Positions 1 through 64,000 of a DNA stretch of 64,000 nt are shown one piece after another. How positions within the stretch are numbered: position 1 is the stretch's first letter; every line of letters starts with the position of its first letter. The notes under the pieces are model-generated. The model was not told the DNA's origin. It was given only the letters and a program-made list of their open reading frames with translations, and did no database searches. The stretch lies in assembly GCA_002840435.1 (NCBI GenBank), contig PHAT01000005.1, forward strand, positions 100,460 through 164,459, given 5' to 3'. The position numbers and the translations under genes were made by a program. Source of the DNA: Deltaproteobacteria bacterium HGW-Deltaproteobacteria-6. GTDB lineage: Bacteria > Desulfobacterota > Syntrophia > Syntrophales > Smithellaceae.

Positions 1-807
1 GCTGATATCCCTGAGAAACTTCACGCTGACCCGACCGTCAATCAGATCACCGATACCGGGCAATATTTTATAAGAGGTATTGCTTTGTTGGCAGGATTCC
101 ACAATCCGCCTGATTTTATCGCCGCTGGCGGACGGAATAGCGATAAGGATTTGCTGGATGTCTTCTTTCTCAATGATGGCGGACAGATGGTCTAACGTCC
201 CCAATACCCGTATCCCGTGAATGGTCCGCCCCTGCTTTGCAGCATCGTCGTCAATAAAGCCGACTACTTCATAATTAAGGTTGTAATTTTCGATGATCTC
301 GCGCAATATCTTTTCACCGGCCTGTCCGGCACCGATGATTAGTACTTTTGTCATTCGGGTGTGAGCCGGTGGATGGACATTTGCGTTCGGGCTCATCAGG
401 ACGGCATAGAAAGATCGGATCGCCATTCGGACCCCGCCGGTCAACATGAAGGTGATAATACCATCAGCGATAAAAACGCCGCGGGAATATCCCTGAAATC
501 CTTTGGCAATCAGAATAATCAACATGATCAGCATCGTTGACAAGAGACAAGCCTTGGCTAAAAGCCAGAAATCCCTCACGCCGGTGAAACGCCACATACC
601 ACGATAAAGCCCACCCAAAAGGAAGACAACAAGTTTTAGAGGGACTATCCAGAGAATCAGACCATAGATTTGCCGGGTGTAAACATTGTCAAAAGAAAAT
701 TCAAAGCGAATCAAATAGGACAAACAAAGAGCAACAATGAAAAGCAGAATATCCGAAAATATCATTAAGTAAAATTTTGGATTTTTTAATTGCGGATTCA
801 TCGCCAT
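1..807 (-). CDS. CapD/WbpM-type polysaccharide biosynthesis protein, N-terminal part (C-terminus beyond window)
   Basis: Open frame of 269 codons that runs off the left edge of the window. The protein starts with four or so hydrophobic segments (about residues 12-120), followed by a Rossmann nucleotide-binding region opening at MTKVLIIGAGQAGEKILREI (about residue 151) and the typical VVGFIDDD stretch. This order is that of membrane-anchored nucleotide-sugar 4,6-dehydratases of the CapD/WbpM/PglF family, which act on UDP-GlcNAc in the first steps of O-antigen, capsule or glycan synthesis. The catalytic SDR domain lies outside the window, so a phosphoglycosyltransferase with the same N-terminal half cannot be fully excluded. 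Start chosen at the ATG preceded by AAAGGTG. It is oriented like the next two glycosyltransferases. Confidence 0.75.
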   Translation of the reverse strand, partial: MAMNPQLKNPKFYLMIFSDILLFIVALCLSYLIRFEFSFDNVYTRQIYGLILWIVPLKLVVFLLGGLYRGMWRFTGVRDFWLLAKACLLSTMLIMLIILIAKGFQGYSRGVFIADGIITFMLTGGVRMAIRSFYAVLMSPNANVHPPAHTRMTKVLIIGAGQAGEKILREIIENYNLNYEVVGFIDDDAAKQGRTIHGIRVLGTLDHLSAIIEKEDIQQILIAIPSASGDKIRRIVESCQQSNTSYKILPGIGDLIDGRVSVKFLRDIS

Positions 808-969
808 ACTGCTAAACACCTTTTATTCTGACAACGTCATCAATCAATGGTTTACCAACTAAATTTCTTGGATGCTGTATCAGAAACGGCCCATTATCTC
901 TCTGAACATTTCTCACCCCTCCATCCTGTCAATCACACAGCGCGTGATATGAACCGGAATAGGGGGTTT

Positions 970-998
970 TAACTACTAAATATCCTCATGACTGTCAA
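970..998 (-). promoter_or_regulatory. candidate sigma-70 promoter upstream of the CapD-like gene
   Basis: On the minus strand TTGACA (993-998) is followed after 17 bases by TAGTTA (970-975). The -35 is perfect and the -10 is weak. It lies about 160 bases upstream of the CapD-like start, in a 225-base gap without a recognisable gene. Prediction from sequence only. Confidence 0.3.
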
Positions 999-1032
999 TA
1001 AATTATCCAGTAATGGAACAGGTTTGCGTCGG

Positions 1033-1944
1033 TTAACGTCCTGAAAAATGCCACTTGATGATCTTTGCATATACCACCAGCTTTTGCCGAAGGCCGGCCG
1101 CCAAACCCAGCGTTGCCAGAACCCCTGCCCCGCTCAGCACCGCGTTCACGAACAGCCGCAGAAAAATGACGGCAGCCGCCGCCCGGTAGTATACGCTTGA
1201 GTGCCACTTGCGCAGAAACTGATATCGGGAACGGTAAAATTCTATCCGCGATCTCACATTATGGCCGATACTCTGGCCCTGCAAATGATAGATCAACGCG
1301 TCGGGAACCTGGTAGACCAGCCAGCCTTTGCGTCTCATCGCGTAGGCCATATCCGTCTCCTCGAAAAAGAAGAAGTAACGGTCATCAAAGAAAGAAACTT
1401 CGTCCAGTGCCTTTTTCCGAATCATCATACAGGCGCCGATGGCCGAATCCACTTCCAGCGGCCCGGCATGATTGTACCTTTTGCTGGGATATTTACGGGG
1501 AAAAAGATATTCGAGAAGCGATGTGTTGGTGGCCAGGGTCAAAAGCGTCGGGAAAGCGGCGACGGAGTTTTGCCTGCTGCCGTCGGCATTCAATAACTGG
1601 CCGCAGACAATTGCCGCCAAGGGGTTCGCTTCGGCAAAAATCCACATTTTTTTTGCCGCCCCGGCCGTCAGCACGGCATCCGTGTTGATCAGCAGGGCGT
1701 ATTGACCCTGCATCACCGCAAAACCCTGATTATTAGCGGCGCCGAATCCACGGTTCTCCTGATTGGCAATGATTTTAACCCGTGGATATTTCTCCGTAAG
1801 CATCGCAACCGATCCGTCGGAAGACGCATTATCCACGACAATAATCTCATATGCAAGCGTTTCCATCGTTTCGGCAATAGAATTCAGGCAGACCGCCAAA
1901 AGGTCTTTGGTGTTCCAGTTGACGATGATAACGGAGATATCCAT
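1033..1944 (-). CDS. GT2 family glycosyltransferase (rhamnosyltransferase-like)
   Basis: A 303-residue GT-A fold enzyme of glycosyltransferase family 2. The N-terminus shows the nucleotide-sugar binding start DISVIIVNWNT and VVDNASSDGS, followed by the NRGFGAANNQG segment seen in WcaA/rhamnosyltransferase-like members, then INTDA as the DxD-type metal site and a FFFFEETDMAYAMRRKG acceptor region. A hydrophobic C-terminal helix (about 265-290) suggests membrane association. It would transfer a sugar from an NDP donor to a growing lipid-linked glycan at the cytoplasmic face. It ends 3 bases from the next minus-strand gene, so the two are probably cotranscribed. The donor sugar cannot be deduced. 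Confidence 0.85.
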   Translation of the reverse strand: MDISVIIVNWNTKDLLAVCLNSIAETMETLAYEIIVVDNASSDGSVAMLTEKYPRVKIIANQENRGFGAANNQGFAVMQGQYALLINTDAVLTAGAAKKMWIFAEANPLAAIVCGQLLNADGSRQNSVAAFPTLLTLATNTSLLEYLFPRKYPSKRYNHAGPLEVDSAIGACMMIRKKALDEVSFFDDRYFFFFEETDMAYAMRRKGWLVYQVPDALIYHLQGQSIGHNVRSRIEFYRSRYQFLRKWHSSVYYRAAAAVIFLRLFVNAVLSGAGVLATLGLAAGLRQKLVVYAKIIKWHFSGR

Positions 1945-1947
1945 GTT

Positions 1948-2751
1948 TTATCCGGTATTTTTTCGGCGGGACAGTCTCTGCTGCGTTTCGCCGTTTTGGA
2001 TCCTTCCCAGTTCGCTTAATTTAGCGTACTTGAAATATTTGTTAACTGAATCGGTAACGGCCAGCGTGAGTCCCTGACGGCCATCCATAAATCCCAGACG
2101 AAGAATATAATCCTGAATAAACGTAAAAAAGGATCGGAAAAAAGCAGAGAATGGCGATGAACGCTTCCCGGCGGTAAAAGACTCCTGTGCGCCGAGCGTT
2201 GAATACTTATCAATCTTTTGCAGAATTTTACTCAAACTGCTCTCTGTGAAATGTTCAATGGGGACATCCAGTTGATCGACTTGACCCTGAACCTCAACCG
2301 CTTCATGAACCGTCGCGGCCGTCATGCGCCCTGACTGGCGGCGAAAAAGCCGCACCACATGGTCCGGCCACCAGCCGGCATGACGAATCCAGCGGCCCTG
2401 GAAAAAGTTTTTACGCGGAAAACTGAAACCGGCTGCCTGTACCCCTGCATCCGTGACAATCCTTTTGATGACATCCGCCGTTTCCGGAGGAATTCGCTCG
2501 TCAGCGTCCAGAACAAGGACCCAGGGCTGAACACATTTATCTATGGCCAGTTGCTTTTGCGGACCGAAACCATACCAGGACTCCCGGTAAATATCACAGC
2601 CGAATGTTTCGGCCAGCGCAAGCGTTGCGTCTTCACTTCCGGAATCAACCACAACGATCTGAGCGGCAAAAACAACGCTTTGCAGACAGCTCCGGATATT
2701 TTCCGCTTCGTTCTTGGTTATAATCGCCACGGATAGAGGAACTCTGTCCAT
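1948..2751 (-). CDS. GT2 family glycosyltransferase, WaaE/KdtX-like LPS core transferase
   Basis: A 267-residue GT2 enzyme opening with LSVAIITKNEAENIRSCLQS, the signature of the WaaE (KdtX) group that adds beta-1,4-glucose to LPS inner-core heptose. VVDSGSEDAT and LVLDADERIPPE give the donor and metal sites, and the GFGPQKQLAID and HAGWWPDHVVRLFRR stretches are also typical of WaaE-like proteins. The basic C-terminal part with a hydrophobic stretch fits peripheral membrane binding. It is upstream of and nearly contiguous with the GT2 gene at 1033-1944 and divergent from the GT4/GT9/ligase operon. The exact donor is inferred from family only. Confidence 0.8.
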   Translation of the reverse strand: MDRVPLSVAIITKNEAENIRSCLQSVVFAAQIVVVDSGSEDATLALAETFGCDIYRESWYGFGPQKQLAIDKCVQPWVLVLDADERIPPETADVIKRIVTDAGVQAAGFSFPRKNFFQGRWIRHAGWWPDHVVRLFRRQSGRMTAATVHEAVEVQGQVDQLDVPIEHFTESSLSKILQKIDKYSTLGAQESFTAGKRSSPFSAFFRSFFTFIQDYILRLGFMDGRQGLTLAVTDSVNKYFKYAKLSELGRIQNGETQQRLSRRKNTG

Positions 2752-3083
2752 TCCATACCCTCGACTGTTTCAACACCTATGATAATTTGCGGATCAACGC
2801 CTGCTTTTCCGGTACAAATCCCGATAACATCCGCGGCATTATCCCTAATATTTATACACTTTATTTAAGCTTTATCTATAAAGCATAATTCTCGTAACGA
2901 CGCAAACTTTAATCTTAAGCGTGTTTGATGGCCGCATTATTTCCGGCTTCTCCCGGCATGAAACGCCTCCATGGCCCGCTCACACAACCGAAGAAAGCAC
3001 GGTCCAAATTATTTAAACCTGATTTTTTCTTTTATCTGTGATAGATCTGGCAGCACAAAAAGCAGGTAAAGAAATTTTATTTT
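2752..3083. other. divergent intergenic region, AT-rich, no gene seen
   Basis: The 332-base gap between divergent glycosyltransferase genes must hold both promoters. It contains an AT-rich centre with a 7-bp inverted repeat, GCTTTAT-CT-ATAAAGC, around 2870-2885, which may be an operator or just promoter composition. No open frame with protein-like content and no RNA gene was recognised. The GT4 start at 3084 is preceded by a weak Shine-Dalgarno (AGGTAAAG). Confidence 0.4.
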
Positions 3084-4232
3084 ATGCACAAAATTGCAGT
3101 TATTATCCCCAAATACGGATTGCTCGGCGGTGCTGAACAATTTGCCTCCGAATTAACCGGGAGGTTATGCGCAAACACCGACTACGGGTTTCATGTTTTT
3201 GCCAACCGATGGCAGTCCAATGCCAATCCTGTCCGGTTTCATAAGGTCCCGATCATTTCATTTCCCAAGTTCCTGACCACCGTCAGTTTTGCCTGGTTTG
3301 CCCGACACCGTCTCCAACAAAACAATTTTTCACTGGTGCACAGCCACGAAAGAATATTCTCGGCTGATATTTTTACGCTTCATGGCGTGCCTCACCGGTA
3401 CTGGGTTGATCAGGTCCGCCGCAAAAGAATGAGCCTCAATGACCGGGCTACGGCCTGGGTGGAAAAGAAACTTGTCTATGAAGGCCATTGTAAAAAGTTC
3501 ATTGCTGTTTCCAAATTAACCAGAGACATCTTCCTTCAGGAATACCCCATCGACCCCGACCGGGTTCAAATCATCCATCCCGGCGTCAATTTATCCGACT
3601 ACGCGCATCAAAATAAAAACGATGTTCGCCACGCCGTCAGGAACGCGTTGGGAATCGACAGCACCGATCCGGTTATTATCTTCGCTTCGATGAATTTTGA
3701 AATAAAAGGCCTCGATGATATTTTACTGACCCTTGCACGATTAAAAACAGCAAACAGCAAATTTAAATTGGTGATCGCCGGAAAAGGCAACATCAAAAAG
3801 TATCGGAAAATGGCGAAGGAAATGAACATTGGCGGAAATGTCATTTTCACGGGTCCGGTCCCCAAAAATAATTTAACGGATCTTTATCTGGCAAGTGATC
3901 TGTATATCATGCTTTCCAAATTTGACACTTTCGGCATGGTTGTTCTCGAAGCCATGGCGGCAGGGCTCCCGGTCATCATCAGCAGCCATGTCGGCGCAAA
4001 AGATCTGGTGCAGGAAGGAAAAAACGGTTTCATCATCTCCGAGACATCGGACTATCCATACGTCGCCTCCCGGATTAGTCTGCTCCTGGATGGCAACATT
4101 CGCCGGCAAATGTCAGACGCCGCAGTTCAGACCTCTTTGCAAAACACCTGGGACGCGGTAGCCGGCCAATATCGTGACATTTATTCGGAAATTATTGCCT
4201 CAAAAAAGCAGGAAAGACCTTTGACGCTATGA
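3084..4232 (+). CDS. GT4 family glycosyltransferase (WaaG-like)
   Basis: A 382-residue GT-B glycosyltransferase. The N-terminal domain has the GLLGGAEQFASELTGRL glycine-rich acceptor-side loop, followed by FHVFANRW and the HSHERIFSADIFTLHG region seen in WaaG-type LPS core glucosyltransferases. The C-terminal domain holds IHPGVNLSDY and the EX7E donor-binding motif in SKFDTFGMVVLEAMAAGLPV. It would add glucose or a related hexose to the LPS core from a nucleotide sugar. The stop overlaps the next start as ATGA, so it is translationally coupled to the heptosyltransferase at 4229. Confidence 0.85.
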   Translation: MHKIAVIIPKYGLLGGAEQFASELTGRLCANTDYGFHVFANRWQSNANPVRFHKVPIISFPKFLTTVSFAWFARHRLQQNNFSLVHSHERIFSADIFTLHGVPHRYWVDQVRRKRMSLNDRATAWVEKKLVYEGHCKKFIAVSKLTRDIFLQEYPIDPDRVQIIHPGVNLSDYAHQNKNDVRHAVRNALGIDSTDPVIIFASMNFEIKGLDDILLTLARLKTANSKFKLVIAGKGNIKKYRKMAKEMNIGGNVIFTGPVPKNNLTDLYLASDLYIMLSKFDTFGMVVLEAMAAGLPVIISSHVGAKDLVQEGKNGFIISETSDYPYVASRISLLLDGNIRRQMSDAAVQTSLQNTWDAVAGQYRDIYSEIIASKKQERPLTL

Positions 4233-5392
4233 TCATCATCAACCAATCCACTTACCGGCTTCCCGATAAAATCCGAAAAGTTCTTCTTATTCAGCTTGGG
4301 GATATCGGTGATGTGGTCTGGACAATACCCAGCATATGGGCAGCAAAAAATTCAATCCCGGGCTCAGAGATTTCCGTCATGGTCCAACAGGGCTTTGGAG
4401 GCCTCCTGAAAGCGGATTCTTCCGTTTCTCAGGTGTTCGAAGTGGAGCGATATAAGGGAAATATATTCCATCAGGCAGCTTCGCACCTTTCTTTTCTAAA
4501 AAATATCAGGGATCAGCATTTCGATCTTGCGGTTGACCTGCGGCTGGGAGATCGGGGAGCATTCCTGTCTTTTGCCACGGGAGCGCCGTATCGGGTAACC
4601 CAGCATCATCCTGAAGGCGTGCCCTTCTGGAGAAGCTATCTTTTTACCCATGGCATAGTACCCGACTATCCGGTTTATCCGCGCGGCGCGACGGATCAAT
4701 CCCTGCGCATTTTAAGAAAGCTCGGCATAGATTCGGATAACATCATTCCCAGGTTGCGGATTGCCGATTCCGTTAAAAAGCGTGTCGGGGATATCCTGAC
4801 GCGTGAAAAAGTGGGTACTGCAAACCCTTTTTTTACCATTAATCCCTTCTCCCGCTGGTCTTACAAAGAATGGGATCATCGCAAATGGATTGAAATTATC
4901 AACTGGCTGTGGCAGGAGTTTTCTCTCCCGATCCTCATAATCGGATCAGCGGAAGAACGCCCCCAGGCGGAAGCACTCATCCGGCGCGAGAAAACACAGG
5001 GGGTATTCAACTTTGCGGGTATCACCACGCTGCCTGACCTGGCCGGACTATTAAGTTTGAGCCGTCTTCATGTGGGTGTGGACAGCGCGGCGCCTCATAT
5101 TGCAGCAGCAACCGGCACTCCTACCGTCACTATTTACGGACCGACAAGCTGGCAGGACTGGGCCCCTCTGGGAAAAGATCATTATGTCATCGTGTCGGAT
5201 ATGGATTGCATCCCCTGCCGCCAATTAGGATGTAACAACAGCGGACGGAGCCGATGCCTGGAAGAACTGAACCCCGATCAGGTAAAAAAGGTCATTCGGG
5301 AAGCAATTGACGCAACGGCGGTTATGACCAGAAGGTTGGATGAACGCGAAAAAACAAGTACGATCGAAGACCTTGCTGGCAAAATAAGATAG
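4229..5392 (+). CDS. GT9 family ADP-heptose:LPS heptosyltransferase
   Basis: A 387-residue GT-B enzyme of family 9. The N-terminal KVLLIQLGDIGDVVWTIPSI is the classic heptosyltransferase opening, and the C-terminal half contains FTINPFSRWSYKEW, ADLAGLL-like and HVGVDSAAPHIAAATGTP motifs that bind ADP-heptose. A Cys-containing segment near the end (MDCIPCRQLGC) occurs in the same family. The product adds L-glycero-D-manno-heptose to the LPS core. The start overlaps the upstream GT4 stop by 4 bases, and the O-antigen ligase follows 78 bases downstream, so this is a core-assembly operon. Which heptosyltransferase (I, II or III) it is cannot be told. Confidence 0.87.
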   Translation: MIIINQSTYRLPDKIRKVLLIQLGDIGDVVWTIPSIWAAKNSIPGSEISVMVQQGFGGLLKADSSVSQVFEVERYKGNIFHQAASHLSFLKNIRDQHFDLAVDLRLGDRGAFLSFATGAPYRVTQHHPEGVPFWRSYLFTHGIVPDYPVYPRGATDQSLRILRKLGIDSDNIIPRLRIADSVKKRVGDILTREKVGTANPFFTINPFSRWSYKEWDHRKWIEIINWLWQEFSLPILIIGSAEERPQAEALIRREKTQGVFNFAGITTLPDLAGLLSLSRLHVGVDSAAPHIAAATGTPTVTIYGPTSWQDWAPLGKDHYVIVSDMDCIPCRQLGCNNSGRSRCLEELNPDQVKKVIREAIDATAVMTRRLDEREKTSTIEDLAGKIR

Positions 5393-5470
5393 CATGGGCA
5401 AATGCCGTGTTGATGCGGTCTATTCGACCATCCATCGGTCATTTACCATACTGAAGAAAAGGAATTGGGT

Positions 5471-6739
5471 ATGCAAACTATTGCTCCCCTCCGTGTGGGA
5501 GGCATCTGTCTCGACCAACCGGCAAAATGGGAAAGTGCCTTATGGGGAAAAGTCGTCCCTTTCCTCGTCTTATTAAATGTCGCACTTAATCCCTTTCCTC
5601 ATGTTACGGCAATACGTGAAGCAAGCTTTTACTCAGCCGTCGTTCTGTTGCTTTTTTATTTTTACCGATACCGCGACTGGAGCTTTTTAAAAACTCCCCT
5701 TACCCTGCCGTTTGCACTCTTTGCCGGATGGGCGGTTATCGGATTATTCTGGGCCCTCGATGTCGGTGCCAGTATCCACGATATTCGCAGTCATCTGTTA
5801 AAGTATATTTTGTTGTTCTTATTGTTGACGATTTTTTTCAACTCACGCGCAAAGATCCGTCTGTTGTTCTGGGTGATAATCGTATCAGTCATGATCTCCG
5901 GTTTGCACGACATGTACTATTTTTATGTGGTGGCCCAAAATTCCTTTTTGGCCCGTATGGGCATTCCTCATCATCAGCTTCCGGTAGGACCGCTGGGATT
6001 CATGGCCCTATTTGCCGTTGTGCTTGTTGTTCATCTGATGAGAACCGGCGAGGGACTTTGGGGTAAATGCGCTTTAACTATATGTCTTGGGGGACTTTTC
6101 TCAATATTATTTGTCACTCAAATGCGCTCGCTCATGGTTGCTTCGCCTTTTGTTATTTTTGCGCTCTTCTGGGATAATAAAAAGATTTTGTCCGCAGTCG
6201 TCCTGCTTTTGATTCTAAGTTTATACATTTTTTCCGCCCAGGTGCGTTCATTCGAGGACAAAGGATCCAATTCCGAAAGATACACGATTAACTACATTTC
6301 ATTGCTGATAATCAAAGAACATCCGGTAGCGGGAACGGGCTTCAGCATCGCTCCCCCGGGCCGGAAGCTCATCGATTACGACGCGCTGCGGGCGCAGATA
6401 CCGCAGAAATACAAAAATGAGACCGTTGAATATAATACTCATCATAATATCTGGCTGGGATTCATCGTGCGCTTAGGCTTGGTGGGGTTCTTACTGTCCA
6501 TCTTCATCGTTATACAGGGAGTCAGGATGTGCTTTGCTGGAATAAGACAACGCAATAACCGGGAACTGCGTCTGACGGGGCAGCTTTGTCTGGGGCTTAT
6601 TATTTTGTTCTCTGTTTACGGCCTCTTTAATGAGGTTTTCATGCATTTGCTCGAAGCGCCGCTGTGTGTCTTGTTTGCAATGATTGCCTTGTTATATTGC
6701 GAAGCGCAAAAAATGAGTCATCCGGAAACCGTCAGCTGA
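5471..6739 (+). CDS. O-antigen ligase family membrane protein (WaaL-like)
   Basis: About 422 residues with ten or more hydrophobic segments and a large loop between residues about 260 and 335 carrying GTGFSIAPPGR and YNTHHNIWLGFIVRLG, the periplasmic-loop pattern of Wzy_C/O-antigen ligases in which an H-N-x-[WF/L] motif precedes a membrane helix. Family role: transfer of undecaprenyl-linked O-antigen to lipid A-core in the periplasm. The ATG at 5471 is chosen over an upstream TTG (5465) because AAAAGGAA sits at the right distance. It is the last gene of the core operon. O-antigen polymerase (Wzy) is the alternative, since both share the fold. Confidence 0.8.
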   Translation: MQTIAPLRVGGICLDQPAKWESALWGKVVPFLVLLNVALNPFPHVTAIREASFYSAVVLLLFYFYRYRDWSFLKTPLTLPFALFAGWAVIGLFWALDVGASIHDIRSHLLKYILLFLLLTIFFNSRAKIRLLFWVIIVSVMISGLHDMYYFYVVAQNSFLARMGIPHHQLPVGPLGFMALFAVVLVVHLMRTGEGLWGKCALTICLGGLFSILFVTQMRSLMVASPFVIFALFWDNKKILSAVVLLLILSLYIFSAQVRSFEDKGSNSERYTINYISLLIIKEHPVAGTGFSIAPPGRKLIDYDALRAQIPQKYKNETVEYNTHHNIWLGFIVRLGLVGFLLSIFIVIQGVRMCFAGIRQRNNRELRLTGQLCLGLIILFSVYGLFNEVFMHLLEAPLCVLFAMIALLYCEAQKMSHPETVS

Positions 6740-6800
6740 AAAAACATGTTCATGCGTATTGAACAAATGCTGATAGCCGGCGACATGAATAGTCCGCCGT

Positions 6801-7766
6801 TCATGTTCCGAATTTGAATTTCATCATTTTTTTTAATTTATATTCATATCGGTACAATTGCGCTTTGGCACTTCTGTGATACGCCGGTATCGTCTGGGTC
6901 GACTTAATGCCGGACTGAGAGGCGTAACGGTGAATGCATTTTGCCATATGCGGGAAGAACTGGTACTGATGAAGTATTTTCGTTCTGGCTTCTTCAAGCG
7001 CCGGAAGACGTTTCTCCCAATGGTCATCGCGAACAGCCTGTCTGATTATTTCAAGGCTGCGCTGGGGTTGATCGATATCGATTCTAATAAACGATTCCTC
7101 AGGAAAGTAATCTTCAAGATTCGTACAGCCATAATAAATCGGAATGGTCCAGGACAAGAAACTATCGGCCACCATATCCGTCCAGTAATCCGGACTGCTG
7201 CTATTTTGTAAAACAATGGAATATTTATAAGGCGCCAGCCCGTCCCATTTATCTTCAATGAAGCGAATGGCCCGTCCATAATAGTCAATATCCAGTTGAG
7301 TATCTTTCCGGATAAAATTCAAAAACGACAATCTTTTAAAATGTCCGGGCAAATCGCTCGGATTTCCGGCAATCCAGGATACCGCTCTCTCTTTAGAAGG
7401 CATGGCGATGGTGGTCAGCTCATCAAAAGTTTTGTCTACATGCCATGGATCAGCGGGGTGTGAGACAACATATTTGGGATGATTCGCAGGAAGGTAGTTT
7501 GAAAACACCCTGTGAAAAGCTTCATGCCTTTCCGCCATCCAGTCACTGTGACCCTTCAGGTAAGGTTCCTGCATGATGGCCCAGACATTTTCCCGGGGAC
7601 AGCGGCAGGTAACATCCGTCTTCATCTGGTTGTTGAGCATGATCAGCACGTCACATTCATCGACAGGATCGAAAGTAAATTGAATGCCGTCCCAAAATCC
7701 CTTCCCGCCGGGTGTCTGACGCAGGAAATCCTGTCCTTTCCAACTTTTAACAATTCTAGCTAACAT
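6801..7766 (-). CDS. GT10-like (alpha-1,3-fucosyltransferase family) glycosyltransferase
   Basis: About 321 residues. The C-terminal half carries the GT10 donor-site pattern: YKYSIVLQNSSSPDYWTDM, then DSFLSWTIPIYYGCTNLEDYFP and FIRID, matching the family theme in which the protein is seen as N-x-x-x-x-Y-x-T-E/D-K followed by a G-x-x-P-x-Y-x-G stretch. The lysine usually found after the YxTE motif is replaced by methionine (YWTDM), so donor use may differ from GDP-fucose. The ATG at 7766 is preceded by GGATGGG; a TTG 7 codons upstream is possible. It lies between the LPS operon and a sugar epimerase in the opposite direction. Confidence 0.7.
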   Translation of the reverse strand: MLARIVKSWKGQDFLRQTPGGKGFWDGIQFTFDPVDECDVLIMLNNQMKTDVTCRCPRENVWAIMQEPYLKGHSDWMAERHEAFHRVFSNYLPANHPKYVVSHPADPWHVDKTFDELTTIAMPSKERAVSWIAGNPSDLPGHFKRLSFLNFIRKDTQLDIDYYGRAIRFIEDKWDGLAPYKYSIVLQNSSSPDYWTDMVADSFLSWTIPIYYGCTNLEDYFPEESFIRIDIDQPQRSLEIIRQAVRDDHWEKRLPALEEARTKILHQYQFFPHMAKCIHRYASQSGIKSTQTIPAYHRSAKAQLYRYEYKLKKMMKFKFGT

Positions 7767-7816
7767 GTATGGCCCATCCGTTGACAATTTTGAATGATTC
7801 CGCTGTCAAGCTTTAA

Positions 7817-8629
7817 TCATCTGATATTTTTCACACCCAGGTTTGACTGCAACTCATTGACCATACGGCTCAAACCCTGCTGCAAACCTACTTCCGGCAA
7901 CCATCCGGGGACACGGCCTTTCATGGGCGTAATGGGGGTAGCTCCGATTTTCTGACCGGTCACAACCTCTGCACCTGCTGCCTCGGCAATAATCCTGGCA
8001 ACATCCATTATACTGACCCATTCAAAACTACTGACATCGTAAACACCCTTAAGATTCATATCGAGTGCCTTATGAAAAGCCCGGCAGACATCATTAATGT
8101 GAATGAATTGGCGTTTTTCATCGCCTGTTGTCAGCATGACGATTTTTTTGTCGATAACCGCCTGGTGAACAAAATCACTGATGACATGGGTGCGCTGCGA
8201 TGGTTTCTCCAGGGGGCCGTAAACATTCCAGAGCCTTACCCGCACCCCGTTCATCAGATGGGTCCATACTTCACCCAGCCGCTTGGTTACACCATATACC
8301 GTGTCATATTCTTCCGCCAACTGACTTGATATAAAAAGAAACGGGATCTGACTGGCTTGCAACTGCGGCATGACGTTGATCAACAGTCTCAGATTCCAAT
8401 CCAGTTGCTGAAATTGCGAGTCCTGCTCATACAGGTACTTGGCGCCTCCCACCTCCCATGCCAGAAAGTAAACGCGATCGATACCTGAAAAATCGATACG
8501 GCACTGACGTAAATCCTCCGAGGCATCACGTTTGATGTCGAAGCGCACAACTTCTTCACCCAATTCCTCCAAATAAACAGCCAAAGGATTACCAACGAAC
8601 CCTTCCGAGCCAAATATCAAGTTACGCAT
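7817..8629 (-). CDS. NAD-dependent epimerase/dehydratase (extended SDR)
   Basis: About 270 residues of an extended short-chain dehydrogenase. The Rossmann motif is at the N-terminus (NLIFGSEGFVGNPLAVYL, a GxxGxxG variant), and the active-site YGVTKRLGE (YxxxK) is near residue 118, with ISSQLAEEYDT upstream supplying the serine and VRLWNVYGP downstream. Such enzymes convert nucleotide sugars by epimerisation, dehydration or reduction. The start was moved to the ATG at 8629 because GAGGAG is placed 7 bases before it and homology-like sequence begins there. It is probably cotranscribed with the GT10-like gene 50 bases downstream. The substrate is unknown. Confidence 0.82.
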   Translation of the reverse strand: MRNLIFGSEGFVGNPLAVYLEELGEEVVRFDIKRDASEDLRQCRIDFSGIDRVYFLAWEVGGAKYLYEQDSQFQQLDWNLRLLINVMPQLQASQIPFLFISSQLAEEYDTVYGVTKRLGEVWTHLMNGVRVRLWNVYGPLEKPSQRTHVISDFVHQAVIDKKIVMLTTGDEKRQFIHINDVCRAFHKALDMNLKGVYDVSSFEWVSIMDVARIIAEAAGAEVVTGQKIGATPITPMKGRVPGWLPEVGLQQGLSRMVNELQSNLGVKNIR

Positions 8630-8689
8630 TAAATAACTCCTCTGCAACAATTGTTTAATTTTGATGGCAATCTATTAACACATTCGATG

Positions 8690-8792
8690 TTAGAATTCTG
8701 CAATTTTCTGGATGAAACTGCTCACCGTCGATACCGTGTAATCAATTTCGTATTCGAAAACTGAAAAAATCGAGGCGGGGTCTTCAACACTA
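8690..8792 (-). pseudogene. protein-like open frame after the GT2 stop, possibly its frameshifted C-terminus
   Basis: Directly after the stop of the GT2 gene at 8790, the +1 frame on the minus strand reads through SVEDPASIFSVFEYEI and on to IQKIAEF before a TAA at 8690-8692. The amino acid composition is protein-like, but no ATG, GTG or TTG start exists in this stretch. The simplest reading is that the upstream glycosyltransferase once continued here and was cut short by a one-base shift near its last codons, or that the sequence has an error there. A chance open frame of about 35 codons is the alternative. Confidence 0.35.
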
Positions 8793-9632
8793 TATATCTT
8801 TCTTGTGCAGGTGATAGAAACGCTCGTTTGGATACTGTTCTTTCCCGGGATCTTTTACCCTGACCGGTTCATCAAACATTCCTTTGAGACCTGTTGCATC
8901 CGGTTGATATTTTTCTTTAAACATAAATTCCCGATTAAAAAGACTGTACTTGCTCCCTGAATGGCTTTTTATGTTGATCGGTTTATAGGTATTAACCGTT
9001 TCTTCGGCGTAATTGATAAAACTTTTCATTTTAAAACTGTTCATCTCTCTTCCGAAATGGGAGATATACCGCCATGTCATATCGCCGTCTTCTTCACCGA
9101 TCCCCAGCAGCCGTTCATCAAAATACCCTAATTCGTCAATTTCCGCCCTGCTGATCAGAAAATGTGACCACGATTTATTAATCAGGAAGGATCGACCCTT
9201 GTTTTTTCTGATGGCCAGGCAGATACTGTTCATAAATGAAGCATCATTAATCATAATATCATCATTAATCAGAAGAATGTAGTCGTGAGAGGCATTGATG
9301 ATAATACTGTTCCATAACTTCGATAACCCTCTGAACTGAGGAAACATGACAGGGTAGATTTTTTTATGGCAGGCAGCAAACTCTAAGATCCGTCTGCGAT
9401 AAACTTCATCAAATGCCTGCTCATGCTCGCCGTTGATCGCAACGATGACTTCGGTTTCCGGCGCGTACTCTTTCAGCCGGGACAGTAAAGGAACAAAATA
9501 ACGATCGAAGCGGTTTCCAAATGTGGTGATCCCGATGGAAACATTCTCCCCTGTCTCCGAGTCATTTCCTCCTCTGAAAGAATCAAACAGCTGTCCCGGA
9601 ATTTTTTTAGCAATTTCTTTTAAGGTTTTCAT
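8790..9632 (-). CDS. GT2-like glycosyltransferase
   Basis: A 280-residue GT-A-like protein: VSIGITTFGNRFDRYFVPLL at about residue 31, VIVAINGE, then FRGLSKLWNSIII, a NN-type LLINDDIMIND metal site, and DELGYFDERLLGIGEEDGDMTWRY, the acceptor-side acidic segment of family 2 transferases. It belongs to polysaccharide assembly. Its start overlaps the stop of the upstream gene by 4 bases (ATGA), so the two GT2 genes are translationally coupled. The C-terminus may have been shortened by a frameshift (see 8690-8792). Sugar specificity is not evident. Confidence 0.78.
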   Translation of the reverse strand: MKTLKEIAKKIPGQLFDSFRGGNDSETGENVSIGITTFGNRFDRYFVPLLSRLKEYAPETEVIVAINGEHEQAFDEVYRRRILEFAACHKKIYPVMFPQFRGLSKLWNSIIINASHDYILLINDDIMINDASFMNSICLAIRKNKGRSFLINKSWSHFLISRAEIDELGYFDERLLGIGEEDGDMTWRYISHFGREMNSFKMKSFINYAEETVNTYKPINIKSHSGSKYSLFNREFMFKEKYQPDATGLKGMFDEPVRVKDPGKEQYPNERFYHLHKKDI

Positions 9633-10444
9633 TTTCCGAAATCTTTCTTATTCAATCCATTTTCACAAAATACGGGAATTTTCTTCCGAAAAAAATATTC
9701 CGTGTTTTGGCCTTCACGCCAGTGCTTGTCTCCCATGGCCTTCGGGTGCCAGAGATGCAGCATCCGGGAGCTTTTAATCACCGAAGCGCCGCGAAATCCC
9801 GCCATCACTAAACGCAAAGCAATATCCTGATCCTCACCGCCCCAACCGACATAGTTTTCATCATACCCATTAACCGATTCAATATCCTTTTTGTGAATGG
9901 AAAAATGGCCGCCGAAAGTCTGCTTCCGGGCAGATGCCAGCCGCAGCTTCCGCAAAATTCCATAACGGACAAATTCACGATGTTCCTTCAAAATGGGATC
10001 TTCCGGTAATTCCGCGTATATGTTTTCCAGTAAATCAGGAGAAATCGGGCCGGAAAATATTTTTCGGGCCTGCTCTTCTGTTGAATATTTACATCGGCCG
10101 GCTGCAAACCACCCGGGCCTGGCCGCGTCGACATGACTTTTTATCGCACGAGGCAGAACGGCAAAATCGGCATCCAGAAAAATCAGATAATCGCCGGTAG
10201 CATGCCGGATCCCGTTATTTCGGCACGCGGCACGGCGGGCACCGTCCCGGGGATACCAGGCATGAACAACCGGGAAAGGATAATGCCCGGCAAGCTTCTT
10301 CACTTCATTTACTGCCGTCTCGCTGGAACCATCGTCTGCAACAACCACTTCATCAAAATCATCTTTGCAGCTTTTAAGGGAATCAAGACAGCATTTCAGA
10401 TAGTCCGTCTTTTCATAAAAACAAATGATAATGCTCGTCTTCAC
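9629..10444 (-). CDS. GT2 glycosyltransferase with C-terminal galactosyltransferase-like domain
   Basis: A 271-residue protein starting with TSIIICFYEKTDYLKCCLDS and VVADDGSSE (donor binding), LIFLDADFAVLP (DxD) and a C-terminal GGHFSIHKKDIESVNGYDEN-like segment followed by WGGEDQDIALRL. The last part is the Glyco_transf_7C type pattern (GG-x-x-x-x-x-x-x-x-x-x-NG[YF]-D with W-G-x-E-D) found in beta-1,4-galactosyltransferases and chondroitin/teichuronic acid polymerases. A role in adding Gal or GalNAc to an envelope glycan is plausible but not proved. It is coupled to the downstream GT2 gene by an ATGA overlap. Confidence 0.82.
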   Translation of the reverse strand: MKTSIIICFYEKTDYLKCCLDSLKSCKDDFDEVVVADDGSSETAVNEVKKLAGHYPFPVVHAWYPRDGARRAACRNNGIRHATGDYLIFLDADFAVLPRAIKSHVDAARPGWFAAGRCKYSTEEQARKIFSGPISPDLLENIYAELPEDPILKEHREFVRYGILRKLRLASARKQTFGGHFSIHKKDIESVNGYDENYVGWGGEDQDIALRLVMAGFRGASVIKSSRMLHLWHPKAMGDKHWREGQNTEYFFRKKIPVFCENGLNKKDFGK

Positions 10445-10538
10445 TTACTATTCCCCAATCTCTTGAACGGCGTTAAAGCGTGACCGTCATATTGTTGCAA
10501 AAGCCTCAATGACTGAGCGCCTGTCGTCTTTTTCGGTT

Positions 10539-11387
10539 CTATCGGGCCATTTTTGCCGCATCCAGAGTATTTTTCATCAGCATGGCGATGGTCATCGGCC
10601 CCACACCGCCGGGCACGGGCGTGATATAGGATGCCTTGGCAGCAACCTCATCAAAAGCGACATCGCCGGCCAGCTTGCCGTTTTCCAGGCGGTTGACACC
10701 GACGTCTATAACGACCGCGCCTTCTTTAACCATGTTCGCCTTAATCATGTGCGGTTTTCCCACGGCGGCAATCAGCACATCGGCCCGCGAGGTTACCACC
10801 GGCAGATCTTTTGTTTTGGAATGGCACATCGTGACCGTCGCGTTTTGTGCCAGAAGCAGAAGCGCCATGGGTTTGCCGACAATGTTGCTGCGTCCGACAA
10901 CGACCGCGTCCTTTCCGGAAAGTTCAATACCGGTTCGGGTTATTAATTCCATGATGCCGCGAGGCGTGCAGGGAACAAACAGCGGCGAGCCGGTAACCAG
11001 ACCGCCCACATTATAAGGGTGAAAACCATCCACATCTTTGTGCGGATCAATTGCCGCAATGATTTTATCGGTGGCAATATGCCCGGGCAGCGGAAGTTGA
11101 ACCAGAACGCCATGGATGAGCGGATCCTGATTCAGATCGTTGATTAACGCCAAGAGCTTCTCTTCGCTTGCATCAACGGGCAATTTATACTCGCGCGACA
11201 GAAAGCCGACTTCCGCGCAGGCTTTGGCCTTTCTTCCCACGTAAACCTGCGATGCCGGGTCTTCGCCAACCAGCACAACCGCCAAACCGGGGACAATACC
11301 TGTTTTCGCCTTGAACGCCCGAGTTTCTTCACGAACCGCGCTACGGATGTCCTGCGCTATCTTGTTGCCATCTATGATAATTGACAT
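10539..11387 (-). CDS. folD: bifunctional methylenetetrahydrofolate dehydrogenase/cyclohydrolase FolD
   Basis: A 282-residue protein of normal FolD length. Catalytic-site YVGRKAKAC (Tyr and Lys of the cyclohydrolase site), VQLPLP, the [10 protein letters not shown] signature and the Rossmann motif [14 protein letters not shown] are all present, ending with [15 protein letters not shown]. It interconverts 5,10-methylene-THF and 10-formyl-THF in the cytosol, supplying one-carbon units for purines and, in anaerobes of this kind, linking formate to the methyl branch. Start ATG 11387 has GGGAAGG upstream. It stands alone, with no clear terminator between it and the glycosyltransferase genes. Confidence 0.95.
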
Positions 11388-11816
11388 GCCTTACCTTCCC
11401 ATAGTCTTTATTTTTAATCAACCACCTCGCAGCAAACTGTCGAGGCGTTCAAATGAACGCTTCATATCACAACAAGCTGCGGCGAATTAACGCGCGTCCC
11501 GCAACAGCGGGATTAAAATCCTTTAATTTACAAAATGAAAAACAGGTTACAAACAGAAGGTGCGCCGGTGTGTGCTACAAACCCGGCGCACCTGGCAACA
11601 AGCCTGGTCCACTGTTATCGCTATTTTAACACCCCTGTAATCTTCAAAACCTTCTGCACTCCCGCAGGAGATGCTTATTTTTTAAAACTTTGCGTCAATC
11701 CCAATATTTATCACTACTTCTTACGAACGGGGGGAATCATAAAGTAAAAACAAGGCACTGGCAAGTAAAAAGAAGTTGACACCCCTTGAAATAACGCCAT
11801 TCAAATCGATATCCGC
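11388..11816. other. divergent intergenic region with a strong inverted repeat
   Basis: This 429-base region separates folD (minus) from the AMP-binding ligase (plus). It contains a perfect 11-bp inverted repeat (11558-11593), a small hairpin TCCCGC-AACA-GCGGGA near 11498, and a TTGACA at about 11774 that could be the -35 of a promoter for the ligase. A 70-codon open frame across 11535-11747 has low-complexity, non-family-like composition and is not called as a gene. Confidence 0.4.
11558..11593. repeat. perfect 11-bp inverted repeat with 14-base loop
   Basis: AGGTGCGCCGG at 11558-11568 is matched by CCGGCGCACCT at 11583-11593. In RNA this would form a very stable stem, but no T-tract follows on either strand, so it is not a standard intrinsic terminator. 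It could be an operator, an attenuating leader structure or a processed RNA stem. Function unknown. Confidence 0.6.
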
Positions 11817-13331
11817 TTGAAAAAAAATGTATTCTTTGTTAAGGAACGGCAAAACTTACAGGAGAATATAAAGACGATTACTCTAGCCCGGCTTTTAGAA
11901 GAATCTGTTCAAAAATACGCTGACCGGCCTGTCCTGATTTCTGACAACCAACGCGTTACCTACAGGCAATTGCAATCAGCCGTTCAGGCTGCCGCGCAGT
12001 CATTGAAAAGCATGGGAATGGAAAAAGGCGATAAAGTAGCCCTCATGCTTCCCAATATTCCTGAATTTGTTTATTACTATTTTGCCGTCGTCCAATCCGG
12101 AGCTGTCGTCGTTTTACTGAATACCTCGTCTACATCAGCCGAACTATGCTATCTTTTGAATAACAGCGACGCAAAGATTCTCATCACTTATCCGTCAGGA
12201 GAAAAAAAATACCGGGAAATCAAAGATCAAATTTCGTCGTGTCATTCCACCTGCGTCATTGACTCAGGAGAGATTCACATCGACAAGGATCCCCATATGA
12301 CCGTCCGTAAAGATAATCTCCGGGCAGAGGCCATTAACCCTGATGATCCGGCCCAGATTATTTATACGGCGGGATTAACCGGCAAATCGCTCGGAGCTGT
12401 CCTTACTCATCGCAATCTATGCTCGCAGCTCGACATGGTTCACCCCATATTTCGCCGATCTCCGGACGATGTCGGACTTTGTCTGATTCCCCTGTTTCAC
12501 TCTTTCGGAGCCACGGTGAACATGCTCAACGTCATTCAGGCCGGCTGCTCAACGGTCATGATGGATCGGTTGACCATGGACAGCCTGTTCTCCACTATTG
12601 AAAAAGAAAAAATAACTTATATCTGCGCCGTCCCCCGCCTCTATATGGGAATGGTCTTTTATGAAAAAGCAGCAAAATATGATTTGAGCTCACTTAAGCT
12701 TTGCGTCACCGGCGGCTCGGCCATGCCTCCCGAATTCATACCCGTTTTTGAGCAAAAGCTCGGTGTCCGTATTCTGGAAGGCTATGGGCTCACGGAAGCT
12801 GCTCCTTGCTGTTCTTTCAACAGGATGGAATGCGTCGCCAAACCCGGTTCCATCGGCACTCCCCTCATCGGCATTGACGCCAAAATTGTTGATGATGAAG
12901 GACGGGAGCTGCCGCGCAATCAAATTGGAGAAGTAATTGTCCGGGGCGAAAACGTCATGAAGGGCTACTATAAAGATGACATGGCCACCGCTTCAGTAAT
13001 CAGGGACGGCTGGCTTTATACCGGAGATCTGGGCAGAATGGACGAGGAAAATTATATTTTCCTGACGGGCCGTAAGAAAAGAATGATCATCACCAGCGGC
13101 TTTAATGTCTATCCGCGCGAAGTGGAAATGGTGCTGGAAATGCATCCGGCTGTGCTGAACTCACGTGTATCAGGCAAAGAAGACTTGATGCGCGGCGAAG
13201 TGGTGAAAGCTCAGATTGTTTTACGCAGCGGACTTCATCCGGATGAAAAAGAAATGATCCGTCACTGCAAAATGTATCTATCTCCTTATAAAGTGCCACG
13301 CGAAGTGGAATTTGTAGCGTCCTTCGAATGA
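11817..13331 (+). CDS. AMP-binding acyl-CoA ligase-like protein lacking the C-terminal catalytic lysine region
   Basis: A 504-residue member of the ANL (acyl-CoA synthetase) superfamily. The phosphate-binding loop reads YTAGLTGKSLGAVLTH (usual form YTSGTTGKPKG), A5 is EGYGLTEAAP, A7 is GWLYTGDLGRMDEE and A8 is GRKKRMIITSGFNVYPREVE. The protein stops after SPYKVPREVEFVASFE. The following A10 segment with the invariant Lys (P-K/R-T-x-x-G-K), present in the Acs at 20146, is absent and not found in other frames downstream. Adenylation may therefore be impaired. The only start in frame is TTG 11817 with no Shine-Dalgarno; a CAGGAG at 11859 suggests that translation might begin further in. Family role: fatty or aromatic acid activation. 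Confidence 0.75.
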   Translation: MKKNVFFVKERQNLQENIKTITLARLLEESVQKYADRPVLISDNQRVTYRQLQSAVQAAAQSLKSMGMEKGDKVALMLPNIPEFVYYYFAVVQSGAVVVLLNTSSTSAELCYLLNNSDAKILITYPSGEKKYREIKDQISSCHSTCVIDSGEIHIDKDPHMTVRKDNLRAEAINPDDPAQIIYTAGLTGKSLGAVLTHRNLCSQLDMVHPIFRRSPDDVGLCLIPLFHSFGATVNMLNVIQAGCSTVMMDRLTMDSLFSTIEKEKITYICAVPRLYMGMVFYEKAAKYDLSSLKLCVTGGSAMPPEFIPVFEQKLGVRILEGYGLTEAAPCCSFNRMECVAKPGSIGTPLIGIDAKIVDDEGRELPRNQIGEVIVRGENVMKGYYKDDMATASVIRDGWLYTGDLGRMDEENYIFLTGRKKRMIITSGFNVYPREVEMVLEMHPAVLNSRVSGKEDLMRGEVVKAQIVLRSGLHPDEKEMIRHCKMYLSPYKVPREVEFVASFE

Positions 13332-13392
13332 TTTCAATAGATTATCCTGACCTGCGGGACAATCCCCTTTTTAGCTGAATCCATTTCGGAAT

Positions 13393-15039
13393 TTATGACT
13401 TCCCGGCAGACACCATTTCTATCAATGACGGATCATACTCCGGCGGTTTCTCAAAACCCAGAAGATTAAGAAGTGTCGCCGCGATATTGGACAGACCTTT
13501 TTCCCGGACATCCGCCATATGATATTCGCCCTGATACAGGGGATCATAAATGATAAAGGGAACCGGATTCAGGCTGTGCGCGGTCTTTACCGATTTCGTC
13601 CCCTTCTTGTCTATCGTAAACATTTCATCCGCATTACCATGGTCTGCGGTGATGACGGCAATGCCGCCTATCTCCTTTATGACATCCAGCAATTCTCCCA
13701 CGCAGCGATCCGCTGTCTCCACTGCAACTATGGCTGCATCCATCTGACCTGTATGCCCGACCATGTCACCATTCGGAAAATTCAGCCTTCCGAATCTGTA
13801 ATGGCGGCTCCTGAGCAGATCAATGACGGCATCTGTTATCTCTTTTGCCTTCATCTGCGGGGCGCGGTCAAACTCAATGCGGTCGGAAGGGATCTCCACA
13901 TATTTTTCCAGTGATGCGTCGATATAGCCGGAACGGTTACCGTTCCAGAAGTAAGTCACATGACCGAATTTCTGGGTTTCGGATACGGCAAAGGTTTTTA
14001 CCTTTGCCGCACAAAGGTACTCGCTGATGACATGGTCGATCGCCGGAGGTTGCACCAGAAAATGGGGAGGGATATGGGCATCCCCGTCATATTCCATCAT
14101 TCCCGCATAGAATATGTCTGGAAGAGGACCTCTTTCGAATTCAGAGAATTCCTTCTCGGAAAATGCTCTGGATATCTCTATGGCGCGATCACCCCGGAAA
14201 TTGAAAAAGATCACGGCATCCCCGTCTTTGATCGCCCCAACGGGCGTCCCCGAACCATCGGCGATAACAAATGCCGGCAGATACTGATCGGTGGCCTTCG
14301 GGTCTTCCTCGTAAAAGGTTGTCACGGCCTCAGAAGCGGATGGAAACTTCCTCCCCTCTCCCAGAACATGGGCATCCCATCCCCTCTTCACGATACTCCA
14401 GTCGGAATTGTACCGGTCCATGGTTACCTTCATGCGTCCGCCGCCTGAAGCGATGGCGTAATCAAGGCCTTTCTGCTGCGATATGTCTTTTAGTTTCTCC
14501 TCTGTCGGTTTAATGTAATCAAGCGCCGTCCTCTCTCCCACATCCCTTCCGTCCAGAAGGGCATGGATTCTGACCTTGCTTAAATTCAGCTCGGCGCATT
14601 TGTCGATCATAATAAATAACTGTTCAATGTGGGAATGGACATTCCCGTCGGAAAGCAGCCCGATGAAATGGATCGTTCCACCATTTTGAGATTGCTTCAC
14701 AATATTATCCCAGACACCGGACTGAAAGATCCTTCCCGTTTTGAGCGCCGAATTGACAAGTCGGGCGCCCTGGTCAAAGACCCTCCCGGCCCCGATGGCA
14801 TTGTGCCCGACCTCGCTGTTCCCCATGTCATCATCCGAGGGCAGTCCGACTGCTGTACCATGGGCCGCGAGCCTGGTGAAAAGATCGGATTTGAACAATT
14901 GATCCAGATTGGGTGTATGAGCTTTGTAAACAGCATTCGTTTCATCCGCTTTGCCCAAGCCTATGCCGTCCATGATGATCAACAGCAGAGGGCCTTTTCT
15001 GCCCTGAAAGGATTTTAATTTCTTAAGTTTTAATAACAT
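13393..15039 (-). CDS. gpmI: 2,3-bisphosphoglycerate-independent phosphoglycerate mutase
   Basis: A 548-residue cofactor-independent phosphoglycerate mutase of the alkaline phosphatase superfamily, normal length. LLIIMDGIGLG supplies the first metal-binding Asp, DDDMGNSEVGHNAIGAG carries the phosphorylated Ser, and ITADHGNADEMF plus HSLNPVPFI supply the metal ligands in the C-terminal part. It interconverts 3- and 2-phosphoglycerate in glycolysis and gluconeogenesis in the cytosol. The start at 15039 has GAGGAAGGA upstream. The downstream neighbour on the other strand converges on it, with no clear terminator between. Confidence 0.95.
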   Translation of the reverse strand: MLLKLKKLKSFQGRKGPLLLIIMDGIGLGKADETNAVYKAHTPNLDQLFKSDLFTRLAAHGTAVGLPSDDDMGNSEVGHNAIGAGRVFDQGARLVNSALKTGRIFQSGVWDNIVKQSQNGGTIHFIGLLSDGNVHSHIEQLFIMIDKCAELNLSKVRIHALLDGRDVGERTALDYIKPTEEKLKDISQQKGLDYAIASGGGRMKVTMDRYNSDWSIVKRGWDAHVLGEGRKFPSASEAVTTFYEEDPKATDQYLPAFVIADGSGTPVGAIKDGDAVIFFNFRGDRAIEISRAFSEKEFSEFERGPLPDIFYAGMMEYDGDAHIPPHFLVQPPAIDHVISEYLCAAKVKTFAVSETQKFGHVTYFWNGNRSGYIDASLEKYVEIPSDRIEFDRAPQMKAKEITDAVIDLLRSRHYRFGRLNFPNGDMVGHTGQMDAAIVAVETADRCVGELLDVIKEIGGIAVITADHGNADEMFTIDKKGTKSVKTAHSLNPVPFIIYDPLYQGEYHMADVREKGLSNIAATLLNLLGFEKPPEYDPSLIEMVSAGKS

Positions 15040-15060
15040 TGATATATTCCTTCCTCTAAT

Positions 15061-15090
15061 CCTTCAGCCTTCAGCCTTCGGTCTTCAGCC
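15061..15090. repeat. CCTTCAG heptamer repeats after the crotonase stop codon
   Basis: The stretch holds three or four imperfect tandem copies of CCTTCAG (one degenerate as CGGTCTTCAG). It begins directly at the stop codon of the minus-strand crotonase gene. A related array follows the next gene stop at 15942-15970, and a different GGTTCA-based array follows the S1 gene at 31096. Short tandem heptamers of this kind are intergenic; no function can be assigned. Confidence 0.6.
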
Positions 15091-15872
15091 TATTTACCTA
15101 TAAATGTGGGTTTTCTCTTTTCCAGAAACGCCTTCATGCCTTCCTTCTGATCCTGCGTACTGAAACATTGTGAAATTGCCGAGAGTTCCAGTTTCACACC
15201 GCCTTCCAAGGGCATATCAAAACCGAAGTTCATTGCGTTTTTCGCCATCTTCAGAGCAAATCCCGGCAGTGCGGTGAATTTTTTACCCAGTTTATCCGCC
15301 TCCTCCAGAAGATTGGCCAGCGGCACCACTTTGTTGACCAGTCCGATCTCATAAGCCCGTTGAGCGTTAATCTGGCCACCGCTCAGGATTAATTCCTTGG
15401 CAATCCCCATTCCGACCAGCCTGGGCAGTCGCTGTGTGCCGCCCCAGCCGGGAAGAATACCGATTAAAATTTCCGGCTGGCCAAACATGGCATTTTCCGA
15501 AGCAATACGAATGTCGCAGGCCATGGCGATTTCCGTACCGCCACCCAGCGCAAAGCCATTCACGGCGGCAATCGACGGTTTGCCCATCGTCTCCAGAAAA
15601 CGGAGCGTTTGCTGCCCCAGTTCCATCAATTTCATAATCTCAACCAGTGTGGAATTCTGCATTTGTGAAATATCCGCGCCCGCCACAAAAGCTTTCTCTC
15701 CCGCACCGGTCAGGACCAGGGCCTTGACGGCTTCGTTGGTGTCGCACTCATTCAGCGCGCAGGACAGTTCACTCATCACATCATAACTCATCGCGTTTAA
15801 CACCTTGGGGCGATTAAACGTAATCCTGGCAATACCATCATTTACCTCCAAAAGGATATGTTTATAGTCCAT
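15090..15872 (-). CDS. enoyl-CoA hydratase/isomerase family protein (crotonase)
   Basis: About 260 residues, the standard crotonase length. VFVAGADIS-like KAFVAGADIS forms the oxyanion-hole loop, and the two catalytic glutamates are in FGQPEILIGILPGWGG and GIAKELILSGG, so hydratase activity on short-chain enoyl-CoA is likely. It belongs to beta-oxidation together with the Etf and acyl-CoA dehydrogenase genes nearby. The start is placed at ATG 15872 because GGGAG lies 6 bases upstream and because the longer frame (to 15923) would run back through a transcription terminator hairpin at 15897-15930. Substrate specificity (crotonyl-CoA or a ring-derived enoyl-CoA) is open. Confidence 0.9.
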   Translation of the reverse strand: MDYKHILLEVNDGIARITFNRPKVLNAMSYDVMSELSCALNECDTNEAVKALVLTGAGEKAFVAGADISQMQNSTLVEIMKLMELGQQTLRFLETMGKPSIAAVNGFALGGGTEIAMACDIRIASENAMFGQPEILIGILPGWGGTQRLPRLVGMGIAKELILSGGQINAQRAYEIGLVNKVVPLANLLEEADKLGKKFTALPGFALKMAKNAMNFGFDMPLEGGVKLELSAISQCFSTQDQKEGMKAFLEKRKPTFIGK

Positions 15873-15896
15873 AGAATTCTCCCGATGTTGTTTATG

Positions 15897-15930
15897 AAAA
15901 AGCCCCTTGTCCGGCTCGGACAAGGGGCTT
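15897..15930 (-). terminator. intrinsic terminator of the EMO gene
   Basis: A 14-bp perfect stem, AAGCCCCTTGTCCG / CGGACAAGGGGCTT, with a 3-base loop; on the minus strand it is followed by five T residues. It lies 49 bases downstream of the EMO gene and just upstream of the crotonase ribosome binding site, so these two genes are separate transcription units or coupled only by read-through. Confidence 0.9.
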
Positions 15931-15941
15931 CAATGAAATAT

Positions 15942-15970
15942 CCTTCAGCCTAATGGCCTTCAGCCTTCAG
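15942..15970. repeat. CCTTCAG heptamer repeats after the EMO stop codon
   Basis: Three CCTTCAG units, the first separated from the other two by TAATGG-type spacer bases. The array starts 9 bases after the EMO stop codon and precedes the terminator. It is the same unit as at 15061-15090. Confidence 0.55.
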
Positions 15971-15978
15971 TCTGATTC

Positions 15979-18159
15979 TTATACCGCACAAGTATCTACG
16001 GGTGGCTTAACTTCTTCCTTACCCATGGCCTTGACGACCAGTTCTGCCAGATCCCAGGCTTGCATTGTTTCCGTCATCTGATTGTCCTTGATGCCGTCGG
16101 ACATCATGGTCAGGCAGAACGGACAGCCCACGGCAATCGTATCGGCCTTGACGGCAATCGCCTGCTTGGTGCGCGCGTTGTTAATACGTTCTCCGATATC
16201 TTCTTCCATCCACATTCTCGCACCACCGGCGCCGCAGCAGAAGCTCTTATCCAGATTGCGTTCCATTTCAACAACTTGGATGCCGGGGATGGATCGCAGA
16301 ATCCTGCGGGGTTCGGTGTAAATATTGTTATAACGACCGAGGAAGCAGGAATCGTGATACACAAACGTACCCGACAGCGGCTGCGTCAGTCTGATTTTAT
16401 GCTGGCCGATCAGTTGCGAAATGATTTCCGTGTGGTGATAAACTTCAAAATTGCCGCCGAAATTCGGATAATCTTTCTTCAAACAATTGTAGCCATGCGG
16501 ACAGATAGCGATAATTTTCTTTACGCCGTAGCCGTTCATCAGGTCAATATTGGTCTGAGCCAGCGTCTGGAAGAGGTACTCATTACCGGCACGCATCGCG
16601 GAATCACCGCAGCAACCTTCTTCGTTACCCAGAATACCGAAGCTGACGCCCGCTTCCTGAAGAATTTTCGCAAAAGCGATGGAAATTTTCTTGCCGCGGT
16701 CATCAAACGAACCCGAACAACCGACATAGAAAAGATACTCAACATTGGGATCTTCAGCAAGTGTCTTGATCCCCATTTCTTTGGCCCAATCGCCACGCAA
16801 ATGCGCACCGATGCCCCAGGGATTGGAGTTATTTTCCATGTTACGGCAGGTCAACTGCAGTTCCGGAGCAAAGTCCGCTTCAGTCAGAACCTTATACCGT
16901 CTCATATCAATAATCTTTGGCACATGTTCAATCGATGCTGAACAGTGTTCCATACAATACATGCAGTTGGTGCAGGACCACAGTTCGTGCAGGTCGATCA
17001 CTTCTCCAACCAGCGCTTTTCCTGTTGCTTCTCCTTCAGCCGGGGCTTCGCCCTCAATGGCGTTACCTGGCAGTTTGGCAGCTATCATGCCATTCAGGGG
17101 ATCCGGCAGTTTCGCAACCACCTTCGCCATCAGGGGATCAGGACAATTTTCCAGCCAATGTGTTTTGATATCCTGAACTATCTTTTTAGGAGACAGAGGT
17201 TTGCCGGTCAGATAAGCCGGACAACCGTCCTGGCAGCGTCCGCAACGGGTGCAGGCGTCAGAATCAAAAATCTGTTTCCAGGTGAACTCTTCAAGTTTGC
17301 CCACACCGAATGCTTCCGCATTTTCGAAATCGCGGATTGGCTCAACATAACCGGTCGGCTTGGATGTCTTGAGGAAATGGTTCGCCGGAGTGGTAATGAT
17401 ATGCATCAGGCGCGAGTAAGGAATATACGCGATAAATCCGAGCCCCAGAACCGCATGCGTCCACCAGCACACTTGATGCAGTAATTTGGCAGTGTCATGA
17501 TCAACGCCGGTAAAGGTGCGGGACAAAAGCCAGCCGGCAAAAGACCAGTATTCCCAGGGAGGATTGGTCACATAAATACGCAACGCTTCTACGATAAAAC
17601 CGGTAATAATGATGGCACCGATGAGCAGGAGGACAATGACATCGTCCGGGGTGTTATCTATCTCGCCTTTATAACCCAGACGGTCAGGCTTTTTCACAAA
17701 CCGGCGGTCCAGGGCGATGACCACACCGGCAAGAACAGCCAATCCGAACAAATCCATCAGGAAAGAAAACCCTAAATAGAAGTTGCCTTTCAGGAATGTC
17801 CAACCGAAGAGCGGTTCCGTGACGTGATGCTGTCCAGCGTCAAACGCGGCGCCAAAAATCAAAACAAAAAAGCCAAAAAAGATTAAAGCGTGCATAATCC
17901 CGGGATAGGTATCCTTCAGGACTTTTTCCTGCAGAAAAATCTCCCGGAGGGCCGTCTTCACTCTTTCGTTGATATTGTCCAGGCGCATCTCCGGTTTGCC
18001 CATGGCTTTCCACATCAACCAGCGACGATAGATGCCAAAAGCCATAATGGCCAGAGCAGCGCCCGTTAGAGCAAAAAGGATAATCTCAAACGCTGGCAGT
18101 GGAATGTTCCAGAAAACCTCGCGGCCTTCTCTACCTATGTAAAATGCATGTTCTTTCAT
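15979..18159 (-). CDS. EtfAB:menaquinone oxidoreductase (EMO), membrane heme b/FeS protein
   Basis: A 726-residue membrane protein. About five to six hydrophobic segments lie between residues 22 and 250 and resemble the nitrate reductase gamma/DsrM-type heme b domain, with His at 90, 229-235 and 253 as possible ligands. Two 4Fe-4S motifs follow (Cys 303/306/309/313 and 396/399/402/406), then two CCG domains (CCG at 516-518 and 641-643, with paired Cys upstream) that in relatives bind a noncubane 4Fe-4S cluster. This is the layout of the EMO protein of syntrophs such as Syntrophus, which passes electrons from acyl-CoA dehydrogenase via EtfAB to menaquinone. The etfBA genes lie just upstream. 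GGAGG precedes the start; terminators flank the gene. Confidence 0.88.
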   Translation of the reverse strand: MKEHAFYIGREGREVFWNIPLPAFEIILFALTGAALAIMAFGIYRRWLMWKAMGKPEMRLDNINERVKTALREIFLQEKVLKDTYPGIMHALIFFGFFVLIFGAAFDAGQHHVTEPLFGWTFLKGNFYLGFSFLMDLFGLAVLAGVVIALDRRFVKKPDRLGYKGEIDNTPDDVIVLLLIGAIIITGFIVEALRIYVTNPPWEYWSFAGWLLSRTFTGVDHDTAKLLHQVCWWTHAVLGLGFIAYIPYSRLMHIITTPANHFLKTSKPTGYVEPIRDFENAEAFGVGKLEEFTWKQIFDSDACTRCGRCQDGCPAYLTGKPLSPKKIVQDIKTHWLENCPDPLMAKVVAKLPDPLNGMIAAKLPGNAIEGEAPAEGEATGKALVGEVIDLHELWSCTNCMYCMEHCSASIEHVPKIIDMRRYKVLTEADFAPELQLTCRNMENNSNPWGIGAHLRGDWAKEMGIKTLAEDPNVEYLFYVGCSGSFDDRGKKISIAFAKILQEAGVSFGILGNEEGCCGDSAMRAGNEYLFQTLAQTNIDLMNGYGVKKIIAICPHGYNCLKKDYPNFGGNFEVYHHTEIISQLIGQHKIRLTQPLSGTFVYHDSCFLGRYNNIYTEPRRILRSIPGIQVVEMERNLDKSFCCGAGGARMWMEEDIGERINNARTKQAIAVKADTIAVGCPFCLTMMSDGIKDNQMTETMQAWDLAELVVKAMGKEEVKPPVDTCAV

Positions 18160-18216
18160 TGATCCTCCAACATAACTTGAGGGAAAAATCTCGTCTAAAT
18201 AACCAGATCCGAAAAC

Positions 18217-18251
18217 AAGGTCTTTGCCCCGTGCTCCGAGGCAAAGACCTT
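18217..18251 (-). terminator. intrinsic terminator after etfA
   Basis: A 12-bp stem, AAGGTCTTTGCC / GGCAAAGACCTT, followed on the minus strand by TTGTTTTC. It is directly downstream of the etfA stop and upstream of the EMO gene, which therefore probably has its own promoter or depends on read-through. Confidence 0.8.
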
Positions 18252-18258
18252 ATACTTT

Positions 18259-19230
18259 TTATGCAACCAGTTTCTTGCAAACTGCTGTCAACTCGGGAAC
18301 GACCTTGAACAGATCATCAACCACACCGTAATCCGCTTTCGTGAAGATGGGAGCTTCCGCATCCTTGTTGATCGCAACGATGCATTTGGATGAGCTCATG
18401 CCAGCCAGATGCTGAATCGCGCCGGAAATACCGCACGCGATGTACAGGTTCGGTGAAACGACCTTACCGGTCTGTCCGACCTGATCTTTCTGCGGACGCC
18501 AGCCGGCATCAACTGCCGCGCGCGACGCACCAACCGTGCCCTTAAGCACATCGGCCAGTTCTTCGAGGATTGCATAGCCTTCGGGGCCTTTCATCCCACG
18601 GCCGCCGGAGACAATCACATTGGCTTCCGTCAAATCAACTTTACCGCTGGTGTCTTTTTGCACTTCCAGAACTTTGCTCTTCTGTGCGTCAACCGCCGCA
18701 TCCACTTTCACAACCGCGCCGGCTTTGGCGTTTTCAGCTGCCGGGAACACATTGGGACGAAGTGATGCCATTGCCGGCGTTGAGCCGGTGACGATTTCGC
18801 CAAAGCACTTTCCTGCATACATGGGACGGATGGCGACGAACTGTCCGCCGTCAAGCTTTACATCCGTACAATCTGTGGCGAGACCCGTGGCTAATTTAGC
18901 GGCCACGCGGGAAGACAGATCTTTGCCCTGAACCGACGCGCCCAAAAGCAGGATTGCCGGATCATTTTCTTTAACCACTTTGGCGACCACGGCGGCGTGC
19001 GCTTCGGTGATGTAAGGTTCCATGGCGGCATTGTCGCCCACAAAAACCTTATCCACACCGTACTTGCCGAGCTCCGCGGCCAAACCTTCTATACCTGAAC
19101 CAAGCAGAATGGCGCTGACTTCATCGCCGGTCTGGTCGGCAAGCTTGCGGGCTGTCGAGGCCAGTTCCAGGCTGATTTTCCTGAGCGCGCCGTCCCGCTG
19201 TTCTGCTACTATCATGACTCCTTTTGCCAT
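18259..19230 (-). CDS. etfA: electron transfer flavoprotein alpha subunit
   Basis: A 323-residue EtfA of standard length. The C-terminal FAD-binding domain is clear: VSGGRGMKGPEGYAIL, GASRAAVDAGW, QVGQTGKVVSPNLYIACGIS and GAIQHLAGM, followed by IVAINKDAEAPIF. It forms a heterodimer with EtfB and carries the FAD that accepts electrons from acyl-CoA dehydrogenases. It has no extra N-terminal ferredoxin domain, so it is the classical (non-extended) type. Start 19230 has GGAGGA upstream. It lies 22 bases after etfB, forming an etfBA operon that ends at the terminator at 18217-18251; the EMO gene next door is the probable electron acceptor. Confidence 0.95.
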   Translation of the reverse strand: MAKGVMIVAEQRDGALRKISLELASTARKLADQTGDEVSAILLGSGIEGLAAELGKYGVDKVFVGDNAAMEPYITEAHAAVVAKVVKENDPAILLLGASVQGKDLSSRVAAKLATGLATDCTDVKLDGGQFVAIRPMYAGKCFGEIVTGSTPAMASLRPNVFPAAENAKAGAVVKVDAAVDAQKSKVLEVQKDTSGKVDLTEANVIVSGGRGMKGPEGYAILEELADVLKGTVGASRAAVDAGWRPQKDQVGQTGKVVSPNLYIACGISGAIQHLAGMSSSKCIVAINKDAEAPIFTKADYGVVDDLFKVVPELTAVCKKLVA

Positions 19231-19252
19231 TTTTCATTCCTCCGCTTCTTAA

Positions 19253-20023
19253 TTAAATAGCTTTTGCTTCTTCTCTGAGTAACCGGCCCAGTTCCGCCGC
19301 CTTTTGCGCGGGCTCATCTCCACAGATGATCTTTCCGGGAGGTCTGGCCGGAGGCGGAACGGTTTTGGCTACTTTGGCTTTCGCGTCGGTGGCAGTGCCA
19401 ACGGCGGCGGCGTTTTTCACATCAACCGGTTTCTTTTTCGCTTTCATGATGCCAGGCAGCGACGCGTAACGCGGTTCATTGAGGCCCTTCTGACAGGTAA
19501 CAACGCAGGGGAGAGCCGTTTCAATCAGAAGCTGTGCGCCTTCAATCGGGCGGATCACTTTGACGGAGGAACCGGCAAAATCCAGCTTAGTGACCAGAGT
19601 TAACTGCGGCAGATTCAGGGCTTCAGCCAGCATGGAACCGACCTGACCTGAGTCATCATCGATGGCGCGCTGTCCGCAGAAGATAATGTCATGGGGCAGA
19701 GTTTTAATCACTGCGGCCAGAGCATTGGCAACAACAAACGCGTCCGCGCTGTCAAAAGCGGGATCACAGATGTGCACGCCCTTGTCGGCACCCATGGCCA
19801 GAGCCGTCCGGATGGTTTCCATGGCCCTTGCGGGACCGACGCAAACGACCGTGACATCGCCGCCATTTTTCTCTTTCAGCTTTAATGCTTCTTCCACACC
19901 AAATTCGTCATAGGGATTCATGACCCACTTGATTTGGCCTTCCTCGATGCCTGATCCGTCAGCTTTAACCTTGATCTGTGCTTCGGTGTCCGGCACTTGC
20001 TTCACGCATGCAATAATATTCAC
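19253..20023 (-). CDS. etfB: electron transfer flavoprotein beta subunit
   Basis: A 256-residue EtfB. IIACVKQVPDTEAQIKV and MNPYDEFGVEEALKLKE are the usual N-terminal elements, and FCGQRAIDDDSGQVGSMLAE is the AMP-binding signature. The AMP-type loop and normal length do not point to a bifurcating form with certainty, but a second FAD site cannot be ruled out by eye. A GTG start at 20023 is used because GGAGG is 9 bases upstream. It is cotranscribed with etfA. The acs terminator lies immediately upstream, so the promoter must be in the roughly 80 bases between 20024 and 20103 or expression relies on read-through. Confidence 0.95.
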   Translation of the reverse strand: MNIIACVKQVPDTEAQIKVKADGSGIEEGQIKWVMNPYDEFGVEEALKLKEKNGGDVTVVCVGPARAMETIRTALAMGADKGVHICDPAFDSADAFVVANALAAVIKTLPHDIIFCGQRAIDDDSGQVGSMLAEALNLPQLTLVTKLDFAGSSVKVIRPIEGAQLLIETALPCVVTCQKGLNEPRYASLPGIMKAKKKPVDVKNAAAVGTATDAKAKVAKTVPPPARPPGKIICGDEPAQKAAELGRLLREEAKAI

Positions 20024-20103
20024 TGTTAAAAACCTCCTTCTCCTGCACGTCGCGCATCTAGGGCGAACCGTGCATTTAAAATTTTCTGCTGCTACTATTC
20101 TAT

Positions 20104-20140
20104 AAAAACGCCCGATTCCCTATCGGAGGGAACCGGGCGT
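20104..20140 (-). terminator. intrinsic terminator after acs
   Basis: ACGCCCG...TTCCCT pairs with AGGGAA...CGGGCGT (one A-C mismatch) around a short loop; on the minus strand the stem ends in TTTTT. It is 6 bases past the acs stop codon. Confidence 0.9.
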
Positions 20141-20145
20141 CGGCA

Positions 20146-22116
20146 CTACAGTCTGTTTTTAACGATATCGTCAACCACGGACGGATCAGCCAGCGTGCTG
20201 GTATCGCCCAGATTGCTGACGTCGTTGGCGGCGACTTTCTTCAAAATTCTTCTCATGATCTTGCCGCTGCGTGTTTTGGGAAGACCATCAGCCCACTGAA
20301 TCTTGTCGGGCGTTGCGATGGGTCCGATAACTACGCGGACATGAGCGATCAGTTCTTTCTTCAGAGCGTCGGTTTTCTCGACGCCGGTTTTCAGGGTCAC
20401 GTAAGCGTAAATGCCCTGACCTTTGATGTCATGAGGCATGCCGACAACTGCGGCTTCCGCAACGGCCGCGTGAGCAACCAGCGCGCTTTCCACTTCGGCG
20501 GTACCCATACGGTGACCGGAAACATTGATAACGTCATCGATACGGCCGGTGATCTGATAGTAACCGTCTTTGTCACGGCGGCAGCCGTCGCCGGTCACAT
20601 AGTAGCCGGGGAACTGTTCAAAATAGGTTTCCTGGAAACGCTTGGGATCGCCAAAGACGCCTCTCATGATGCCGGGCCAGGGAACTTTAATGCACAGTGC
20701 GCCGCTGGCGATCGTGTCGGTAAATTCTTTGCCTTCATCGTCAACCAGTACGGGCTGCACGCCGAAGAAGGGCAGAGTGGCCATACCGGGTTTGATGTCA
20801 ATGGCGCCGGGCAGCGGGGTGATCAGGATACCGCCGGTCTCAGTCTGCCACCAGGTATCCACGATCGGGCATTCACCACGGCCGATCAGGTTGTAATACC
20901 AGTTCCAGGCTTCGGGGTTGATCGGCTCGCCGACGGTGCCGAGTGTGCGCAGCGAAGAGATGTCGCACTTCTTCACGAAATCATCGCCTTCCTTCGCAAT
21001 GGCGCGGATAGCGGTCGGAGCGGTGTAGAAAATGTTAACTTTGTATTTTTCAACCACCTGCCAGAAACGGCTGTAGGTCGGGTAATTCGGAACGCCTTCG
21101 AACATGACGGATGTTGCGCCGTTGCACAGAGGCCCGTAAAGAATATAGGTGTGACCGGTGACCCAGCCCAGGTCGGCGGTGCACCAGTAGATGTCGCCTT
21201 CATGATAATCGAAAACGATTTTATGGGTATAGGAGCCGTATACCAGATAGCCGCCCGTGGTGTGCATAACGCCCTTGGGCTGCCCGGTGGAACCTGACGT
21301 ATAAAGGATGAACAGAGGATCTTCAGCATCCATCCATTCGGGTTCGCATACTGCAGAGGCCTTGGCCATTTCTTCATGATACCATTTGTCACGGCCGGGA
21401 GTCATTTCGCACTTGATTTTGTCGCCGACTCTGTTGACGACGATCACGGACTTAATCGACGGGCAGGAAGGCATTGCTTCATCGGCAGTGGCTTTCTGGG
21501 GAACAGCCTTGTTGCCGCGGAAGGTACCGTCGCATACAACCAGAACCTTTGCTTCACCGTTGACAATTCTGTCACGCAGAGCGTCAGCGCTGAATCCGCC
21601 GAAAACGATACAATGAACAGCGCCGATGCGTGAGCAGGCCAGAGCGGCGATGCCCAATTCGGGAACCATCGGCATATAAAGGCAAACGCGGTCGCCCTTC
21701 TGAACGCCCTGAGCCTTCAGAACATTGGCAAACTTGCAGACTTCTTCATGCAGCTGCTTATAGGTGATTGCCCTTTCTTCGCCGGGTTCATTGCCTTCCC
21801 ACTGAATAGCAACCTGATTGGCGCGTTTTTCCAGGTGACGGTCAAGGCAGTTATAAGAAACGTTGAGCTTTGCACCTTCGAAAAATTTCACAAAGATGGG
21901 ACCTTTTTTAATGTCAAAGTTGTAATCCATAACTTTGTCCCATTTTTTGAACCAAGTCACCTGCTGCTCGGCGATTTCCGCCCAGAATGCTTCAGGTTCT
22001 TCAACTGAACGTTTCCACATTTTGTCGTACGCTTCTCTTCCGCTGATCCAGGCTTTCTTTTTTGCCGCTTCCGGGATCGGATATATTTCCTTTAACTGAA
22101 CTTTTGCATCCGCCAT
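20146..22116 (-). CDS. acs: acetyl-CoA synthetase (AMP-forming)
   Basis: A 656-residue enzyme of the usual Acs length. [14 protein letters not shown] and [10 protein letters not shown] are the typical N-terminal region, [20 protein letters not shown] is the phosphate loop, [10 protein letters not shown] the A5 motif, [20 protein letters not shown] the hinge and [16 protein letters not shown] the C-terminal A10 motif with its catalytic (and acetylatable) Lys. It converts acetate, ATP and CoA to acetyl-CoA, AMP and PPi; in Syntrophus-like bacteria the AMP-forming enzyme has also been proposed to run in the ATP-forming direction, which cannot be told from sequence. AGGAGG lies before the start; a terminator follows. 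Confidence 0.95.
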
Positions 22117-22908
22117 GTTAACTATCCTCCTAGTTTTAAATTTTGTATTTTTAAACGTTTGCCTGACGTTTCGCCATAAAAAATAACCTGCTAATTTAAC
22201 TCAAGGAACCCCTTCTTATTACACAATATTTCTGAAACATCGCCGCTGCTTATTTTCCGCAGTAACCGAGCACGTTTTTATAATGCCATGGATTAACCGG
22301 GAATAAGCTTGCAAGCATGAGCGCCCGGTATGCTTAAGGTGCGCAATGAGTTAAACTAACTCACTGGAGTTGAGGTGTGCACCGCCATCTGTGAACACTT
22401 TAAAAATATTTTTTACCTTAAGCCGCGAAGCGCCCGAGAAAGCTCGCCTGCGTCACTTTTTCGCTAAATAATTAACTACTTACCCCAGTTACTCAAATTT
22501 CAAACGGGGTGCCACTTTTTGCAAAGTGCTGAAAGTATTGAATCTAACTGATTTATAAACATGAGGTCAAAGTTTGACCGCAAGTCAATATATCCTTGCG
22601 GATTCCCCTACCTTAATCCAGACCTCCTGTCAAGAATTATTTAGACCGGAAATGAGCGCTGACTAAGCACTGCGGGACAGGTCTCCACATTCAGTAATAT
22701 ACAATTATATAAACAGGATAGAAGGCGAACGACGTTCGTGGATAAAAGTCCATCGAGGCATTGTTCTATTGCATCATGAAGATAAATCACCAGTCCCGAT
22801 CAACTCTTCATTGATGTCAATGTGATATCCCATAATTTTCTTCCTTCCGGCATTTTACAAGTGCAAACCTTTAACCCATATTATTGCGATTGCGCCGGGA
22901 AGTCCTGC
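22117..22908. other. 792-base intergenic region upstream of acs, inverted repeats only
   Basis: No plausible gene was found on either strand. Two operator-like inverted repeats are visible: ATGAGTTA-AAC-TAACTCAC at about 22346-22364 (one mismatch) and GGTCAAA-G-TTTGACC at 22565-22579. There is also a small stem AAGCAT...ATGCTT near 22314-22336. The region probably holds the acs promoter with a long leader, and the 3' end of the acyl-CoA dehydrogenase transcript. Confidence 0.4.
22565..22579. promoter_or_regulatory. candidate operator, 7-1-7 inverted repeat
   Basis: GGTCAAAGTTTGACC is a perfect 7-bp dyad around a single central base. It lies in the long gap upstream of acs, 450 bases from its start. 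Its size fits a dimeric regulator binding site; no regulator gene is in the window. Confidence 0.35.
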
Positions 22909-24177
22909 CTACCAGCCCTTGCGCCACATATCTTCATCATTATATATTTTTTCGTCATCGGATGCCTCGGGCGCATCCATTTCACAATCACGCGTTTTCT
23001 GTTTGACCTTTTCACGGGAATATTCGCGATACCACTCATGTGCGGTAATCATAGACATGACTTCGCTGGTGCCTGTCCAGATCGAAGCCAGACGGACATC
23101 CCTGTAAATGCGCTCGATGGGAAAAACATTCGTATAACCAATTCCGCCCATGACCTGCATGGAATTGTGCACCACTTTCTGACAGGACTCCGTGATGAAT
23201 TTTTTACTTTGCGAAACCATCCGGCGGATGAGATTCATATCCGCGTGCTCATCCACCGCTCGGGCCGTCGCATAAGCCATGGCGCGCGCCGCATCCAGCA
23301 GCATCACCGCCTCAGCAATCTGAAAACTGACGCCTTCAAACGTATTGATAACCTGACCAAAAGCTTTCCGCCGGGAGGTATAACCGGTGGCAACTTCCAA
23401 CGCCGGGCGCGCCGCGCCGATAGTCATGGCTGCCGTCCCCAGTCTTTCGGGAATCATCATGGTGTTGAATACCGCATTGGCCCCCTGGACTTTCCCGACG
23501 ACATTAGCCTTGGGGACCTTGACATCTTTGAAAATGATCCGGCCCGTCCCGCCACCGCGGCAGCCCATGAGACCATATAGATATTTAACCTCAACCCCTT
23601 CCGTCCGATCAACAATAAAACAGGTGATAGCATCCTGAGGTTTGGCATCAGGATGAGTTTTAGCATAGACAAGAAAAAAGTCCGCACCTTCCCCGCCGAC
23701 AATAAACCTTTTCTGGCCGTTCAGCAGATAGTAATCCCCGCAGTCCTCGGCCTTGGTCGTCGCTCCGAAGAAATCCGATCCGCCGCGCGGCTCGGTCAGA
23801 CACTCCGCCGCAAACAAATCACCGCGCAAAAGCGGTTTAACGTACTTTTCCTTTTGCTCATCCGTGCCATGCAGAATAATGGCGTCGCAAACCAGTTCTG
23901 CCCCTACACCGAAGACGCAGGCAAATTCATAACCGATCACACCAACCTCTTCCATAACCATACAGGTGGTCACCCAATCCATAGCCCTGCCGCCCCATTT
24001 TTTAGGATAGCGGCAACCCATTAGATTTCTTTGCGCGGCCTGGCGTAAAAATTCTTTTGGGAATTTGATGGTGTCCGTATCCATGTCCAGAATCATCTGG
24101 CGTGGAATACCCTTGACAAAATCACGTGCTTCGTCCCGGATTTTGAGCTGCTCCTTTGTTAACATATACTCAAACAT
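22909..24177 (-). CDS. acyl-CoA dehydrogenase
   Basis: A 422-residue flavoprotein of the acyl-CoA dehydrogenase family. AAECLTEPRGGSD is the first FAD-binding signature and MQVMGGIGYTNVFPIERIYRD the second. The usual catalytic Glu of the YEGT motif is replaced (IWTGTSEV), but an IPERLG motif with Glu244 matches the alternative catalytic-base position used by isovaleryl-CoA and long-chain dehydrogenases. The C-terminus has about 30 extra, acidic residues ending in DEDMWRKGW. It should oxidise an acyl-CoA and hand electrons to EtfAB. Substrate cannot be fixed: medium-chain, branched or alicyclic acyl-CoA are all possible. Confidence 0.88.
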   Translation of the reverse strand: MFEYMLTKEQLKIRDEARDFVKGIPRQMILDMDTDTIKFPKEFLRQAAQRNLMGCRYPKKWGGRAMDWVTTCMVMEEVGVIGYEFACVFGVGAELVCDAIILHGTDEQKEKYVKPLLRGDLFAAECLTEPRGGSDFFGATTKAEDCGDYYLLNGQKRFIVGGEGADFFLVYAKTHPDAKPQDAITCFIVDRTEGVEVKYLYGLMGCRGGGTGRIIFKDVKVPKANVVGKVQGANAVFNTMMIPERLGTAAMTIGAARPALEVATGYTSRRKAFGQVINTFEGVSFQIAEAVMLLDAARAMAYATARAVDEHADMNLIRRMVSQSKKFITESCQKVVHNSMQVMGGIGYTNVFPIERIYRDVRLASIWTGTSEVMSMITAHEWYREYSREKVKQKTRDCEMDAPEASDDEKIYNDEDMWRKGW

Positions 24178-24642
24178 GGCTTCCTCCCTTATTTAGACGG
24201 CGGTTTTAGCACTATCCCGCCGCAAATTTTCGGGGATTATAACAGAAAAGCATCCTGACACGAATAATTAATGATGGCTTCAACACAAAAATCCCGCTTG
24301 ACTATTCTCCGACATTATGACCACTATAAAAGATAGAGCGTGCTGTTTTTTAGAATACTGACCATTTTTTAATCAATGAGACGCAACCACCGGAACCGCT
24401 TTTCGTCCTGGTGGTTTTTTGTTTACCGTCCTGCGATGACAACATAATCAAGAAAATTTGCAGGCGGTATCGATAAACCAGGCAGATGCAACTGTCTGGA
24501 GGTGAGGCATATAGGCCCTCCCTTCAACCTTCCTTCTCAATCAGGAGCTGGATGGGGGTGATGACGATGCTTTGTGGAACCCCGCGGGGGAATGAAGGTT
24601 TAACATATGCCAGATCACCGGCATAGAGAAAGGGAGCTAAAA
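24178..24642 (+). other. long leader of the RRM gene with terminator-like hairpin and further stems
   Basis: The 465-base gap between a divergent acyl-CoA dehydrogenase and the RRM gene. It has a hairpin-plus-T-run at 24385-24420, then several short stems closer to the gene, including GGAGG...CCTCC near 24501-24523 and CCCCGCGGGG near 24580, with AACCTTC pairing distantly to GAAGGTT. It may be an attenuated or temperature-responsive leader, or may contain a small RNA. No known riboswitch consensus was recognised. Confidence 0.35.
24385..24420 (+). terminator. terminator-like hairpin in the RRM leader
   Basis: AACCACCGGA pairs with TCCTGGTGGTT (one bulge), followed by TTTTTT on the + strand. 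No coding gene ends upstream on this strand, so it terminates either a short untranslated RNA or the leader of the RRM gene (attenuation). Confidence 0.65.
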
Positions 24643-24993
24643 ATGAACAAGAACTTGTATGTCGGCAACCTGTCTTTCAAGGTTACAGATGAAGACCTGA
24701 AGACAAACTTTGCGGAAGCGGGAGAAGTCGCCTCCGCGGCAATTATTAAAGACAAATTTACCGGACAGTCCAAAGGATTCGGCTTTGTCGAAATGAAAAC
24801 GGAAGAAGGAGCCACGGCGGCCATTCAGAAGTTTAATGGCGGCATGCTGGACGGTAAGGCCATTACAGTCAACGAAGCCAGACCGAAGAAGGAATTCGGC
24901 GCAGGCGGCGGTGGAAACCGCGGCGGTGGCGGCGGATACCGTGGCGGTGGAAACCGTAGCGGCGGTGGTGGAAACCGTGGCGGCAGATACTAA
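24643..24993 (+). CDS. glycine-rich RRM RNA-binding protein
   Basis: About 116 residues. A single RNA-recognition motif fills residues 1-80: RNP2 is LYVGNL and RNP1 is KGFGFVEM. The rest is a Gly/Arg/Asn-rich tail of GGGGNRGG-type repeats. Such small RRM proteins (Rbp type) in bacteria bind single-stranded RNA and are often cold-inducible. Start moved to ATG 24643, since AGGGAG precedes it by 7 bases and the family begins with MNKNLYVGNL; the longer frame adds 12 charged residues without a ribosome site. It is monocistronic, with a strong terminator after it and an unusually long leader before it. Confidence 0.92.
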   Translation: MNKNLYVGNLSFKVTDEDLKTNFAEAGEVASAAIIKDKFTGQSKGFGFVEMKTEEGATAAIQKFNGGMLDGKAITVNEARPKKEFGAGGGGNRGGGGGYRGGGNRSGGGGNRGGRY

Positions 24994-25024
24994 TATCTTC
25001 TCAAAATAGAATTACAGCTAAAAA

Positions 25025-25067
25025 AGAGCAGAAGGCTTTTCAACAATAACCTTCTGCTCTTTTTTTC
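25025..25067 (+). terminator. intrinsic terminator after the RRM gene
   Basis: An 11-bp stem, AGAGCAGAAGG / CCTTCTGCTCT, around a 14-base loop with seven T residues immediately after it, 31 bases beyond the stop codon. Confidence 0.95.
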
Positions 25068-25240
25068 AAACAGTCCGGGGGAAAGCTGACCAATTATCCC
25101 GGAACACCTGAGGTTGCCCGAACGTCGACCGAGTGAATCATATCTTAAATCTTATTATCTTGCAGCCATATCCTGGATATGTTAAAAAATAGGTCCCTTG
25201 AACAAGGGGTTTACGCCATCATGCACATGACAGGGAATTC

Positions 25241-26353
25241 ATGACATTTGAACGCAACATAACGAATAAAAGAGTGATCCATGATTTAAAAAAACGTTCT
25301 ACGATTGGCATTATATTTTATATCCTGCTGGCATTTATTGTTATCTTCCCCGAGAATTATTATTCAAGACACGCTACTTTTACCCTGATCTTTCTTCTGT
25401 CCATTACGGGTATTTGTCTTTTCCGGTTGCTTCACCTGATCGTCTCCAAAAAAATGGGGGAACATTACGAAACATTAAATAAAAACATTTTTTTTGCAAG
25501 CGTCATTGCCACCGCCTTGGTCTGGGGGATAGCCTATGCCCCGATCATACTCCAAAAAGGAGAATATATTACACAAACGCTAATGATCGTCTGCATTTGC
25601 GGTCTGTGCGCAGGAGGTGTGGTTGCTTTTATCCCAAACTGGCGGCTTTCCATCATTTTCAACATATCCATGCTGATGCCAGCCACCATCATCATGTTGG
25701 CAAGTGGGTTAAATATACCTCTGGCCATCATGACTGTTTTATATTCGATTTACATGGTGCTTATCGCCTTGAGAGGAAACCGCGAATACTGGGATGCTCT
25801 GGAAAATGAATATCTTCTGGAATTAAAATCCCTGGAATTAGCGCAGCTCAGCAATACGGATGCGTTGACCGGTATTTATAACCGGCGGTTTTTTAATGAT
25901 GCATTTGAAAAAGAATGGAAGCGGTCGGGACGCGATAACAGCATACTTTCCGTTATCATTTTCGATATTGATTATTTCAAAAAGATTAATGACACCTTCG
26001 GTCATCAGGTCGGGGATGAGTATTTGAAGAAAATAGCTGAAACGCTGACCTCTGTTTTTCAAAGGGGTTCAGACATTGTGGCCCGGTACGGAGGAGAAGA
26101 GTTCATCGTATTACTCCCGGGCATTGATACGGATCATGCTTTCCAGCTTGCGGAAAAGGCTAAATATAAGATCGAACCAGTGACCATCGATCATCAGGGG
26201 GAGAAGGTCCGGGCAACCATCAGCGCGGGTGTCAACTCCTGTATTCCGAACTTCAACTCAAGATCGGATTCCATTATCAATGGCGCTGATCAGGCTCTTT
26301 ACATGGCCAAACAGCAAGGACGGAACCGGGTGGTTGCTCTTCCTCCGCCTTAA
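25241..26353 (+). CDS. membrane GGDEF diguanylate cyclase
   Basis: A 370-residue protein with five to six hydrophobic segments in residues 22-180, resembling a MASE-type membrane sensor, then a GGDEF domain from about residue 205: DALTGIYNRRFF, IIFDIDYFKKINDTFGHQVGD (metal and substrate binding) and ARYGGEEFIVLLPG (active site, GGEEF form). The EF half-site is intact, so cyclic di-GMP synthesis is expected; an RxxD inhibitory site is not obvious. It probably transmits an envelope signal to motility or surface polysaccharide. It is followed by the oppositely oriented chemoreceptor gene. The start has GGGAATTC upstream, a weak ribosome site. Confidence 0.9.
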   Translation: MTFERNITNKRVIHDLKKRSTIGIIFYILLAFIVIFPENYYSRHATFTLIFLLSITGICLFRLLHLIVSKKMGEHYETLNKNIFFASVIATALVWGIAYAPIILQKGEYITQTLMIVCICGLCAGGVVAFIPNWRLSIIFNISMLMPATIIMLASGLNIPLAIMTVLYSIYMVLIALRGNREYWDALENEYLLELKSLELAQLSNTDALTGIYNRRFFNDAFEKEWKRSGRDNSILSVIIFDIDYFKKINDTFGHQVGDEYLKKIAETLTSVFQRGSDIVARYGGEEFIVLLPGIDTDHAFQLAEKAKYKIEPVTIDHQGEKVRATISAGVNSCIPNFNSRSDSIINGADQALYMAKQQGRNRVVALPPP

Positions 26354-26457
26354 AGTAAGTAGTCTCCGGACATAGTGGCATGCGAAACGGCAAAGCCATC
26401 ACCCTTAAAACCAGGCCGGAGGAAGCATCCGGTGGTGCAGGCAATCTCCTTTACCGT

Positions 26458-27951
26458 TTATGACCCGTCCGCCGTTTTAAACATGGACATAATGGATGAC
26501 AGACTTTCCGCATTCCCGGCATTCTGTTGAGTGGATATATTCATTTCCGCAATGGCAATATTGACCTGATCAATTCCTCGAGACTGTTCCTGAGAAGCTA
26601 TTGAAATATTTTCCATCAGATCGGCAACCTTGTCCGAACTGGACGTCACCTGACCGAAGGCTCCGCTGGTTACATTAACCAGGCTTTCTCCATTCTTTAC
26701 CTTGCTGACAATATCCTGAATCAGAGCCGATGAACTATGGGCGGATTCCGTAGCGCGCATAGCCAGATTTCTGACTTCGTCGGCCACAACGGCAAATCCC
26801 GCACCGGCTTCTCCTGCGCGCGCCGCTTCCACAGACGCATTCAAAGCAAGCAGGTTTGTCTGAAAAGCAATTTCATCGATGCTCTTGACTATCTTTTGCG
26901 TCTGCTCGCTCGCCTTGTTTATTTCTTTCATGGAGCTGGTCAATTCCGCCATCGAATCATTTGCCTTATGTATTGCTTCTTTTGCAAATCGCAGAAGACG
27001 ATTTGCTTCATCCGTGTTCGTGGCATTTTGCTTGATCATCGACGCAATTTCTTCCAGTGACGCGGAAGTTTCCTCGATAGACGCCGCTTCTTTAGACGAT
27101 GAATCCGTCAAAACCTCCGATACCTGAAGCGCATGCCCCACGGCATTATTCATCTTGCTGCTCACCGTATTGACCGAATTAATCAGATCGCCTATTTCAT
27201 CGCTTGATTCCGATCCGATGTTTTGAGTCAGATCCCCTTCGGCCAGACGGCCTAAAACGCTGATGGTCTCTTTGATGGGATTCAAGATCAATCGCGTGAT
27301 GACCATGGTAATAATGTAAGACAATATGATGGAAATAATGAAAACCACGACAAAAACGGTCAGGGTAGCGTAAAAGCCGGTCACAGACGAATCGTACGTG
27401 TCTTTACCCAGCTTGTTTTCATAAGTCAGCAGCTCAGACAAACTCTTATTTAATGCAGCATACTTTTTATCGGTAAGCATACCGGCTGACACGGTTTGAA
27501 ACGAGGACGTTGAATCGCCTGTGGCAAGTTCCAGAAGTTTTAAGGCCGCCTGCTGATACTCGAGAAGATTCGCCAGTACCGCATTGTACAGCTTCTTTTC
27601 CTCCGGGCGGAGTCCGGGAGAAGCCAGTATCTTATTGATCAACCCCACATCTTCCTGCATGGTGGCGATAAGCTTCTTGGACATGTCCGAAATCTCCTGC
27701 GGATCCTGGGTCCAGTTGATCATGTTAAAAACCTTGTATATATTGCCGTTCACATTGGATACATCATGAACAATCTTCGAGCTGTTCTGATAGCCTTTGA
27801 AACGGTTATTATAAATATCATCAATCGAACCTTTCAGTGTCCAGAAACTGGAGAAAGTACCACCGGCTAAAATGATAAGAAAAGTAAAAACAACCAGCGG
27901 CGACAGGAGCATCTTCTTGCCCAACTTTAAATTGTTGAAGAATTTTTTCAT
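26458..27951 (-). CDS. methyl-accepting chemotaxis protein
   Basis: About 497 residues. A transmembrane helix at residues 13-33, a periplasmic four-helix-like sensor domain to about 190, a second transmembrane helix at about 192-214, a HAMP domain ([20 protein letters not shown]) and a C-terminal signalling coiled coil with the conserved tip [20 protein letters not shown]. It should signal through CheA/CheW to the flagellar motor. The start is moved to ATG 27951 because GGAGG lies 8 bases upstream and the family-like [13 protein letters not shown] begins there. No CheB/CheR-binding pentapeptide is visible at the C-terminus. Confidence 0.93.
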
Positions 27952-28345
27952 AAGCACTACCTCCAATATCTCATTTAATATTTCAGTAGATGGTCCGGTC
28001 CAACGTCTTCCCTTCCCCATGAAACAGATAGTCGCTAAAAAAATGGATACTCTAAAAAAGCAAATCAGATTTGATGATCAAACTGGAACAGCAAAGGCCC
28101 TTCGGTTATTCCTGCATCAACAGACGGAGGCCTTTTGCAAAACTGCGTAAACCCGGCGATGGCGAAAAAAACAACTTCTTAATGGTTTCGGATAATCAAG
28201 CAACGATTCATTCATCAGGCTCTGGGGACTATTTGCGCATGTCACATCGGGAACGGTTAACACCTCTCCCTCATTGTTCGCTGCCTGTTTCGCGTCACTG
28301 ATCGCCGCTTACAACCTTCAGATTAACAACCTGTAGCTTAAAAAG
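27952..28345. other. intergenic region, nothing definite
   Basis: A 394-base stretch upstream of the chemoreceptor. An imperfect stem (GCAAAGGCC at 28091 with GGCCTTTTGC at 28129-28138) is visible but has no T-tract on either strand. No sigma-28 motif was found here, and no protein-like open frame. Confidence 0.3.
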
Positions 28346-29647
28346 TTATTTACTCGAATTAATGTATTCTGTAATTTTTGCCGCGATGGTTTTTACGACA
28401 TACTCAAATTCATCCACATCCTTATCCAGGAGCGTCATACGGAAACCGAGCAGCGGCGAGAAAAACGACGTCAGCGGTACCACGCAGATGCCGGTGGCCG
28501 CCAGCAGATAATAAACAAACCGCTTATCGTATTCAACGTCTTTTGTCAGGGTTTCAACATAGGAACGGACTTCCGGCTGTTCAATATGCAGGTGCTGCCG
28601 TTCATTGAGTACCGACTCGTTGAAAAGAACCGTCATGTAAAACGCACCGTTGGTTTTGTTGGCAATCAGAAAAGGAACATCTTTCAGAATGCCGTAGGCA
28701 ATGGCGGAAAGCTTTTCATAATGCTGCGTGCGCTCCCGTAAATAATTTTTATACTCGGGATGCGTCATAATCCGGGGAATGGCCATCTGCGGCAGCGTCG
28801 TGGAACACACTTCCGACATCTTCTGATGTAAAATGGTGTTGATGAAGCGGGCAAAAATGGGATCTTTATCCGCGTTATAGACTTCCATCCAGCCGCAGCG
28901 TGCGCCTGGCCAGGGCAGTTCCTTGGAAATTCCCTTCATGGAAATTGCCGGGACATCGCCGATGACATCGCTGATCGGCACGGTTTTTTTGCCGTTGTAA
29001 ACAATATTGGTATAAGTCTCATCGGAAATAATGAAAAGATCATTTTCACGGGCAATCCGCACCACCTGCTCGAGCATCTCCACGGGGTAAACAAAACCGG
29101 TGGGATTATCGGGATTGATAATCAGAATGCCGACGATCGCCCGGTGACTTCTGACCTTCTGCTCCAGTTCGCGCAGATCCGGCTGCCAGTTATTGTAAGG
29201 ATTCATCCGGTAGGTGTTGGGCGGAAAAGACGCGTGCAGCACTTCCGCCATCAAATGGGTGGAATAGGTCGGCTCCGGCATGATCATGCGGGCATCCACC
29301 TGAATGGAGCTGTAAGCACGGGCAATGGCGTCGCCCAGCCCATTGAAGAAAATAATGTCTTCGGACGTAATTTGAGCTTTTCCCCGGGCGTTCGTGCGTT
29401 CGGCAAGAAAAGCGCGCGTTGCATCAACCCCTTTGGTTGGCGAATAAGCATAGGACATGTCTTCTTTGAGGATATCAGTCAGAACCTCTTTCATCCAACC
29501 GGGGATCATTTCGCCTTTTTGAACCGGGTCACCAATGTTTTCCCAGATAATTTTGAGTCCATGCTGCTGCATTTTTTTAGCGATGAGTACGATATTGCGG
29601 ATTTCATAAGTCAGCCCGCTACCGCCACGTGAAATTTCAAAACGCAT
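28346..29647 (-). CDS. PLP-dependent aminotransferase, class I/II
   Basis: A 433-residue fold-type I aminotransferase. NIGDPVQKGE, YSPTKGVDATRAFLAERTN, IINPDNPTGFVYP (PLP-ring and phosphate region) and DETYTNIVY are present, and the Schiff-base lysine is in MKGISKELPWPGARCGWM. It interconverts an amino acid and its keto acid in the cytosol; the closest-looking relatives are alanine/aspartate-type aminotransferases, but the specificity cannot be read from motifs. It stands alone between the chemoreceptor and the S1 gene; the start at 29647 is preceded by AGGAGT at a good distance. Confidence 0.88.
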   Translation of the reverse strand: MRFEISRGGSGLTYEIRNIVLIAKKMQQHGLKIIWENIGDPVQKGEMIPGWMKEVLTDILKEDMSYAYSPTKGVDATRAFLAERTNARGKAQITSEDIIFFNGLGDAIARAYSSIQVDARMIMPEPTYSTHLMAEVLHASFPPNTYRMNPYNNWQPDLRELEQKVRSHRAIVGILIINPDNPTGFVYPVEMLEQVVRIARENDLFIISDETYTNIVYNGKKTVPISDVIGDVPAISMKGISKELPWPGARCGWMEVYNADKDPIFARFINTILHQKMSEVCSTTLPQMAIPRIMTHPEYKNYLRERTQHYEKLSAIAYGILKDVPFLIANKTNGAFYMTVLFNESVLNERQHLHIEQPEVRSYVETLTKDVEYDKRFVYYLLAATGICVVPLTSFFSPLLGFRMTLLDKDVDEFEYVVKTIAAKITEYINSSK

Positions 29648-29920
29648 AAGTTACCTAACTCCTTAACTATTTGTATAGTGATTCATAATACATATTTTGT
29701 AATTTATCCAGAGTTATTTAATTTGATGCTGTTTTGCGGACATGCCAATCATTTTCTGGGGGACAAAAAACACTTTTCGTGATATTCATGACTAAGAGAC
29801 TGGAAATTTATCAATTTATTAGGCAGGACATTCTTAACAGGAAAACCATTCCCGTATTCCTCTGGCTTGCAAGTAAGTAGTCTCATTAATTCAAAATAGT
29901 AAAATTAAAGGATACCAATT

Positions 29921-31090
29921 ATGGACGATACAAAAACTTTTGCCGAAATGTTCGAAGAATCTTACGCCACCCCCAAGCGCTATGCCGTGGGAGAAAAAGT
30001 AGAGGCAACGATTGTTAAAATTTCTCCGGAGTGGATTTTCATTGATCTGGGCGCCAAAAGCGAAGGCTACATGGATAAAAAAGAATTTCTCGATGACGCG
30101 GGGAATCTGACCATTAAGGAAGGCGATACGGTCACCGCCTATTTTCTTTCGTCGCGTCACAGCGAAAGACTCTTCACCACCAAATTGCTGGCGCGCAAAA
30201 GTGTCGATGAATTTCTGGTCAATGCTTATCAAAATGCGATTCCTCTGGAAGCCACCGTCGAAAAAGAAGTTAAGGGCGGCTTTTCCGTAAAAATCAGCGC
30301 CAGTGCCAGCGGCTTTTGTCCTTTCTCGCAAATGGACAAAAGAAGAATCGAAAATGCTGCGGATTACATCGGTAAAAAATTCGATTTCCTGGTGATAGAG
30401 TATGGGGAAAACGGCCGCAAAATCATCCTGTCCCGCCGTCCGCTGCTCGAAAAAATTGAACAGGAAAAAGTTGAAGAACTGAAGAAATCCTTGCAAAAAG
30501 GCATGACCGTCCGTGGCATTGTGACCTCCGTTCGCGACTTCGGCGCATTTGTCGATATCGGCGGCGTGCAGGCCCTGCTGCCGGTTTCGGAAATGACCTG
30601 GGGCAGAGTGGAAGACGCCAAATCTCTCTATAAATCCGGCGATGCCATCGAAGCCGTCATCATTAATCTGGATTGGGAAAATGACCGCATCACTTTATCC
30701 TTTAAAGACACACTCCCCGATCCCTGGAATGACGTTGTTCGTAATTACATTGAAGGCAGCATCCACAAGGGCAGGATATCGCGGCTGACCGATTTCGGCG
30801 CATTTGTCACGCTGGAGGCGGGCGTAGACGGGCTCTTGCATATTTCCAAGCTGGGCAAAGGGAAAAAAATCAAACACGCCCAGGATGTCCTGACCAGGGA
30901 CCGCGAAATCGACGTGAAGATCGAAAAGATTGATCGCGACAACAAAAGAATTTCGCTGGATCTGGCTTCAAACAGTGAAGAAAAAAAGGACTCGGCGGAA
31001 CCGGGCGATGATTACAAAAGTTACATGCCTAAAGCCCCTAAAACCATGGGCACATTCGGCGACCTGCTGAGCAAAGCCAAGAAGAAATAA
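29921..31090 (+). CDS. S1-domain RNA-binding protein (ribosomal protein S1-like, four S1 motifs)
   Basis: A 389-residue protein with four S1 OB-fold domains at about residues 22-90, 105-175, 190-260 and 278-346; the last two have the standard VRDFGAFVDIGG and LTDFGAFVTLEAGVDGLLHI cores. It is shorter than the six-domain E. coli RpsA (557), and matches four-domain S1-like proteins found in several phyla. It binds mRNA, and may act in translation initiation or RNA turnover. The acidic, lysine-rich tail (about 350-389) is probably disordered. AAAGGA precedes the ATG. It is not known from this window whether a full-length rpsA exists elsewhere. Confidence 0.85.
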   Translation: MDDTKTFAEMFEESYATPKRYAVGEKVEATIVKISPEWIFIDLGAKSEGYMDKKEFLDDAGNLTIKEGDTVTAYFLSSRHSERLFTTKLLARKSVDEFLVNAYQNAIPLEATVEKEVKGGFSVKISASASGFCPFSQMDKRRIENAADYIGKKFDFLVIEYGENGRKIILSRRPLLEKIEQEKVEELKKSLQKGMTVRGIVTSVRDFGAFVDIGGVQALLPVSEMTWGRVEDAKSLYKSGDAIEAVIINLDWENDRITLSFKDTLPDPWNDVVRNYIEGSIHKGRISRLTDFGAFVTLEAGVDGLLHISKLGKGKKIKHAQDVLTRDREIDVKIEKIDRDNKRISLDLASNSEEKKDSAEPGDDYKSYMPKAPKTMGTFGDLLSKAKKK

Positions 31091-31095
31091 GAAAA

Positions 31096-31120
31096 GGTTC
31101 AGCGGTTCACGGTTCAACGG
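31096..31120. repeat. GGTTCA-based short tandem array after the S1 gene
   Basis: Three 7-8-base units (GGTTCAGC, GGTTCAC, GGTTCAAC) start 6 bases beyond the S1 stop codon. The position just behind a stop codon parallels the CCTTCAG arrays near 15.0-16.0 kb. Confidence 0.55.
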
Positions 31121-31126
31121 CTGTAG

Positions 31127-31147
31127 CCCCCTGCCCTCCAGCGGGGG
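31127..31147 (+). terminator. possible terminator stem after the S1 gene
   Basis: CCCCCTGC pairs with GCGGGGG around a 6-base loop. It has no T-run, so it is at best a weak or Rho-assisted terminator. Confidence 0.35.
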
Positions 31148-31412
31148 ACACAGCACATTAATTGAAGTCATCATTCTTGTTCTTATTTCAACACAGTGTC
31201 AAATCACCCTTGAACCTCGGACCGATCATACCCCCGCAGGAGTATGAACCGCTGATGCGACGGGTCAAAAACATTGACGTTGACCGATCGGGTACGTTTA
31301 GAAAATTTTTAAATAACCCTGCCTGTCAAGGTAAAATAAAAGACATGAAAACACCAAGCATTCGTATACAACAGGCATTTTTTGCCGCCAGACAATAATC
31401 AGACGCCAAATC

Positions 31413-31450
31413 CGTCAATACATTGACGATTATTCTATCTATTATTAAAT
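31413..31450 (+). promoter_or_regulatory. candidate promoter with overlapping dyad, upstream of the sugar island
   Basis: CGTCAAT-AC-ATTGACG (31413-31428) is a perfect 7-bp inverted repeat whose right arm contains TTGACG as a -35; TTAAAT follows after 16 bases. It is the best promoter candidate for the 31612-53563 gene block, and the dyad could be an operator. It lies 160-200 bases before the first gene. Confidence 0.35.
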
Positions 31451-31611
31451 ATCACCGGTCATCCCGGGGCCATCACAAATCTAATAAATTATAATTTATT
31501 TCGATATTTAACCGGATTACTTTTTTCATAAAGCGTATTCCAGACTTTTCAAATTACTTTAAGCCAAAAAAGGCATTGATATTGCATTATATTCTGTTTA
31601 TAAATATTATC

Positions 31612-32937
31612 ATGGAAGAAGATAACAATTTGAGAAATAAAATTTTGAATCTGGTAAAAGACTATTATCTGCAGAATATTCCACATCAAGACTTTATTCC
31701 CGGAAAGACACCCGTTCATTATGCGGGTCGTGTTTATGACGAAAATGAAATGCAGGCTGCCGTGGAGGCAGCGCTCGATTTCTGGCTCACGGAAGGCCGT
31801 TTTACTTCTCGCTTTGAATCCGATCTGGCCCAAAGAGTGGGAACCCGGCATGCTATTCTGGTCAATTCAGGATCCTCAGCCAACCTCCTTGCCCTAACCG
31901 CTTTAACGTCCGTCTTCCTTAATGAACGAAGACTGAAAGCAGGAGACGAAGTCATAACGGTTGCGGCCGGTTTCCCTACGACGGTTAATTCCATCATTCA
32001 GAACGGTCTTATCCCTGTATTTGTCGATGTTAATATTCCAAATTACAATATTGCTGTTGAAGATATCGAAAAAGCTCTAAGCCCGAAGACGCGTGCGATA
32101 TTTTTGGCCCACACGCTGGGTAATCCTTTCGACATCGAACGGATCATCGCCATTGCCAAAAATCATAACCTGTTTGTGATCGAAGATAATTGCGATGCAT
32201 TGGGGTCAATCTACAAAGGTCAGCCCACGGGATCTTTCGGCCATCTTTCGACCTGCTCATTTTACCCCGCACACCACATCACTCTGGGCGAAGGAGGCGC
32301 TGTGCTGACATCTGACGATACGCTGGCCAGGATCATTCGCTCTCTAAAAGACTGGGGCAGAGATTGCTATTGCAAACCCGGCATGAATAATCGCTGCGGA
32401 AAAAGATTTTCGGGGCAACATGGGGATTTACCTGAAGGCTACGATCATAAATACGTTTATTCCCATATCGGTTATAATTTGAAAGCCACGGAATTTCAGG
32501 CCGCCATCGGTGTGGAACAGTTAAAAAAGCTGGACGTTTTCTGTGAGGCTAGACGCAAGAATTTTCAACGCTGGACGGCAGGTTTCAAAAAATATGAAAA
32601 ATACTTTATCCTGCCTAAAGCCACGGAGGATTCAGATCCGGCCTGGTTTGCCTTTCCATTGACGGTACGATGCAAAGATTCATGGTTTTCAAGAAATAAC
32701 TTAACGGAATTCTTAAACGAACATCTTATTGAAACCCGAAATCTGTTCGGCGGCAATCTGCTGCGTCAACCCGCATACCGGGATATTACTTACCGCCGGA
32801 CGGGTGAACTGCCCAATACGGACCGCATCATGAATGATACTTTCTTTCTGGGAACCTACCCCGGCCTGGGCAAGGAGCAAATTGAATACACACTGGATAT
32901 CATCGACCGGTTTTTGTCTTCGCGGAGGATAAAATGA
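31612..32937 (+). CDS. rfbH: CDP-6-deoxy-4-hexulose 3-dehydrase (E1, RfbH/DdhC)
   Basis: A 441-residue PMP-dependent, iron-sulfur 3-dehydrase. The usual PLP lysine is replaced by His in SFYPAHHITLGEGG (His 221-222), as in E1 of 3,6-dideoxyhexose synthesis. All four [2Fe-2S] ligands are present with the family spacing C-X57-C-X-C-X7-C (Cys 194, 252, 254, 262). It removes the 3-OH of CDP-6-deoxy-4-keto-glucose, working with an electron-donating reductase. No such reductase (RfbI/E3) is encoded in the island. ATG 31612 is preferred to an upstream TTG, although its ribosome site is weak. The stop overlaps the next start (ATGA). Confidence 0.95.
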   Translation: MEEDNNLRNKILNLVKDYYLQNIPHQDFIPGKTPVHYAGRVYDENEMQAAVEAALDFWLTEGRFTSRFESDLAQRVGTRHAILVNSGSSANLLALTALTSVFLNERRLKAGDEVITVAAGFPTTVNSIIQNGLIPVFVDVNIPNYNIAVEDIEKALSPKTRAIFLAHTLGNPFDIERIIAIAKNHNLFVIEDNCDALGSIYKGQPTGSFGHLSTCSFYPAHHITLGEGGAVLTSDDTLARIIRSLKDWGRDCYCKPGMNNRCGKRFSGQHGDLPEGYDHKYVYSHIGYNLKATEFQAAIGVEQLKKLDVFCEARRKNFQRWTAGFKKYEKYFILPKATEDSDPAWFAFPLTVRCKDSWFSRNNLTEFLNEHLIETRNLFGGNLLRQPAYRDITYRRTGELPNTDRIMNDTFFLGTYPGLGKEQIEYTLDIIDRFLSSRRIK

Positions 32938-34058
32938 AAAAAACCACCGCAAAAACGAAAGAAAACCTTGCGGATGTTTATAATGGAAAACGTGTGCTTA
33001 TCACCGGCGACACGGGTTTCAAAGGTTCGTGGCTGGCCCTGTGGCTTCACGAACTCGGCGCTTCAGTCACCGGAATTGCTCTTGCACCTTCTACTAAGCC
33101 TTCCCATTTCCAATTGGCATCGCTGAACAATGTCATTGATCATATCCATGTGGATATTCGCAGTCTGGACAAAGTTAAAAAAGTTTTTGCTCAGGTTAAA
33201 CCGGAAATCGTCTTTCATTTGGCGGCTCAAGCCCTGGTTCGTGAGTCTTACGACGATCCCAAAGCAACTTTTGACACCAACGTGGGCGGAACGGTCAATA
33301 TTCTGGAAGCCATCCGTCAGTGCACCGGCGTCAGAGCGGTTGTCGTTATTACGTCTGACAAATGCTACGATAATAAGGAATGGGTCTGGGGATACAGGGA
33401 AAGCGATCCGCTGGGCGGCCACGATCCTTACAGCGCCAGCAAGGGAGCCTCTGAAATCGTCTCTGCAGCCTATCACCGCTCTTACTTCGATTTAAAAGGT
33501 ATTGGGCCTCATCTGGGCTTCGCCACGGCCCGCGCCGGCAATGTCATCGGCGGCGGTGACTGGGCTAAAGACCGAATCATTCCCGATTGCGTCCGCGCAC
33601 TCACCGCAAACCAGCCCATCATCGTCAGAAATCCGCAAGCCACCCGTCCCTGGCAGCATGTATTGGACCCGTTACACGGCTATCTGCTGCTTGCTGCCCG
33701 GCTTCTGGAAAATCCGGATAGATTCAGCGGCGCCTGGAACTTCGGACCGCAAACATCCGATCAGATTACCGTTCACGCACTTGCCGAACGATTCATTCAT
33801 GCCTGGGGAAGCGGCGCGATCCAAACACCTCCGATTAAAAAGGCTCCTCATGAAGCACACTTGCTGCATTTAAATATTGATAAAGCGGCATTCGGGTTGA
33901 AATGGCAACCCGTTTTGGATAGTTCATCAGCAATCAACTGGACGGTTGACTGGTACAAAATCTGGCATCGGTCCGGGAAGAACCAAAAAAACGTATCCGT
34001 TCAACAGATCAGAGAATTCAGCAATCTTGCAGCGATGAAAGGACAATATACTTCTTAG
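32934..34058 (+). CDS. rfbG: CDP-glucose 4,6-dehydratase
   Basis: A 374-residue extended SDR. RVLITGDTGFKGSWLALWL carries the Rossmann glycine motif in the particular form of CDP-glucose dehydratases, VFHLAAQALVRESYDDP and VVITSDKCYDN follow, and the active-site YxxxK is DPYSASKGASE. It converts CDP-glucose to CDP-4-keto-6-deoxyglucose, the substrate for RfbH. The order H-G-F is reversed relative to the Salmonella rfbFGH order, but all three genes are adjacent and the first two overlap by 4 bases. The first 18 residues are an extra Lys-rich leader before the conserved domain. Confidence 0.95.
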   Translation: MKKTTAKTKENLADVYNGKRVLITGDTGFKGSWLALWLHELGASVTGIALAPSTKPSHFQLASLNNVIDHIHVDIRSLDKVKKVFAQVKPEIVFHLAAQALVRESYDDPKATFDTNVGGTVNILEAIRQCTGVRAVVVITSDKCYDNKEWVWGYRESDPLGGHDPYSASKGASEIVSAAYHRSYFDLKGIGPHLGFATARAGNVIGGGDWAKDRIIPDCVRALTANQPIIVRNPQATRPWQHVLDPLHGYLLLAARLLENPDRFSGAWNFGPQTSDQITVHALAERFIHAWGSGAIQTPPIKKAPHEAHLLHLNIDKAAFGLKWQPVLDSSSAINWTVDWYKIWHRSGKNQKNVSVQQIREFSNLAAMKGQYTS

Positions 34059-34086
34059 AAAATCAAAGATTTTGGGAGGAAGATCC

Positions 34087-34863
34087 ATGAAAGTAGTCAT
34101 CTTGGCCGGCGGTATGGGTACACGCATCAGTGAAGAGTCGCATTTAAAACCAAAACCGATGATTGAAATCGGGGAACATCCGATTTTATGGCATATTATG
34201 AAAATCTATTCTCATCACGGATTTGATGAATTCATTATCTGCCTGGGATATAAGGCCAACGTGGTCAAGGATTATTTTGCCAACTACTTCATGTACGAAT
34301 CGGACGTGACGTTCAACTTCAAGAGCGGCAGGGAGATGTTCACCCATCGACATTACGCCGAGAAATGGACGGTAACGCTCGTCAACACGGGACTGGAAAC
34401 CATGACAGGCGGCCGGGTGAAACGGATTCAAAAATATGTAGGGAATGAGCCATTTATGCTAACTTATGGAGATGGCGTTTCAAATGTCAATATACCCAAG
34501 CTTATTGACTTTCATAAATCACACGGCAAATATGTCACCGTTACAGCAGCCCAGCCCTTAGGCAGATTTGGTTCCCTAAGCATCGGCAAAACAAGCGAAG
34601 TAGCGGGATTTGTCGAAAAACCAAAGGGAGACAACAGTTGGATCAACGGCGGATTTTTTGTCATGCAGCCCGAAGTGTTTAATTACCTCAAGGAAGATGA
34701 CACAAATCTGGAAGTGGACCCGCTGCAGAAATTGGCAAGTGAGCGCCACTTCATGGCGTACCGGCATGATGGTTTCTGGCAGCCCATGGACACAATGCGA
34801 GATAAAATACTTCTCGAAGAACTCTGGAAATCCGGCAAAGCGCCATGGAAAGTCTGGCAATAA
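34087..34863 (+). CDS. rfbF: glucose-1-phosphate cytidylyltransferase
   Basis: About 258 residues. MKVVILAGGMGTRISEES is the nucleotidyltransferase signature, KPKPMIEIGEHPILWHIMKI the sugar-phosphate region, and YGDGVSNVNI the metal site. It makes CDP-glucose from CTP and glucose 1-phosphate, the entry step for CDP-3,6-dideoxyhexoses. ATG 34087 is chosen over an upstream in-frame codon because GGGAGGAAG sits 6-8 bases before it. It lies 28 bases after rfbG, in one operon. Confidence 0.95.
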   Translation: MKVVILAGGMGTRISEESHLKPKPMIEIGEHPILWHIMKIYSHHGFDEFIICLGYKANVVKDYFANYFMYESDVTFNFKSGREMFTHRHYAEKWTVTLVNTGLETMTGGRVKRIQKYVGNEPFMLTYGDGVSNVNIPKLIDFHKSHGKYVTVTAAQPLGRFGSLSIGKTSEVAGFVEKPKGDNSWINGGFFVMQPEVFNYLKEDDTNLEVDPLQKLASERHFMAYRHDGFWQPMDTMRDKILLEELWKSGKAPWKVWQ

Positions 34864-34885
34864 AAAATTATTATAGGAGCTACAA

Positions 34886-36391
34886 ATGAAAAACTATTTT
34901 GATCAGCCTCTGTTTATTTTTGAAATGGCTAACAATCATATGGGCTCTTTGGAACATGGCCTGACGATGATCAAAGCGTTTGCCGAAGTGGCCAGACCGT
35001 TCAAATTCCAGTTTGGATTCAAGTTTCAATTCCGGAATTTGGATACATTCATTCATCCCGATTACAAAACGCGGATGGACCTGAAAAACGTCAAACGGTT
35101 CAGCGAAACAAGACTATCGAAAGAACAATTTCAGGAACTGAAGGATGCTCTGAGCGCCAACCATTTCATATCCATCTGCACGCCCTTTGATGAACCGTCG
35201 GTAGATCTTATTGAAGAAATGAATTTCGATATTATCAAGATCGCCAGCTGTTCCTTTACCGACTGGCCTCTTTTAGAGCGAATCGTGCAAACTGACAAGC
35301 CGATCATCGCTTCAACGGCCGGCGCCACGCTTGATGATATCGACAAGGTGGTGAGTTTTTTCCGCAATCGAGAGAAAAAATTTGCCATCCTGCATTGTGT
35401 CGGCGAATATCCGACGCATATCGACACCCTGAATATGAATCAGATTGATCTGCTCAAGCGGCGCTATCCGGATGTCCCCGTCGGCTATTCAACCCATGAA
35501 GAACCGGACAATGTGGAATCCATTCAGACGGCCATCGCCAAAGGTGCATGTATCTTTGAAAAACATGTCGCCGTTGAAACAGAGGCTTTTAAGAAGAACG
35601 ACTACTCGGCAACGCCCCGGCAGATCACCAGCTGGCTGCAATCTGCCGAAAAAGCCTATCGCATGGGCGGCGTTGTGGGTGAGCGATCAAAATCCACAGA
35701 CAAGGAACTGGCCGACCTGAGACAATTCAAACGCGGTGTTTTCGCCGGCAGGAAGATTACCAAAGGGGAAAAGATTGATCAGACCAATACTTTTTATGCC
35801 TTTCCATGCGCTGACGGTCAACTCCTGGCCAACGATATGGCCAAATATGCCGAGCACTTTGCCGGCAGTGACATTGAAAAAAACGCCCCCGTTCAAGCAT
35901 CCGGCATCAACACTGTTGATAAAAGAGAAAAAATTTATGCCATTGTCCAGCGCATTAAAAAAATATTATCCGCCGGTAATGTCGTGGTGCCGGGCATGGC
36001 TACCCTGGAAATATCACACCATTACGGCCTCGACCGTTTCGATGAAATCGGCTGCACCATCATCAATGTGGTGAACAGGGAATATTGTAAAAAGTTGATT
36101 GTTTTATGCCCCGGCCAGAAACATCCTGAACAATATCACAACGTGAAGGAAGAGACGTTTGTGGTATTACACGGGAATGTTCAGTTGATACTCGATGGCG
36201 TCGCCAAAAAATATAAAAGCGGTGACGTTGTCACGGTCACCCGCGGCACAAAACACATCTTCGAAAGCGACAACGGCGCCGTCATCGAAGAGATATCCTC
36301 AACGCATTATAAGGACGATTCCTACTATACGGATGAAACAATTCTTCAGAACAAGGACAGAAAAACCTATATTTCGCATTGGCTTGGATAA
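34886..36391 (+). CDS. NeuB-like nonulosonate synthase fused to a SAF and a cupin domain
   Basis: A 501-residue three-part protein. Residues 1-270 are a NeuB-type TIM barrel (FEMANNHMGS, ICTPFDEPSVD, KIASCSFTDWPLLE, LHCVGEYPT and PVGYSTHEEPDN match the sialic/legionaminic acid synthase pattern, with changes at the start). Residues about 285-345 resemble the SAF antifreeze-like domain (RGVFAGRKITKGEKI). Residues about 395-470 form a cupin (CPGQKHPEQYHNVKEETFVV and GDVVTVTRGTKHIFES) with metal-type His and Glu. NeuB enzymes condense a hexosamine-derived sugar with PEP. There is no NeuC or CMP-transferase gene nearby, so the substrate may be unusual. GGAG precedes the start. Confidence 0.85.
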   Translation: MKNYFDQPLFIFEMANNHMGSLEHGLTMIKAFAEVARPFKFQFGFKFQFRNLDTFIHPDYKTRMDLKNVKRFSETRLSKEQFQELKDALSANHFISICTPFDEPSVDLIEEMNFDIIKIASCSFTDWPLLERIVQTDKPIIASTAGATLDDIDKVVSFFRNREKKFAILHCVGEYPTHIDTLNMNQIDLLKRRYPDVPVGYSTHEEPDNVESIQTAIAKGACIFEKHVAVETEAFKKNDYSATPRQITSWLQSAEKAYRMGGVVGERSKSTDKELADLRQFKRGVFAGRKITKGEKIDQTNTFYAFPCADGQLLANDMAKYAEHFAGSDIEKNAPVQASGINTVDKREKIYAIVQRIKKILSAGNVVVPGMATLEISHHYGLDRFDEIGCTIINVVNREYCKKLIVLCPGQKHPEQYHNVKEETFVVLHGNVQLILDGVAKKYKSGDVVTVTRGTKHIFESDNGAVIEEISSTHYKDDSYYTDETILQNKDRKTYISHWLG

Positions 36392-36421
36392 TTTGCCGCA
36401 GCACGGAGCGCATCTGACAGC

Positions 36422-36997
36422 ATGAAGACAATCGTGTGGGATATCGATGACGTACTAAATGATTGTACAAAAACGTGGCTGGAGACCTTCTGGTTGCCTG
36501 CTCATCCCGGCTGCAAATTAAAATACGGTGATTTGACAGAAAACCCGCCTCACAGGCTTTTGAAGGTCGAGCGGGAAGAATATCTCCATTCTTTGGATAA
36601 ATTCCGGCTGTCGCCCCAGGCCAGGGCAATGGTTCCGGATGATCATCTCATAAACTGGTTCAGGATAAACGGCGCCCGGTTCCGGCATATTGCACTGACG
36701 GCCAGGCCGAGGAAAACCGTTTTTTCCGCAATCGACTGGGTGCTGCAATATTACAGTGAATGGTTCCAGACATTCAGTTTTGTCCCTGCAGAAAGGCCAG
36801 GTGAGCCGCCGGGGCACCCGGATCTTAATAAAAGCGATTTCCTGGCGTGGCTCGGAAAGGCTGACTATTTTATTGATGACAGCCCCGGCAACGTTATGGC
36901 GGCAAAAAAACTGAACATCAAGGCTTTTTTGGTCACACGCCCATGGAGCAGCGAAGGCTGCACACTTCAGGACATTTTGGAAACAGGTCTTAAGTAA
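36422..36997 (+). CDS. HAD superfamily hydrolase
   Basis: A 191-residue HAD-type protein. Motif I is WDIDDVLND near the N-terminus (nucleophile Asp7, general acid Asp9), motif II is TARP at about residue 99, and motif IV is YFIDDSPGNVMAAKK at about 150. It is probably a phosphatase acting on a sugar phosphate; it follows the NeuB-cupin gene by 30 bases, as NeuB-9-phosphate synthase genes are often accompanied by HAD phosphatases, so dephosphorylation of the NeuB product is a reasonable guess. Substrate not determined. Confidence 0.75.
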   Translation: MKTIVWDIDDVLNDCTKTWLETFWLPAHPGCKLKYGDLTENPPHRLLKVEREEYLHSLDKFRLSPQARAMVPDDHLINWFRINGARFRHIALTARPRKTVFSAIDWVLQYYSEWFQTFSFVPAERPGEPPGHPDLNKSDFLAWLGKADYFIDDSPGNVMAAKKLNIKAFLVTRPWSSEGCTLQDILETGLK

Positions 36998-37015
36998 TAA
37001 AGGAAAAAAGATAAC

Positions 37016-38827
37016 ATGAAATTATCTGATTACGTTTTTGAATTTATCGCCCAATCTAAAATCAAGCACATTTTCATGCTTTCCGGCGGTGGCGCCATGC
37101 ACCTTGTGGATTCCGTGGGTAAAAACAAGAACCTCACATACATCTGCAACCTGCATGAACAGGCTTGTGCCATTGCCGCCGACGCGTACAGCCAATATAC
37201 CAATCATCTGGGCGTCGCATTGGTGACAACCGGCCCCGGCGGGACGAATACGATTACGGGCGTTGCGGGCGCCTGGCTGGATTCGATACCGGTTATGTTC
37301 ATTTCGGGGCAGGTCAAGCGTGCGGACATGGCTGGCGCCAGCGGCGTCAGGCAAATGGGTTTTCAGGAAATCAACATTATTGAGCTGGTTTCATCCATCA
37401 CCAAGTATGCCGTCACGGTTACCGAACCTGATACGATCCGATATCATCTGGAAAAGGCGATGTGGCTGGCTAAAAACGGCCGTCCCGGACCGGTCTGGAT
37501 CGATATTCCGCTGGATGTCCAGGCTGCGAATATTAATGAAAATACTCTGGACGGATTTCATCCGGAAGCGTCAGATCATCCCTCCGGCATGAAAGATGAT
37601 CATCTGACGTCTCAGGTTGGCAGGGCCGTTGCTCTTCTGAATCAGGCGAAACGGCCGGTCATCCTTGCAGGTAACGGCATAAGGCTGGCCGGTGCCCTGG
37701 GTCACTTTCTAGCGCTTATTGAAAAACTTCATATTCCTGTTTTAACCACCTGGAAGGCAGCGGACTTTCTGCCGGAGAAGCACCGGCTGTTTGCCGGCCG
37801 GCCCGGAGCAGTCGGACAGCGCGGTGCAAACTTCACCCAGCAGAACGCCGACTGGCTTTTAATCATCGGCACACGCATGGATCTGGGCCAGACCGCTTTC
37901 TCTCACGAAAATTTTGCGAGGGGCGCCCGAAAAATTATCGTCGATATCGATCAGGCTGAAATATCCAAATTGACCATGAACATTGATGTTCCCATCTGCA
38001 CCGATGCCGGAACCTTTATCCACGAATTTCATCGGCAACAAGACAAAATCACCAACGTCGACCATTCCGAATGGCTCTCAATTTGTAAGACCTGGCAAAA
38101 AAAATACCCGGTGGTTTTACCTGAATACTGGCAACAGAAAAAATTTGTCAATGATTACGTATTAATCGACATTCTTTCAGACGAATTAAAGAAAAACGAT
38201 CTCCTCATTCCCGGCAGTTCGGGCGCGTGCAGTGAACGAACCATGCAGGCAATACGCGTTAAAGCCGGCTTGCGCATCTTTAACAGCGAAGGTCTGGGAT
38301 CAATGGGCTTCGGCATTCCGGCGGCCATTGGAGGCTGTATCGCCAGCGGTAAAAAACGCACGGTCTGCATCGACGGTGACGGCGGGTTTGTAATGAATAT
38401 TCAGGAATTGGAAGTTGTTCGCAGATTGAATCTTCCCATCAAATTTTTTGTTTTGAACAACGGTGGTTACGTTTCGATCCAGAACACCCAGAAAAATTAT
38501 TTTAACGGCAACTACGTCGCCAGCTCCGCCGCCAGCGGCCTGACGCTGCCGGATATCACTTCTGTGGCCAAAGCATTCGGCATTTCTGCGGCAAGGCTCA
38601 TTAATCAAAACCGTATTCGGGATAAAGTACATGATATTCTAATGGAAAAAGGGCCTGTGGTTTGTGAAGTCATGGTGTCTCCGGATCAGGTCACAGCCCC
38701 CCGGGTTTCATCCCGGCAGCGTAAAAACGGATCCATGGAATCTCTTCCCATGGAAGATCTCTTGCCGTTTCTAGATCGGGAAGAGTTTCAATCCAGCATG
38801 AGCATTTCCTGCATCAATGAGACATAG
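37016..38827 (+). CDS. TPP-dependent acetolactate synthase-like enzyme, probable sugar C-branching (YerE-like)
   Basis: A 603-residue ThDP enzyme in three domains. The catalytic glutamate is Glu48 in ICNLHEQACAIAADAYS, MLSGGGAMHLVDSVGKNKNL opens the protein, and the TPP-Mg site is IDGDGGFVMNIQELEVVRRL followed by NNGG. The GGGAMHL opening differs from true acetohydroxyacid synthases and is like YerE of yersiniose A synthesis, which adds a two-carbon unit from pyruvate to CDP-3,6-dideoxy-4-ketoglucose. The rfbHGF genes just upstream would supply that substrate. This specific role is inferred from context. AAAGGAAAAA precedes the start, 19 bases after the HAD gene. Confidence 0.82.
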   Translation: MKLSDYVFEFIAQSKIKHIFMLSGGGAMHLVDSVGKNKNLTYICNLHEQACAIAADAYSQYTNHLGVALVTTGPGGTNTITGVAGAWLDSIPVMFISGQVKRADMAGASGVRQMGFQEINIIELVSSITKYAVTVTEPDTIRYHLEKAMWLAKNGRPGPVWIDIPLDVQAANINENTLDGFHPEASDHPSGMKDDHLTSQVGRAVALLNQAKRPVILAGNGIRLAGALGHFLALIEKLHIPVLTTWKAADFLPEKHRLFAGRPGAVGQRGANFTQQNADWLLIIGTRMDLGQTAFSHENFARGARKIIVDIDQAEISKLTMNIDVPICTDAGTFIHEFHRQQDKITNVDHSEWLSICKTWQKKYPVVLPEYWQQKKFVNDYVLIDILSDELKKNDLLIPGSSGACSERTMQAIRVKAGLRIFNSEGLGSMGFGIPAAIGGCIASGKKRTVCIDGDGGFVMNIQELEVVRRLNLPIKFFVLNNGGYVSIQNTQKNYFNGNYVASSAASGLTLPDITSVAKAFGISAARLINQNRIRDKVHDILMEKGPVVCEVMVSPDQVTAPRVSSRQRKNGSMESLPMEDLLPFLDREEFQSSMSISCINET

Positions 38828-38831
38828 TGCC

Positions 38832-39716
38832 ATGAAAAAGATTTTGATCACGGGAGGAACGGGATTTATCGGACGTAATTTATGTGAACAACTGACGGGT
38901 TCTTATGAGACTGTCGCGCCGGCTTCCCGCAATCTTAATCTTTTAGATGATTTAGCTGTTTCCCGGTTTTTGAGCCAAGAACGCTTTGACGTCATCGTTC
39001 ACGCGGCGACCTGGAATGCGACCAAGACGTCTACAAAAGATATCGCCAAAGTATTTGAAAACAATCTGCGCATGTTTTTTAATCTGGCCCGATGCAGAGA
39101 TGAATATGGCAAAATGATTTACTACGGGTCAGGCGCGGAATTCGGCCGGGAAAATTGGAAGCCTAAAATGCGTGAAGAGGACCTTGACATGCATGTTCCA
39201 AATGATGCTTATGGTTTTTCGAAATATATTATAGCCAAATATACAATGAGCCGTCCCGATATTTATAATTTGAGACTTTTTGGTGTCTACGGGAAATATG
39301 AAGACTGGAGAATACGCTTCATCTCCAATGCCTGCGCCAAGGCTCTCTATGATATGCCGATCACCATTAAGCAAAACGTATTTTTTGATTATATGCATAT
39401 TGATGATCTGGTTAACATTACACGATGGTTTATCGAAAACAATCCCCGGCACAAAACATTAAACGTCTGCACGGCAAAGACGTATGATCTTTTAACCCTG
39501 GCGGGGATCGTTCGCAGCATTTCAGGTAAGAATGTCGATATTGCAGTGAAACACGATGGACTGGGACGGGAATACAGCGGAGATCATACCAAACTGATTG
39601 CCGAAACGGGCGGAATTCATTTTAAAAGCATGGAGGACGGCATCGCCGAACTCTATGGCTGGTATCAGGATAACAAAAAGAACATCAACAGCAATCTTCT
39701 GCTGGTGGATCCCTGA
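38832..39716 (+). CDS. NAD-dependent epimerase/reductase (GDP-fucose synthase-like SDR)
   Basis: About 294 residues. ILITGGTGFIGRNL is the Rossmann motif, IVHAATWNATK and YYGSGAEFGREN supply the catalytic region with Ser, and YGFSKYIIAKY is the YxxxK motif. The layout resembles GDP-4-keto-6-deoxymannose epimerase-reductase. Placed directly after the TPP enzyme, it could reduce the ketone of the branched sugar, as YerF does in yersiniose synthesis; this is inference. ATG 38832 is used; a start 5 codons earlier would overlap the TPP gene by 11 bases and is possible. Confidence 0.8.
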   Translation: MKKILITGGTGFIGRNLCEQLTGSYETVAPASRNLNLLDDLAVSRFLSQERFDVIVHAATWNATKTSTKDIAKVFENNLRMFFNLARCRDEYGKMIYYGSGAEFGRENWKPKMREEDLDMHVPNDAYGFSKYIIAKYTMSRPDIYNLRLFGVYGKYEDWRIRFISNACAKALYDMPITIKQNVFFDYMHIDDLVNITRWFIENNPRHKTLNVCTAKTYDLLTLAGIVRSISGKNVDIAVKHDGLGREYSGDHTKLIAETGGIHFKSMEDGIAELYGWYQDNKKNINSNLLLVDP

Positions 39717-39753
39717 AAGGAAGCGGCGGGTCAAATGCCCGCATGCAGGAAAT

Positions 39754-40896
39754 ATGAATCGGATAGAAGAGCTATTCAGACAAACAAATGAATATTACCT
39801 GGACGCCCTGGATCGAAAGTATCCTGACTTCGATCAAGTAATGGATAAAAAGCTTCCGGTTGTCATCTATGGCGCGGGACGAATGGGCGAAAAATTTCTG
39901 TACAACCTGCAAAAGCTGGGCATTGCCGCCCAGGCTTTTGCTGACGGTAATGCTGCGCGCTGGGGGCAACAACTGGCCGGAGTGGATATTGTAGATCCGA
40001 CAACAATAAAAGCCAGATATGGCAGCGCCGCTGTTCTGATTGCCAGCCTGCTTTACGAATCTGAAATTGAGGCCAAGCTTTATGCTCTGGGCACCGATCA
40101 TATCTATCCCCTGCGTTATCTGAACCTCAAACACCCGGACATCTTCATCTCGCCTGAATATGAAGGCGAGTCCGCAGCGCTGTTTGACGAGGCCAATCGC
40201 AGAGGCATTCTGGCATTGAATGAATTGTGGAATGACGACGAATCCAGGAGGATCTTCCAGAACATCATTGAATTTCGCCTGACGTTCAATAAAAAGTTGA
40301 TACATGACTCCTCATCAAAAAACATCCAGTACTTTGAAAACGGCGTTATTCAGACAGGTGAGCAGGAGATTTTTGCTGATTGTGGCGCTTACAGCGGCGA
40401 CACGCTGCAGGAATTCAGAAAACAAACCAAAAACCGGTTTAAAAAATATTACGCGTTTGAACCCGATGAAGAAAACATGAAAAAGCTCAGGCAGATAATC
40501 GAAGAAACGGACAACGGCAGAATTATCCCGGTGACCGCGGGCGTTTACATCACGTCAGGTAAAATAAGTTTTCTGGCCGAAGGCGCGCTGGATTCCCGCA
40601 TCAGTTTGTCGCAGGGCACAGACTCTATACAGGTGTTCAGCCTTGATGATTTTTTTAAGCATAAAGAAGCGCCAACCTTTATTAAAATGGATATCGAGGG
40701 GGCGGAGGAAGAAGCGCTTAGGGGCGCCGAAGGTCTGCTCCGGGCCGATGCCCCGAAACTGGCCATTTCCGTGTATCACCGGGCAGCGGATCTCTGGCGG
40801 CTGCCGCTTCTGATCAAGGGGCTGCAAAAGCATTATCGTCTGTATCTGCGCCACTACTCCAGTGAGATTGTCGATACGGTATGCTACGCTGTTTAG
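39754..40896 (+). CDS. FkbM family methyltransferase with N-terminal Rossmann-like domain
   Basis: About 380 residues. Residues about 25-135 form a small Rossmann-like module starting VVIYGAGRMGEKFLYNLQ and ending in an IASLLYESEIEAKL stretch. The second half is an FkbM SAM-dependent methyltransferase: FADCGAYSGDTLQEF (SAM site), AFEPDEENM and IKMDIEGAEEEALRGA, then ISVYH. FkbM enzymes O-methylate sugars or other hydroxyl groups. The start is moved to ATG 39754 after CAGGAAAT; a longer frame back to 39598 would overlap the preceding gene by 119 bases. A similar accessory module occurs at the C-terminus of the FkbM protein at 43845. Confidence 0.82.
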   Translation: MNRIEELFRQTNEYYLDALDRKYPDFDQVMDKKLPVVIYGAGRMGEKFLYNLQKLGIAAQAFADGNAARWGQQLAGVDIVDPTTIKARYGSAAVLIASLLYESEIEAKLYALGTDHIYPLRYLNLKHPDIFISPEYEGESAALFDEANRRGILALNELWNDDESRRIFQNIIEFRLTFNKKLIHDSSSKNIQYFENGVIQTGEQEIFADCGAYSGDTLQEFRKQTKNRFKKYYAFEPDEENMKKLRQIIEETDNGRIIPVTAGVYITSGKISFLAEGALDSRISLSQGTDSIQVFSLDDFFKHKEAPTFIKMDIEGAEEEALRGAEGLLRADAPKLAISVYHRAADLWRLPLLIKGLQKHYRLYLRHYSSEIVDTVCYAV

Positions 40897-40921
40897 CCGC
40901 GTTCAGAACAGGGGAAAACCA

Positions 40922-41995
40922 ATGACACAAAAACAAGCAGATCTGCTCGATCGGGAACAAACCCGGGAACGTCTGAAAAAAGAGAAGCCGGCGGTATATG
41001 CCAAGTTTCTGGAGCTTGACCGCAAGGCCGCGCAGGGGCAAAGCCCGCCGCCGGTGATTGAAATTGCCTATCGCTACGACTGTAACCTCAACTGCGATCA
41101 TTGTTTTGCCAGTTGTTTTCAGAAGAAAAGCAGGCGGCTTTCTCTGGATGATCTCAGACAATTGTCTTTGCAGGCGGAAAAAATGGGCGTCTATCAGTTC
41201 ATCCTTCAGGGCGGCGAACCCCTGTTCTGGAAAGATTTTGATGATGTTGTCAACGCCTTGAACCCCCGGAATTTTTACATGGGTCTGGTCACCAACGCCA
41301 CGCTCCTTAACCGTGAAAGACTGGATCATCTGCGCGCTCTGGGCATCGACAAGATTGTGATGAGCCTCGATTCCTTCAACCAGGAGCAATATGAGACCAA
41401 TCGCCGCAAAGACGGCATTTTTCAGCACACCCTTGAAATGCTCAGGCAGGCCAGAGACGCAGGTCTACGCGTTGTCATCAACACGGTCGCTACGACGCAA
41501 AACGTCCGGGCGCCCGAACTGCTGAATCTGATTCAATTTGCCAAAGAAAACGGATTTATCATTTATGTGAATTTCGCCACACCCATCGGCAGTTGGAAAG
41601 GCCGTTACGACCTGCTTCTGACGCCGGAAGATGCGAACTATATCTATCAGCTCAACTGCGAACATGAAATTATCAAAAGAGATATTTTCCCCTACAAAGG
41701 CGTCAAGGTGCCCTGCCCCGCTTTACGCAGCGTCGTTTACATCACCGAATATGGCGATGTGCTGCCCTGTCCTTTTCTCCACATCGCCATCGGCAATATT
41801 TTGCAGGAGCCGCTTCCGGATATTTTGCGCCGCGGCATGACCATCTCGTGGTTTAAACACCCGCCATCCGTCTGCCTGGCAAGCGAGGATATGGATTTCA
41901 TAAAAAATAAAATCGCCGGCATGTACGGCAAACCCTCGCCGGTTGACATGTATGAGGTGTTCGCACCTGACGAGATGGAAAAGGAAAATACATGA
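40922..41995 (+). CDS. radical SAM protein with C-terminal cysteine region
   Basis: About 357 residues. The AdoMet radical cluster motif is YRYDCNLNCDHCFASC (CxxxCxxC) at about residue 50, and LQGGEPLFWKDF is the usual GGE motif. A C-terminal region with Cys in KVPCPALRS and LPCPFLHIAIGNILQEP resembles a shortened SPASM/twitch domain that holds extra FeS. Related proteins modify peptides or sugars by radical chemistry. Start moved to ATG 40922, preceded by GGGGAAAA. It overlaps the B12-binding radical SAM gene by 4 bases (ATGA), so the two are translationally coupled and may act in turn. Substrate unknown. Confidence 0.82.
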   Translation: MTQKQADLLDREQTRERLKKEKPAVYAKFLELDRKAAQGQSPPPVIEIAYRYDCNLNCDHCFASCFQKKSRRLSLDDLRQLSLQAEKMGVYQFILQGGEPLFWKDFDDVVNALNPRNFYMGLVTNATLLNRERLDHLRALGIDKIVMSLDSFNQEQYETNRRKDGIFQHTLEMLRQARDAGLRVVINTVATTQNVRAPELLNLIQFAKENGFIIYVNFATPIGSWKGRYDLLLTPEDANYIYQLNCEHEIIKRDIFPYKGVKVPCPALRSVVYITEYGDVLPCPFLHIAIGNILQEPLPDILRRGMTISWFKHPPSVCLASEDMDFIKNKIAGMYGKPSPVDMYEVFAPDEMEKENT

Positions 41996-43830
41996 ATGTC
42001 CTAATCGTTGTGCCGCATATGAACGCTTTATTCAAGCGAACCGATCTGGAAAACGTCACCGAATATCCATACAATTACACGTTTCCCATCGGGCCGGGAT
42101 ATATTTCCACAGCCTTGAAAAACGCCGGAATCAACACCTTTTGTGTAGATCTCAATTTCTACGATGATCCCATGCGCAAACTGGACCAAATGATTATGGA
42201 TCATCGCGTCGACGTTGTCGGCATCGGCGGCCTGTCGCGGGAATACTGGCGCATCAAGCATATTTTTGATCATATCAGGAAACACTATCCGCACATCATC
42301 ACCATTCTGGGCGGAGGCATCATCTCAGCCGAACCGGAACTGATCTTTACGGACATGAAAATCGATTTCGGCGTTCTGGGCGAAGGAGACAGGACCATCG
42401 TCGAACTGGTCCGGGCTCTGGAATCCGGCGGAAAACCCGCCGGGGTCAACGGCATTATTTTCAATGACAACGGCCGTCCGCTGATGACGCCCCCCCGCGA
42501 CGTCATTGCCAGTCTGGATGAGATGCCGCTGCCCGATTATGACAGTTTTGAACTGAACAAATATCTGGATTATCAAAAGTGCCTGGATTTCTGGTTTATC
42601 AAGGAGGACAATCCGCGAGCCCTGCCGATTGTCGCGAGTCGCTCCTGCCCTCACAATTGCACGTTCTGCTATCATACCGTACCGACTTACCGTCAGGTAT
42701 CGCTCGATCGTCTGTTTACCGATATCGAATACCTGGTCCCGAAATACAACATTAACTTCCTGTTCATTTACGACGACCTTTTCGCATCGTCCAAAAACAA
42801 CAGCCGATTGGTGGAATTCTGCCGGCGGATCAAACCGTTCGGCCTTCAATGGTACTGCCAGCTGCGAATCGACAGCAAGATTGACGAGCAGGTCCTTCAG
42901 GACATGAAGGAATCCGGCTGCGTGGCTATCGGCCTGGGCATTGAACACCTTGACGAAGATGTCCTCAAAAGCATGAATAAAAACATCAAACGCGCCCAGA
43001 TCGACCGGACGCTGCCGATGGTTTACGACGCCCAGGTGGGCATCGCGCCCAACATCCTGATTGGAGACGTGCGCGAGACGCGCGAAACCATCAACGCCTG
43101 TTATGAATGGTATCAAAAAAACCGCAGATATCAATTGAGCGTCGTGGAAGTCGTTCCTTATCCGGGTACAAAGCTTTATAAAACAGCGATTGAAAAAGGG
43201 TTGATTAAAGACCCGCTGGAGTATGTGCGTTCCGGGTGTCCCGGCATCAACTTCACGGGAATCGACCAGCAGGAATATGCGGGGCTGGTCCGCAAATTCC
43301 GCGACGACTTTTATCAGCCCGCGGAAAACGTGACCGTCAAATCGGGTTACGATCCGAACCGCGGCGACCTCTACACCATCGTGGCACGCTGCACTCATTG
43401 CGGCGAAATGAACGTCTATTCGAATGTCAGCAAGGTGCTGGTCAATGAACTGGGCTGCAAGAAATGCAATCATCGCTATTACCGGTTCCGCAATGAGGAT
43501 TATTACTTTTATATCAATCTGCCGAAACTCAAAGGCCTGATCGACAATAATCCGGACATGGCCATCGGCCTGTGCGGCCCCAGCAAAATCATCGCCGCGC
43601 TGGTGAACAATCTTGATGAGCATTACCGGCGGCACGTGGTCAAGGTCTTTGACATCAATCCCCAGCGGCAGGGCCTGAGTCTCGGGCAATATACGATCGA
43701 TAAAATTCCCGAAGACTTGTCGGAATTAAAGGGCGTGTTGGACATCATGTTCATTGCGGCGCAATTCTCTTATACTGAAATATACAACTCGATTGCCGAA
43801 TTGAGAAATCACGGCATCGAAATTGTCTGA
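41992..43830 (+). CDS. B12-binding radical SAM protein with C-terminal zinc ribbon and Rossmann-like module
   Basis: A 612-residue protein. Residues 1-140 resemble a cobalamin-binding domain (VVGIGGLSREYW, ITILGGGIISAEPELI, DFGVLGEGD); the DxHxxG base-on motif is not obvious. The radical SAM core has CPHNCTFCY (CxxxCxxC) near residue 220 and a BATS-free YPGTKLYKTA end. Then come two CxxC pairs (ARCTHCGEMN and LGCKKCNHRYY), probably a zinc ribbon, and a last module from about residue 520 (AIGLCGPSKIIAALVNN, VFDINPQRQGL) like those of the neighbouring FkbM proteins. Class B radical methylases methylate unactivated carbon or phosphorus, so C-methylation of a sugar is plausible. Confidence 0.82.
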   Translation: MNVLIVVPHMNALFKRTDLENVTEYPYNYTFPIGPGYISTALKNAGINTFCVDLNFYDDPMRKLDQMIMDHRVDVVGIGGLSREYWRIKHIFDHIRKHYPHIITILGGGIISAEPELIFTDMKIDFGVLGEGDRTIVELVRALESGGKPAGVNGIIFNDNGRPLMTPPRDVIASLDEMPLPDYDSFELNKYLDYQKCLDFWFIKEDNPRALPIVASRSCPHNCTFCYHTVPTYRQVSLDRLFTDIEYLVPKYNINFLFIYDDLFASSKNNSRLVEFCRRIKPFGLQWYCQLRIDSKIDEQVLQDMKESGCVAIGLGIEHLDEDVLKSMNKNIKRAQIDRTLPMVYDAQVGIAPNILIGDVRETRETINACYEWYQKNRRYQLSVVEVVPYPGTKLYKTAIEKGLIKDPLEYVRSGCPGINFTGIDQQEYAGLVRKFRDDFYQPAENVTVKSGYDPNRGDLYTIVARCTHCGEMNVYSNVSKVLVNELGCKKCNHRYYRFRNEDYYFYINLPKLKGLIDNNPDMAIGLCGPSKIIAALVNNLDEHYRRHVVKVFDINPQRQGLSLGQYTIDKIPEDLSELKGVLDIMFIAAQFSYTEIYNSIAELRNHGIEIV

Positions 43831-43844
43831 AAGGAAGGTCGTCC

Positions 43845-44957
43845 TTGAAAAATATGCTTTCTGATGAAATGATTTCCAGTCTTTTCGACTTTACTGAAAA
43901 AAATGTAGGGGCCTTCGATTTTCAGGAAGCCCTGATTTCCGACATTTTCAACAAAATTGTCCGGACGGGGGACATCGTCGTGGACGGCGGGGCGCATACG
44001 GGAAGGCACACGCAAACCCTGGCCGCGCTCGCCGGAGCAAAAGGCCGGGTTTATGCTTTTGAGCCTCTGCCCGCGCTGGCAACGGATCTTACCCGAAAAT
44101 ATCAGGCTTCTTCAAATGTTGGAATTATTCCCAAGGCTCTGTCCAACTCATCGGGAAAAACACGGTTTATTTTTGTGAAAAATAATCCAAGTTACAGCGG
44201 CATCGAGGCATCCAACCGATTGACCGACGCTCAGAATATCGAAATCGAAGTTGAAACGACCACGCTGGATGCAGAACTGGCAGGCGAGACATCCTGCCGG
44301 CTGATCAAGCTGGATGTCGAAGGCGCGGAATACCTGGCGCTGTCCGGCGCATTGAATATTCTGGACCATTTGGCGCCGCTGGTGCTGCTGGAAAATGACT
44401 TGCAACAGACGGCCACCCGCTATGGATACAGCCGGGAACAGTTCTTTGACATCTTCACAAGAACCGGTTACCGGTTGTTCGACATTACCGGCATCGAAAT
44501 TACTGAAGATCACTGGATCGGCAGGAGGCCGCACTTTGACAACTTCATCGCCGTGAAAAGGCCTGAGGATATTGATTTTGTCAAAACCGGTTTGCCGCAG
44601 CTCCTGTTTGCCACGCTTTTGAAAATGAATTACGTTATTGCCGATGTGACACGAAATATTTTTACCGTCATGCAATGGATTGCCTCCGGTCAAAAAGTCG
44701 TTCTCTTCGGCGCGGGAAACCGGGCCCGCCTGATTCTGGAAAATTATCCCGTGCCGTTTGCTTACGCAGCCGACAATGACCCGGGAAAAACCGGCGGCAA
44801 ATTGTGCGGCATTGAGATCTTCTCACCTGCAAAACTTCTGGAGGAATCCAAAGATCTGAAAATTGTCATCATCAGTCTTTGGGGAGCGGAGATTCAAAAG
44901 CAATTAATCGAAATGGGGTTTTCACCTGACCGCATTTTAAAGTTGAATATCCACTGA
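43845..44957 (+). CDS. FkbM family methyltransferase with C-terminal Rossmann-like domain
   Basis: A 370-residue protein. The SAM-binding site is IVVDGGAHTGRHTQTLAAL at about residue 45, followed by YAFEPLPAL and IKLDVEGAEYLAL, the FkbM pattern. From about residue 285 a second module begins with KVVLFGAGNRARLILENY, then AADNDPGKTGGKLCG and IISLWGAEIQKQLIEMG; it resembles the C-terminal domain of sugar C-methyltransferases and the N-terminal module of the FkbM protein at 39754. It likely methylates a sugar of this island. A TTG start at 43845 fits the GGAAGG 6 bases upstream; ATG 43854 is an alternative. Confidence 0.8.
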   Translation: MKNMLSDEMISSLFDFTEKNVGAFDFQEALISDIFNKIVRTGDIVVDGGAHTGRHTQTLAALAGAKGRVYAFEPLPALATDLTRKYQASSNVGIIPKALSNSSGKTRFIFVKNNPSYSGIEASNRLTDAQNIEIEVETTTLDAELAGETSCRLIKLDVEGAEYLALSGALNILDHLAPLVLLENDLQQTATRYGYSREQFFDIFTRTGYRLFDITGIEITEDHWIGRRPHFDNFIAVKRPEDIDFVKTGLPQLLFATLLKMNYVIADVTRNIFTVMQWIASGQKVVLFGAGNRARLILENYPVPFAYAADNDPGKTGGKLCGIEIFSPAKLLEESKDLKIVIISLWGAEIQKQLIEMGFSPDRILKLNIH

Positions 44958-44971
44958 TAATATTTTGAAAG

Positions 44972-46033
44972 ATGGAAAACGGTCATATGGACATACCCAA
45001 ATATACCCAACTGAGACAGGATGAGCGCCCCTCGCTGGAAAGGCTACTGCCTTTGTCTTTCCCGATCAGTCTGTACATTGAACCCACCAACCGGTGCATG
45101 TTTCGCTGCACGTACTGTCCGATGTCGATTGCCGACTACGAAAAAGAAGCGGGCGGATTCCGGACGATGACCTTTGCCGAGTTTCAAAAGATCGCTTCCG
45201 ACATCCGGGCGGGCGGTTCTTTGAAAGTCCTGAGGTTTTATTTCATGGGCGAACCGCTTCTCAACCCCGATCTTCCCGAGATGATTGCGCTGGCCTGTAA
45301 TATGCAGCTTGCCGAACGAACCGAATTAACCACCAACGGTGTTCTGCTCAATGACGCAATGTCCAAATCTTTGATTCGTTCGGGACTTGATTATCTGCGA
45401 ATCAGCATTTCGAGCGTGAACCAGAACAGACATGAACGGGTAACGCAGTCACGCATAAAAGTTGAGAAAATATACGATAACATCCGCCGGTTCAAAGATA
45501 TACGCAATGAAATGGGTTCGAAAAAGCCTTTTCTCTATGTAAAACTTCTGGATCCTGCAAATTCCGCCGAGCGATCCACCTTCCTGGATATGTATCAACC
45601 GATCGCCGATGAGGCAGTCATCGAAGAGCCGATGAACTGGGACAGTTACGGCGATCACGATCTAATGGCCGCACTTTACGGAACCAGGACTCAAACCGGC
45701 AGCGACCATTCGCATTCCCATCCCAAGGAAGTCTGCCCTTTTCCCTTCTACACTCTGGCCATCACAGCCAACGGCGACGTAACGGTCTGTTGCGTGGACT
45801 GGAATAAGGCGACAAAAGTAGGAAACGTTTTTGAATCCTCCCTGAAAGACATCTGGGATGGAGACAAAATGCAAGCGTTCCGCCGCATGCATATCAACCG
45901 GCAGCGGCGGAACAACCCTTCGTGCCGCAACTGCACGTTTCTTTATTCAGCACCGGATAATCTGGATCATCTGTCTGACGACACCCTGTCAGCACTTCTT
46001 ACTCAAAACACATTCGGCGGAAATAAGACATGA
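44972..46033 (+). CDS. radical SAM/SPASM domain protein
   Basis: A 353-residue radical SAM enzyme. EPTNRCMFRCTYCPMS (CxxxCxxC) is at about residue 40, YFMGEPLLNPDLPEM is a GE-type motif, and the C-terminus has a SPASM pattern (VCPFPFYTLAI, VTVCCVDW, GNVFESSLKDIWDG, CRNCTF) for auxiliary 4Fe-4S clusters. SPASM proteins often modify peptides, but in glycan loci they are also linked to sugar changes. The start at 44972 or the ATG at 44987 cannot be separated with confidence. Its TGA overlaps the ATG of a 44-codon remnant as ATGA. Confidence 0.83.
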   Translation: MENGHMDIPKYTQLRQDERPSLERLLPLSFPISLYIEPTNRCMFRCTYCPMSIADYEKEAGGFRTMTFAEFQKIASDIRAGGSLKVLRFYFMGEPLLNPDLPEMIALACNMQLAERTELTTNGVLLNDAMSKSLIRSGLDYLRISISSVNQNRHERVTQSRIKVEKIYDNIRRFKDIRNEMGSKKPFLYVKLLDPANSAERSTFLDMYQPIADEAVIEEPMNWDSYGDHDLMAALYGTRTQTGSDHSHSHPKEVCPFPFYTLAITANGDVTVCCVDWNKATKVGNVFESSLKDIWDGDKMQAFRRMHINRQRRNNPSCRNCTFLYSAPDNLDHLSDDTLSALLTQNTFGGNKT

Positions 46034-46256
46034 AGATAAGCATATTGACCACGGGAATTTACGCGCGGCGTTCCATCGACAAAACGCGGACGGGAAGAGT
46101 TGGATGTGAGACAGGTTATGGATTAATCCTGAAAAAGGGATCAAGAGGATTATTCCTTACATGACGTGCATCTTAATAGTTACTTTGAAAAGTTGATCGT
46201 AATGATTGCGCATAAGGGATGCCTTGAAATTTTGGGGATGACATATGAAATTTACT
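46030..46256 (+). pseudogene. probable gene remnant: ATGA-coupled 44-codon frame plus a second coding-like frame
   Basis: An ATG overlaps the stop of the radical SAM gene (ATGA, the same coupling used by several island genes), and reads MKISILTTGIYARRSIDK for 44 codons to a TGA at 46162-46164. From 46133 another frame is open and protein-like (DYSLHDVHLNSYFEKLIVMI and a short rest) to a TGA at 46254-46256, inside the next gene. Together they look like the two ends of a gene shortened by deletions and frameshifts. The original function is not recognisable. A functional mini-gene of 44 residues (46030-46164) is the alternative. Confidence 0.4.
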
Positions 46257-46781
46257 GAAACCGCCATGAAAGGCTTATGGGTTATCGATTCCCATTTCTT
46301 CGCCGATGAAAGAGGTACTTTAGTAAAGCCGTTTGAGTATCATCAGTATTTTGCCAGAGGCCTTCAGTGCAATTACGAGGAAACCTTCTACTCCGTTTCC
46401 AGGAAGGGCGTTATCAGAGGATTCCATTTTCAACTTCCTCCCATGACATCAGAAAAGCTTGTCTGGGTGTCTCAGGGAATGATTCTTGATGTTGTCCTTG
46501 ATCTGCGGGTGCAATCGGAATCGTATCAGCAGATTTTTTCCATTGAATTGTCCGCGGAAAATCATAAAGCGATCTATCTGCCTCAAGGGCTGGCTCATGC
46601 TTTTTGCGTTCTGAGTGATAAGGCCACCGTGTATTATCAAATCAGCAAAGCGCATTCGCCGGAAAAGGATAGCGGCATTAAATGGAATTCCGTGAACTTT
46701 GATTGGCCTGTTGAGAATCCCATTGTTTCTAAAAGGGATAATGAGCTGACGGATTTGAAATCCTTCAAGTCCCCCTTCTGA
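46245..46781 (+). CDS. RmlC-like nucleotide-sugar 3,5- (or 5-) epimerase
   Basis: A 178-residue cupin of the dTDP-4-dehydrorhamnose 3,5-epimerase family. VIRGFHFQLPP holds the catalytic His region, ILDVVLDLR the core strand, YLPQGLAHAFCVL the conserved P-x-G-x-AH-x-F motif and ATVYYQISKAHSPEKDSGI the substrate-closing part with Tyr. As the island makes CDP-deoxysugars and contains no dTDP-rhamnose genes (RmlA, B, D), it may act on a CDP-4-ketosugar, as AscE (CDP-3,6-dideoxy-4-ketohexose 5-epimerase) does in ascarylose synthesis. The SDR gene follows after 7 bases. Confidence 0.85.
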   Translation: MKFTETAMKGLWVIDSHFFADERGTLVKPFEYHQYFARGLQCNYEETFYSVSRKGVIRGFHFQLPPMTSEKLVWVSQGMILDVVLDLRVQSESYQQIFSIELSAENHKAIYLPQGLAHAFCVLSDKATVYYQISKAHSPEKDSGIKWNSVNFDWPVENPIVSKRDNELTDLKSFKSPF

Positions 46782-46788
46782 GGAAAAT

Positions 46789-47700
46789 ATGAAAATACTG
46801 GTAACGGGTGCCACAGGTTTTATCGGAAGAAACCTTTCCAGCGCACTGGCAAATGACAGCGACAACCAAATCTATGCATTAATGCGACAGGCATCGGACA
46901 AGACCATGCTGCACAGGAATGTTATTCCTGTTGAATATGAAAGTGTAGGCAAATTAATCAATACCCTGAAGCAACAGGAAATTGAAGGCATCGTGCATTC
47001 GGCCGGATATTTTATTGCAAACCATGACACCGTTGATATTGATAAGTTAATTGATGCGAATGTTTTATTCGGATCTCGCGTTATAGAAAGCGGCACTCGG
47101 GCAGGGATAAAGTGGTTCATCAATACCTCCTCTTTCTGGCAGCATTATCAGAATATGCCTTACAACCCCGTCGCTCTTTATGCAGCCACTAAAAAAGCCT
47201 TCGAGGATATTCTCCTTTATTATGTTGAGACATCATCTGTCAGAATTGTTAATCTGGAATTATTCGATACCTATGGAGCTAACGACAATCGCCGGAAGCT
47301 GTTCCGGTACCTCCTGGATGCGATGGAAAGCGGCGCCACATTGTCAATGTCGCCCGGCGAACAACTGATCAACCTTGTTTACATAGATGACGTCATCTCC
47401 GCTTATCTGCTGACGATACAAGCACTGCACAAAGGTTACCCTCAACTGGAAAAAAATTATAGCGTTTCTTCAAAGGATCTGCATTCATTAAAAGATGTGG
47501 TTAAATTATTTTCCGAAAAATTTGAAAAACCAATATCTATAAATTGGGGTGGTATTCCATATAGACCAAGGGAAGTAATGAATCCTTATCCCCAATATGC
47601 TGAAGTTCCGGGCTGGTCCCAGCAATACAACCTGAACCTGGGGATAAAAAAACTATTGGAAGCATACATCGGAAAAAGCGCCGAGGCAAAAAATGAATAA
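46789..47700 (+). CDS. NAD-dependent epimerase/dehydratase (CDP-abequose synthase-like reductase)
   Basis: A 303-residue extended SDR. ILVTGATGFIGRNLSSAL (NAD(P) site), IVHSAGYFIANHDTVD, INTSSFWQHYQNM (Ser region) and LYAATKKAFEDIL (YxxxK) are followed by LELFDTYGANDNR and INLVYIDDV. The AGYFI/NTSSFWQHY features are those of RfbJ-like CDP-4-keto-3,6-dideoxyhexose 4-reductases. With the RmlC-like epimerase before it, it would complete a CDP-3,6-dideoxyhexose such as ascarylose or abequose. The stop overlaps the start of the giant glycosyltransferase gene by 8 bases. Confidence 0.83.
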   Translation: MKILVTGATGFIGRNLSSALANDSDNQIYALMRQASDKTMLHRNVIPVEYESVGKLINTLKQQEIEGIVHSAGYFIANHDTVDIDKLIDANVLFGSRVIESGTRAGIKWFINTSSFWQHYQNMPYNPVALYAATKKAFEDILLYYVETSSVRIVNLELFDTYGANDNRRKLFRYLLDAMESGATLSMSPGEQLINLVYIDDVISAYLLTIQALHKGYPQLEKNYSVSSKDLHSLKDVVKLFSEKFEKPISINWGGIPYRPREVMNPYPQYAEVPGWSQQYNLNLGIKKLLEAYIGKSAEAKNE

Positions 47701-50700
47701 GACAAAAACAATGAAAGAGACCACCCCCCTTCTTTCCATATTAATACCGACGTGGAACCGGGTTGATCAGGTTATTCGGGCAATCGAAAGCATCGGGCCT
47801 TCACCCGGGGACCTTGAGGTGATCGTCGTAGACAACGCATCCGATGAAGCAATATCCAACCGCCTGAAAGAACTTCTGGCCGGCAAAGATTATGTCAGAT
47901 TCTTCCGGAATGAAGCAAATATTGGAATGGTCAGAAACTGGAATAAATGTATTGCGTATGCAAAAGGCAAGTGGATGGGGTTGTTATGCTCGGATGATGA
48001 GTATTACCCGGGCGCCGTTCATCACATTCGCGACATCCTCCGCTCAAGACAAACCCCCGCCGTCGTTTTACAGGACGCCAGTATTGCCGCTCCATATGTC
48101 ATCTGCAAAGCAGGCGCGGAAACCATCCGTGGGATCCGTCTCCCCCTGGCTTCAGGCAATTTCTGGCATAGAGATGTCAGTGAGACAATCGGTCCATTTG
48201 ATGAAAGACTGGAATACAGTCCCGACGCTGAATACTGGTTCAGAGCCGCTTCCCGGTTTCCGGTTATCAAGGTCAAAAAACCGATGGCCAAATACCATGC
48301 CCACGAATCGAACTATATGTGGGAAACCTGGGCTAAAGACGATTTCCTTGATCAGACGGCTCTATTGATTCGCTTAAATTGCAGATATTTATCAGGCGAT
48401 CAATACAATGATGAAACCGTTAATCGTGTCATTGATGACGGTCTGAAACAGACACTTTTCACCATTCTCGAAACCACAGCGCTGATGATCGACAAAAAAG
48501 ACTTATTCGATCGATATTGTGAAGTTGCAAACACAATGATGAAAACAGAAGATGAATCACAACGATTATCGCGCATGATTTCCAGGCATCATGCGTTTCT
48601 GAATAATCTGGGAAGAACAACTGGAGAATCTATGGAGAAATCAAATAATATGAACATACCCATAACCTTCATGATTACAGTCTATAACGAAGAATCCCGC
48701 ATCCGGTATGTTTTAGAGCACGCGGTGCGCTGGGCGGACGAGATCATCGTGTTTATCAAGGCCTCAACGGACAGAACCAGGGCAATCTGCGAGGAATTCG
48801 GCGAGCGGGTCAAAATTATTGACAGACCGTTTAGCCCAAGAGGTCATGGAGACACGGTAGGCGATGCCCAACAGGCCAGCAATAACTGGATATTCTTCGG
48901 GACAGCATCTGAAATACCGACCTATAACCTCATCCAGAATGTCAGGAATATGCTATCTGAAACCAAAGGGGAACTTGACCTGATCTATGTCCCTCGCAAA
49001 TATTATTCATTTGGCATTCATGATAAACGATCACCATGGTACATAAGTTATTTTCCTTTTTTAATAAACAGGGACCGGGCCATTATTGCCAATGTGATAC
49101 ACTCCAATTTCAGACCGAGGAATCCACAGAATACACGAGTCATCCAGTTTTCCGATGATTGCTGTGTGTATCATTTTACGCATCCATCGGCCAAAGATTA
49201 CATGTTGGACATGACCCAGTATTTTGAAGCTGAAGCAGAAAGCTGCACCGATCCTGCTCAAAAAATCCAGATGTGTATCAATAACATTGCGCAATTTGAA
49301 AAGCAGCTGGTAGACGCAGGGCCTCCGCTTCTTGGACATTATCTGGCCTGGCATATTTATTGGTTGGGCACTGCGCTGTTTGTGTGGGAAAAGCAGAGGG
49401 GGTTAAACGTAGGAGAATATTACAGAGCTTTGCAGGAAGAAATCATCCAAAAGGAATGGTTGTCTCCCAGGGAACAGAAGGAAGCGTTGTTTCCCGGAGA
49501 ACAATATGACAATATCAGAAAAATGCTGGAACAAAATAACCATGTCATGGCCATTGAGGCACTGGAGAAAGTTCTCGTTGATCATCCTAATCTTGGCATA
49601 GCCCATCATGATCTTGCGACGCTCTACTCCCAAACGGTAAACAGTGAGAAAGCTCTTGAACATTATGAACTGGCGGTAAAGTTAGAACCGAATAACATCA
49701 CCTTTTTAAAAAGCATGGCTAATTTCCTTTACACCAGACAAAAAGAAACGCAAAAGGCTTTACAACTATACATTAAAATCCTGTCAATTAATCCGGCTGA
49801 TATTGAAGTTCTTTTGGTGCTCGGTCATATTGCAACTGATAACGGACAGCTGGATCGCGCAAAAGACTTTTATAGGAGAGTCCTCGATATTGACCCTGCC
49901 AATACTGACGCCTGTAGATGGTTTGCAATGCTCGGCGGCCAGAATCACGACATGAAGCCAAAGCAGGTTGATCCCGCTGAAACTGATGTCACAAATTCAA
50001 CGGAAGATTATCTCGTCTCGGCCATCGTCTCGGCATATAATTCCGAACGCTTCATCCGTGGGTGCATTGAGGATCTTGAAGCTCAGACGATTGCAGATAA
50101 ACTGGAAATTGTCGTTGTGGATAGTTGTTCTCCGCAAAAGGAACGTGCCGTCGTGGAGGAGTTTCAAAGAAAATACTCCAATATCAAGTACATCAGAACC
50201 GAAGAACGCGAAACAGTCTACGCGGCTTGGAACAGAGGAATAAAGGCCGCTTCAGGAAAATATATCACCAATGCCAATACCGATGATCGTCACCGCAAAG
50301 ATGCATTTGAAATCATGGTTAATGAGCTTGAAAGAAAACCGGAAATTACCCTGGTCTATGCCGATGTGATCATAACGGAAAAGGAAAATGAAACCTTCGA
50401 TCAGCATACACCTTGCGGCCATTACAGATGGTATGACTGGGACAGAAGCGTCCTGCTCAATCAAGGATGTTTTATGGGACCGCAACCGATGTGGCGACGA
50501 TCCGTTCATCATGAATACGGATATTTTGACGACTCAATGGTGTCATCGGGTGATTATGAATTCTGGTTGCGCATATCGCAAACCCACAATTTTTTTCACA
50601 TCAAAACGCCGCTTGGATTATATTTAAAGTCCCCCGAAAGCATTGAACACAGCAACAGGGAAAAACAACGGGATGAAAACAACAGGATTCTGGCTTTATA

Positions 50701-53563
50701 CCGTCAAAAAGCTCAACAAAAGCAGGCGGCGGAATCTGACGCCGTAAAAGAAATTTCTCCGCTGATGAATCCTGAATTCATTACCGGCATGACATCCATT
50801 ATCATTCTCACGCAAAACCGGCTAGATCAAACAAAAAAATGCGTCAAAAGCATCCGCAAATATACATCGGAAGCCCATGAGATTATTTTTATTGATAACG
50901 GCTCTACCGACAGCACCGTCAAATGGCTGCAAGGTCAGATCAGGGAAAATAAAAACTGCCGTTTGATTGAGAACAAAAAAAATGTTGGACTTCCAAAAGG
51001 TCGGAATCAGGGCATCAATCTGTCCACGGGTGAATGGATTGTCCTGATAGATAACGATACGGTGGTCAGCGAAGGCTGGCTTTCCGGAATGCTGGAATGC
51101 CTGAACCATGCACCTGCTGCGGGCATCGTCGGCCCCATGACCAACAGCACCAACGGTCTTCAGCAGGTAACGGACGAAGCCTATCAAACTGCGGATCGAC
51201 TCGATAAATTAGCGGCAGCCTTTAAAGAACGATTTCACAACCGCCGGATTCCCTACCGCGATATTAAAGGATTCTGCATGCTGTTCAAGCGGACACTCGT
51301 GGAAAAGATCGGCCTTTTCGACGAACGTTTCGACTCCGGTCGTTTTGAGGATGAAGATCTCTGCTGGAGATCCGCACTGGAAGATTATCAAAATTACATT
51401 TGTGGAGATGTATTCATTTATCATTCCGGAGGAAAAAGATCGTCCGGTGACCGGCAGGTCATCGATAAAAAGTGGTCCCTCAGCATGGCAACCCCTGAAG
51501 GCAGGAAAATGGCTATTCTGAAAGCTTCTGAATTTGCCGATATTTTATATTCACAGGGAAAAATCGATCAGGCCGTTGAGGCTCTCGTTAATTGCATTAA
51601 ATTTTCCCCGGACGCAAAGGAAATTTATTATGAGCTGACCCGCATGTTTATTGAATCCAAAAGATTTTCCGAGGCATGGGAAGTTGTCGGGACCATGCCC
51701 GAAACCGCAAAAAGTGAACTTAAGGGTCTGGAATGTGCGGGTTATGCCAAGGAGGGTCTCGGGCTGGATGATGAAGCGGCCGGGTATTTGGACAAAATGT
51801 TGTCTTTGAACGAAAACTACCCTCCCGCGCTGAATTTAAAAGGCGTCCTGGCGTATAAAAAAGGTGATAAACCGGAAGCGTTATCCTGTTTTCAGAAGGC
51901 TATTAATGCTGATCCGGGTTATGGCGAAGCCTATACCAATCTGGGCGTTCTGGATTGGGGAATGGATGATAAAAAAAATGAAGCCCTGACCCATTTGAAA
52001 AAGGGCTTCATTCTGTCGCCAACCTTACCGGATGCCAGTTCGCTTTATTACTCAGTTGTCTCTTCTTTGGGTCTGTTCGATGACGCAGAAGCCGATTTTC
52101 GGGAAGTTGCCAACCGGTATCCCAGCAACAAGAATATTGCCTTTTTATTCATAGATATTCTCATCCAGCAGGCCAAATTTACTGAGGCTTTGATTCTTAT
52201 TCAAGATGTGCTTGTTTCGTATGGCCTGGACGACAGCATTCTGAATGCTGCCGTGGCTGTCCGTGAAAACGTTGGCCCTCTTCAAATTGAAAAAACATCA
52301 AAAAAAGGCACTCTGTCGCTTTGCATGATTGTGAAAAATGAAGAAAAACATCTGGTCAGATGTTTAAAAAGCGTGAGGGATGTCGTCGATGAAATAATTA
52401 TGGTGGATACGGGCTCAACGGATAGAACCATTGATATCGGTAAAATCTTCGGGGCAAAAATATTTGAGTTCCCCTGGACAGGCGATTTTTCGGCCGCTCG
52501 CAATGAATCACTCAAATATGCTACGGGCGATTGGATACTGATACTGGACGCTGATGAGGTTCTGTCGCCTCTGGATTTTAAAGAACTCAAAGACATCATT
52601 CACAAGAAGTCGTCGTCACCTGCCGCGTATTCCATCATCACGAGAAATTACTTGAATAACATGAGTGTGATTGGATGGATGCCGAACACCGGGCAATACC
52701 CCGAAGAAGCGGGAGCCGGATGGGTGCCTAGCCCGAAGGTCCGCCTTTACCCGAGAAGAAAAGAGGTTTTCTTTATCAATCCCGTTCATGAACTGCTGGA
52801 GAGTTCATTGAAAAAGGCTAAAATTCCAATCCATCCCAGTAACATTATTGTTCATCACTACGGGAAATTGGATATGGAGCGGGACGCCCAGAAAGGCATT
52901 GATTATTATCTGTTGGGGAAAATCAAATATGAAAGCGACCCAACCAACATGAAATATATTTATGAACTGGCCAAGCAAGCTCATCTGCTTAATAAATATG
53001 AAGAATCTGTAGAACTGTGGCTCAAGCTTCTGTCTCTTTACGAAAAGAATGCTTCATTACCGAGTCATCAGGAATTCTTGAATTTTACATTCGGTGATCC
53101 GTTACCCGAAATTTACACACAACTTACTGCAGCGCTCTTGTCTCTTAATCGCTTTAATGAAGCGCTGGAAGCAGCAACCAAAGCCATGGCACAGAAGACA
53201 AAACTCAAAGAATGTATCAATCTCTACGCGATGTGTGAAATGGTCGCAGGTTCGCTGGACAGGGCGTTTCACGCACTGGAAAATCAACTCAAAGCCATGC
53301 CCGACTACGCCCCGGCACTGGTTCTGAAAGGGGCCATTCACTGCCTGCAAGGGGAAAACGACAAATCGCATGAAATATTCAGTTCAATGAAGGAGAAAAG
53401 GATAAGCATTTCCACCTTGCTGAACAAATTATCCAGAAACTTTCATACCATCGGAAAGAATGACAAGGCTTTGCTCATCCTCAACGCGGAGATTGAAAAT
53501 AAAATAAGCAATATGGAAACCATGGAATTGCTTGAACAGATCAATAAAGAGATGGCAAACTAG
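47693..53563 (+). CDS. giant multidomain protein: five GT2-like glycosyltransferase modules with three TPR blocks
   Basis: A 1956-residue soluble protein. Module order: GT2-a (residues 10-250; LSILIPTWNRVDQV, LCSDDEYYPG), GT2-b (320-600; FMITVYNEESR, but its DxD position reads GTASE), TPR block (605-760), GT2-c (770-1015; VSAIVSAYNSERF, NANTDDRHR), GT2-d (1033-1270; SIIILTQNRLDQT, LIDNDTVVSEG), TPR block (1280-1530), GT2-e (1538-1770; LSLCMIVKNEEKHL, ILDADEVLS) and TPR block (1780-1950). No signal peptide or membrane helix is seen. Several bound glycosyltransferases on one chain suggest stepwise glycan assembly, and TPRs suggest a protein acceptor, as in Caulobacter FlmG. The gene ends beside the flagellin operon, making flagellin the likely target. 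Function is inferred. Confidence 0.85.
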   Translation: MNKTKTMKETTPLLSILIPTWNRVDQVIRAIESIGPSPGDLEVIVVDNASDEAISNRLKELLAGKDYVRFFRNEANIGMVRNWNKCIAYAKGKWMGLLCSDDEYYPGAVHHIRDILRSRQTPAVVLQDASIAAPYVICKAGAETIRGIRLPLASGNFWHRDVSETIGPFDERLEYSPDAEYWFRAASRFPVIKVKKPMAKYHAHESNYMWETWAKDDFLDQTALLIRLNCRYLSGDQYNDETVNRVIDDGLKQTLFTILETTALMIDKKDLFDRYCEVANTMMKTEDESQRLSRMISRHHAFLNNLGRTTGESMEKSNNMNIPITFMITVYNEESRIRYVLEHAVRWADEIIVFIKASTDRTRAICEEFGERVKIIDRPFSPRGHGDTVGDAQQASNNWIFFGTASEIPTYNLIQNVRNMLSETKGELDLIYVPRKYYSFGIHDKRSPWYISYFPFLINRDRAIIANVIHSNFRPRNPQNTRVIQFSDDCCVYHFTHPSAKDYMLDMTQYFEAEAESCTDPAQKIQMCINNIAQFEKQLVDAGPPLLGHYLAWHIYWLGTALFVWEKQRGLNVGEYYRALQEEIIQKEWLSPREQKEALFPGEQYDNIRKMLEQNNHVMAIEALEKVLVDHPNLGIAHHDLATLYSQTVNSEKALEHYELAVKLEPNNITFLKSMANFLYTRQKETQKALQLYIKILSINPADIEVLLVLGHIATDNGQLDRAKDFYRRVLDIDPANTDACRWFAMLGGQNHDMKPKQVDPAETDVTNSTEDYLVSAIVSAYNSERFIRGCIEDLEAQTIADKLEIVVVDSCSPQKERAVVEEFQRKYSNIKYIRTEERETVYAAWNRGIKAASGKYITNANTDDRHRKDAFEIMVNELERKPEITLVYADVIITEKENETFDQHTPCGHYRWYDWDRSVLLNQGCFMGPQPMWRRSVHHEYGYFDDSMVSSGDYEFWLRISQTHNFFHIKTPLGLYLKSPESIEHSNREKQRDENNRILALYRQKAQQKQAAESDAVKEISPLMNPEFITGMTSIIILTQNRLDQTKKCVKSIRKYTSEAHEIIFIDNGSTDSTVKWLQGQIRENKNCRLIENKKNVGLPKGRNQGINLSTGEWIVLIDNDTVVSEGWLSGMLECLNHAPAAGIVGPMTNSTNGLQQVTDEAYQTADRLDKLAAAFKERFHNRRIPYRDIKGFCMLFKRTLVEKIGLFDERFDSGRFEDEDLCWRSALEDYQNYICGDVFIYHSGGKRSSGDRQVIDKKWSLSMATPEGRKMAILKASEFADILYSQGKIDQAVEALVNCIKFSPDAKEIYYELTRMFIESKRFSEAWEVVGTMPETAKSELKGLECAGYAKEGLGLDDEAAGYLDKMLSLNENYPPALNLKGVLAYKKGDKPEALSCFQKAINADPGYGEAYTNLGVLDWGMDDKKNEALTHLKKGFILSPTLPDASSLYYSVVSSLGLFDDAEADFREVANRYPSNKNIAFLFIDILIQQAKFTEALILIQDVLVSYGLDDSILNAAVAVRENVGPLQIEKTSKKGTLSLCMIVKNEEKHLVRCLKSVRDVVDEIIMVDTGSTDRTIDIGKIFGAKIFEFPWTGDFSAARNESLKYATGDWILILDADEVLSPLDFKELKDIIHKKSSSPAAYSIITRNYLNNMSVIGWMPNTGQYPEEAGAGWVPSPKVRLYPRRKEVFFINPVHELLESSLKKAKIPIHPSNIIVHHYGKLDMERDAQKGIDYYLLGKIKYESDPTNMKYIYELAKQAHLLNKYEESVELWLKLLSLYEKNASLPSHQEFLNFTFGDPLPEIYTQLTAALLSLNRFNEALEAATKAMAQKTKLKECINLYAMCEMVAGSLDRAFHALENQLKAMPDYAPALVLKGAIHCLQGENDKSHEIFSSMKEKRISISTLLNKLSRNFHTIGKNDKALLILNAEIENKISNMETMELLEQINKEMAN

Positions 53564-53619
53564 GGCATTCTGGTCCGCACGAGGATAAACGCAACGTCAT
53601 TTGAGGGATCCGGCAATGC

Positions 53620-54003
53620 TTAATCTGCCGGGCTCCCGCGAAGACCCGCGGCCAGATTCAGATTAATGTCAATAATAATTTTGAGTTTTTCCGGATCCGG
53701 CTGCGCCATGACCTGAATAATTCTATTATCAATAAAGACGCTCAGTGTTAGAATATTGTTACGAATCTCAACGGGCAAAGGGTTGTCGTCCTTGATCAGT
53801 TCCGACTGCAAAATACTCCAGACCACCTGGTTTACGCGGAGCGCATCGGCCAGCGCTGCGTCATGATCAGGAGCATCCCAGTTTTTCCGGCAGTCGGAAA
53901 GCAGAACCGCGCACCGGGTCAAGGCGGCGGCTTCAATATCCCTTCCCGATGTATTATCAATATTCTGAACTTTTCTATAGGCATCGAGTTGCTTCGTGTA
54001 CAC
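53620..54003 (-). CDS. flaF: flagellar biosynthesis regulator FlaF (copy 1)
   Basis: A 127-residue FlaF family protein. DIEAAALTRCAVLL, the VNQVVWSILQSELI helix and LPVEIRNNILTLSVFID are the conserved parts. In Caulobacter FlaF is needed for flagellin synthesis or secretion and opposes FlbT. It starts with GTG after GGTAGAGG, like the second copy. It is about 70% similar by eye to the copy at 54286, so the pair arose by duplication. It ends 56 bases from the end of the giant glycosyltransferase gene, which converges on it. Confidence 0.88.
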   Translation of the reverse strand: MYTKQLDAYRKVQNIDNTSGRDIEAAALTRCAVLLSDCRKNWDAPDHDAALADALRVNQVVWSILQSELIKDDNPLPVEIRNNILTLSVFIDNRIIQVMAQPDPEKLKIIIDINLNLAAGLRGSPAD

Positions 54004-54028
54004 TATTTTGAACCTCTACCAAATCAGC

Positions 54029-54334
54029 TTACCTCGAAACCTTCAAATTGACAAGCATGGCATCCGGCCATTTTGCATGCTGTTTCAAAAATTTACCCGG
54101 AGCCTTGATGGAAGAAAACACATTATCGATAATGTGGTCATTCCAGCAAATAAATGGCCATGATGATTGGGGGGTTTTGTCGCCGAATTTCAGCTGAATG
54201 AAATTCCATGTTCTGCATTTAAAGTTACCTGTTGAAATGCACAGCCTTCGCTGCCAGCAATGAACTGGAAGCGCTGACCTTTTTTCTAGTCCGCCGAACT
54301 GCCGCGCAATCCCGCTGCCAGATTTAGATTGATG
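54029..54334 (-). pseudogene. open coding-like frame between the two flaF genes, without a normal start codon
   Basis: On the minus strand 101 sense codons are open from within the 3' end of flaF copy 2 to a TAA at 54029-54031. The translated C-terminal part looks protein-like (for example WPFICWNDHIIDNVFSSI and LKQHAKWPDAMLVNLKVSR), but no ATG, GTG or TTG occurs before a GTG at 54121. A second frame just after the flaF stop is also protein-like (GQRFQFIAGSEGCAFQQVTL) until a TGA. This suggests a decayed gene with a frameshift. No family was recognised. A chance open frame is possible. Confidence 0.35.
54119..54136. promoter_or_regulatory. perfect 18-bp palindrome upstream of flaF copy 1
   Basis: CACATTATCGATAATGTG reads the same on both strands. 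It is 116 bases upstream of the flaF copy 1 start. The length and symmetry fit a dimeric regulator site, but it also lies within the coding-like remnant at 54029-54334, so it may be fortuitous. Confidence 0.4.
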
Positions 54335-54672
54335 TCAATCAGAATCTGGAGCTTTTCAGGCTCAGGACTAGCCATGACCTCAATGATCCTTTTGTCGATA
54401 AAGACGCTGAGAGTAAGCAGATTGTTGCGAATCTCGATAGGCAGGGGGTTGTCATCATTCGCCAGTTCCGATTGCAGAATACTCCAGACCATCTGGTTGT
54501 TTCTCAATGCTTCGTCCAGATGTGCATCACGACCGGCGGCATTCCAATTATTCTGACAAGCGGAAAGCATCAGGGCGCAGCGCGTCAGAGCTGCGGCTTC
54601 GATATCCCGTCCGGACATGTTATCATTGGTATTATGCGCTGTTCTATAAGCTTCGAGTTGCATTGCGTACAC
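54286..54672 (-). CDS. flaF: flagellar biosynthesis regulator FlaF (copy 2)
   Basis: About 128 residues. MSGRDIEAAALTRCALMLS, NNQMVWSILQSELANDDN and IEIRNNLLTLSVFIDKRI match copy 1 nearly position by position. The GTG at 54672 is chosen, with AGGAGG 9 bases upstream and alignment to copy 1 (VYAMQLEAYR against the first residues of copy 1); an ATG 9 codons upstream gives a longer, less conserved N-terminus. The ribosome site and first codons lie inside the end of flbT (29-base overlap), so FlbT and FlaF are translationally coupled, as befits two opposing regulators of flagellin. Confidence 0.88.
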   Translation of the reverse strand: MYAMQLEAYRTAHNTNDNMSGRDIEAAALTRCALMLSACQNNWNAAGRDAHLDEALRNNQMVWSILQSELANDDNPLPIEIRNNLLTLSVFIDKRIIEVMASPEPEKLQILIDINLNLAAGLRGSSAD

Positions 54673-55051
54673 GGTCGATAACCTCCTGTTCATATTCAAT
54701 GAGTTTTTTTGTCAGTTTCAGCGCCTGGTAATACCGTTCATCAAGTATTTTTTCACTGATCTCCTGCAGGACCGGCTTTCTGCTGGGCGCAGCTTTGGCC
54801 ACATCCTTGACCAGTTCCCAAAATGTTTTGTGGTGCTCCGGCAGATTTTTGCCATCAACATACATCAGCTGTATGGCAAAATATATTCTTTTGCAGGGCG
54901 TGTTTGCCGATGCCAGCGTCATAATATCTTTTTCACGCAGGATCGGCACATCATTTTCAACGACAAAAGTACTTTTGGCATCACCGTTGGCGATGACCGC
55001 TCCACCCAGAATGAATTTTTCACAAGGCTTCAGCGTTATCTTGAGCGCCAT
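54644..55051 (-). CDS. flbT: flagellin mRNA regulator FlbT
   Basis: A 135-residue FlbT family protein. LKITLKPCEKFILGGAVIAN is the conserved N-terminal sheet; CKRIYFAIQLMYVD and YYQALKLTKKLIEYEQEVI are the helical part. In Caulobacter, FlbT binds the 5' untranslated region of flagellin mRNA and promotes its decay until the hook is complete. Here the flagellin mRNA leader is about 150 bases with two stems, consistent with such control. It lies between an unknown gene and flaF copy 2 in the flagellin cluster. FlaF/FlbT are best known from Alphaproteobacteria, so this cluster may have been acquired by transfer. Confidence 0.92.
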   Translation of the reverse strand: MALKITLKPCEKFILGGAVIANGDAKSTFVVENDVPILREKDIMTLASANTPCKRIYFAIQLMYVDGKNLPEHHKTFWELVKDVAKAAPSRKPVLQEISEKILDERYYQALKLTKKLIEYEQEVIDRVRNATRSL

Positions 55052-55080
55052 AAGATTTTCCCTTAACTTTCCCTTAGGCT

Positions 55081-55497
55081 CTAGACATTAAAATCAAGTA
55101 CAACACCAGGATTACCAACAGGTTTTACCTGAGGCGCCTTGGCTTTCACCGCACTGTTATCCGGAGATGCCGTCTTGTCGTTTTCTTGTTGTTTTATCGC
55201 TTTTTGCTCTTCCACTGGAACAGATAACGGACTTTTTACATCTTCTCCGGTCATCTGTTTGATCCCCTCGATGAGAAGGATATCCTGGGTATTGCCTATC
55301 GGGAAAAAAGGCGGATAGACAACCTCAGTTAAACTCCCGTCCCCGGAAACCTTCGAACTACCAACCGTTGCCTCAGGCACATTATCCTGAGGCGGGGAAG
55401 TATTGTTTTGCGAGGAAATATTCTCCCTTCTGGAGTTCAGTCTTTCCTCAACCGTTCGGAATAAGCCTTGAGCAATTTGAATATTTTGAATATTCAT
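55081..55497 (-). CDS. small protein of unknown function in the flagellin cluster
   Basis: About 138 residues, not recognised. It opens with NIQNIQIAQGLFRTVEERL, possibly amphipathic helix, followed by an Asn/Gln/Ser/Pro-rich, probably disordered middle, a short hydrophobic core (TEVVYPPFFPIGNTQDIL) and a Lys/Pro/Gln-rich tail ending in VVLDFNV. No membrane helix or signal peptide. The ATG at 55497 follows AAGGTG at 6 bases. It lies between flagellin and flbT with a strong hairpin before it, so it may be a flagellin chaperone, FlaG-like factor or secretion helper; none of these is supported by a motif. Confidence 0.7.
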   Translation of the reverse strand: MNIQNIQIAQGLFRTVEERLNSRRENISSQNNTSPPQDNVPEATVGSSKVSGDGSLTEVVYPPFFPIGNTQDILLIEGIKQMTGEDVKSPLSVPVEEQKAIKQQENDKTASPDNSAVKAKAPQVKPVGNPGVVLDFNV

Positions 55498-55515
55498 AAG
55501 CTGCACCTTTTAACC

Positions 55516-55554
55516 GGAATTAAGGCGGGGGACTTCTTCCCCCGCCCCAATTCC
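55516..55554 (-). terminator. strong hairpin after the flagellin gene (no T-tract)
   Basis: GGAATT...GGCGGGGGA pairs with TCCCCCGCC...AATTCC on the minus strand around a short AGAAG loop (small internal mismatches). The stem follows the flagellin stop but is followed by CGGTTAAAAGG, not by T residues. It may be a partial terminator or a 3'-end stabiliser that sets flagellin above the downstream regulators. Confidence 0.7.
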
Positions 55555-55569
55555 TTAACTACTTATTAT

Positions 55570-56907
55570 TTATCCGAACAGTTTCAGAACCGACTGGGCT
55601 GCCTGCGCCGACAGACTCAGAGCCGTGGTGGAAAGAGACTGACGGGTCTGCAGCATCAGCATGTTGGCGCCTTCTTCGTTCGAATCGGCCAGTGTCAGCA
55701 TATCCGAACCTGAATTCAGCGTATTAATCATGTTCGTCGAGAAGCTCTGACGAACGGTGATGATACTCAAGTTGCCGGAAAGTTTGGACGCTTCCGAACG
55801 CAGAGTGGTTGTCGCAGCATCAAGAGCCGTAATGGCGGCGTCAATGTTTGCAGGTGTAGCGCCCCAAGCAGTTGCAGTTGCTGCGGCAATATTGAGGCCG
55901 GCAACACCTGTTGATGCATCAAAGCCTACCACATCCAGTGTGGTGCCTTCAAACTTAACGGTCATGGTATCGGAGCTCAGAAGGTTTTTACCCTTATACC
56001 CGGAGTCTTCCGCCAACTCATCCATCTGAGTACGCAACGTGTTGTACTGACCAACGATTGATGTCATTTCAGCGGACGGTATATAAGCAAACGCCGCAGT
56101 GACCGCTCCGGCGGCTGAAACCAGTGTTCCAGCATCATCAATTGCAGTATTACCTTCGATGGCCGTGGCCAGAGCAGCGGCGGCATCAGCAGCGGTTGCG
56201 CCTGTTGCGCTGAACGATACGGCAGCATCACTGATGGTTAAACTGACTGAGAAGGTTTCCATGTGGGCAACTGCTTCAGTTTTCCCCAGGGTAGCGGCAC
56301 TGCCTGTAATATCACCAACTACCACGTCTGCCCCGGTATTAGAAATTCTTACGCTGCCACCGACGACAGAAGCTGTGTAACCGGCTGCTATCATGGTCGT
56401 GTTTGCGCCAATGTCTGCCACCAGATCAGAAGTGGTACCATCCCACCCGCCGGAAGTTACAGTAAACGTATAAGTACCGTCTACAATAAATGTTTGACCG
56501 TAAGTAATACCGGAAGCCACAAATGTCGCAGAAACCGATGAATACTGAACTTCAATAGTCGCATTTTTCTCAATAGTGGTCGGGGTGGTGCCAGCAGCCG
56601 CGCTCTGTGCGGACTGCGCAAGACCTTTGGCCTGTTCAATCATTGTGCTGAGCGCCGTGATGCCTTTATCGGCGGCGGTGATCGTCTGAACGGCCTGACC
56701 CATTGCATCCTTCAAACCATCGATAATGGCCGCGCGGGAGTTCAATGCCTGCGCAGCAAAATAGGATACCGGGTTGTCCATTGCTGTGTTAACTTTTTTG
56801 CCTGTGGAAAGGCGGTTTTGTGTGCGGTCCAAAAGGGTAACTGTGTTCTGAAGAGATTGAAGGTTGGATCTCATTCCTGTGGTTAATGATATGTCATTAA
56901 TAGCCAT
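55570..56907 (-). CDS. flagellin
   Basis: A 445-residue flagellin. The N-terminal D0/D1 region (residues 1-105; LSTGKKVNTAMDNPVSYFAA, ALNSRAAIIDGLKDAMGQAV) and the C-terminal D0/D1 region (about 365-445; ending MLMLQTRQSLSTTALSLSAQ and SVLKLFG) frame a variable Ser/Thr/Ala-rich middle suited to O-glycosylation. It is exported by the flagellar type III system and polymerises as the filament; no cleaved signal peptide. The C-terminus and the flbT/flaF neighbours are of the kind found in Alphaproteobacteria. A sigma-28 promoter and long leader precede it; AAAGGAG is the ribosome site. Confidence 0.95.
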   Translation of the reverse strand: MAINDISLTTGMRSNLQSLQNTVTLLDRTQNRLSTGKKVNTAMDNPVSYFAAQALNSRAAIIDGLKDAMGQAVQTITAADKGITALSTMIEQAKGLAQSAQSAAAGTTPTTIEKNATIEVQYSSVSATFVASGITYGQTFIVDGTYTFTVTSGGWDGTTSDLVADIGANTTMIAAGYTASVVGGSVRISNTGADVVVGDITGSAATLGKTEAVAHMETFSVSLTISDAAVSFSATGATAADAAAALATAIEGNTAIDDAGTLVSAAGAVTAAFAYIPSAEMTSIVGQYNTLRTQMDELAEDSGYKGKNLLSSDTMTVKFEGTTLDVVGFDASTGVAGLNIAAATATAWGATPANIDAAITALDAATTTLRSEASKLSGNLSIITVRQSFSTNMINTLNSGSDMLTLADSNEEGANMLMLQTRQSLSTTALSLSAQAAQSVLKLFG

Positions 56908-57060
56908 GATTTTTTCTCCTTTTCTAGGTTGTTTTTCTGACCATTCTGGTCAGCTTTTTTGGTTTTGCCGATGGCTGTCGGCGCTGATTTTTTCCGATTT
57001 GTGACTGGCCTTGTCTGCCCACCTCCTTTGTTACTTTTATTGTCGATTCCTTTAGACACA
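56908..57060 (-). promoter_or_regulatory. structured 5' leader of flagellin mRNA, possible FlbT target
   Basis: About 150 bases between the sigma-28 site and the flagellin start. Two stems are evident in the minus-strand RNA: CTGACCA-GAA-TGGTCAG (56937-56953) and GCCGA...TCGGC (56968-56983). In Caulobacter FlbT controls flagellin mRNA through its 5' leader; the flbT gene 1.9 kb away makes a similar role plausible here. Confidence 0.5.
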
Positions 57061-57087
57061 TTATCGGACTAGCTGGACAAAACTTTA
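57061..57087 (-). promoter_or_regulatory. sigma-28 (FliA) promoter of flagellin
   Basis: On the minus strand TAAA, 15 bases, then TCCGATAA. This matches the TAAA-N15-GCCGATAA consensus at all but one position. Position and orientation fit late flagellar transcription of the flagellin gene. Confidence 0.85.
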
Positions 57088-57505
57088 GGGCTTCCCGGAC
57101 TTATTAGTAAAATATAAAAAAATCTAAATGGTTAGACCGCATCTTCCCGAGAGCGTAAAGTGCCTTAAGAAGCAGCCACCGAAGTAAGCTTCCCCCCTGA
57201 AATACGCAAACAGGTCTTGATGACCAAGCAATCTCAGGGCATCGAATTGCGCTTTTTAGTCCCAAAACATTCGTTGCGATGACGGTCCTTGTCTATCCCA
57301 TCAATATCCCGATCACTATACTGATAAAATGATGGAAATAGTTGCCGGTCAAATAAACATCTGGCCGTCTGATAACCATCATTACCCGGAAAAAAATTCC
57401 TGATGTAACCGGGAAAAGAATAACCATCAGCTGCCGAACGCTATCCTTTTTTATTATATCCTCAAATAATAGATACTTACATAAATATTTGACTTAACTT
57501 CCATC
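57088..57505. other. intergenic sequence between divergent flagellin and motAB promoters
   Basis: About 420 bases without a recognisable gene. A small dyad GGTC-TTGAT-GACC near 57213 is the only clear element. It could hold enhancer sites for the sigma-54 activator of motAB; none could be identified by eye. Confidence 0.3.
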
Positions 57506-57520
57506 TGGCACAATTACTGC
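57506..57520 (+). promoter_or_regulatory. sigma-54-like promoter of motAB
   Basis: TGGCAC (57506-57511) is followed by CTGC ending at 57520, so GG and GC are exactly 10 bases apart, as in the TGGCAC-N5-TTGC consensus; one -12 base differs (C for T). It lies 46 bases upstream of the motA start. Confidence 0.6.
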
Positions 57521-57565
57521 TCTAATATCTTTTGAATTGAAGAATGATTGTTCAGGAGGTCTTTC

Positions 57566-58375
57566 ATGATTGCCCAGGCGATAGTTTCCTTTATTATATT
57601 AATAGGCATATTTGCTCTATCTTTTCATCTGGAAGTGCAGGAATTGGGGATTGCCTCCAACATCAATGCCTTGATTATTGTTTTTGGCGGAACCCTTTTT
57701 GCGACACTGCTGGCCTATCCCATGCAAAAACTGGTAATGACCATCCGGTTTCTGAAACAATCTTTCGGCGGCAATCAGCAAGTCCGTTGGACTGTCCAGA
57801 CATTGGTTCGATTATCCCGGGTCTATAGAAAGGGCGGCATTCTGACCTTGGAGCGTGAGGGGGAAAAATTGCCTCCGGGCCTCATCCATAAGGGCGTCGG
57901 TCTGATGTCATACAATTTCAGCCGCGAAAATGTGGAACAGATTTTACATAAAGAGGCCTTGTTGCGTGTCAATCAATACGAAACCGCCCATAAAATTCTC
58001 TGCAGCATGGCCAAACTGGCTCCCGCCATGGGTCTTGCCGGAACAGTCGTCAATCTCATCCGCACATTCGGACATCTCAGTTCTCCGCAGAATCTTATCG
58101 GATATATGGGAATTGCGCTGCTCAGCACTTTCTACGGTGTCGTTCTCGCGAATATTTGTTTTGTTCCCCTGTCCAATAAGCTTCGGGAATTCATGGATCA
58201 GGACTTATTAAGAATGGACATGATTATAGAAGGAATTCTGGATATCTACGACGGGGAGCATCCCCGTGCCCTTCAATATAAATTGGAGACGCTGGCCGGT
58301 ATTCCATCAGAACCTTATATATCCAATATCAGCCTTGTGAAAACACCGCTGCATGCAAGCCAGGCAAACGGATAA
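57566..58375 (+). CDS. motA: flagellar motor stator protein MotA
   Basis: About 269 residues with four membrane helices (about 4-22, 28-48, 145-165 and 180-200) and a cytoplasmic loop between the second and third that carries charged residues for rotor contact (FLKQSFGGNQ, YRKGGILTLEREGEKLPP). The proline-containing LAPAMGLAGTVVNLI motif in helix 3 is typical. With MotB it forms the ion channel of the stator. Start ATG 57566 with CAGGAGG upstream; the longer frame lacks a ribosome site. A sigma-54-like promoter precedes it, and motB follows 4 bases after the stop. Confidence 0.93.
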   Translation: MIAQAIVSFIILIGIFALSFHLEVQELGIASNINALIIVFGGTLFATLLAYPMQKLVMTIRFLKQSFGGNQQVRWTVQTLVRLSRVYRKGGILTLEREGEKLPPGLIHKGVGLMSYNFSRENVEQILHKEALLRVNQYETAHKILCSMAKLAPAMGLAGTVVNLIRTFGHLSSPQNLIGYMGIALLSTFYGVVLANICFVPLSNKLREFMDQDLLRMDMIIEGILDIYDGEHPRALQYKLETLAGIPSEPYISNISLVKTPLHASQANG

Positions 58376-58379
58376 TGCC

Positions 58380-59141
58380 ATGACCAGATTTCCTGATAAT
58401 CAAAATAAGCAATTGTCTTTGCAAAAGTCCGCTCAACCGCTGCGGTCATTAAAAAGCAAAACAGAATCCGCCAATAGCAACGAAATCTGGCTTTTGACCT
58501 TGAGTGATCTGCTGATGCTGCTGATGATTTTTTTTGTTTTCCTGCTGGCCGCTCCGATTGTTCAGGCCGGCAAATCCACTCCAGCCAAAGCGGTAGCTGC
58601 TCCTGCCGCACGCCTGGCGACCGCTGCCGTTAAACCGGCCCCCGAACCCGCCGTCAGCCGGACACCCGATATCGTCGATAAGCAAGCGGTCATGACTCTC
58701 GAAGATGACCTGCATCGTCTTCTCGGCAATCGGGAAGACCATGCGGGCGTGACAGTGGAACGCCGCGCCCAATTTCTTGTGATCACTTTTCCTGAACAAA
58801 TCCTTTTCGATTCGGGAAAGGCGCAAATGAAAACGGACGCCGGACCGACGCTGGAAAAGTTAGCCGCTTTTATTATCAGCCACCCGGAATTGTCTGTCGA
58901 AGTTCAGGGTCACACCGACGATCGTCCTATTCGCTCTCAGCGCTATCCGTCGAACTGGGAGCTTTCCGCGGACCGCGCCACCCAGGTAGCCAGAATACTT
59001 CTACAACTGGGCGCCAATCCGGGTCAGGTCGCAACCAAAGGCTTCGGCGAATACCATCCCATCGTGCCTAACATAAGCGATGCGGACCGCCTGAAAAACC
59101 GGCGCGTGGAAATTCAATTTTCACTTCTTCAGTCAACATAA
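58380..59141 (+). CDS. motB: flagellar motor stator protein MotB
   Basis: About 253 residues. The single membrane helix (about residues 45-63; LTLSDLLMLLMIFFVFLL) contains the ion-binding Asp, followed by an Ala/Pro-rich plug-linker and a C-terminal OmpA-like peptidoglycan-binding domain (EVQGHTDDRPIRS, NWELSADRATQVARIL, VATKGFGEYHP). It anchors the stator to the cell wall and couples ion flow to rotation. The start at 58380 follows the motA stop at once; a start 9 codons upstream would overlap motA. Proton or sodium coupling cannot be told. Confidence 0.92.
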   Translation: MTRFPDNQNKQLSLQKSAQPLRSLKSKTESANSNEIWLLTLSDLLMLLMIFFVFLLAAPIVQAGKSTPAKAVAAPAARLATAAVKPAPEPAVSRTPDIVDKQAVMTLEDDLHRLLGNREDHAGVTVERRAQFLVITFPEQILFDSGKAQMKTDAGPTLEKLAAFIISHPELSVEVQGHTDDRPIRSQRYPSNWELSADRATQVARILLQLGANPGQVATKGFGEYHPIVPNISDADRLKNRRVEIQFSLLQST

Positions 59142-59327
59142 TGCTTCCTGTCGCAGGCTTTTAAGCGCGACGACGTCGGGAAACGGTTGAAATAATCAGT
59201 TGTCCTGATCGGCATTCGGGAACCGTTATGAAACTTCTTGTTGAATATCCCGGCACCATGATTTATGCTTCCCAACAGCTTGGAACAGAACCGTAATTAA
59301 TCTTGAAAAAGATGGTTGAGGGACATT

Positions 59328-59960
59328 ATGGGTTTAATCAGTCTATTAATGAGGGATCCGGCCGCATTCGTCATGCTGGCCGTGCTGCTTTTGTATTCCG
59401 TTATTTTTCACGAAGTAGCGCATGGCTGGGTAGCCTCCAAAATGGGCGACGAGACAGCCAAATGGCTGGGCAGACTTACGCTCAATCCGCTGAAGCATCT
59501 TGATCCCATCGGATCATTGATGCTTTTAATCATCGGTTTCGGCTGGGCCAAACCGGTCCCGATCAACATGGATAACATTCCCGCGCCGCAAAGACGCAAG
59601 GGCTTGATTCTGGTATCAGCTGCCGGCATTACAGCCAACATCATTATCGCTTTTTGCGCGCTGTTTCTATGGCGTTTGATTTCTCCCGAACCCGGCACCA
59701 TGATTTATCAGGTCCTTTATCTGCTGGCGCATATCAACATCATGCTGGCCGCGTTCAATCTGATCCCCATACCGCCGCTGGATGGCTCGAAAATCCTGAT
59801 GGGGTTCACACCCGAATCGTTCAACCGCGTATTGTATCAAATTGAACCCTTTGGTTTTTTTATTGTTCTGGGCCTGCTGCTTTTAGGCGCGCTTAATCCC
59901 GTAATTGACGTTTTCCAATACGGCATTATGACTTTAATATCTTTATTTTTATCTTCATAA
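59328..59960 (+). CDS. M50 family site-2-type membrane metalloprotease
   Basis: About 210 residues, mostly hydrophobic. The zinc motif HEVAHG is at about residue 29, and the third ligand is in NLIPIPPLDGSKIL at about 140; NPLKHLDPIGS also matches bacterial SpoIVFB/S2P-like peptidases of the short, PDZ-free type. It would cleave membrane-embedded substrates, typically anti-sigma or transcription factors, at the cytoplasmic membrane. ATG 59328 is preceded by GAGGG. The nitroreductase gene follows after 11 bases, probably in the same operon. Substrate unknown. Confidence 0.9.
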   Translation: MGLISLLMRDPAAFVMLAVLLLYSVIFHEVAHGWVASKMGDETAKWLGRLTLNPLKHLDPIGSLMLLIIGFGWAKPVPINMDNIPAPQRRKGLILVSAAGITANIIIAFCALFLWRLISPEPGTMIYQVLYLLAHINIMLAAFNLIPIPPLDGSKILMGFTPESFNRVLYQIEPFGFFIVLGLLLLGALNPVIDVFQYGIMTLISLFLSS

Positions 59961-59971
59961 GGAGAAACACC

Positions 59972-60550
59972 ATGATGACATTTTCCGAACTTTTGCAGAA
60001 AAGAAGGGCGATCCGGGATTTTGAGGGAAAAGAAGTGCCGTGGAAGGTCATTGAAGAAATCCTTCAGGAATCAACGCTCGCGCCATCTGCCAGCAACAAT
60101 CAACCCTGCCGTTTTGCCGTGGTTTCCTGCCGCAAAACGATCAAGGCATTGTCCGATGAGAGCAAAGCCAATCTTCTCAGGGATAATGCCGAAAAAAAAA
60201 TCAGGCTCAATCCCGACTATGTGACGATGCTGCAAAACGAAAATTTCAACGTATTCTATAATGCGCCCTCCGTGATTTATATCGTCGGGGCAAAATCGGT
60301 GGGCTCGCTGGACGTGGATTGCGCGCTCGCCGCAAGCTACCTCATGTTTGCTGCTGCAGCCAGAGGACTGGGCACCTGCTGGGTCGCCCTGGGTGCGAAT
60401 ATCCGCGATCCTAAATTAAGAGCCGAGCTCGGCATTCCGGACAATTACCGGATCATCGCACCGATTATTCTGGGGTATCCCAAAGCGATTCCTGCCGCCT
60501 CAGAGCGGCATGCGCCGGAAATTCTTCGTGTGATTACCGAAGCGCGTTAA
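59972..60550 (+). CDS. nitroreductase family FMN protein
   Basis: A 192-residue flavoprotein. ELLQKRRAIRDFEGKEV and STLAPSASNNQPCRFAVVS form the FMN site, and AAAARGLGTCWVALGA and PIILGYPKAIP the remaining family motifs. These small enzymes use NAD(P)H to reduce nitro compounds, quinones or flavins; the physiological substrate is unknown. AAGGAG is 7 bases upstream of the ATG. A methionine doublet at the start (MM) gives a choice of two adjacent codons. It converges on the pgi gene, with 7 bases between stops. Confidence 0.9.
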   Translation: MMTFSELLQKRRAIRDFEGKEVPWKVIEEILQESTLAPSASNNQPCRFAVVSCRKTIKALSDESKANLLRDNAEKKIRLNPDYVTMLQNENFNVFYNAPSVIYIVGAKSVGSLDVDCALAASYLMFAAAARGLGTCWVALGANIRDPKLRAELGIPDNYRIIAPIILGYPKAIPAASERHAPEILRVITEAR

Positions 60551-60557
60551 TGGGCGC

Positions 60558-62252
60558 CTAAAGGTCGGCCGCCAGGTTTTTCAACCCGGCGACGGCATCT
60601 TTTTTCCAGTGGATACGGATAATTTTGCGCCCTTTATCCATCAGCGCGAGCCGATCTGCCTCGGCCTGCGCGGCTTTAAGCTCGCCGAAGGTCAGCGAAG
60701 AGCCGGATTTACCCAGCGTGTCGGGAATATCCAGGTCCGATTTGTCTGCAGAAGTCATCTGTATAAACAGGCCGCGGCCCGCGTCGCCTTTGTGCAACTG
60801 GCCTGTCGAATGCAGATAACGGGGACCATAGCCAACCGTTACGGCCATGCCATGGTTGCGGGAAATCGCGGCTCGCAACTCTGCAAGCGCGCAGTCGATT
60901 TGCGGCGACGGGCTCAAATAAATCTGCAGGCCCACATAAGCATTTGCCGCAGCTGACGACAGAAATTTTGTCAGCATTTCGGAAATGGTCGATCCGGAAG
61001 CATCACCATAAGCATCGCAGTCGGCAGCGGCGAACGACGGTTGCGCCACAGGCCATTCCTTACTGTTTTTGTGTTCCTCGATCATCCGGTTGGTATGCAT
61101 TTTGGTCGCTTCGACATCCGGTTGATCGAACGGGTTGATTCCCATGAGATGAGCGGCGACAGCCGTCGCCATTTCCCACAGAAACATCTGGCCGCCCAGA
61201 TCATAGGCATCATTAATCCGGATTTTCAGGACAGGATGTCCGGCGGTTGCCAGTTCGGTTATTCGTGAATTCCATTCTTCACGTTCATCATAGAAAACGA
61301 CGAAGACACGGTCTTTTCCATAGACGCTCACATCCACCGGCGGTTCGTTCAATACCGGCAGAATTCCCCTGCCTTCTTTGCCGGTGCTCTCCGCAATCAG
61401 TTGTTCCAGCCAATCACCGAAAGATTGCCATGAATCAGGAAGGATAAATGTGAGTTTGTCTCGACCATATTGCGCCAGGGTTCCTAAAGCGGCGCCCAGA
61501 ATACATCCGGTGGAGTCGCCTTTGCCGGAAAAAAAATCCGCCTTTTCCTGGGCGGCAACGGCCGCCGCGTTTTGCAACAGTTTTTCGATCTGCACACCGA
61601 TTAAAGCCGCGGGGATCATGCCCACCAGGGAAAGCGCCGAATAACGGCCGCCGATATTACGGTTGTTGGAAAAAACATACGGAAGCTGCAATTGCCAGGC
61701 CTGTTCCAGCATCGGACTGCCTTCATCGGTAATGACCATAAAGTGTTCATTGGCTGATATTCCCTGTTTTCCGTCGGCCAAGTTATAAAAATAATTAAAA
61801 AGCGAAATGATTTCCAAAGTCGTCCCCGACTTTGAAGAAACAATGAAAAGTGTTTTTTCCAGGTTGAGCTTTTCAGCCACGTTGCGAATGGCCGCAGGAT
61901 CGGTGGTATCCAGAATTTGCAGTCCGGGAAAACCAGGCGCACTGCCGATCATCTTATGGAAAACTTCCGCCGACAGACTCGACCCGCCCATGCCCAGAAG
62001 GACAACATCGTCAATGCTGCCGTTCGTAAAGGGCGTAAGAGACGCACGGATCCTGCCGGCATTTGCGGACGTTTCGACGGGGGCGTGCAGCCACCCCATT
62101 CGATTGGAAATCCCCTCAGGCGCCGGCTTCCAGACATGAAAATCATTTGCCCAGATCCGCGCGGCAATGTTGCTGCGGCGCATTTTCTCCAAAGCGTTGG
62201 TTACGGCGCTCTGATAGCCGCCGAGCAAAAAAGAAATGCCTGTTGTCTTCAC
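60558..62252 (-). CDS. pgi: glucose-6-phosphate isomerase
   Basis: A 564-residue SIS-fold isomerase. VVLLGMGGSSLSAEVFHKM and FIVSSKSGTTLEIISLFNYF are the two sugar-phosphate binding signatures, and PFDQPDVEATK near residue 375 the third. Sequence style (QILDTTDPAAI, FNRNIGGRYSALSLVGM-like) is that of the isomerase half of fused transaldolase-phosphoglucose isomerases, but no transaldolase domain is attached here. It interconverts glucose 6-phosphate and fructose 6-phosphate. A transketolase gene is 15 bases upstream, so pentose-phosphate and glycolytic steps share an operon. Confidence 0.92.
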   Translation of the reverse strand: MKTTGISFLLGGYQSAVTNALEKMRRSNIAARIWANDFHVWKPAPEGISNRMGWLHAPVETSANAGRIRASLTPFTNGSIDDVVLLGMGGSSLSAEVFHKMIGSAPGFPGLQILDTTDPAAIRNVAEKLNLEKTLFIVSSKSGTTLEIISLFNYFYNLADGKQGISANEHFMVITDEGSPMLEQAWQLQLPYVFSNNRNIGGRYSALSLVGMIPAALIGVQIEKLLQNAAAVAAQEKADFFSGKGDSTGCILGAALGTLAQYGRDKLTFILPDSWQSFGDWLEQLIAESTGKEGRGILPVLNEPPVDVSVYGKDRVFVVFYDEREEWNSRITELATAGHPVLKIRINDAYDLGGQMFLWEMATAVAAHLMGINPFDQPDVEATKMHTNRMIEEHKNSKEWPVAQPSFAAADCDAYGDASGSTISEMLTKFLSSAAANAYVGLQIYLSPSPQIDCALAELRAAISRNHGMAVTVGYGPRYLHSTGQLHKGDAGRGLFIQMTSADKSDLDIPDTLGKSGSSLTFGELKAAQAEADRLALMDKGRKIIRIHWKKDAVAGLKNLAADL

Positions 62253-62267
62253 TAAAGGTCTCCTCCG

Positions 62268-64000
62268 TTAACGAATCGACAGCATTTCTTTCGCCACCGC
62301 AACAATGTTGGCGGGTGTGAAACCGAATTTCTCATAAAGTACCGGCCCGGGCGCGGACGCGCCGAAGGTTTCCATGCCGATAATTCTGCCCGAAAGCCCT
62401 ACATAATGCTCCCATCCCAATTTGATGCCGGCTTCCACGGCAAGACGGGCATGGACATGCGGGGGTAAAACTTTATTGCGGTACTCCTCGGGCTGACGAT
62501 CAAATATTTCCCAACTGGGCAATGACACAACGCGCACCCGAAGTCCTTCCTGCGCCAGCCTGCGGCCGGCATCCAGTGTCATGGCGACTTCCGAACCGGT
62601 GGACAGAAGAATAATATTCGGTTCCAGCACAGACGAGTCCCATAAAATATAACCGCCCTGACGCACCCCGGCGGCGGGAGCCAGGATCTGCCGATCCAGC
62701 ACGGGCAAGTTCTGACGGCTGAACACCAGCGTGGTAGGACCTTTGGTGTTGGTCAGTGCCAGACGCCAGGCTTCAAGTGTTTCATTGGCGTCCGCAGGAC
62801 GCAGCACGGTCATGTTGGGGACTTGACGCAAGTTCATAATCTGCTCAACGGGTTGATGCGTCGGGCCGTCTTCCCCCACCCCGATACTGTCGTGTGTGAA
62901 AACAAAGATAGCGCGCAAACCCATCAAAGCGGCCAGCCGCATGGGCGGACGCATGTAGTCGGCAAAAGTTAAAAAGGTTGCCGTGTAAGGAACGACGCCG
63001 CCGTGCAATGCGAGACCCACCGCTACAGAACCCATCGCGTGCTCGCGCACGCCGAAATGAATATTTCGTCCCGAATAATCCCAGGCGCCGCCCACCATGC
63101 CGTGCAGCCCCTCCCGGGAGAAAACCGGGCTCTGGAAATCGCCCAGACCCTTAAGCCAGGTAAACGTCGAGGGATTAAGATCCGCCGAACCTCCGGCCAG
63201 TTCCGGAACGTTTGCCGCAATAGCCTGCATGACGATTTCCGAGGCTTTGCGGGTGGCGACATCTTTGGAACCGGCAGGAAATTCAGTAAGCGCCGCCTGC
63301 CAATCAGCGGGTAATGCGCCGGAGAGTGTCCGTTCGAGTTCAGCGGCCAGCGGAGCATCTTTTTGCCGGTATGCCGCGAGCGTTTCCATCCAGATCTTTT
63401 CACTCTTCTTACCGCGCGAAACAGCTTTGCGGAAATATTTGCAGACATCATCCGAAACATAAAAGGGTTCTTTGGCCGGCCAGTCGCAACGGTCTTTCGC
63501 CCCTTGCAGTTCTTTTTCTCCCAGCGGCGAACCGTGTGCGTCGCAGGTGCCCTGCTTATTGGGCGCGCCGTAGCCGATAGTGGTTTGCACACAGATCAGA
63601 GAAGGCTTGCCGATTTCTTTTTTAGCCTTTTTAATGGCCCGGTCGATGGCGGCGATGTCGTTGCCGTCCTGAACCTTCTGCACCTGCCAGCCGTAAGACT
63701 TGAAGCGCATTTCGACATTTTCAGTAAAAGATAATCCCGTGGAACCGGCCAGGGATACTTTATTGTCATCATAAAGGACTATGAGTTTATTCAGACACAG
63801 GTGACCGGCCAGGGCGCAGGCTTCCGCCACCACGCCTTCCATCATGTCCCCGTCTCCGGCCATGACATAAGTGTAATGGTCAATAATCGATTGTCCCTCG
63901 CGATTGAAACGGGCGGCCAGATGCGCTTCCGCAATGGCCATACCAACGGCGTTGGCCAGCCCCTGCCCCAGAGGTCCGGTAGTGACTTCCACGCCCGCGG
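62268..64000 (-). CDS. tkt: transketolase, N-terminus beyond window
   Basis: The C-terminal 577 codons are present; the frame runs off the right edge with the expected upstream [13 protein letters not shown] motif, so the first 90 or so residues are missing. The TPP-magnesium motif is [20 protein letters not shown] followed by DDN, the His region is HEHA-like [10 protein letters not shown], and the pyrimidine-domain [20 protein letters not shown] is intact. It transfers two-carbon ketol units between sugar phosphates in the non-oxidative pentose phosphate pathway. It precedes pgi in a probable operon. Confidence 0.95.

Follow-up and report, generated by a model that had tools for sequence, protein, structure and literature searches.

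A 1956-residue protein with five GT2 modules and three TPR blocks: a candidate modular flagellin glycosyltransferase

What could a single polypeptide do with five glycosyltransferase domains, and on which acceptor would they act? The question is raised by a gene at 47693..53563 (plus strand) of the window, by which we mean the whole stretch of 64,000 nucleotides that was analysed.

Architecture of the protein

The gene is a single ATG-started, stop-free frame encoding 1956 aa, and its start overlaps the 3' end of the sugar epimerase/reductase gene upstream. The initial annotation read five GT2 modules and three TPR blocks on this one chain, and the layout was borne out by the intact frame, by Pfam (five stretches of PF00535, whole-protein E 9e-107, plus many TPR families) and by a profile iterated from the five modules of the protein itself, which set the module positions. 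With this profile, GT2 domains were placed at aa 14, 324, 775, 1034 and 1541, and TPRs started at aa 612, 642, 679, 711, 1282, 1384, 1426 and 1815. GC content (0.43-0.46) and third-codon GC (0.46-0.50) are even along the frame, which argues against a chimera.

All parts lie on the plus strand. The chain begins with the GT2 modules M1 (aa 10-235, 47720..48397, with SDDEYY and PDAEYW motifs recognized by eye) and M2 (aa 318-560, 48644..49372), followed by TPR block 1 (aa 604-748, 49502..49936, from Pfam and the iterated profile) and M3 (50000..50707), a GT2 module common to L055, L056, L191 and L076. The remainder, hereafter the core, consists of M4 (50780..51478), TPR block 2 (aa 1268-1527, 51494..52273), the GmaR/SunS-like GT2 module M5 (52304..52927) and the TPR-like helical block 3 (aa 1746-1956, 52928..53560). 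Acidic DxD-type motifs were found by eye in M1, M3, M4 and M5; M2 has none, and its DxD position reads GTASEIP.

The modules were also suspected to represent unlike GT2 types. Their pairwise identity of 11-24% agrees with this, as does a phylogeny of 91 modules, in which those of the window fall into separate clades; a recent near-identical duplication can be discarded on the same grounds. Bootstrap values of this tree had not settled, and M1 sits on a long branch whose place is unsure. The M4 copies are united in a single clade (28 rows, 98/93), and M3 belongs to a five-member clade (98/100) drawn from core proteins as well as from proteins that lack the core. The partner of M2 is a stand-alone protein (100/100), and the two group with the M5 side of the tree (100/98), at a join that the tree program flags for long branches. 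Structure prediction, proposed earlier for each module, succeeded for the M4/M5 half: in the AlphaFold2 model of aa 1028-1956 (mean pLDDT 91), each of two GT-A domains is followed by helical repeats. For aa 1-1020 (6-row alignment) it was poor (pLDDT 52.7), reaching fair confidence only in TPR block 1 and part of M2, and this model was left out of the fold search.

A C-terminal core beside flagellin genes

Conservation is concentrated at the C-terminal end. The stretch aa 1030-1950 is 57-67% identical in genomes of the same genus, family and order and 43-45% identical in two same-order genomes; at greater distance, with Geobacteraceae, Desulfobacterales and Nitrospirae records among the sources, core identity is 33-53%. 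When a full core was defined as a best stretch running from profile position 70 or lower to 690 or higher, 28 distinct full-length cores were counted, the window's included. Duplicates (L185 and L189) and fragments such as L054, L074, L075, L077 and L196 were left out, and the partial L018 was added only to alignments and to the comparison of N-terminal part and core pairs. Full-length relatives come from Deltaproteobacteria, Desulfobacterales, Geobacteraceae, Syntrophorhabdus and Nitrospirae records, nearly all of them MAGs.

In all 28 proteins the core forms the C-terminal end; L052 and L053 have about 440 aa added after it, with one more M5-like copy, and the frames of L187 and L195 end after M5. 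Among the 28 rows with both modules, invariant columns number 16 in M5, 8 in M4, 2 in TPR block 2 and none in block 3, and columns conserved at 90% number 51, 20, 19 and 4, respectively. Once L195 is dropped, the invariant columns of M5 rise to 32. The statement that all invariant core columns lie in M5 holds for a 31-row alignment, but two of its rows lack M4, and it was given up after the 28-row recount. Partial cores occur as well: M5-TPR alone (about 400 aa) is present in three genomes, and G277 has M4-TPR without M5. In L074 (388-3221), the frame of the core breaks within the conserved stretch between its halves; we rejected a natural two-gene core here, as a frame change inside a conserved stretch may be a sequencing error or a real break.

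Immediately downstream of the gene, all on the minus strand, two FlaF genes lie side by side (53620..54003 and 54286..54699), adjoining FlbT (54644..55051) and a flagellin of 445 aa (55570..56907), the proposed acceptor. A 141-aa ORF between FlbT and flagellin (55081-55506) matches no family; ORFs weakly related to it occupy the corresponding position in L048, L050 and L064.

The link to flagellin, at first a guess, is now supported by conserved synteny and by the GmaR likeness of M5. Where 4 kb or more of DNA is available downstream (23 loci), a convergent flagellin gene is found no further than 4 kb from the core gene in 19 cases, against a rough chance expectation of 0.02 for 23 loci. Over all 28 core loci the number is 22, each with FlaF and FlbT in between. 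As for the others, flagellin is on the same strand as the core gene in L195, and none was found on the available stretch of the L194, L072 and L076 loci. FlaF/FlbT are 5.5 kb away in L076; the L194 and L072 stretches showed no flagellin, FlaF, FlbT or MotA/MotB, and the L194 genome has its flagellin elsewhere. In L066, where 2.3 kb of downstream DNA is available, MotA/MotB adjoin the core gene, and the L187 gene is near a contig end, with no convergent flagellin counted.

The association extends to whole genomes. Among 395 genomes of the phylum, the 17 with a core-profile match at E<=1e-100 (some holding part of the core only) all contain flagellin, compared with 243 of the 395 overall (hypergeometric 2e-4, kinship ignored). 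The window's genome has two flagellin-like ORFs, one being the neighbour of the 1956-aa gene; the second, flagellin-N-like and 827 aa long, is elsewhere (contig C1 of G000, L213). No match to PF01973 (Maf-type) was obtained in this genome, which is weak evidence for Maf absence since the control matched only archaea; nor is PF01973 among the matches listed for the 1956-aa protein (25 of 30 Pfam families). The gene stands at a flagellin locus together with sugar-nucleotide genes, the arrangement of a flagellin glycosylation island enzyme.

Within the core, M5 points most directly to flagellin. Its closest solved relative by sequence is the GT domain of GmaR (22ao, E 3.2e-27), with the acidic KNEE/DTGSTD/DADE motifs aligned, and its fold resembles that of SunS (Z 24.3, 3.2 A over 280 residues). 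GmaR is not among the best 50 matches listed by Foldseek or VIA-align for the core, and these searches were not counted as evidence. Helical repeats with Pfam TPR matches follow M5 at aa 1728-1955 in the AlphaFold2 model. Of 31 rows, 29 retain six motif residues of M5; the two others are L187, where one is changed and the frame ends just past M5, and L195, where the fused M5 is degenerate. Directly downstream of the latter is a separate M5-type gene of 436 aa with intact motifs (the two genes lie at L195: 8790-10097 and 10107-17105), as if M5 activity were supplied in trans. M5 is likely the transferase of the first sugar to flagellin.

Exchangeable N-terminal parts and the upstream sugar genes

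The part ahead of the core measures 350 to 2697 aa where the frame start is on the contig (L051, L066 and L193, cut at a contig edge, were not counted). Pfam scans covered it in 24 of the 27 other full-core proteins and in the partial L018 and L054; L047, L049 and L050 were scanned in part, with L051 (contig edge), L066 and L076 outside the scan. Domains of GT2, GT4/GT1-type, GT9, GT10 and WbsX kinds are mixed differently from protein to protein, together with FkbM and class-I methyltransferases and with sulfotransferase-like, radical SAM, Maf-related MptE-like and capsule-synthesis domains. When 29 N-terminal parts (some edge-cut) were compared in 406 pairs, 95 pairs matched at all (E<=1e-10) and 8 matched over more than 70% of both.

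The window protein itself has cores 64% identical in L049, 62-63% in L048 and L050, and 66% in the partial L018, with no N-terminal match to any of them. The opposite relation was also observed: M3 is 65% identical to that of the Nitrospirae MAG L076 while the cores are 36% identical, a methyltransferase pair shared by L048 and L187 is 78% identical against 56% for the cores, and shared N-terminal parts exceed the cores in L053/L067 (63% vs 52%) and L052/L068 (61% vs 52%). The window protein unites two kinds of module, those of the conserved core at its C-terminal end and the exchangeable ones ahead of it. Judging from these identities, modules and core have different histories, the modules having been exchanged between lineages.

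The M1-M2-TPR1 stretch as a whole was not found in any other genome among 395 of the phylum at E<=1e-20; only its parts were, and M1 has no relative at this threshold in the 395 genomes. The TPR-M3 arrangement ahead of the core recurs in L191, with extra TPRs in between. Some related giants deserve mention on their own. A fusion of 1760 aa without a core (L056: 10122-15401) combines FrhB/FdhB-like, polysaccharide pyruvyl transferase, GT9, TPR and M3-type GT2 parts. In a core protein of 3377 aa (L069: 3485-13615), several GT modules occur alongside a methyltransferase and a Maf-related MptE-like stretch that scores above its cut-off. Second giant proteins with TPR blocks, of at least 3274 and 1351 aa, are encoded directly upstream of the core gene in L053 (10177-19998) and L052 (12460-16512).

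Upstream of the gene, an unusual sugar-tailoring set occupies one operon (31576-46033, plus strand). It starts with RfbH, CDP-glucose 4,6-dehydratase and glucose-1-phosphate cytidylyltransferase of the CDP-3,6-dideoxyhexose branch (31576..34863, all above curated cut-offs). These are followed by a NeuB-like synthase with a cupin tail (34886..36391), an acetolactate-synthase-like ThDP enzyme with a sugar epimerase/reductase (37016..39716), and two FkbM methyltransferases, two SPASM radical SAM proteins and one B12 radical SAM protein (39598..46033). A 191-aa ORF of the operon (36422-36997) has no Pfam or NCBIfam match. Directly upstream of the 1956-aa gene, also on the plus strand, lie an RmlC-like 3,5-epimerase (147.6 bits, just under the cut-off of 155.75) and an NAD-dependent sugar epimerase/reductase (46245..47700). 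The three CDP-branch enzymes with the RmlC-like epimerase and the reductase are reminiscent of CDP-ascarylose biosynthesis, and we suspect that the acetolactate-synthase-like enzyme belongs to a yersiniose-like branch.

The best PDB match of M2 by sequence is GmaR (E 5.6e-5), and a class-wide search for M2 gave weak matches of at most 35% identity in 12 of 155 genomes besides the window's own. Its stand-alone relative (L199: 75-1388) is 46% identical and keeps GTASEIP. On that contig RfbH (53%), RmlC (36%) and reductase (38%) precede the M2 relative in the same order as in the window, with about 2 kb containing other ORFs between reductase and M2 relative. From this shared order, M2 is likely the transferase of that sugar, i.e. 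it probably transfers the CDP-3,6-dideoxyhexose product of the upstream genes. The idea of M2 as a dead domain was dropped in view of this relative, which combines the same motif with the same sugar genes.

Proposed mode of action and comparison with known systems

We consider it probable that the 1956-aa protein is a soluble cytoplasmic enzyme that O-glycosylates flagellin in several steps. In the proposed model, the TPR blocks would bind unfolded cytoplasmic flagellin ahead of its export, and the GmaR-like M5 would prime the glycan by placing a first sugar onto Ser/Thr of flagellin. M4, and then M3, M2 and M1, would extend or decorate it. Activated sugars for these modules would be supplied by the upstream genes, including the CDP-3,6-dideoxyhexose probably used by M2, and final changes to the sugars may be made by the operon's separately encoded methyltransferase and radical SAM proteins. 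Exchange of N-terminal parts would then alter the outer glycan and leave the enzyme's hold on flagellin unchanged. We infer the sequential order from homology and from the constant position that the core occupies in the chain.

The modules could instead act in parallel, each putting its own single sugar on a different flagellin site with no chain formed. The recurrence of TPR blocks between GT modules, here and in several relatives, would suit such an arrangement, as they could place each transferase on its own site, and the position of M2 and M5 on the same side of the tree (subject to the long-branch warning there) is also in its favour. However, M1, M3 and M4 resemble glycan-extending enzymes, both in NCBIfam (PRK10073, EpsD, PglI and TuaG, all below cut-offs) and in the PDB (chondroitin synthase and RmlT). 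The fold neighbours of M4 are too many to name its sugar, and in comparison with chondroitin synthase-type dual-GT2 enzymes the whole-chain rmsd is about 20 A, so that at most one module fits at once. The methyltransferases in many N-terminal parts fit sugar decoration, and the C. difficile flagellin example is sequential according to excerpts of PMC5207246. Parallel action is, in our opinion, unlikely.

An enzyme of surface polysaccharide or glycolipid synthesis that merely adjoins flagellar genes is less probable still. An LPS-type cluster does lie at 1.0-10.4 kb of the window, about 37 kb upstream of the gene, and mixtures of GT2 and GT4 enzymes with FkbM genes are common in polysaccharide clusters. 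Nevertheless, flagellin, FlbT and FlaF accompany the core gene in different families and also in the Nitrospirae MAG L065, all 17 sampled genomes with a strong core match contain flagellin, and M5 is GmaR/SunS-like. No hint of a glycolipid acceptor emerged from the sequence data.

We regard as slightly more doubtful again a largely vestigial fusion, in which M5 (perhaps with M4) alone works and the N-terminal modules are passengers. M2 without a DxD motif would agree with this, and so would M4, which has lost motif residues in 6 of 29 rows (the other 23 retaining all three), three further rows (L047, L191 and L073) being degenerate by eye. As for M4, these losses suggest that two sugars are not necessarily added by every core. 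But the M3 shared with L076 is far more alike than the cores of the two proteins, and GTASEIP of M2 persists in a distantly related genome, close to the same set of sugar genes; such retained likeness is not expected of passengers.

Finally, that M5-TPR chiefly controls flagellar gene expression, with the other modules secondary, is very improbable: GmaR is both a flagellin GlcNAc transferase and an antirepressor, and FlbT (a regulator by its NCBIfam name) adjoins the gene, but the antirepressor activity of GmaR resides in a C-terminal domain past TPR and linker (excerpts of PMC9638930), the block of about 210 aa found here seems too short for all three, and the M5 motif residues are nearly always kept.

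The multi-step enzyme that we favour might even be a true assembly line of protein glycans, in which the module content, read from C- to N-terminus, would write the glycan, units would dock on the constant core, and broken modules would be skipped or replaced in trans. We put this forward only tentatively, as a possibility that we would not bet on. Flagellin glycans vary widely among strains, and the glycan made is hard to read from a genome. Here, a single chain carries transferases and tailoring enzymes in a set order, next to a core that stays constant and is linked to flagellin, so related bacteria could make different flagellar sugar chains by swapping parts. If the order of modules predicts that of the glycan, it would offer a sequence-readable and engineerable route to defined protein glycans, as well as an evolutionary model of antigen change via module exchange. 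If the assembly line is true, glycan structure would be predictable from gene sequence and could be re-programmed through domain swaps.

How does the protein compare with known systems? Our searches of open-licence literature listed nothing on modular flagellin enzymes of this kind, and the words TPR, tetratricopeptide, multi-domain and fused are absent from a survey of Geobacillus flagellin islands. With the Listeria flagellin O-GlcNAc transferase/antirepressor GmaR it shares a GT domain followed by TPRs and, as proposed here, the flagellin acceptor; binding of flagellin through TPRs has been proposed for GmaR (excerpts of PMC9638930). GmaR differs in its length of 637 aa, its single GT domain and its antirepressor domain, whereas the window protein has five GT modules and a short tail. 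Together with its helical tail, M5 is similar in fold to the peptide S-glycosyltransferases SunS and ThuS (Z 24.3 and 20.2), yet these are single GTs acting on peptide; membership in the SunS family was rejected, as NCBIfam TIGR04195 scored 110 bits against a cut-off of 350.

The FlmG system of Caulobacter is linked to FlbT. FlmG is likewise a TPR-containing flagellin glycosyltransferase, from a system with FlaF, and its binding of flagellin through TPRs was shown; in contrast to the GT2 modules with TPRs between them described here, it has 596 aa, with an N-terminal TPR and then one GT-B domain (excerpts of PMC7591256). Membership in the FlmG/OGT group (TPR plus GT-B) was also rejected, since M4 and M5 are GT2/GT-A and all five modules belong to PF00535.

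The stepwise logic is matched by GT1, GT2 and GT3 of C. difficile type B flagellin, which add GlcNAc and then two rhamnoses, the GT2 protein carrying a methyltransferase domain as well. These enzymes are separate proteins, however, and the word TPR is absent from the text searched (excerpts of PMC5207246). Several GT domains on one chain, making a cytoplasmic protein glycan, are known from chlorovirus A111/114R, a three-GT protein proposed to build part of a glycan with a constant core and virus-specific decorations. It differs as a viral protein with three GT domains acting on an N-glycan, and neither TPR nor module exchange appears in the consulted excerpts of PMC7826918. The best reading of these comparisons is a function like that of GmaR and FlmG with several transferases on one chain, i.e. 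a new modular TPR-type flagellin glycosyltransferase.
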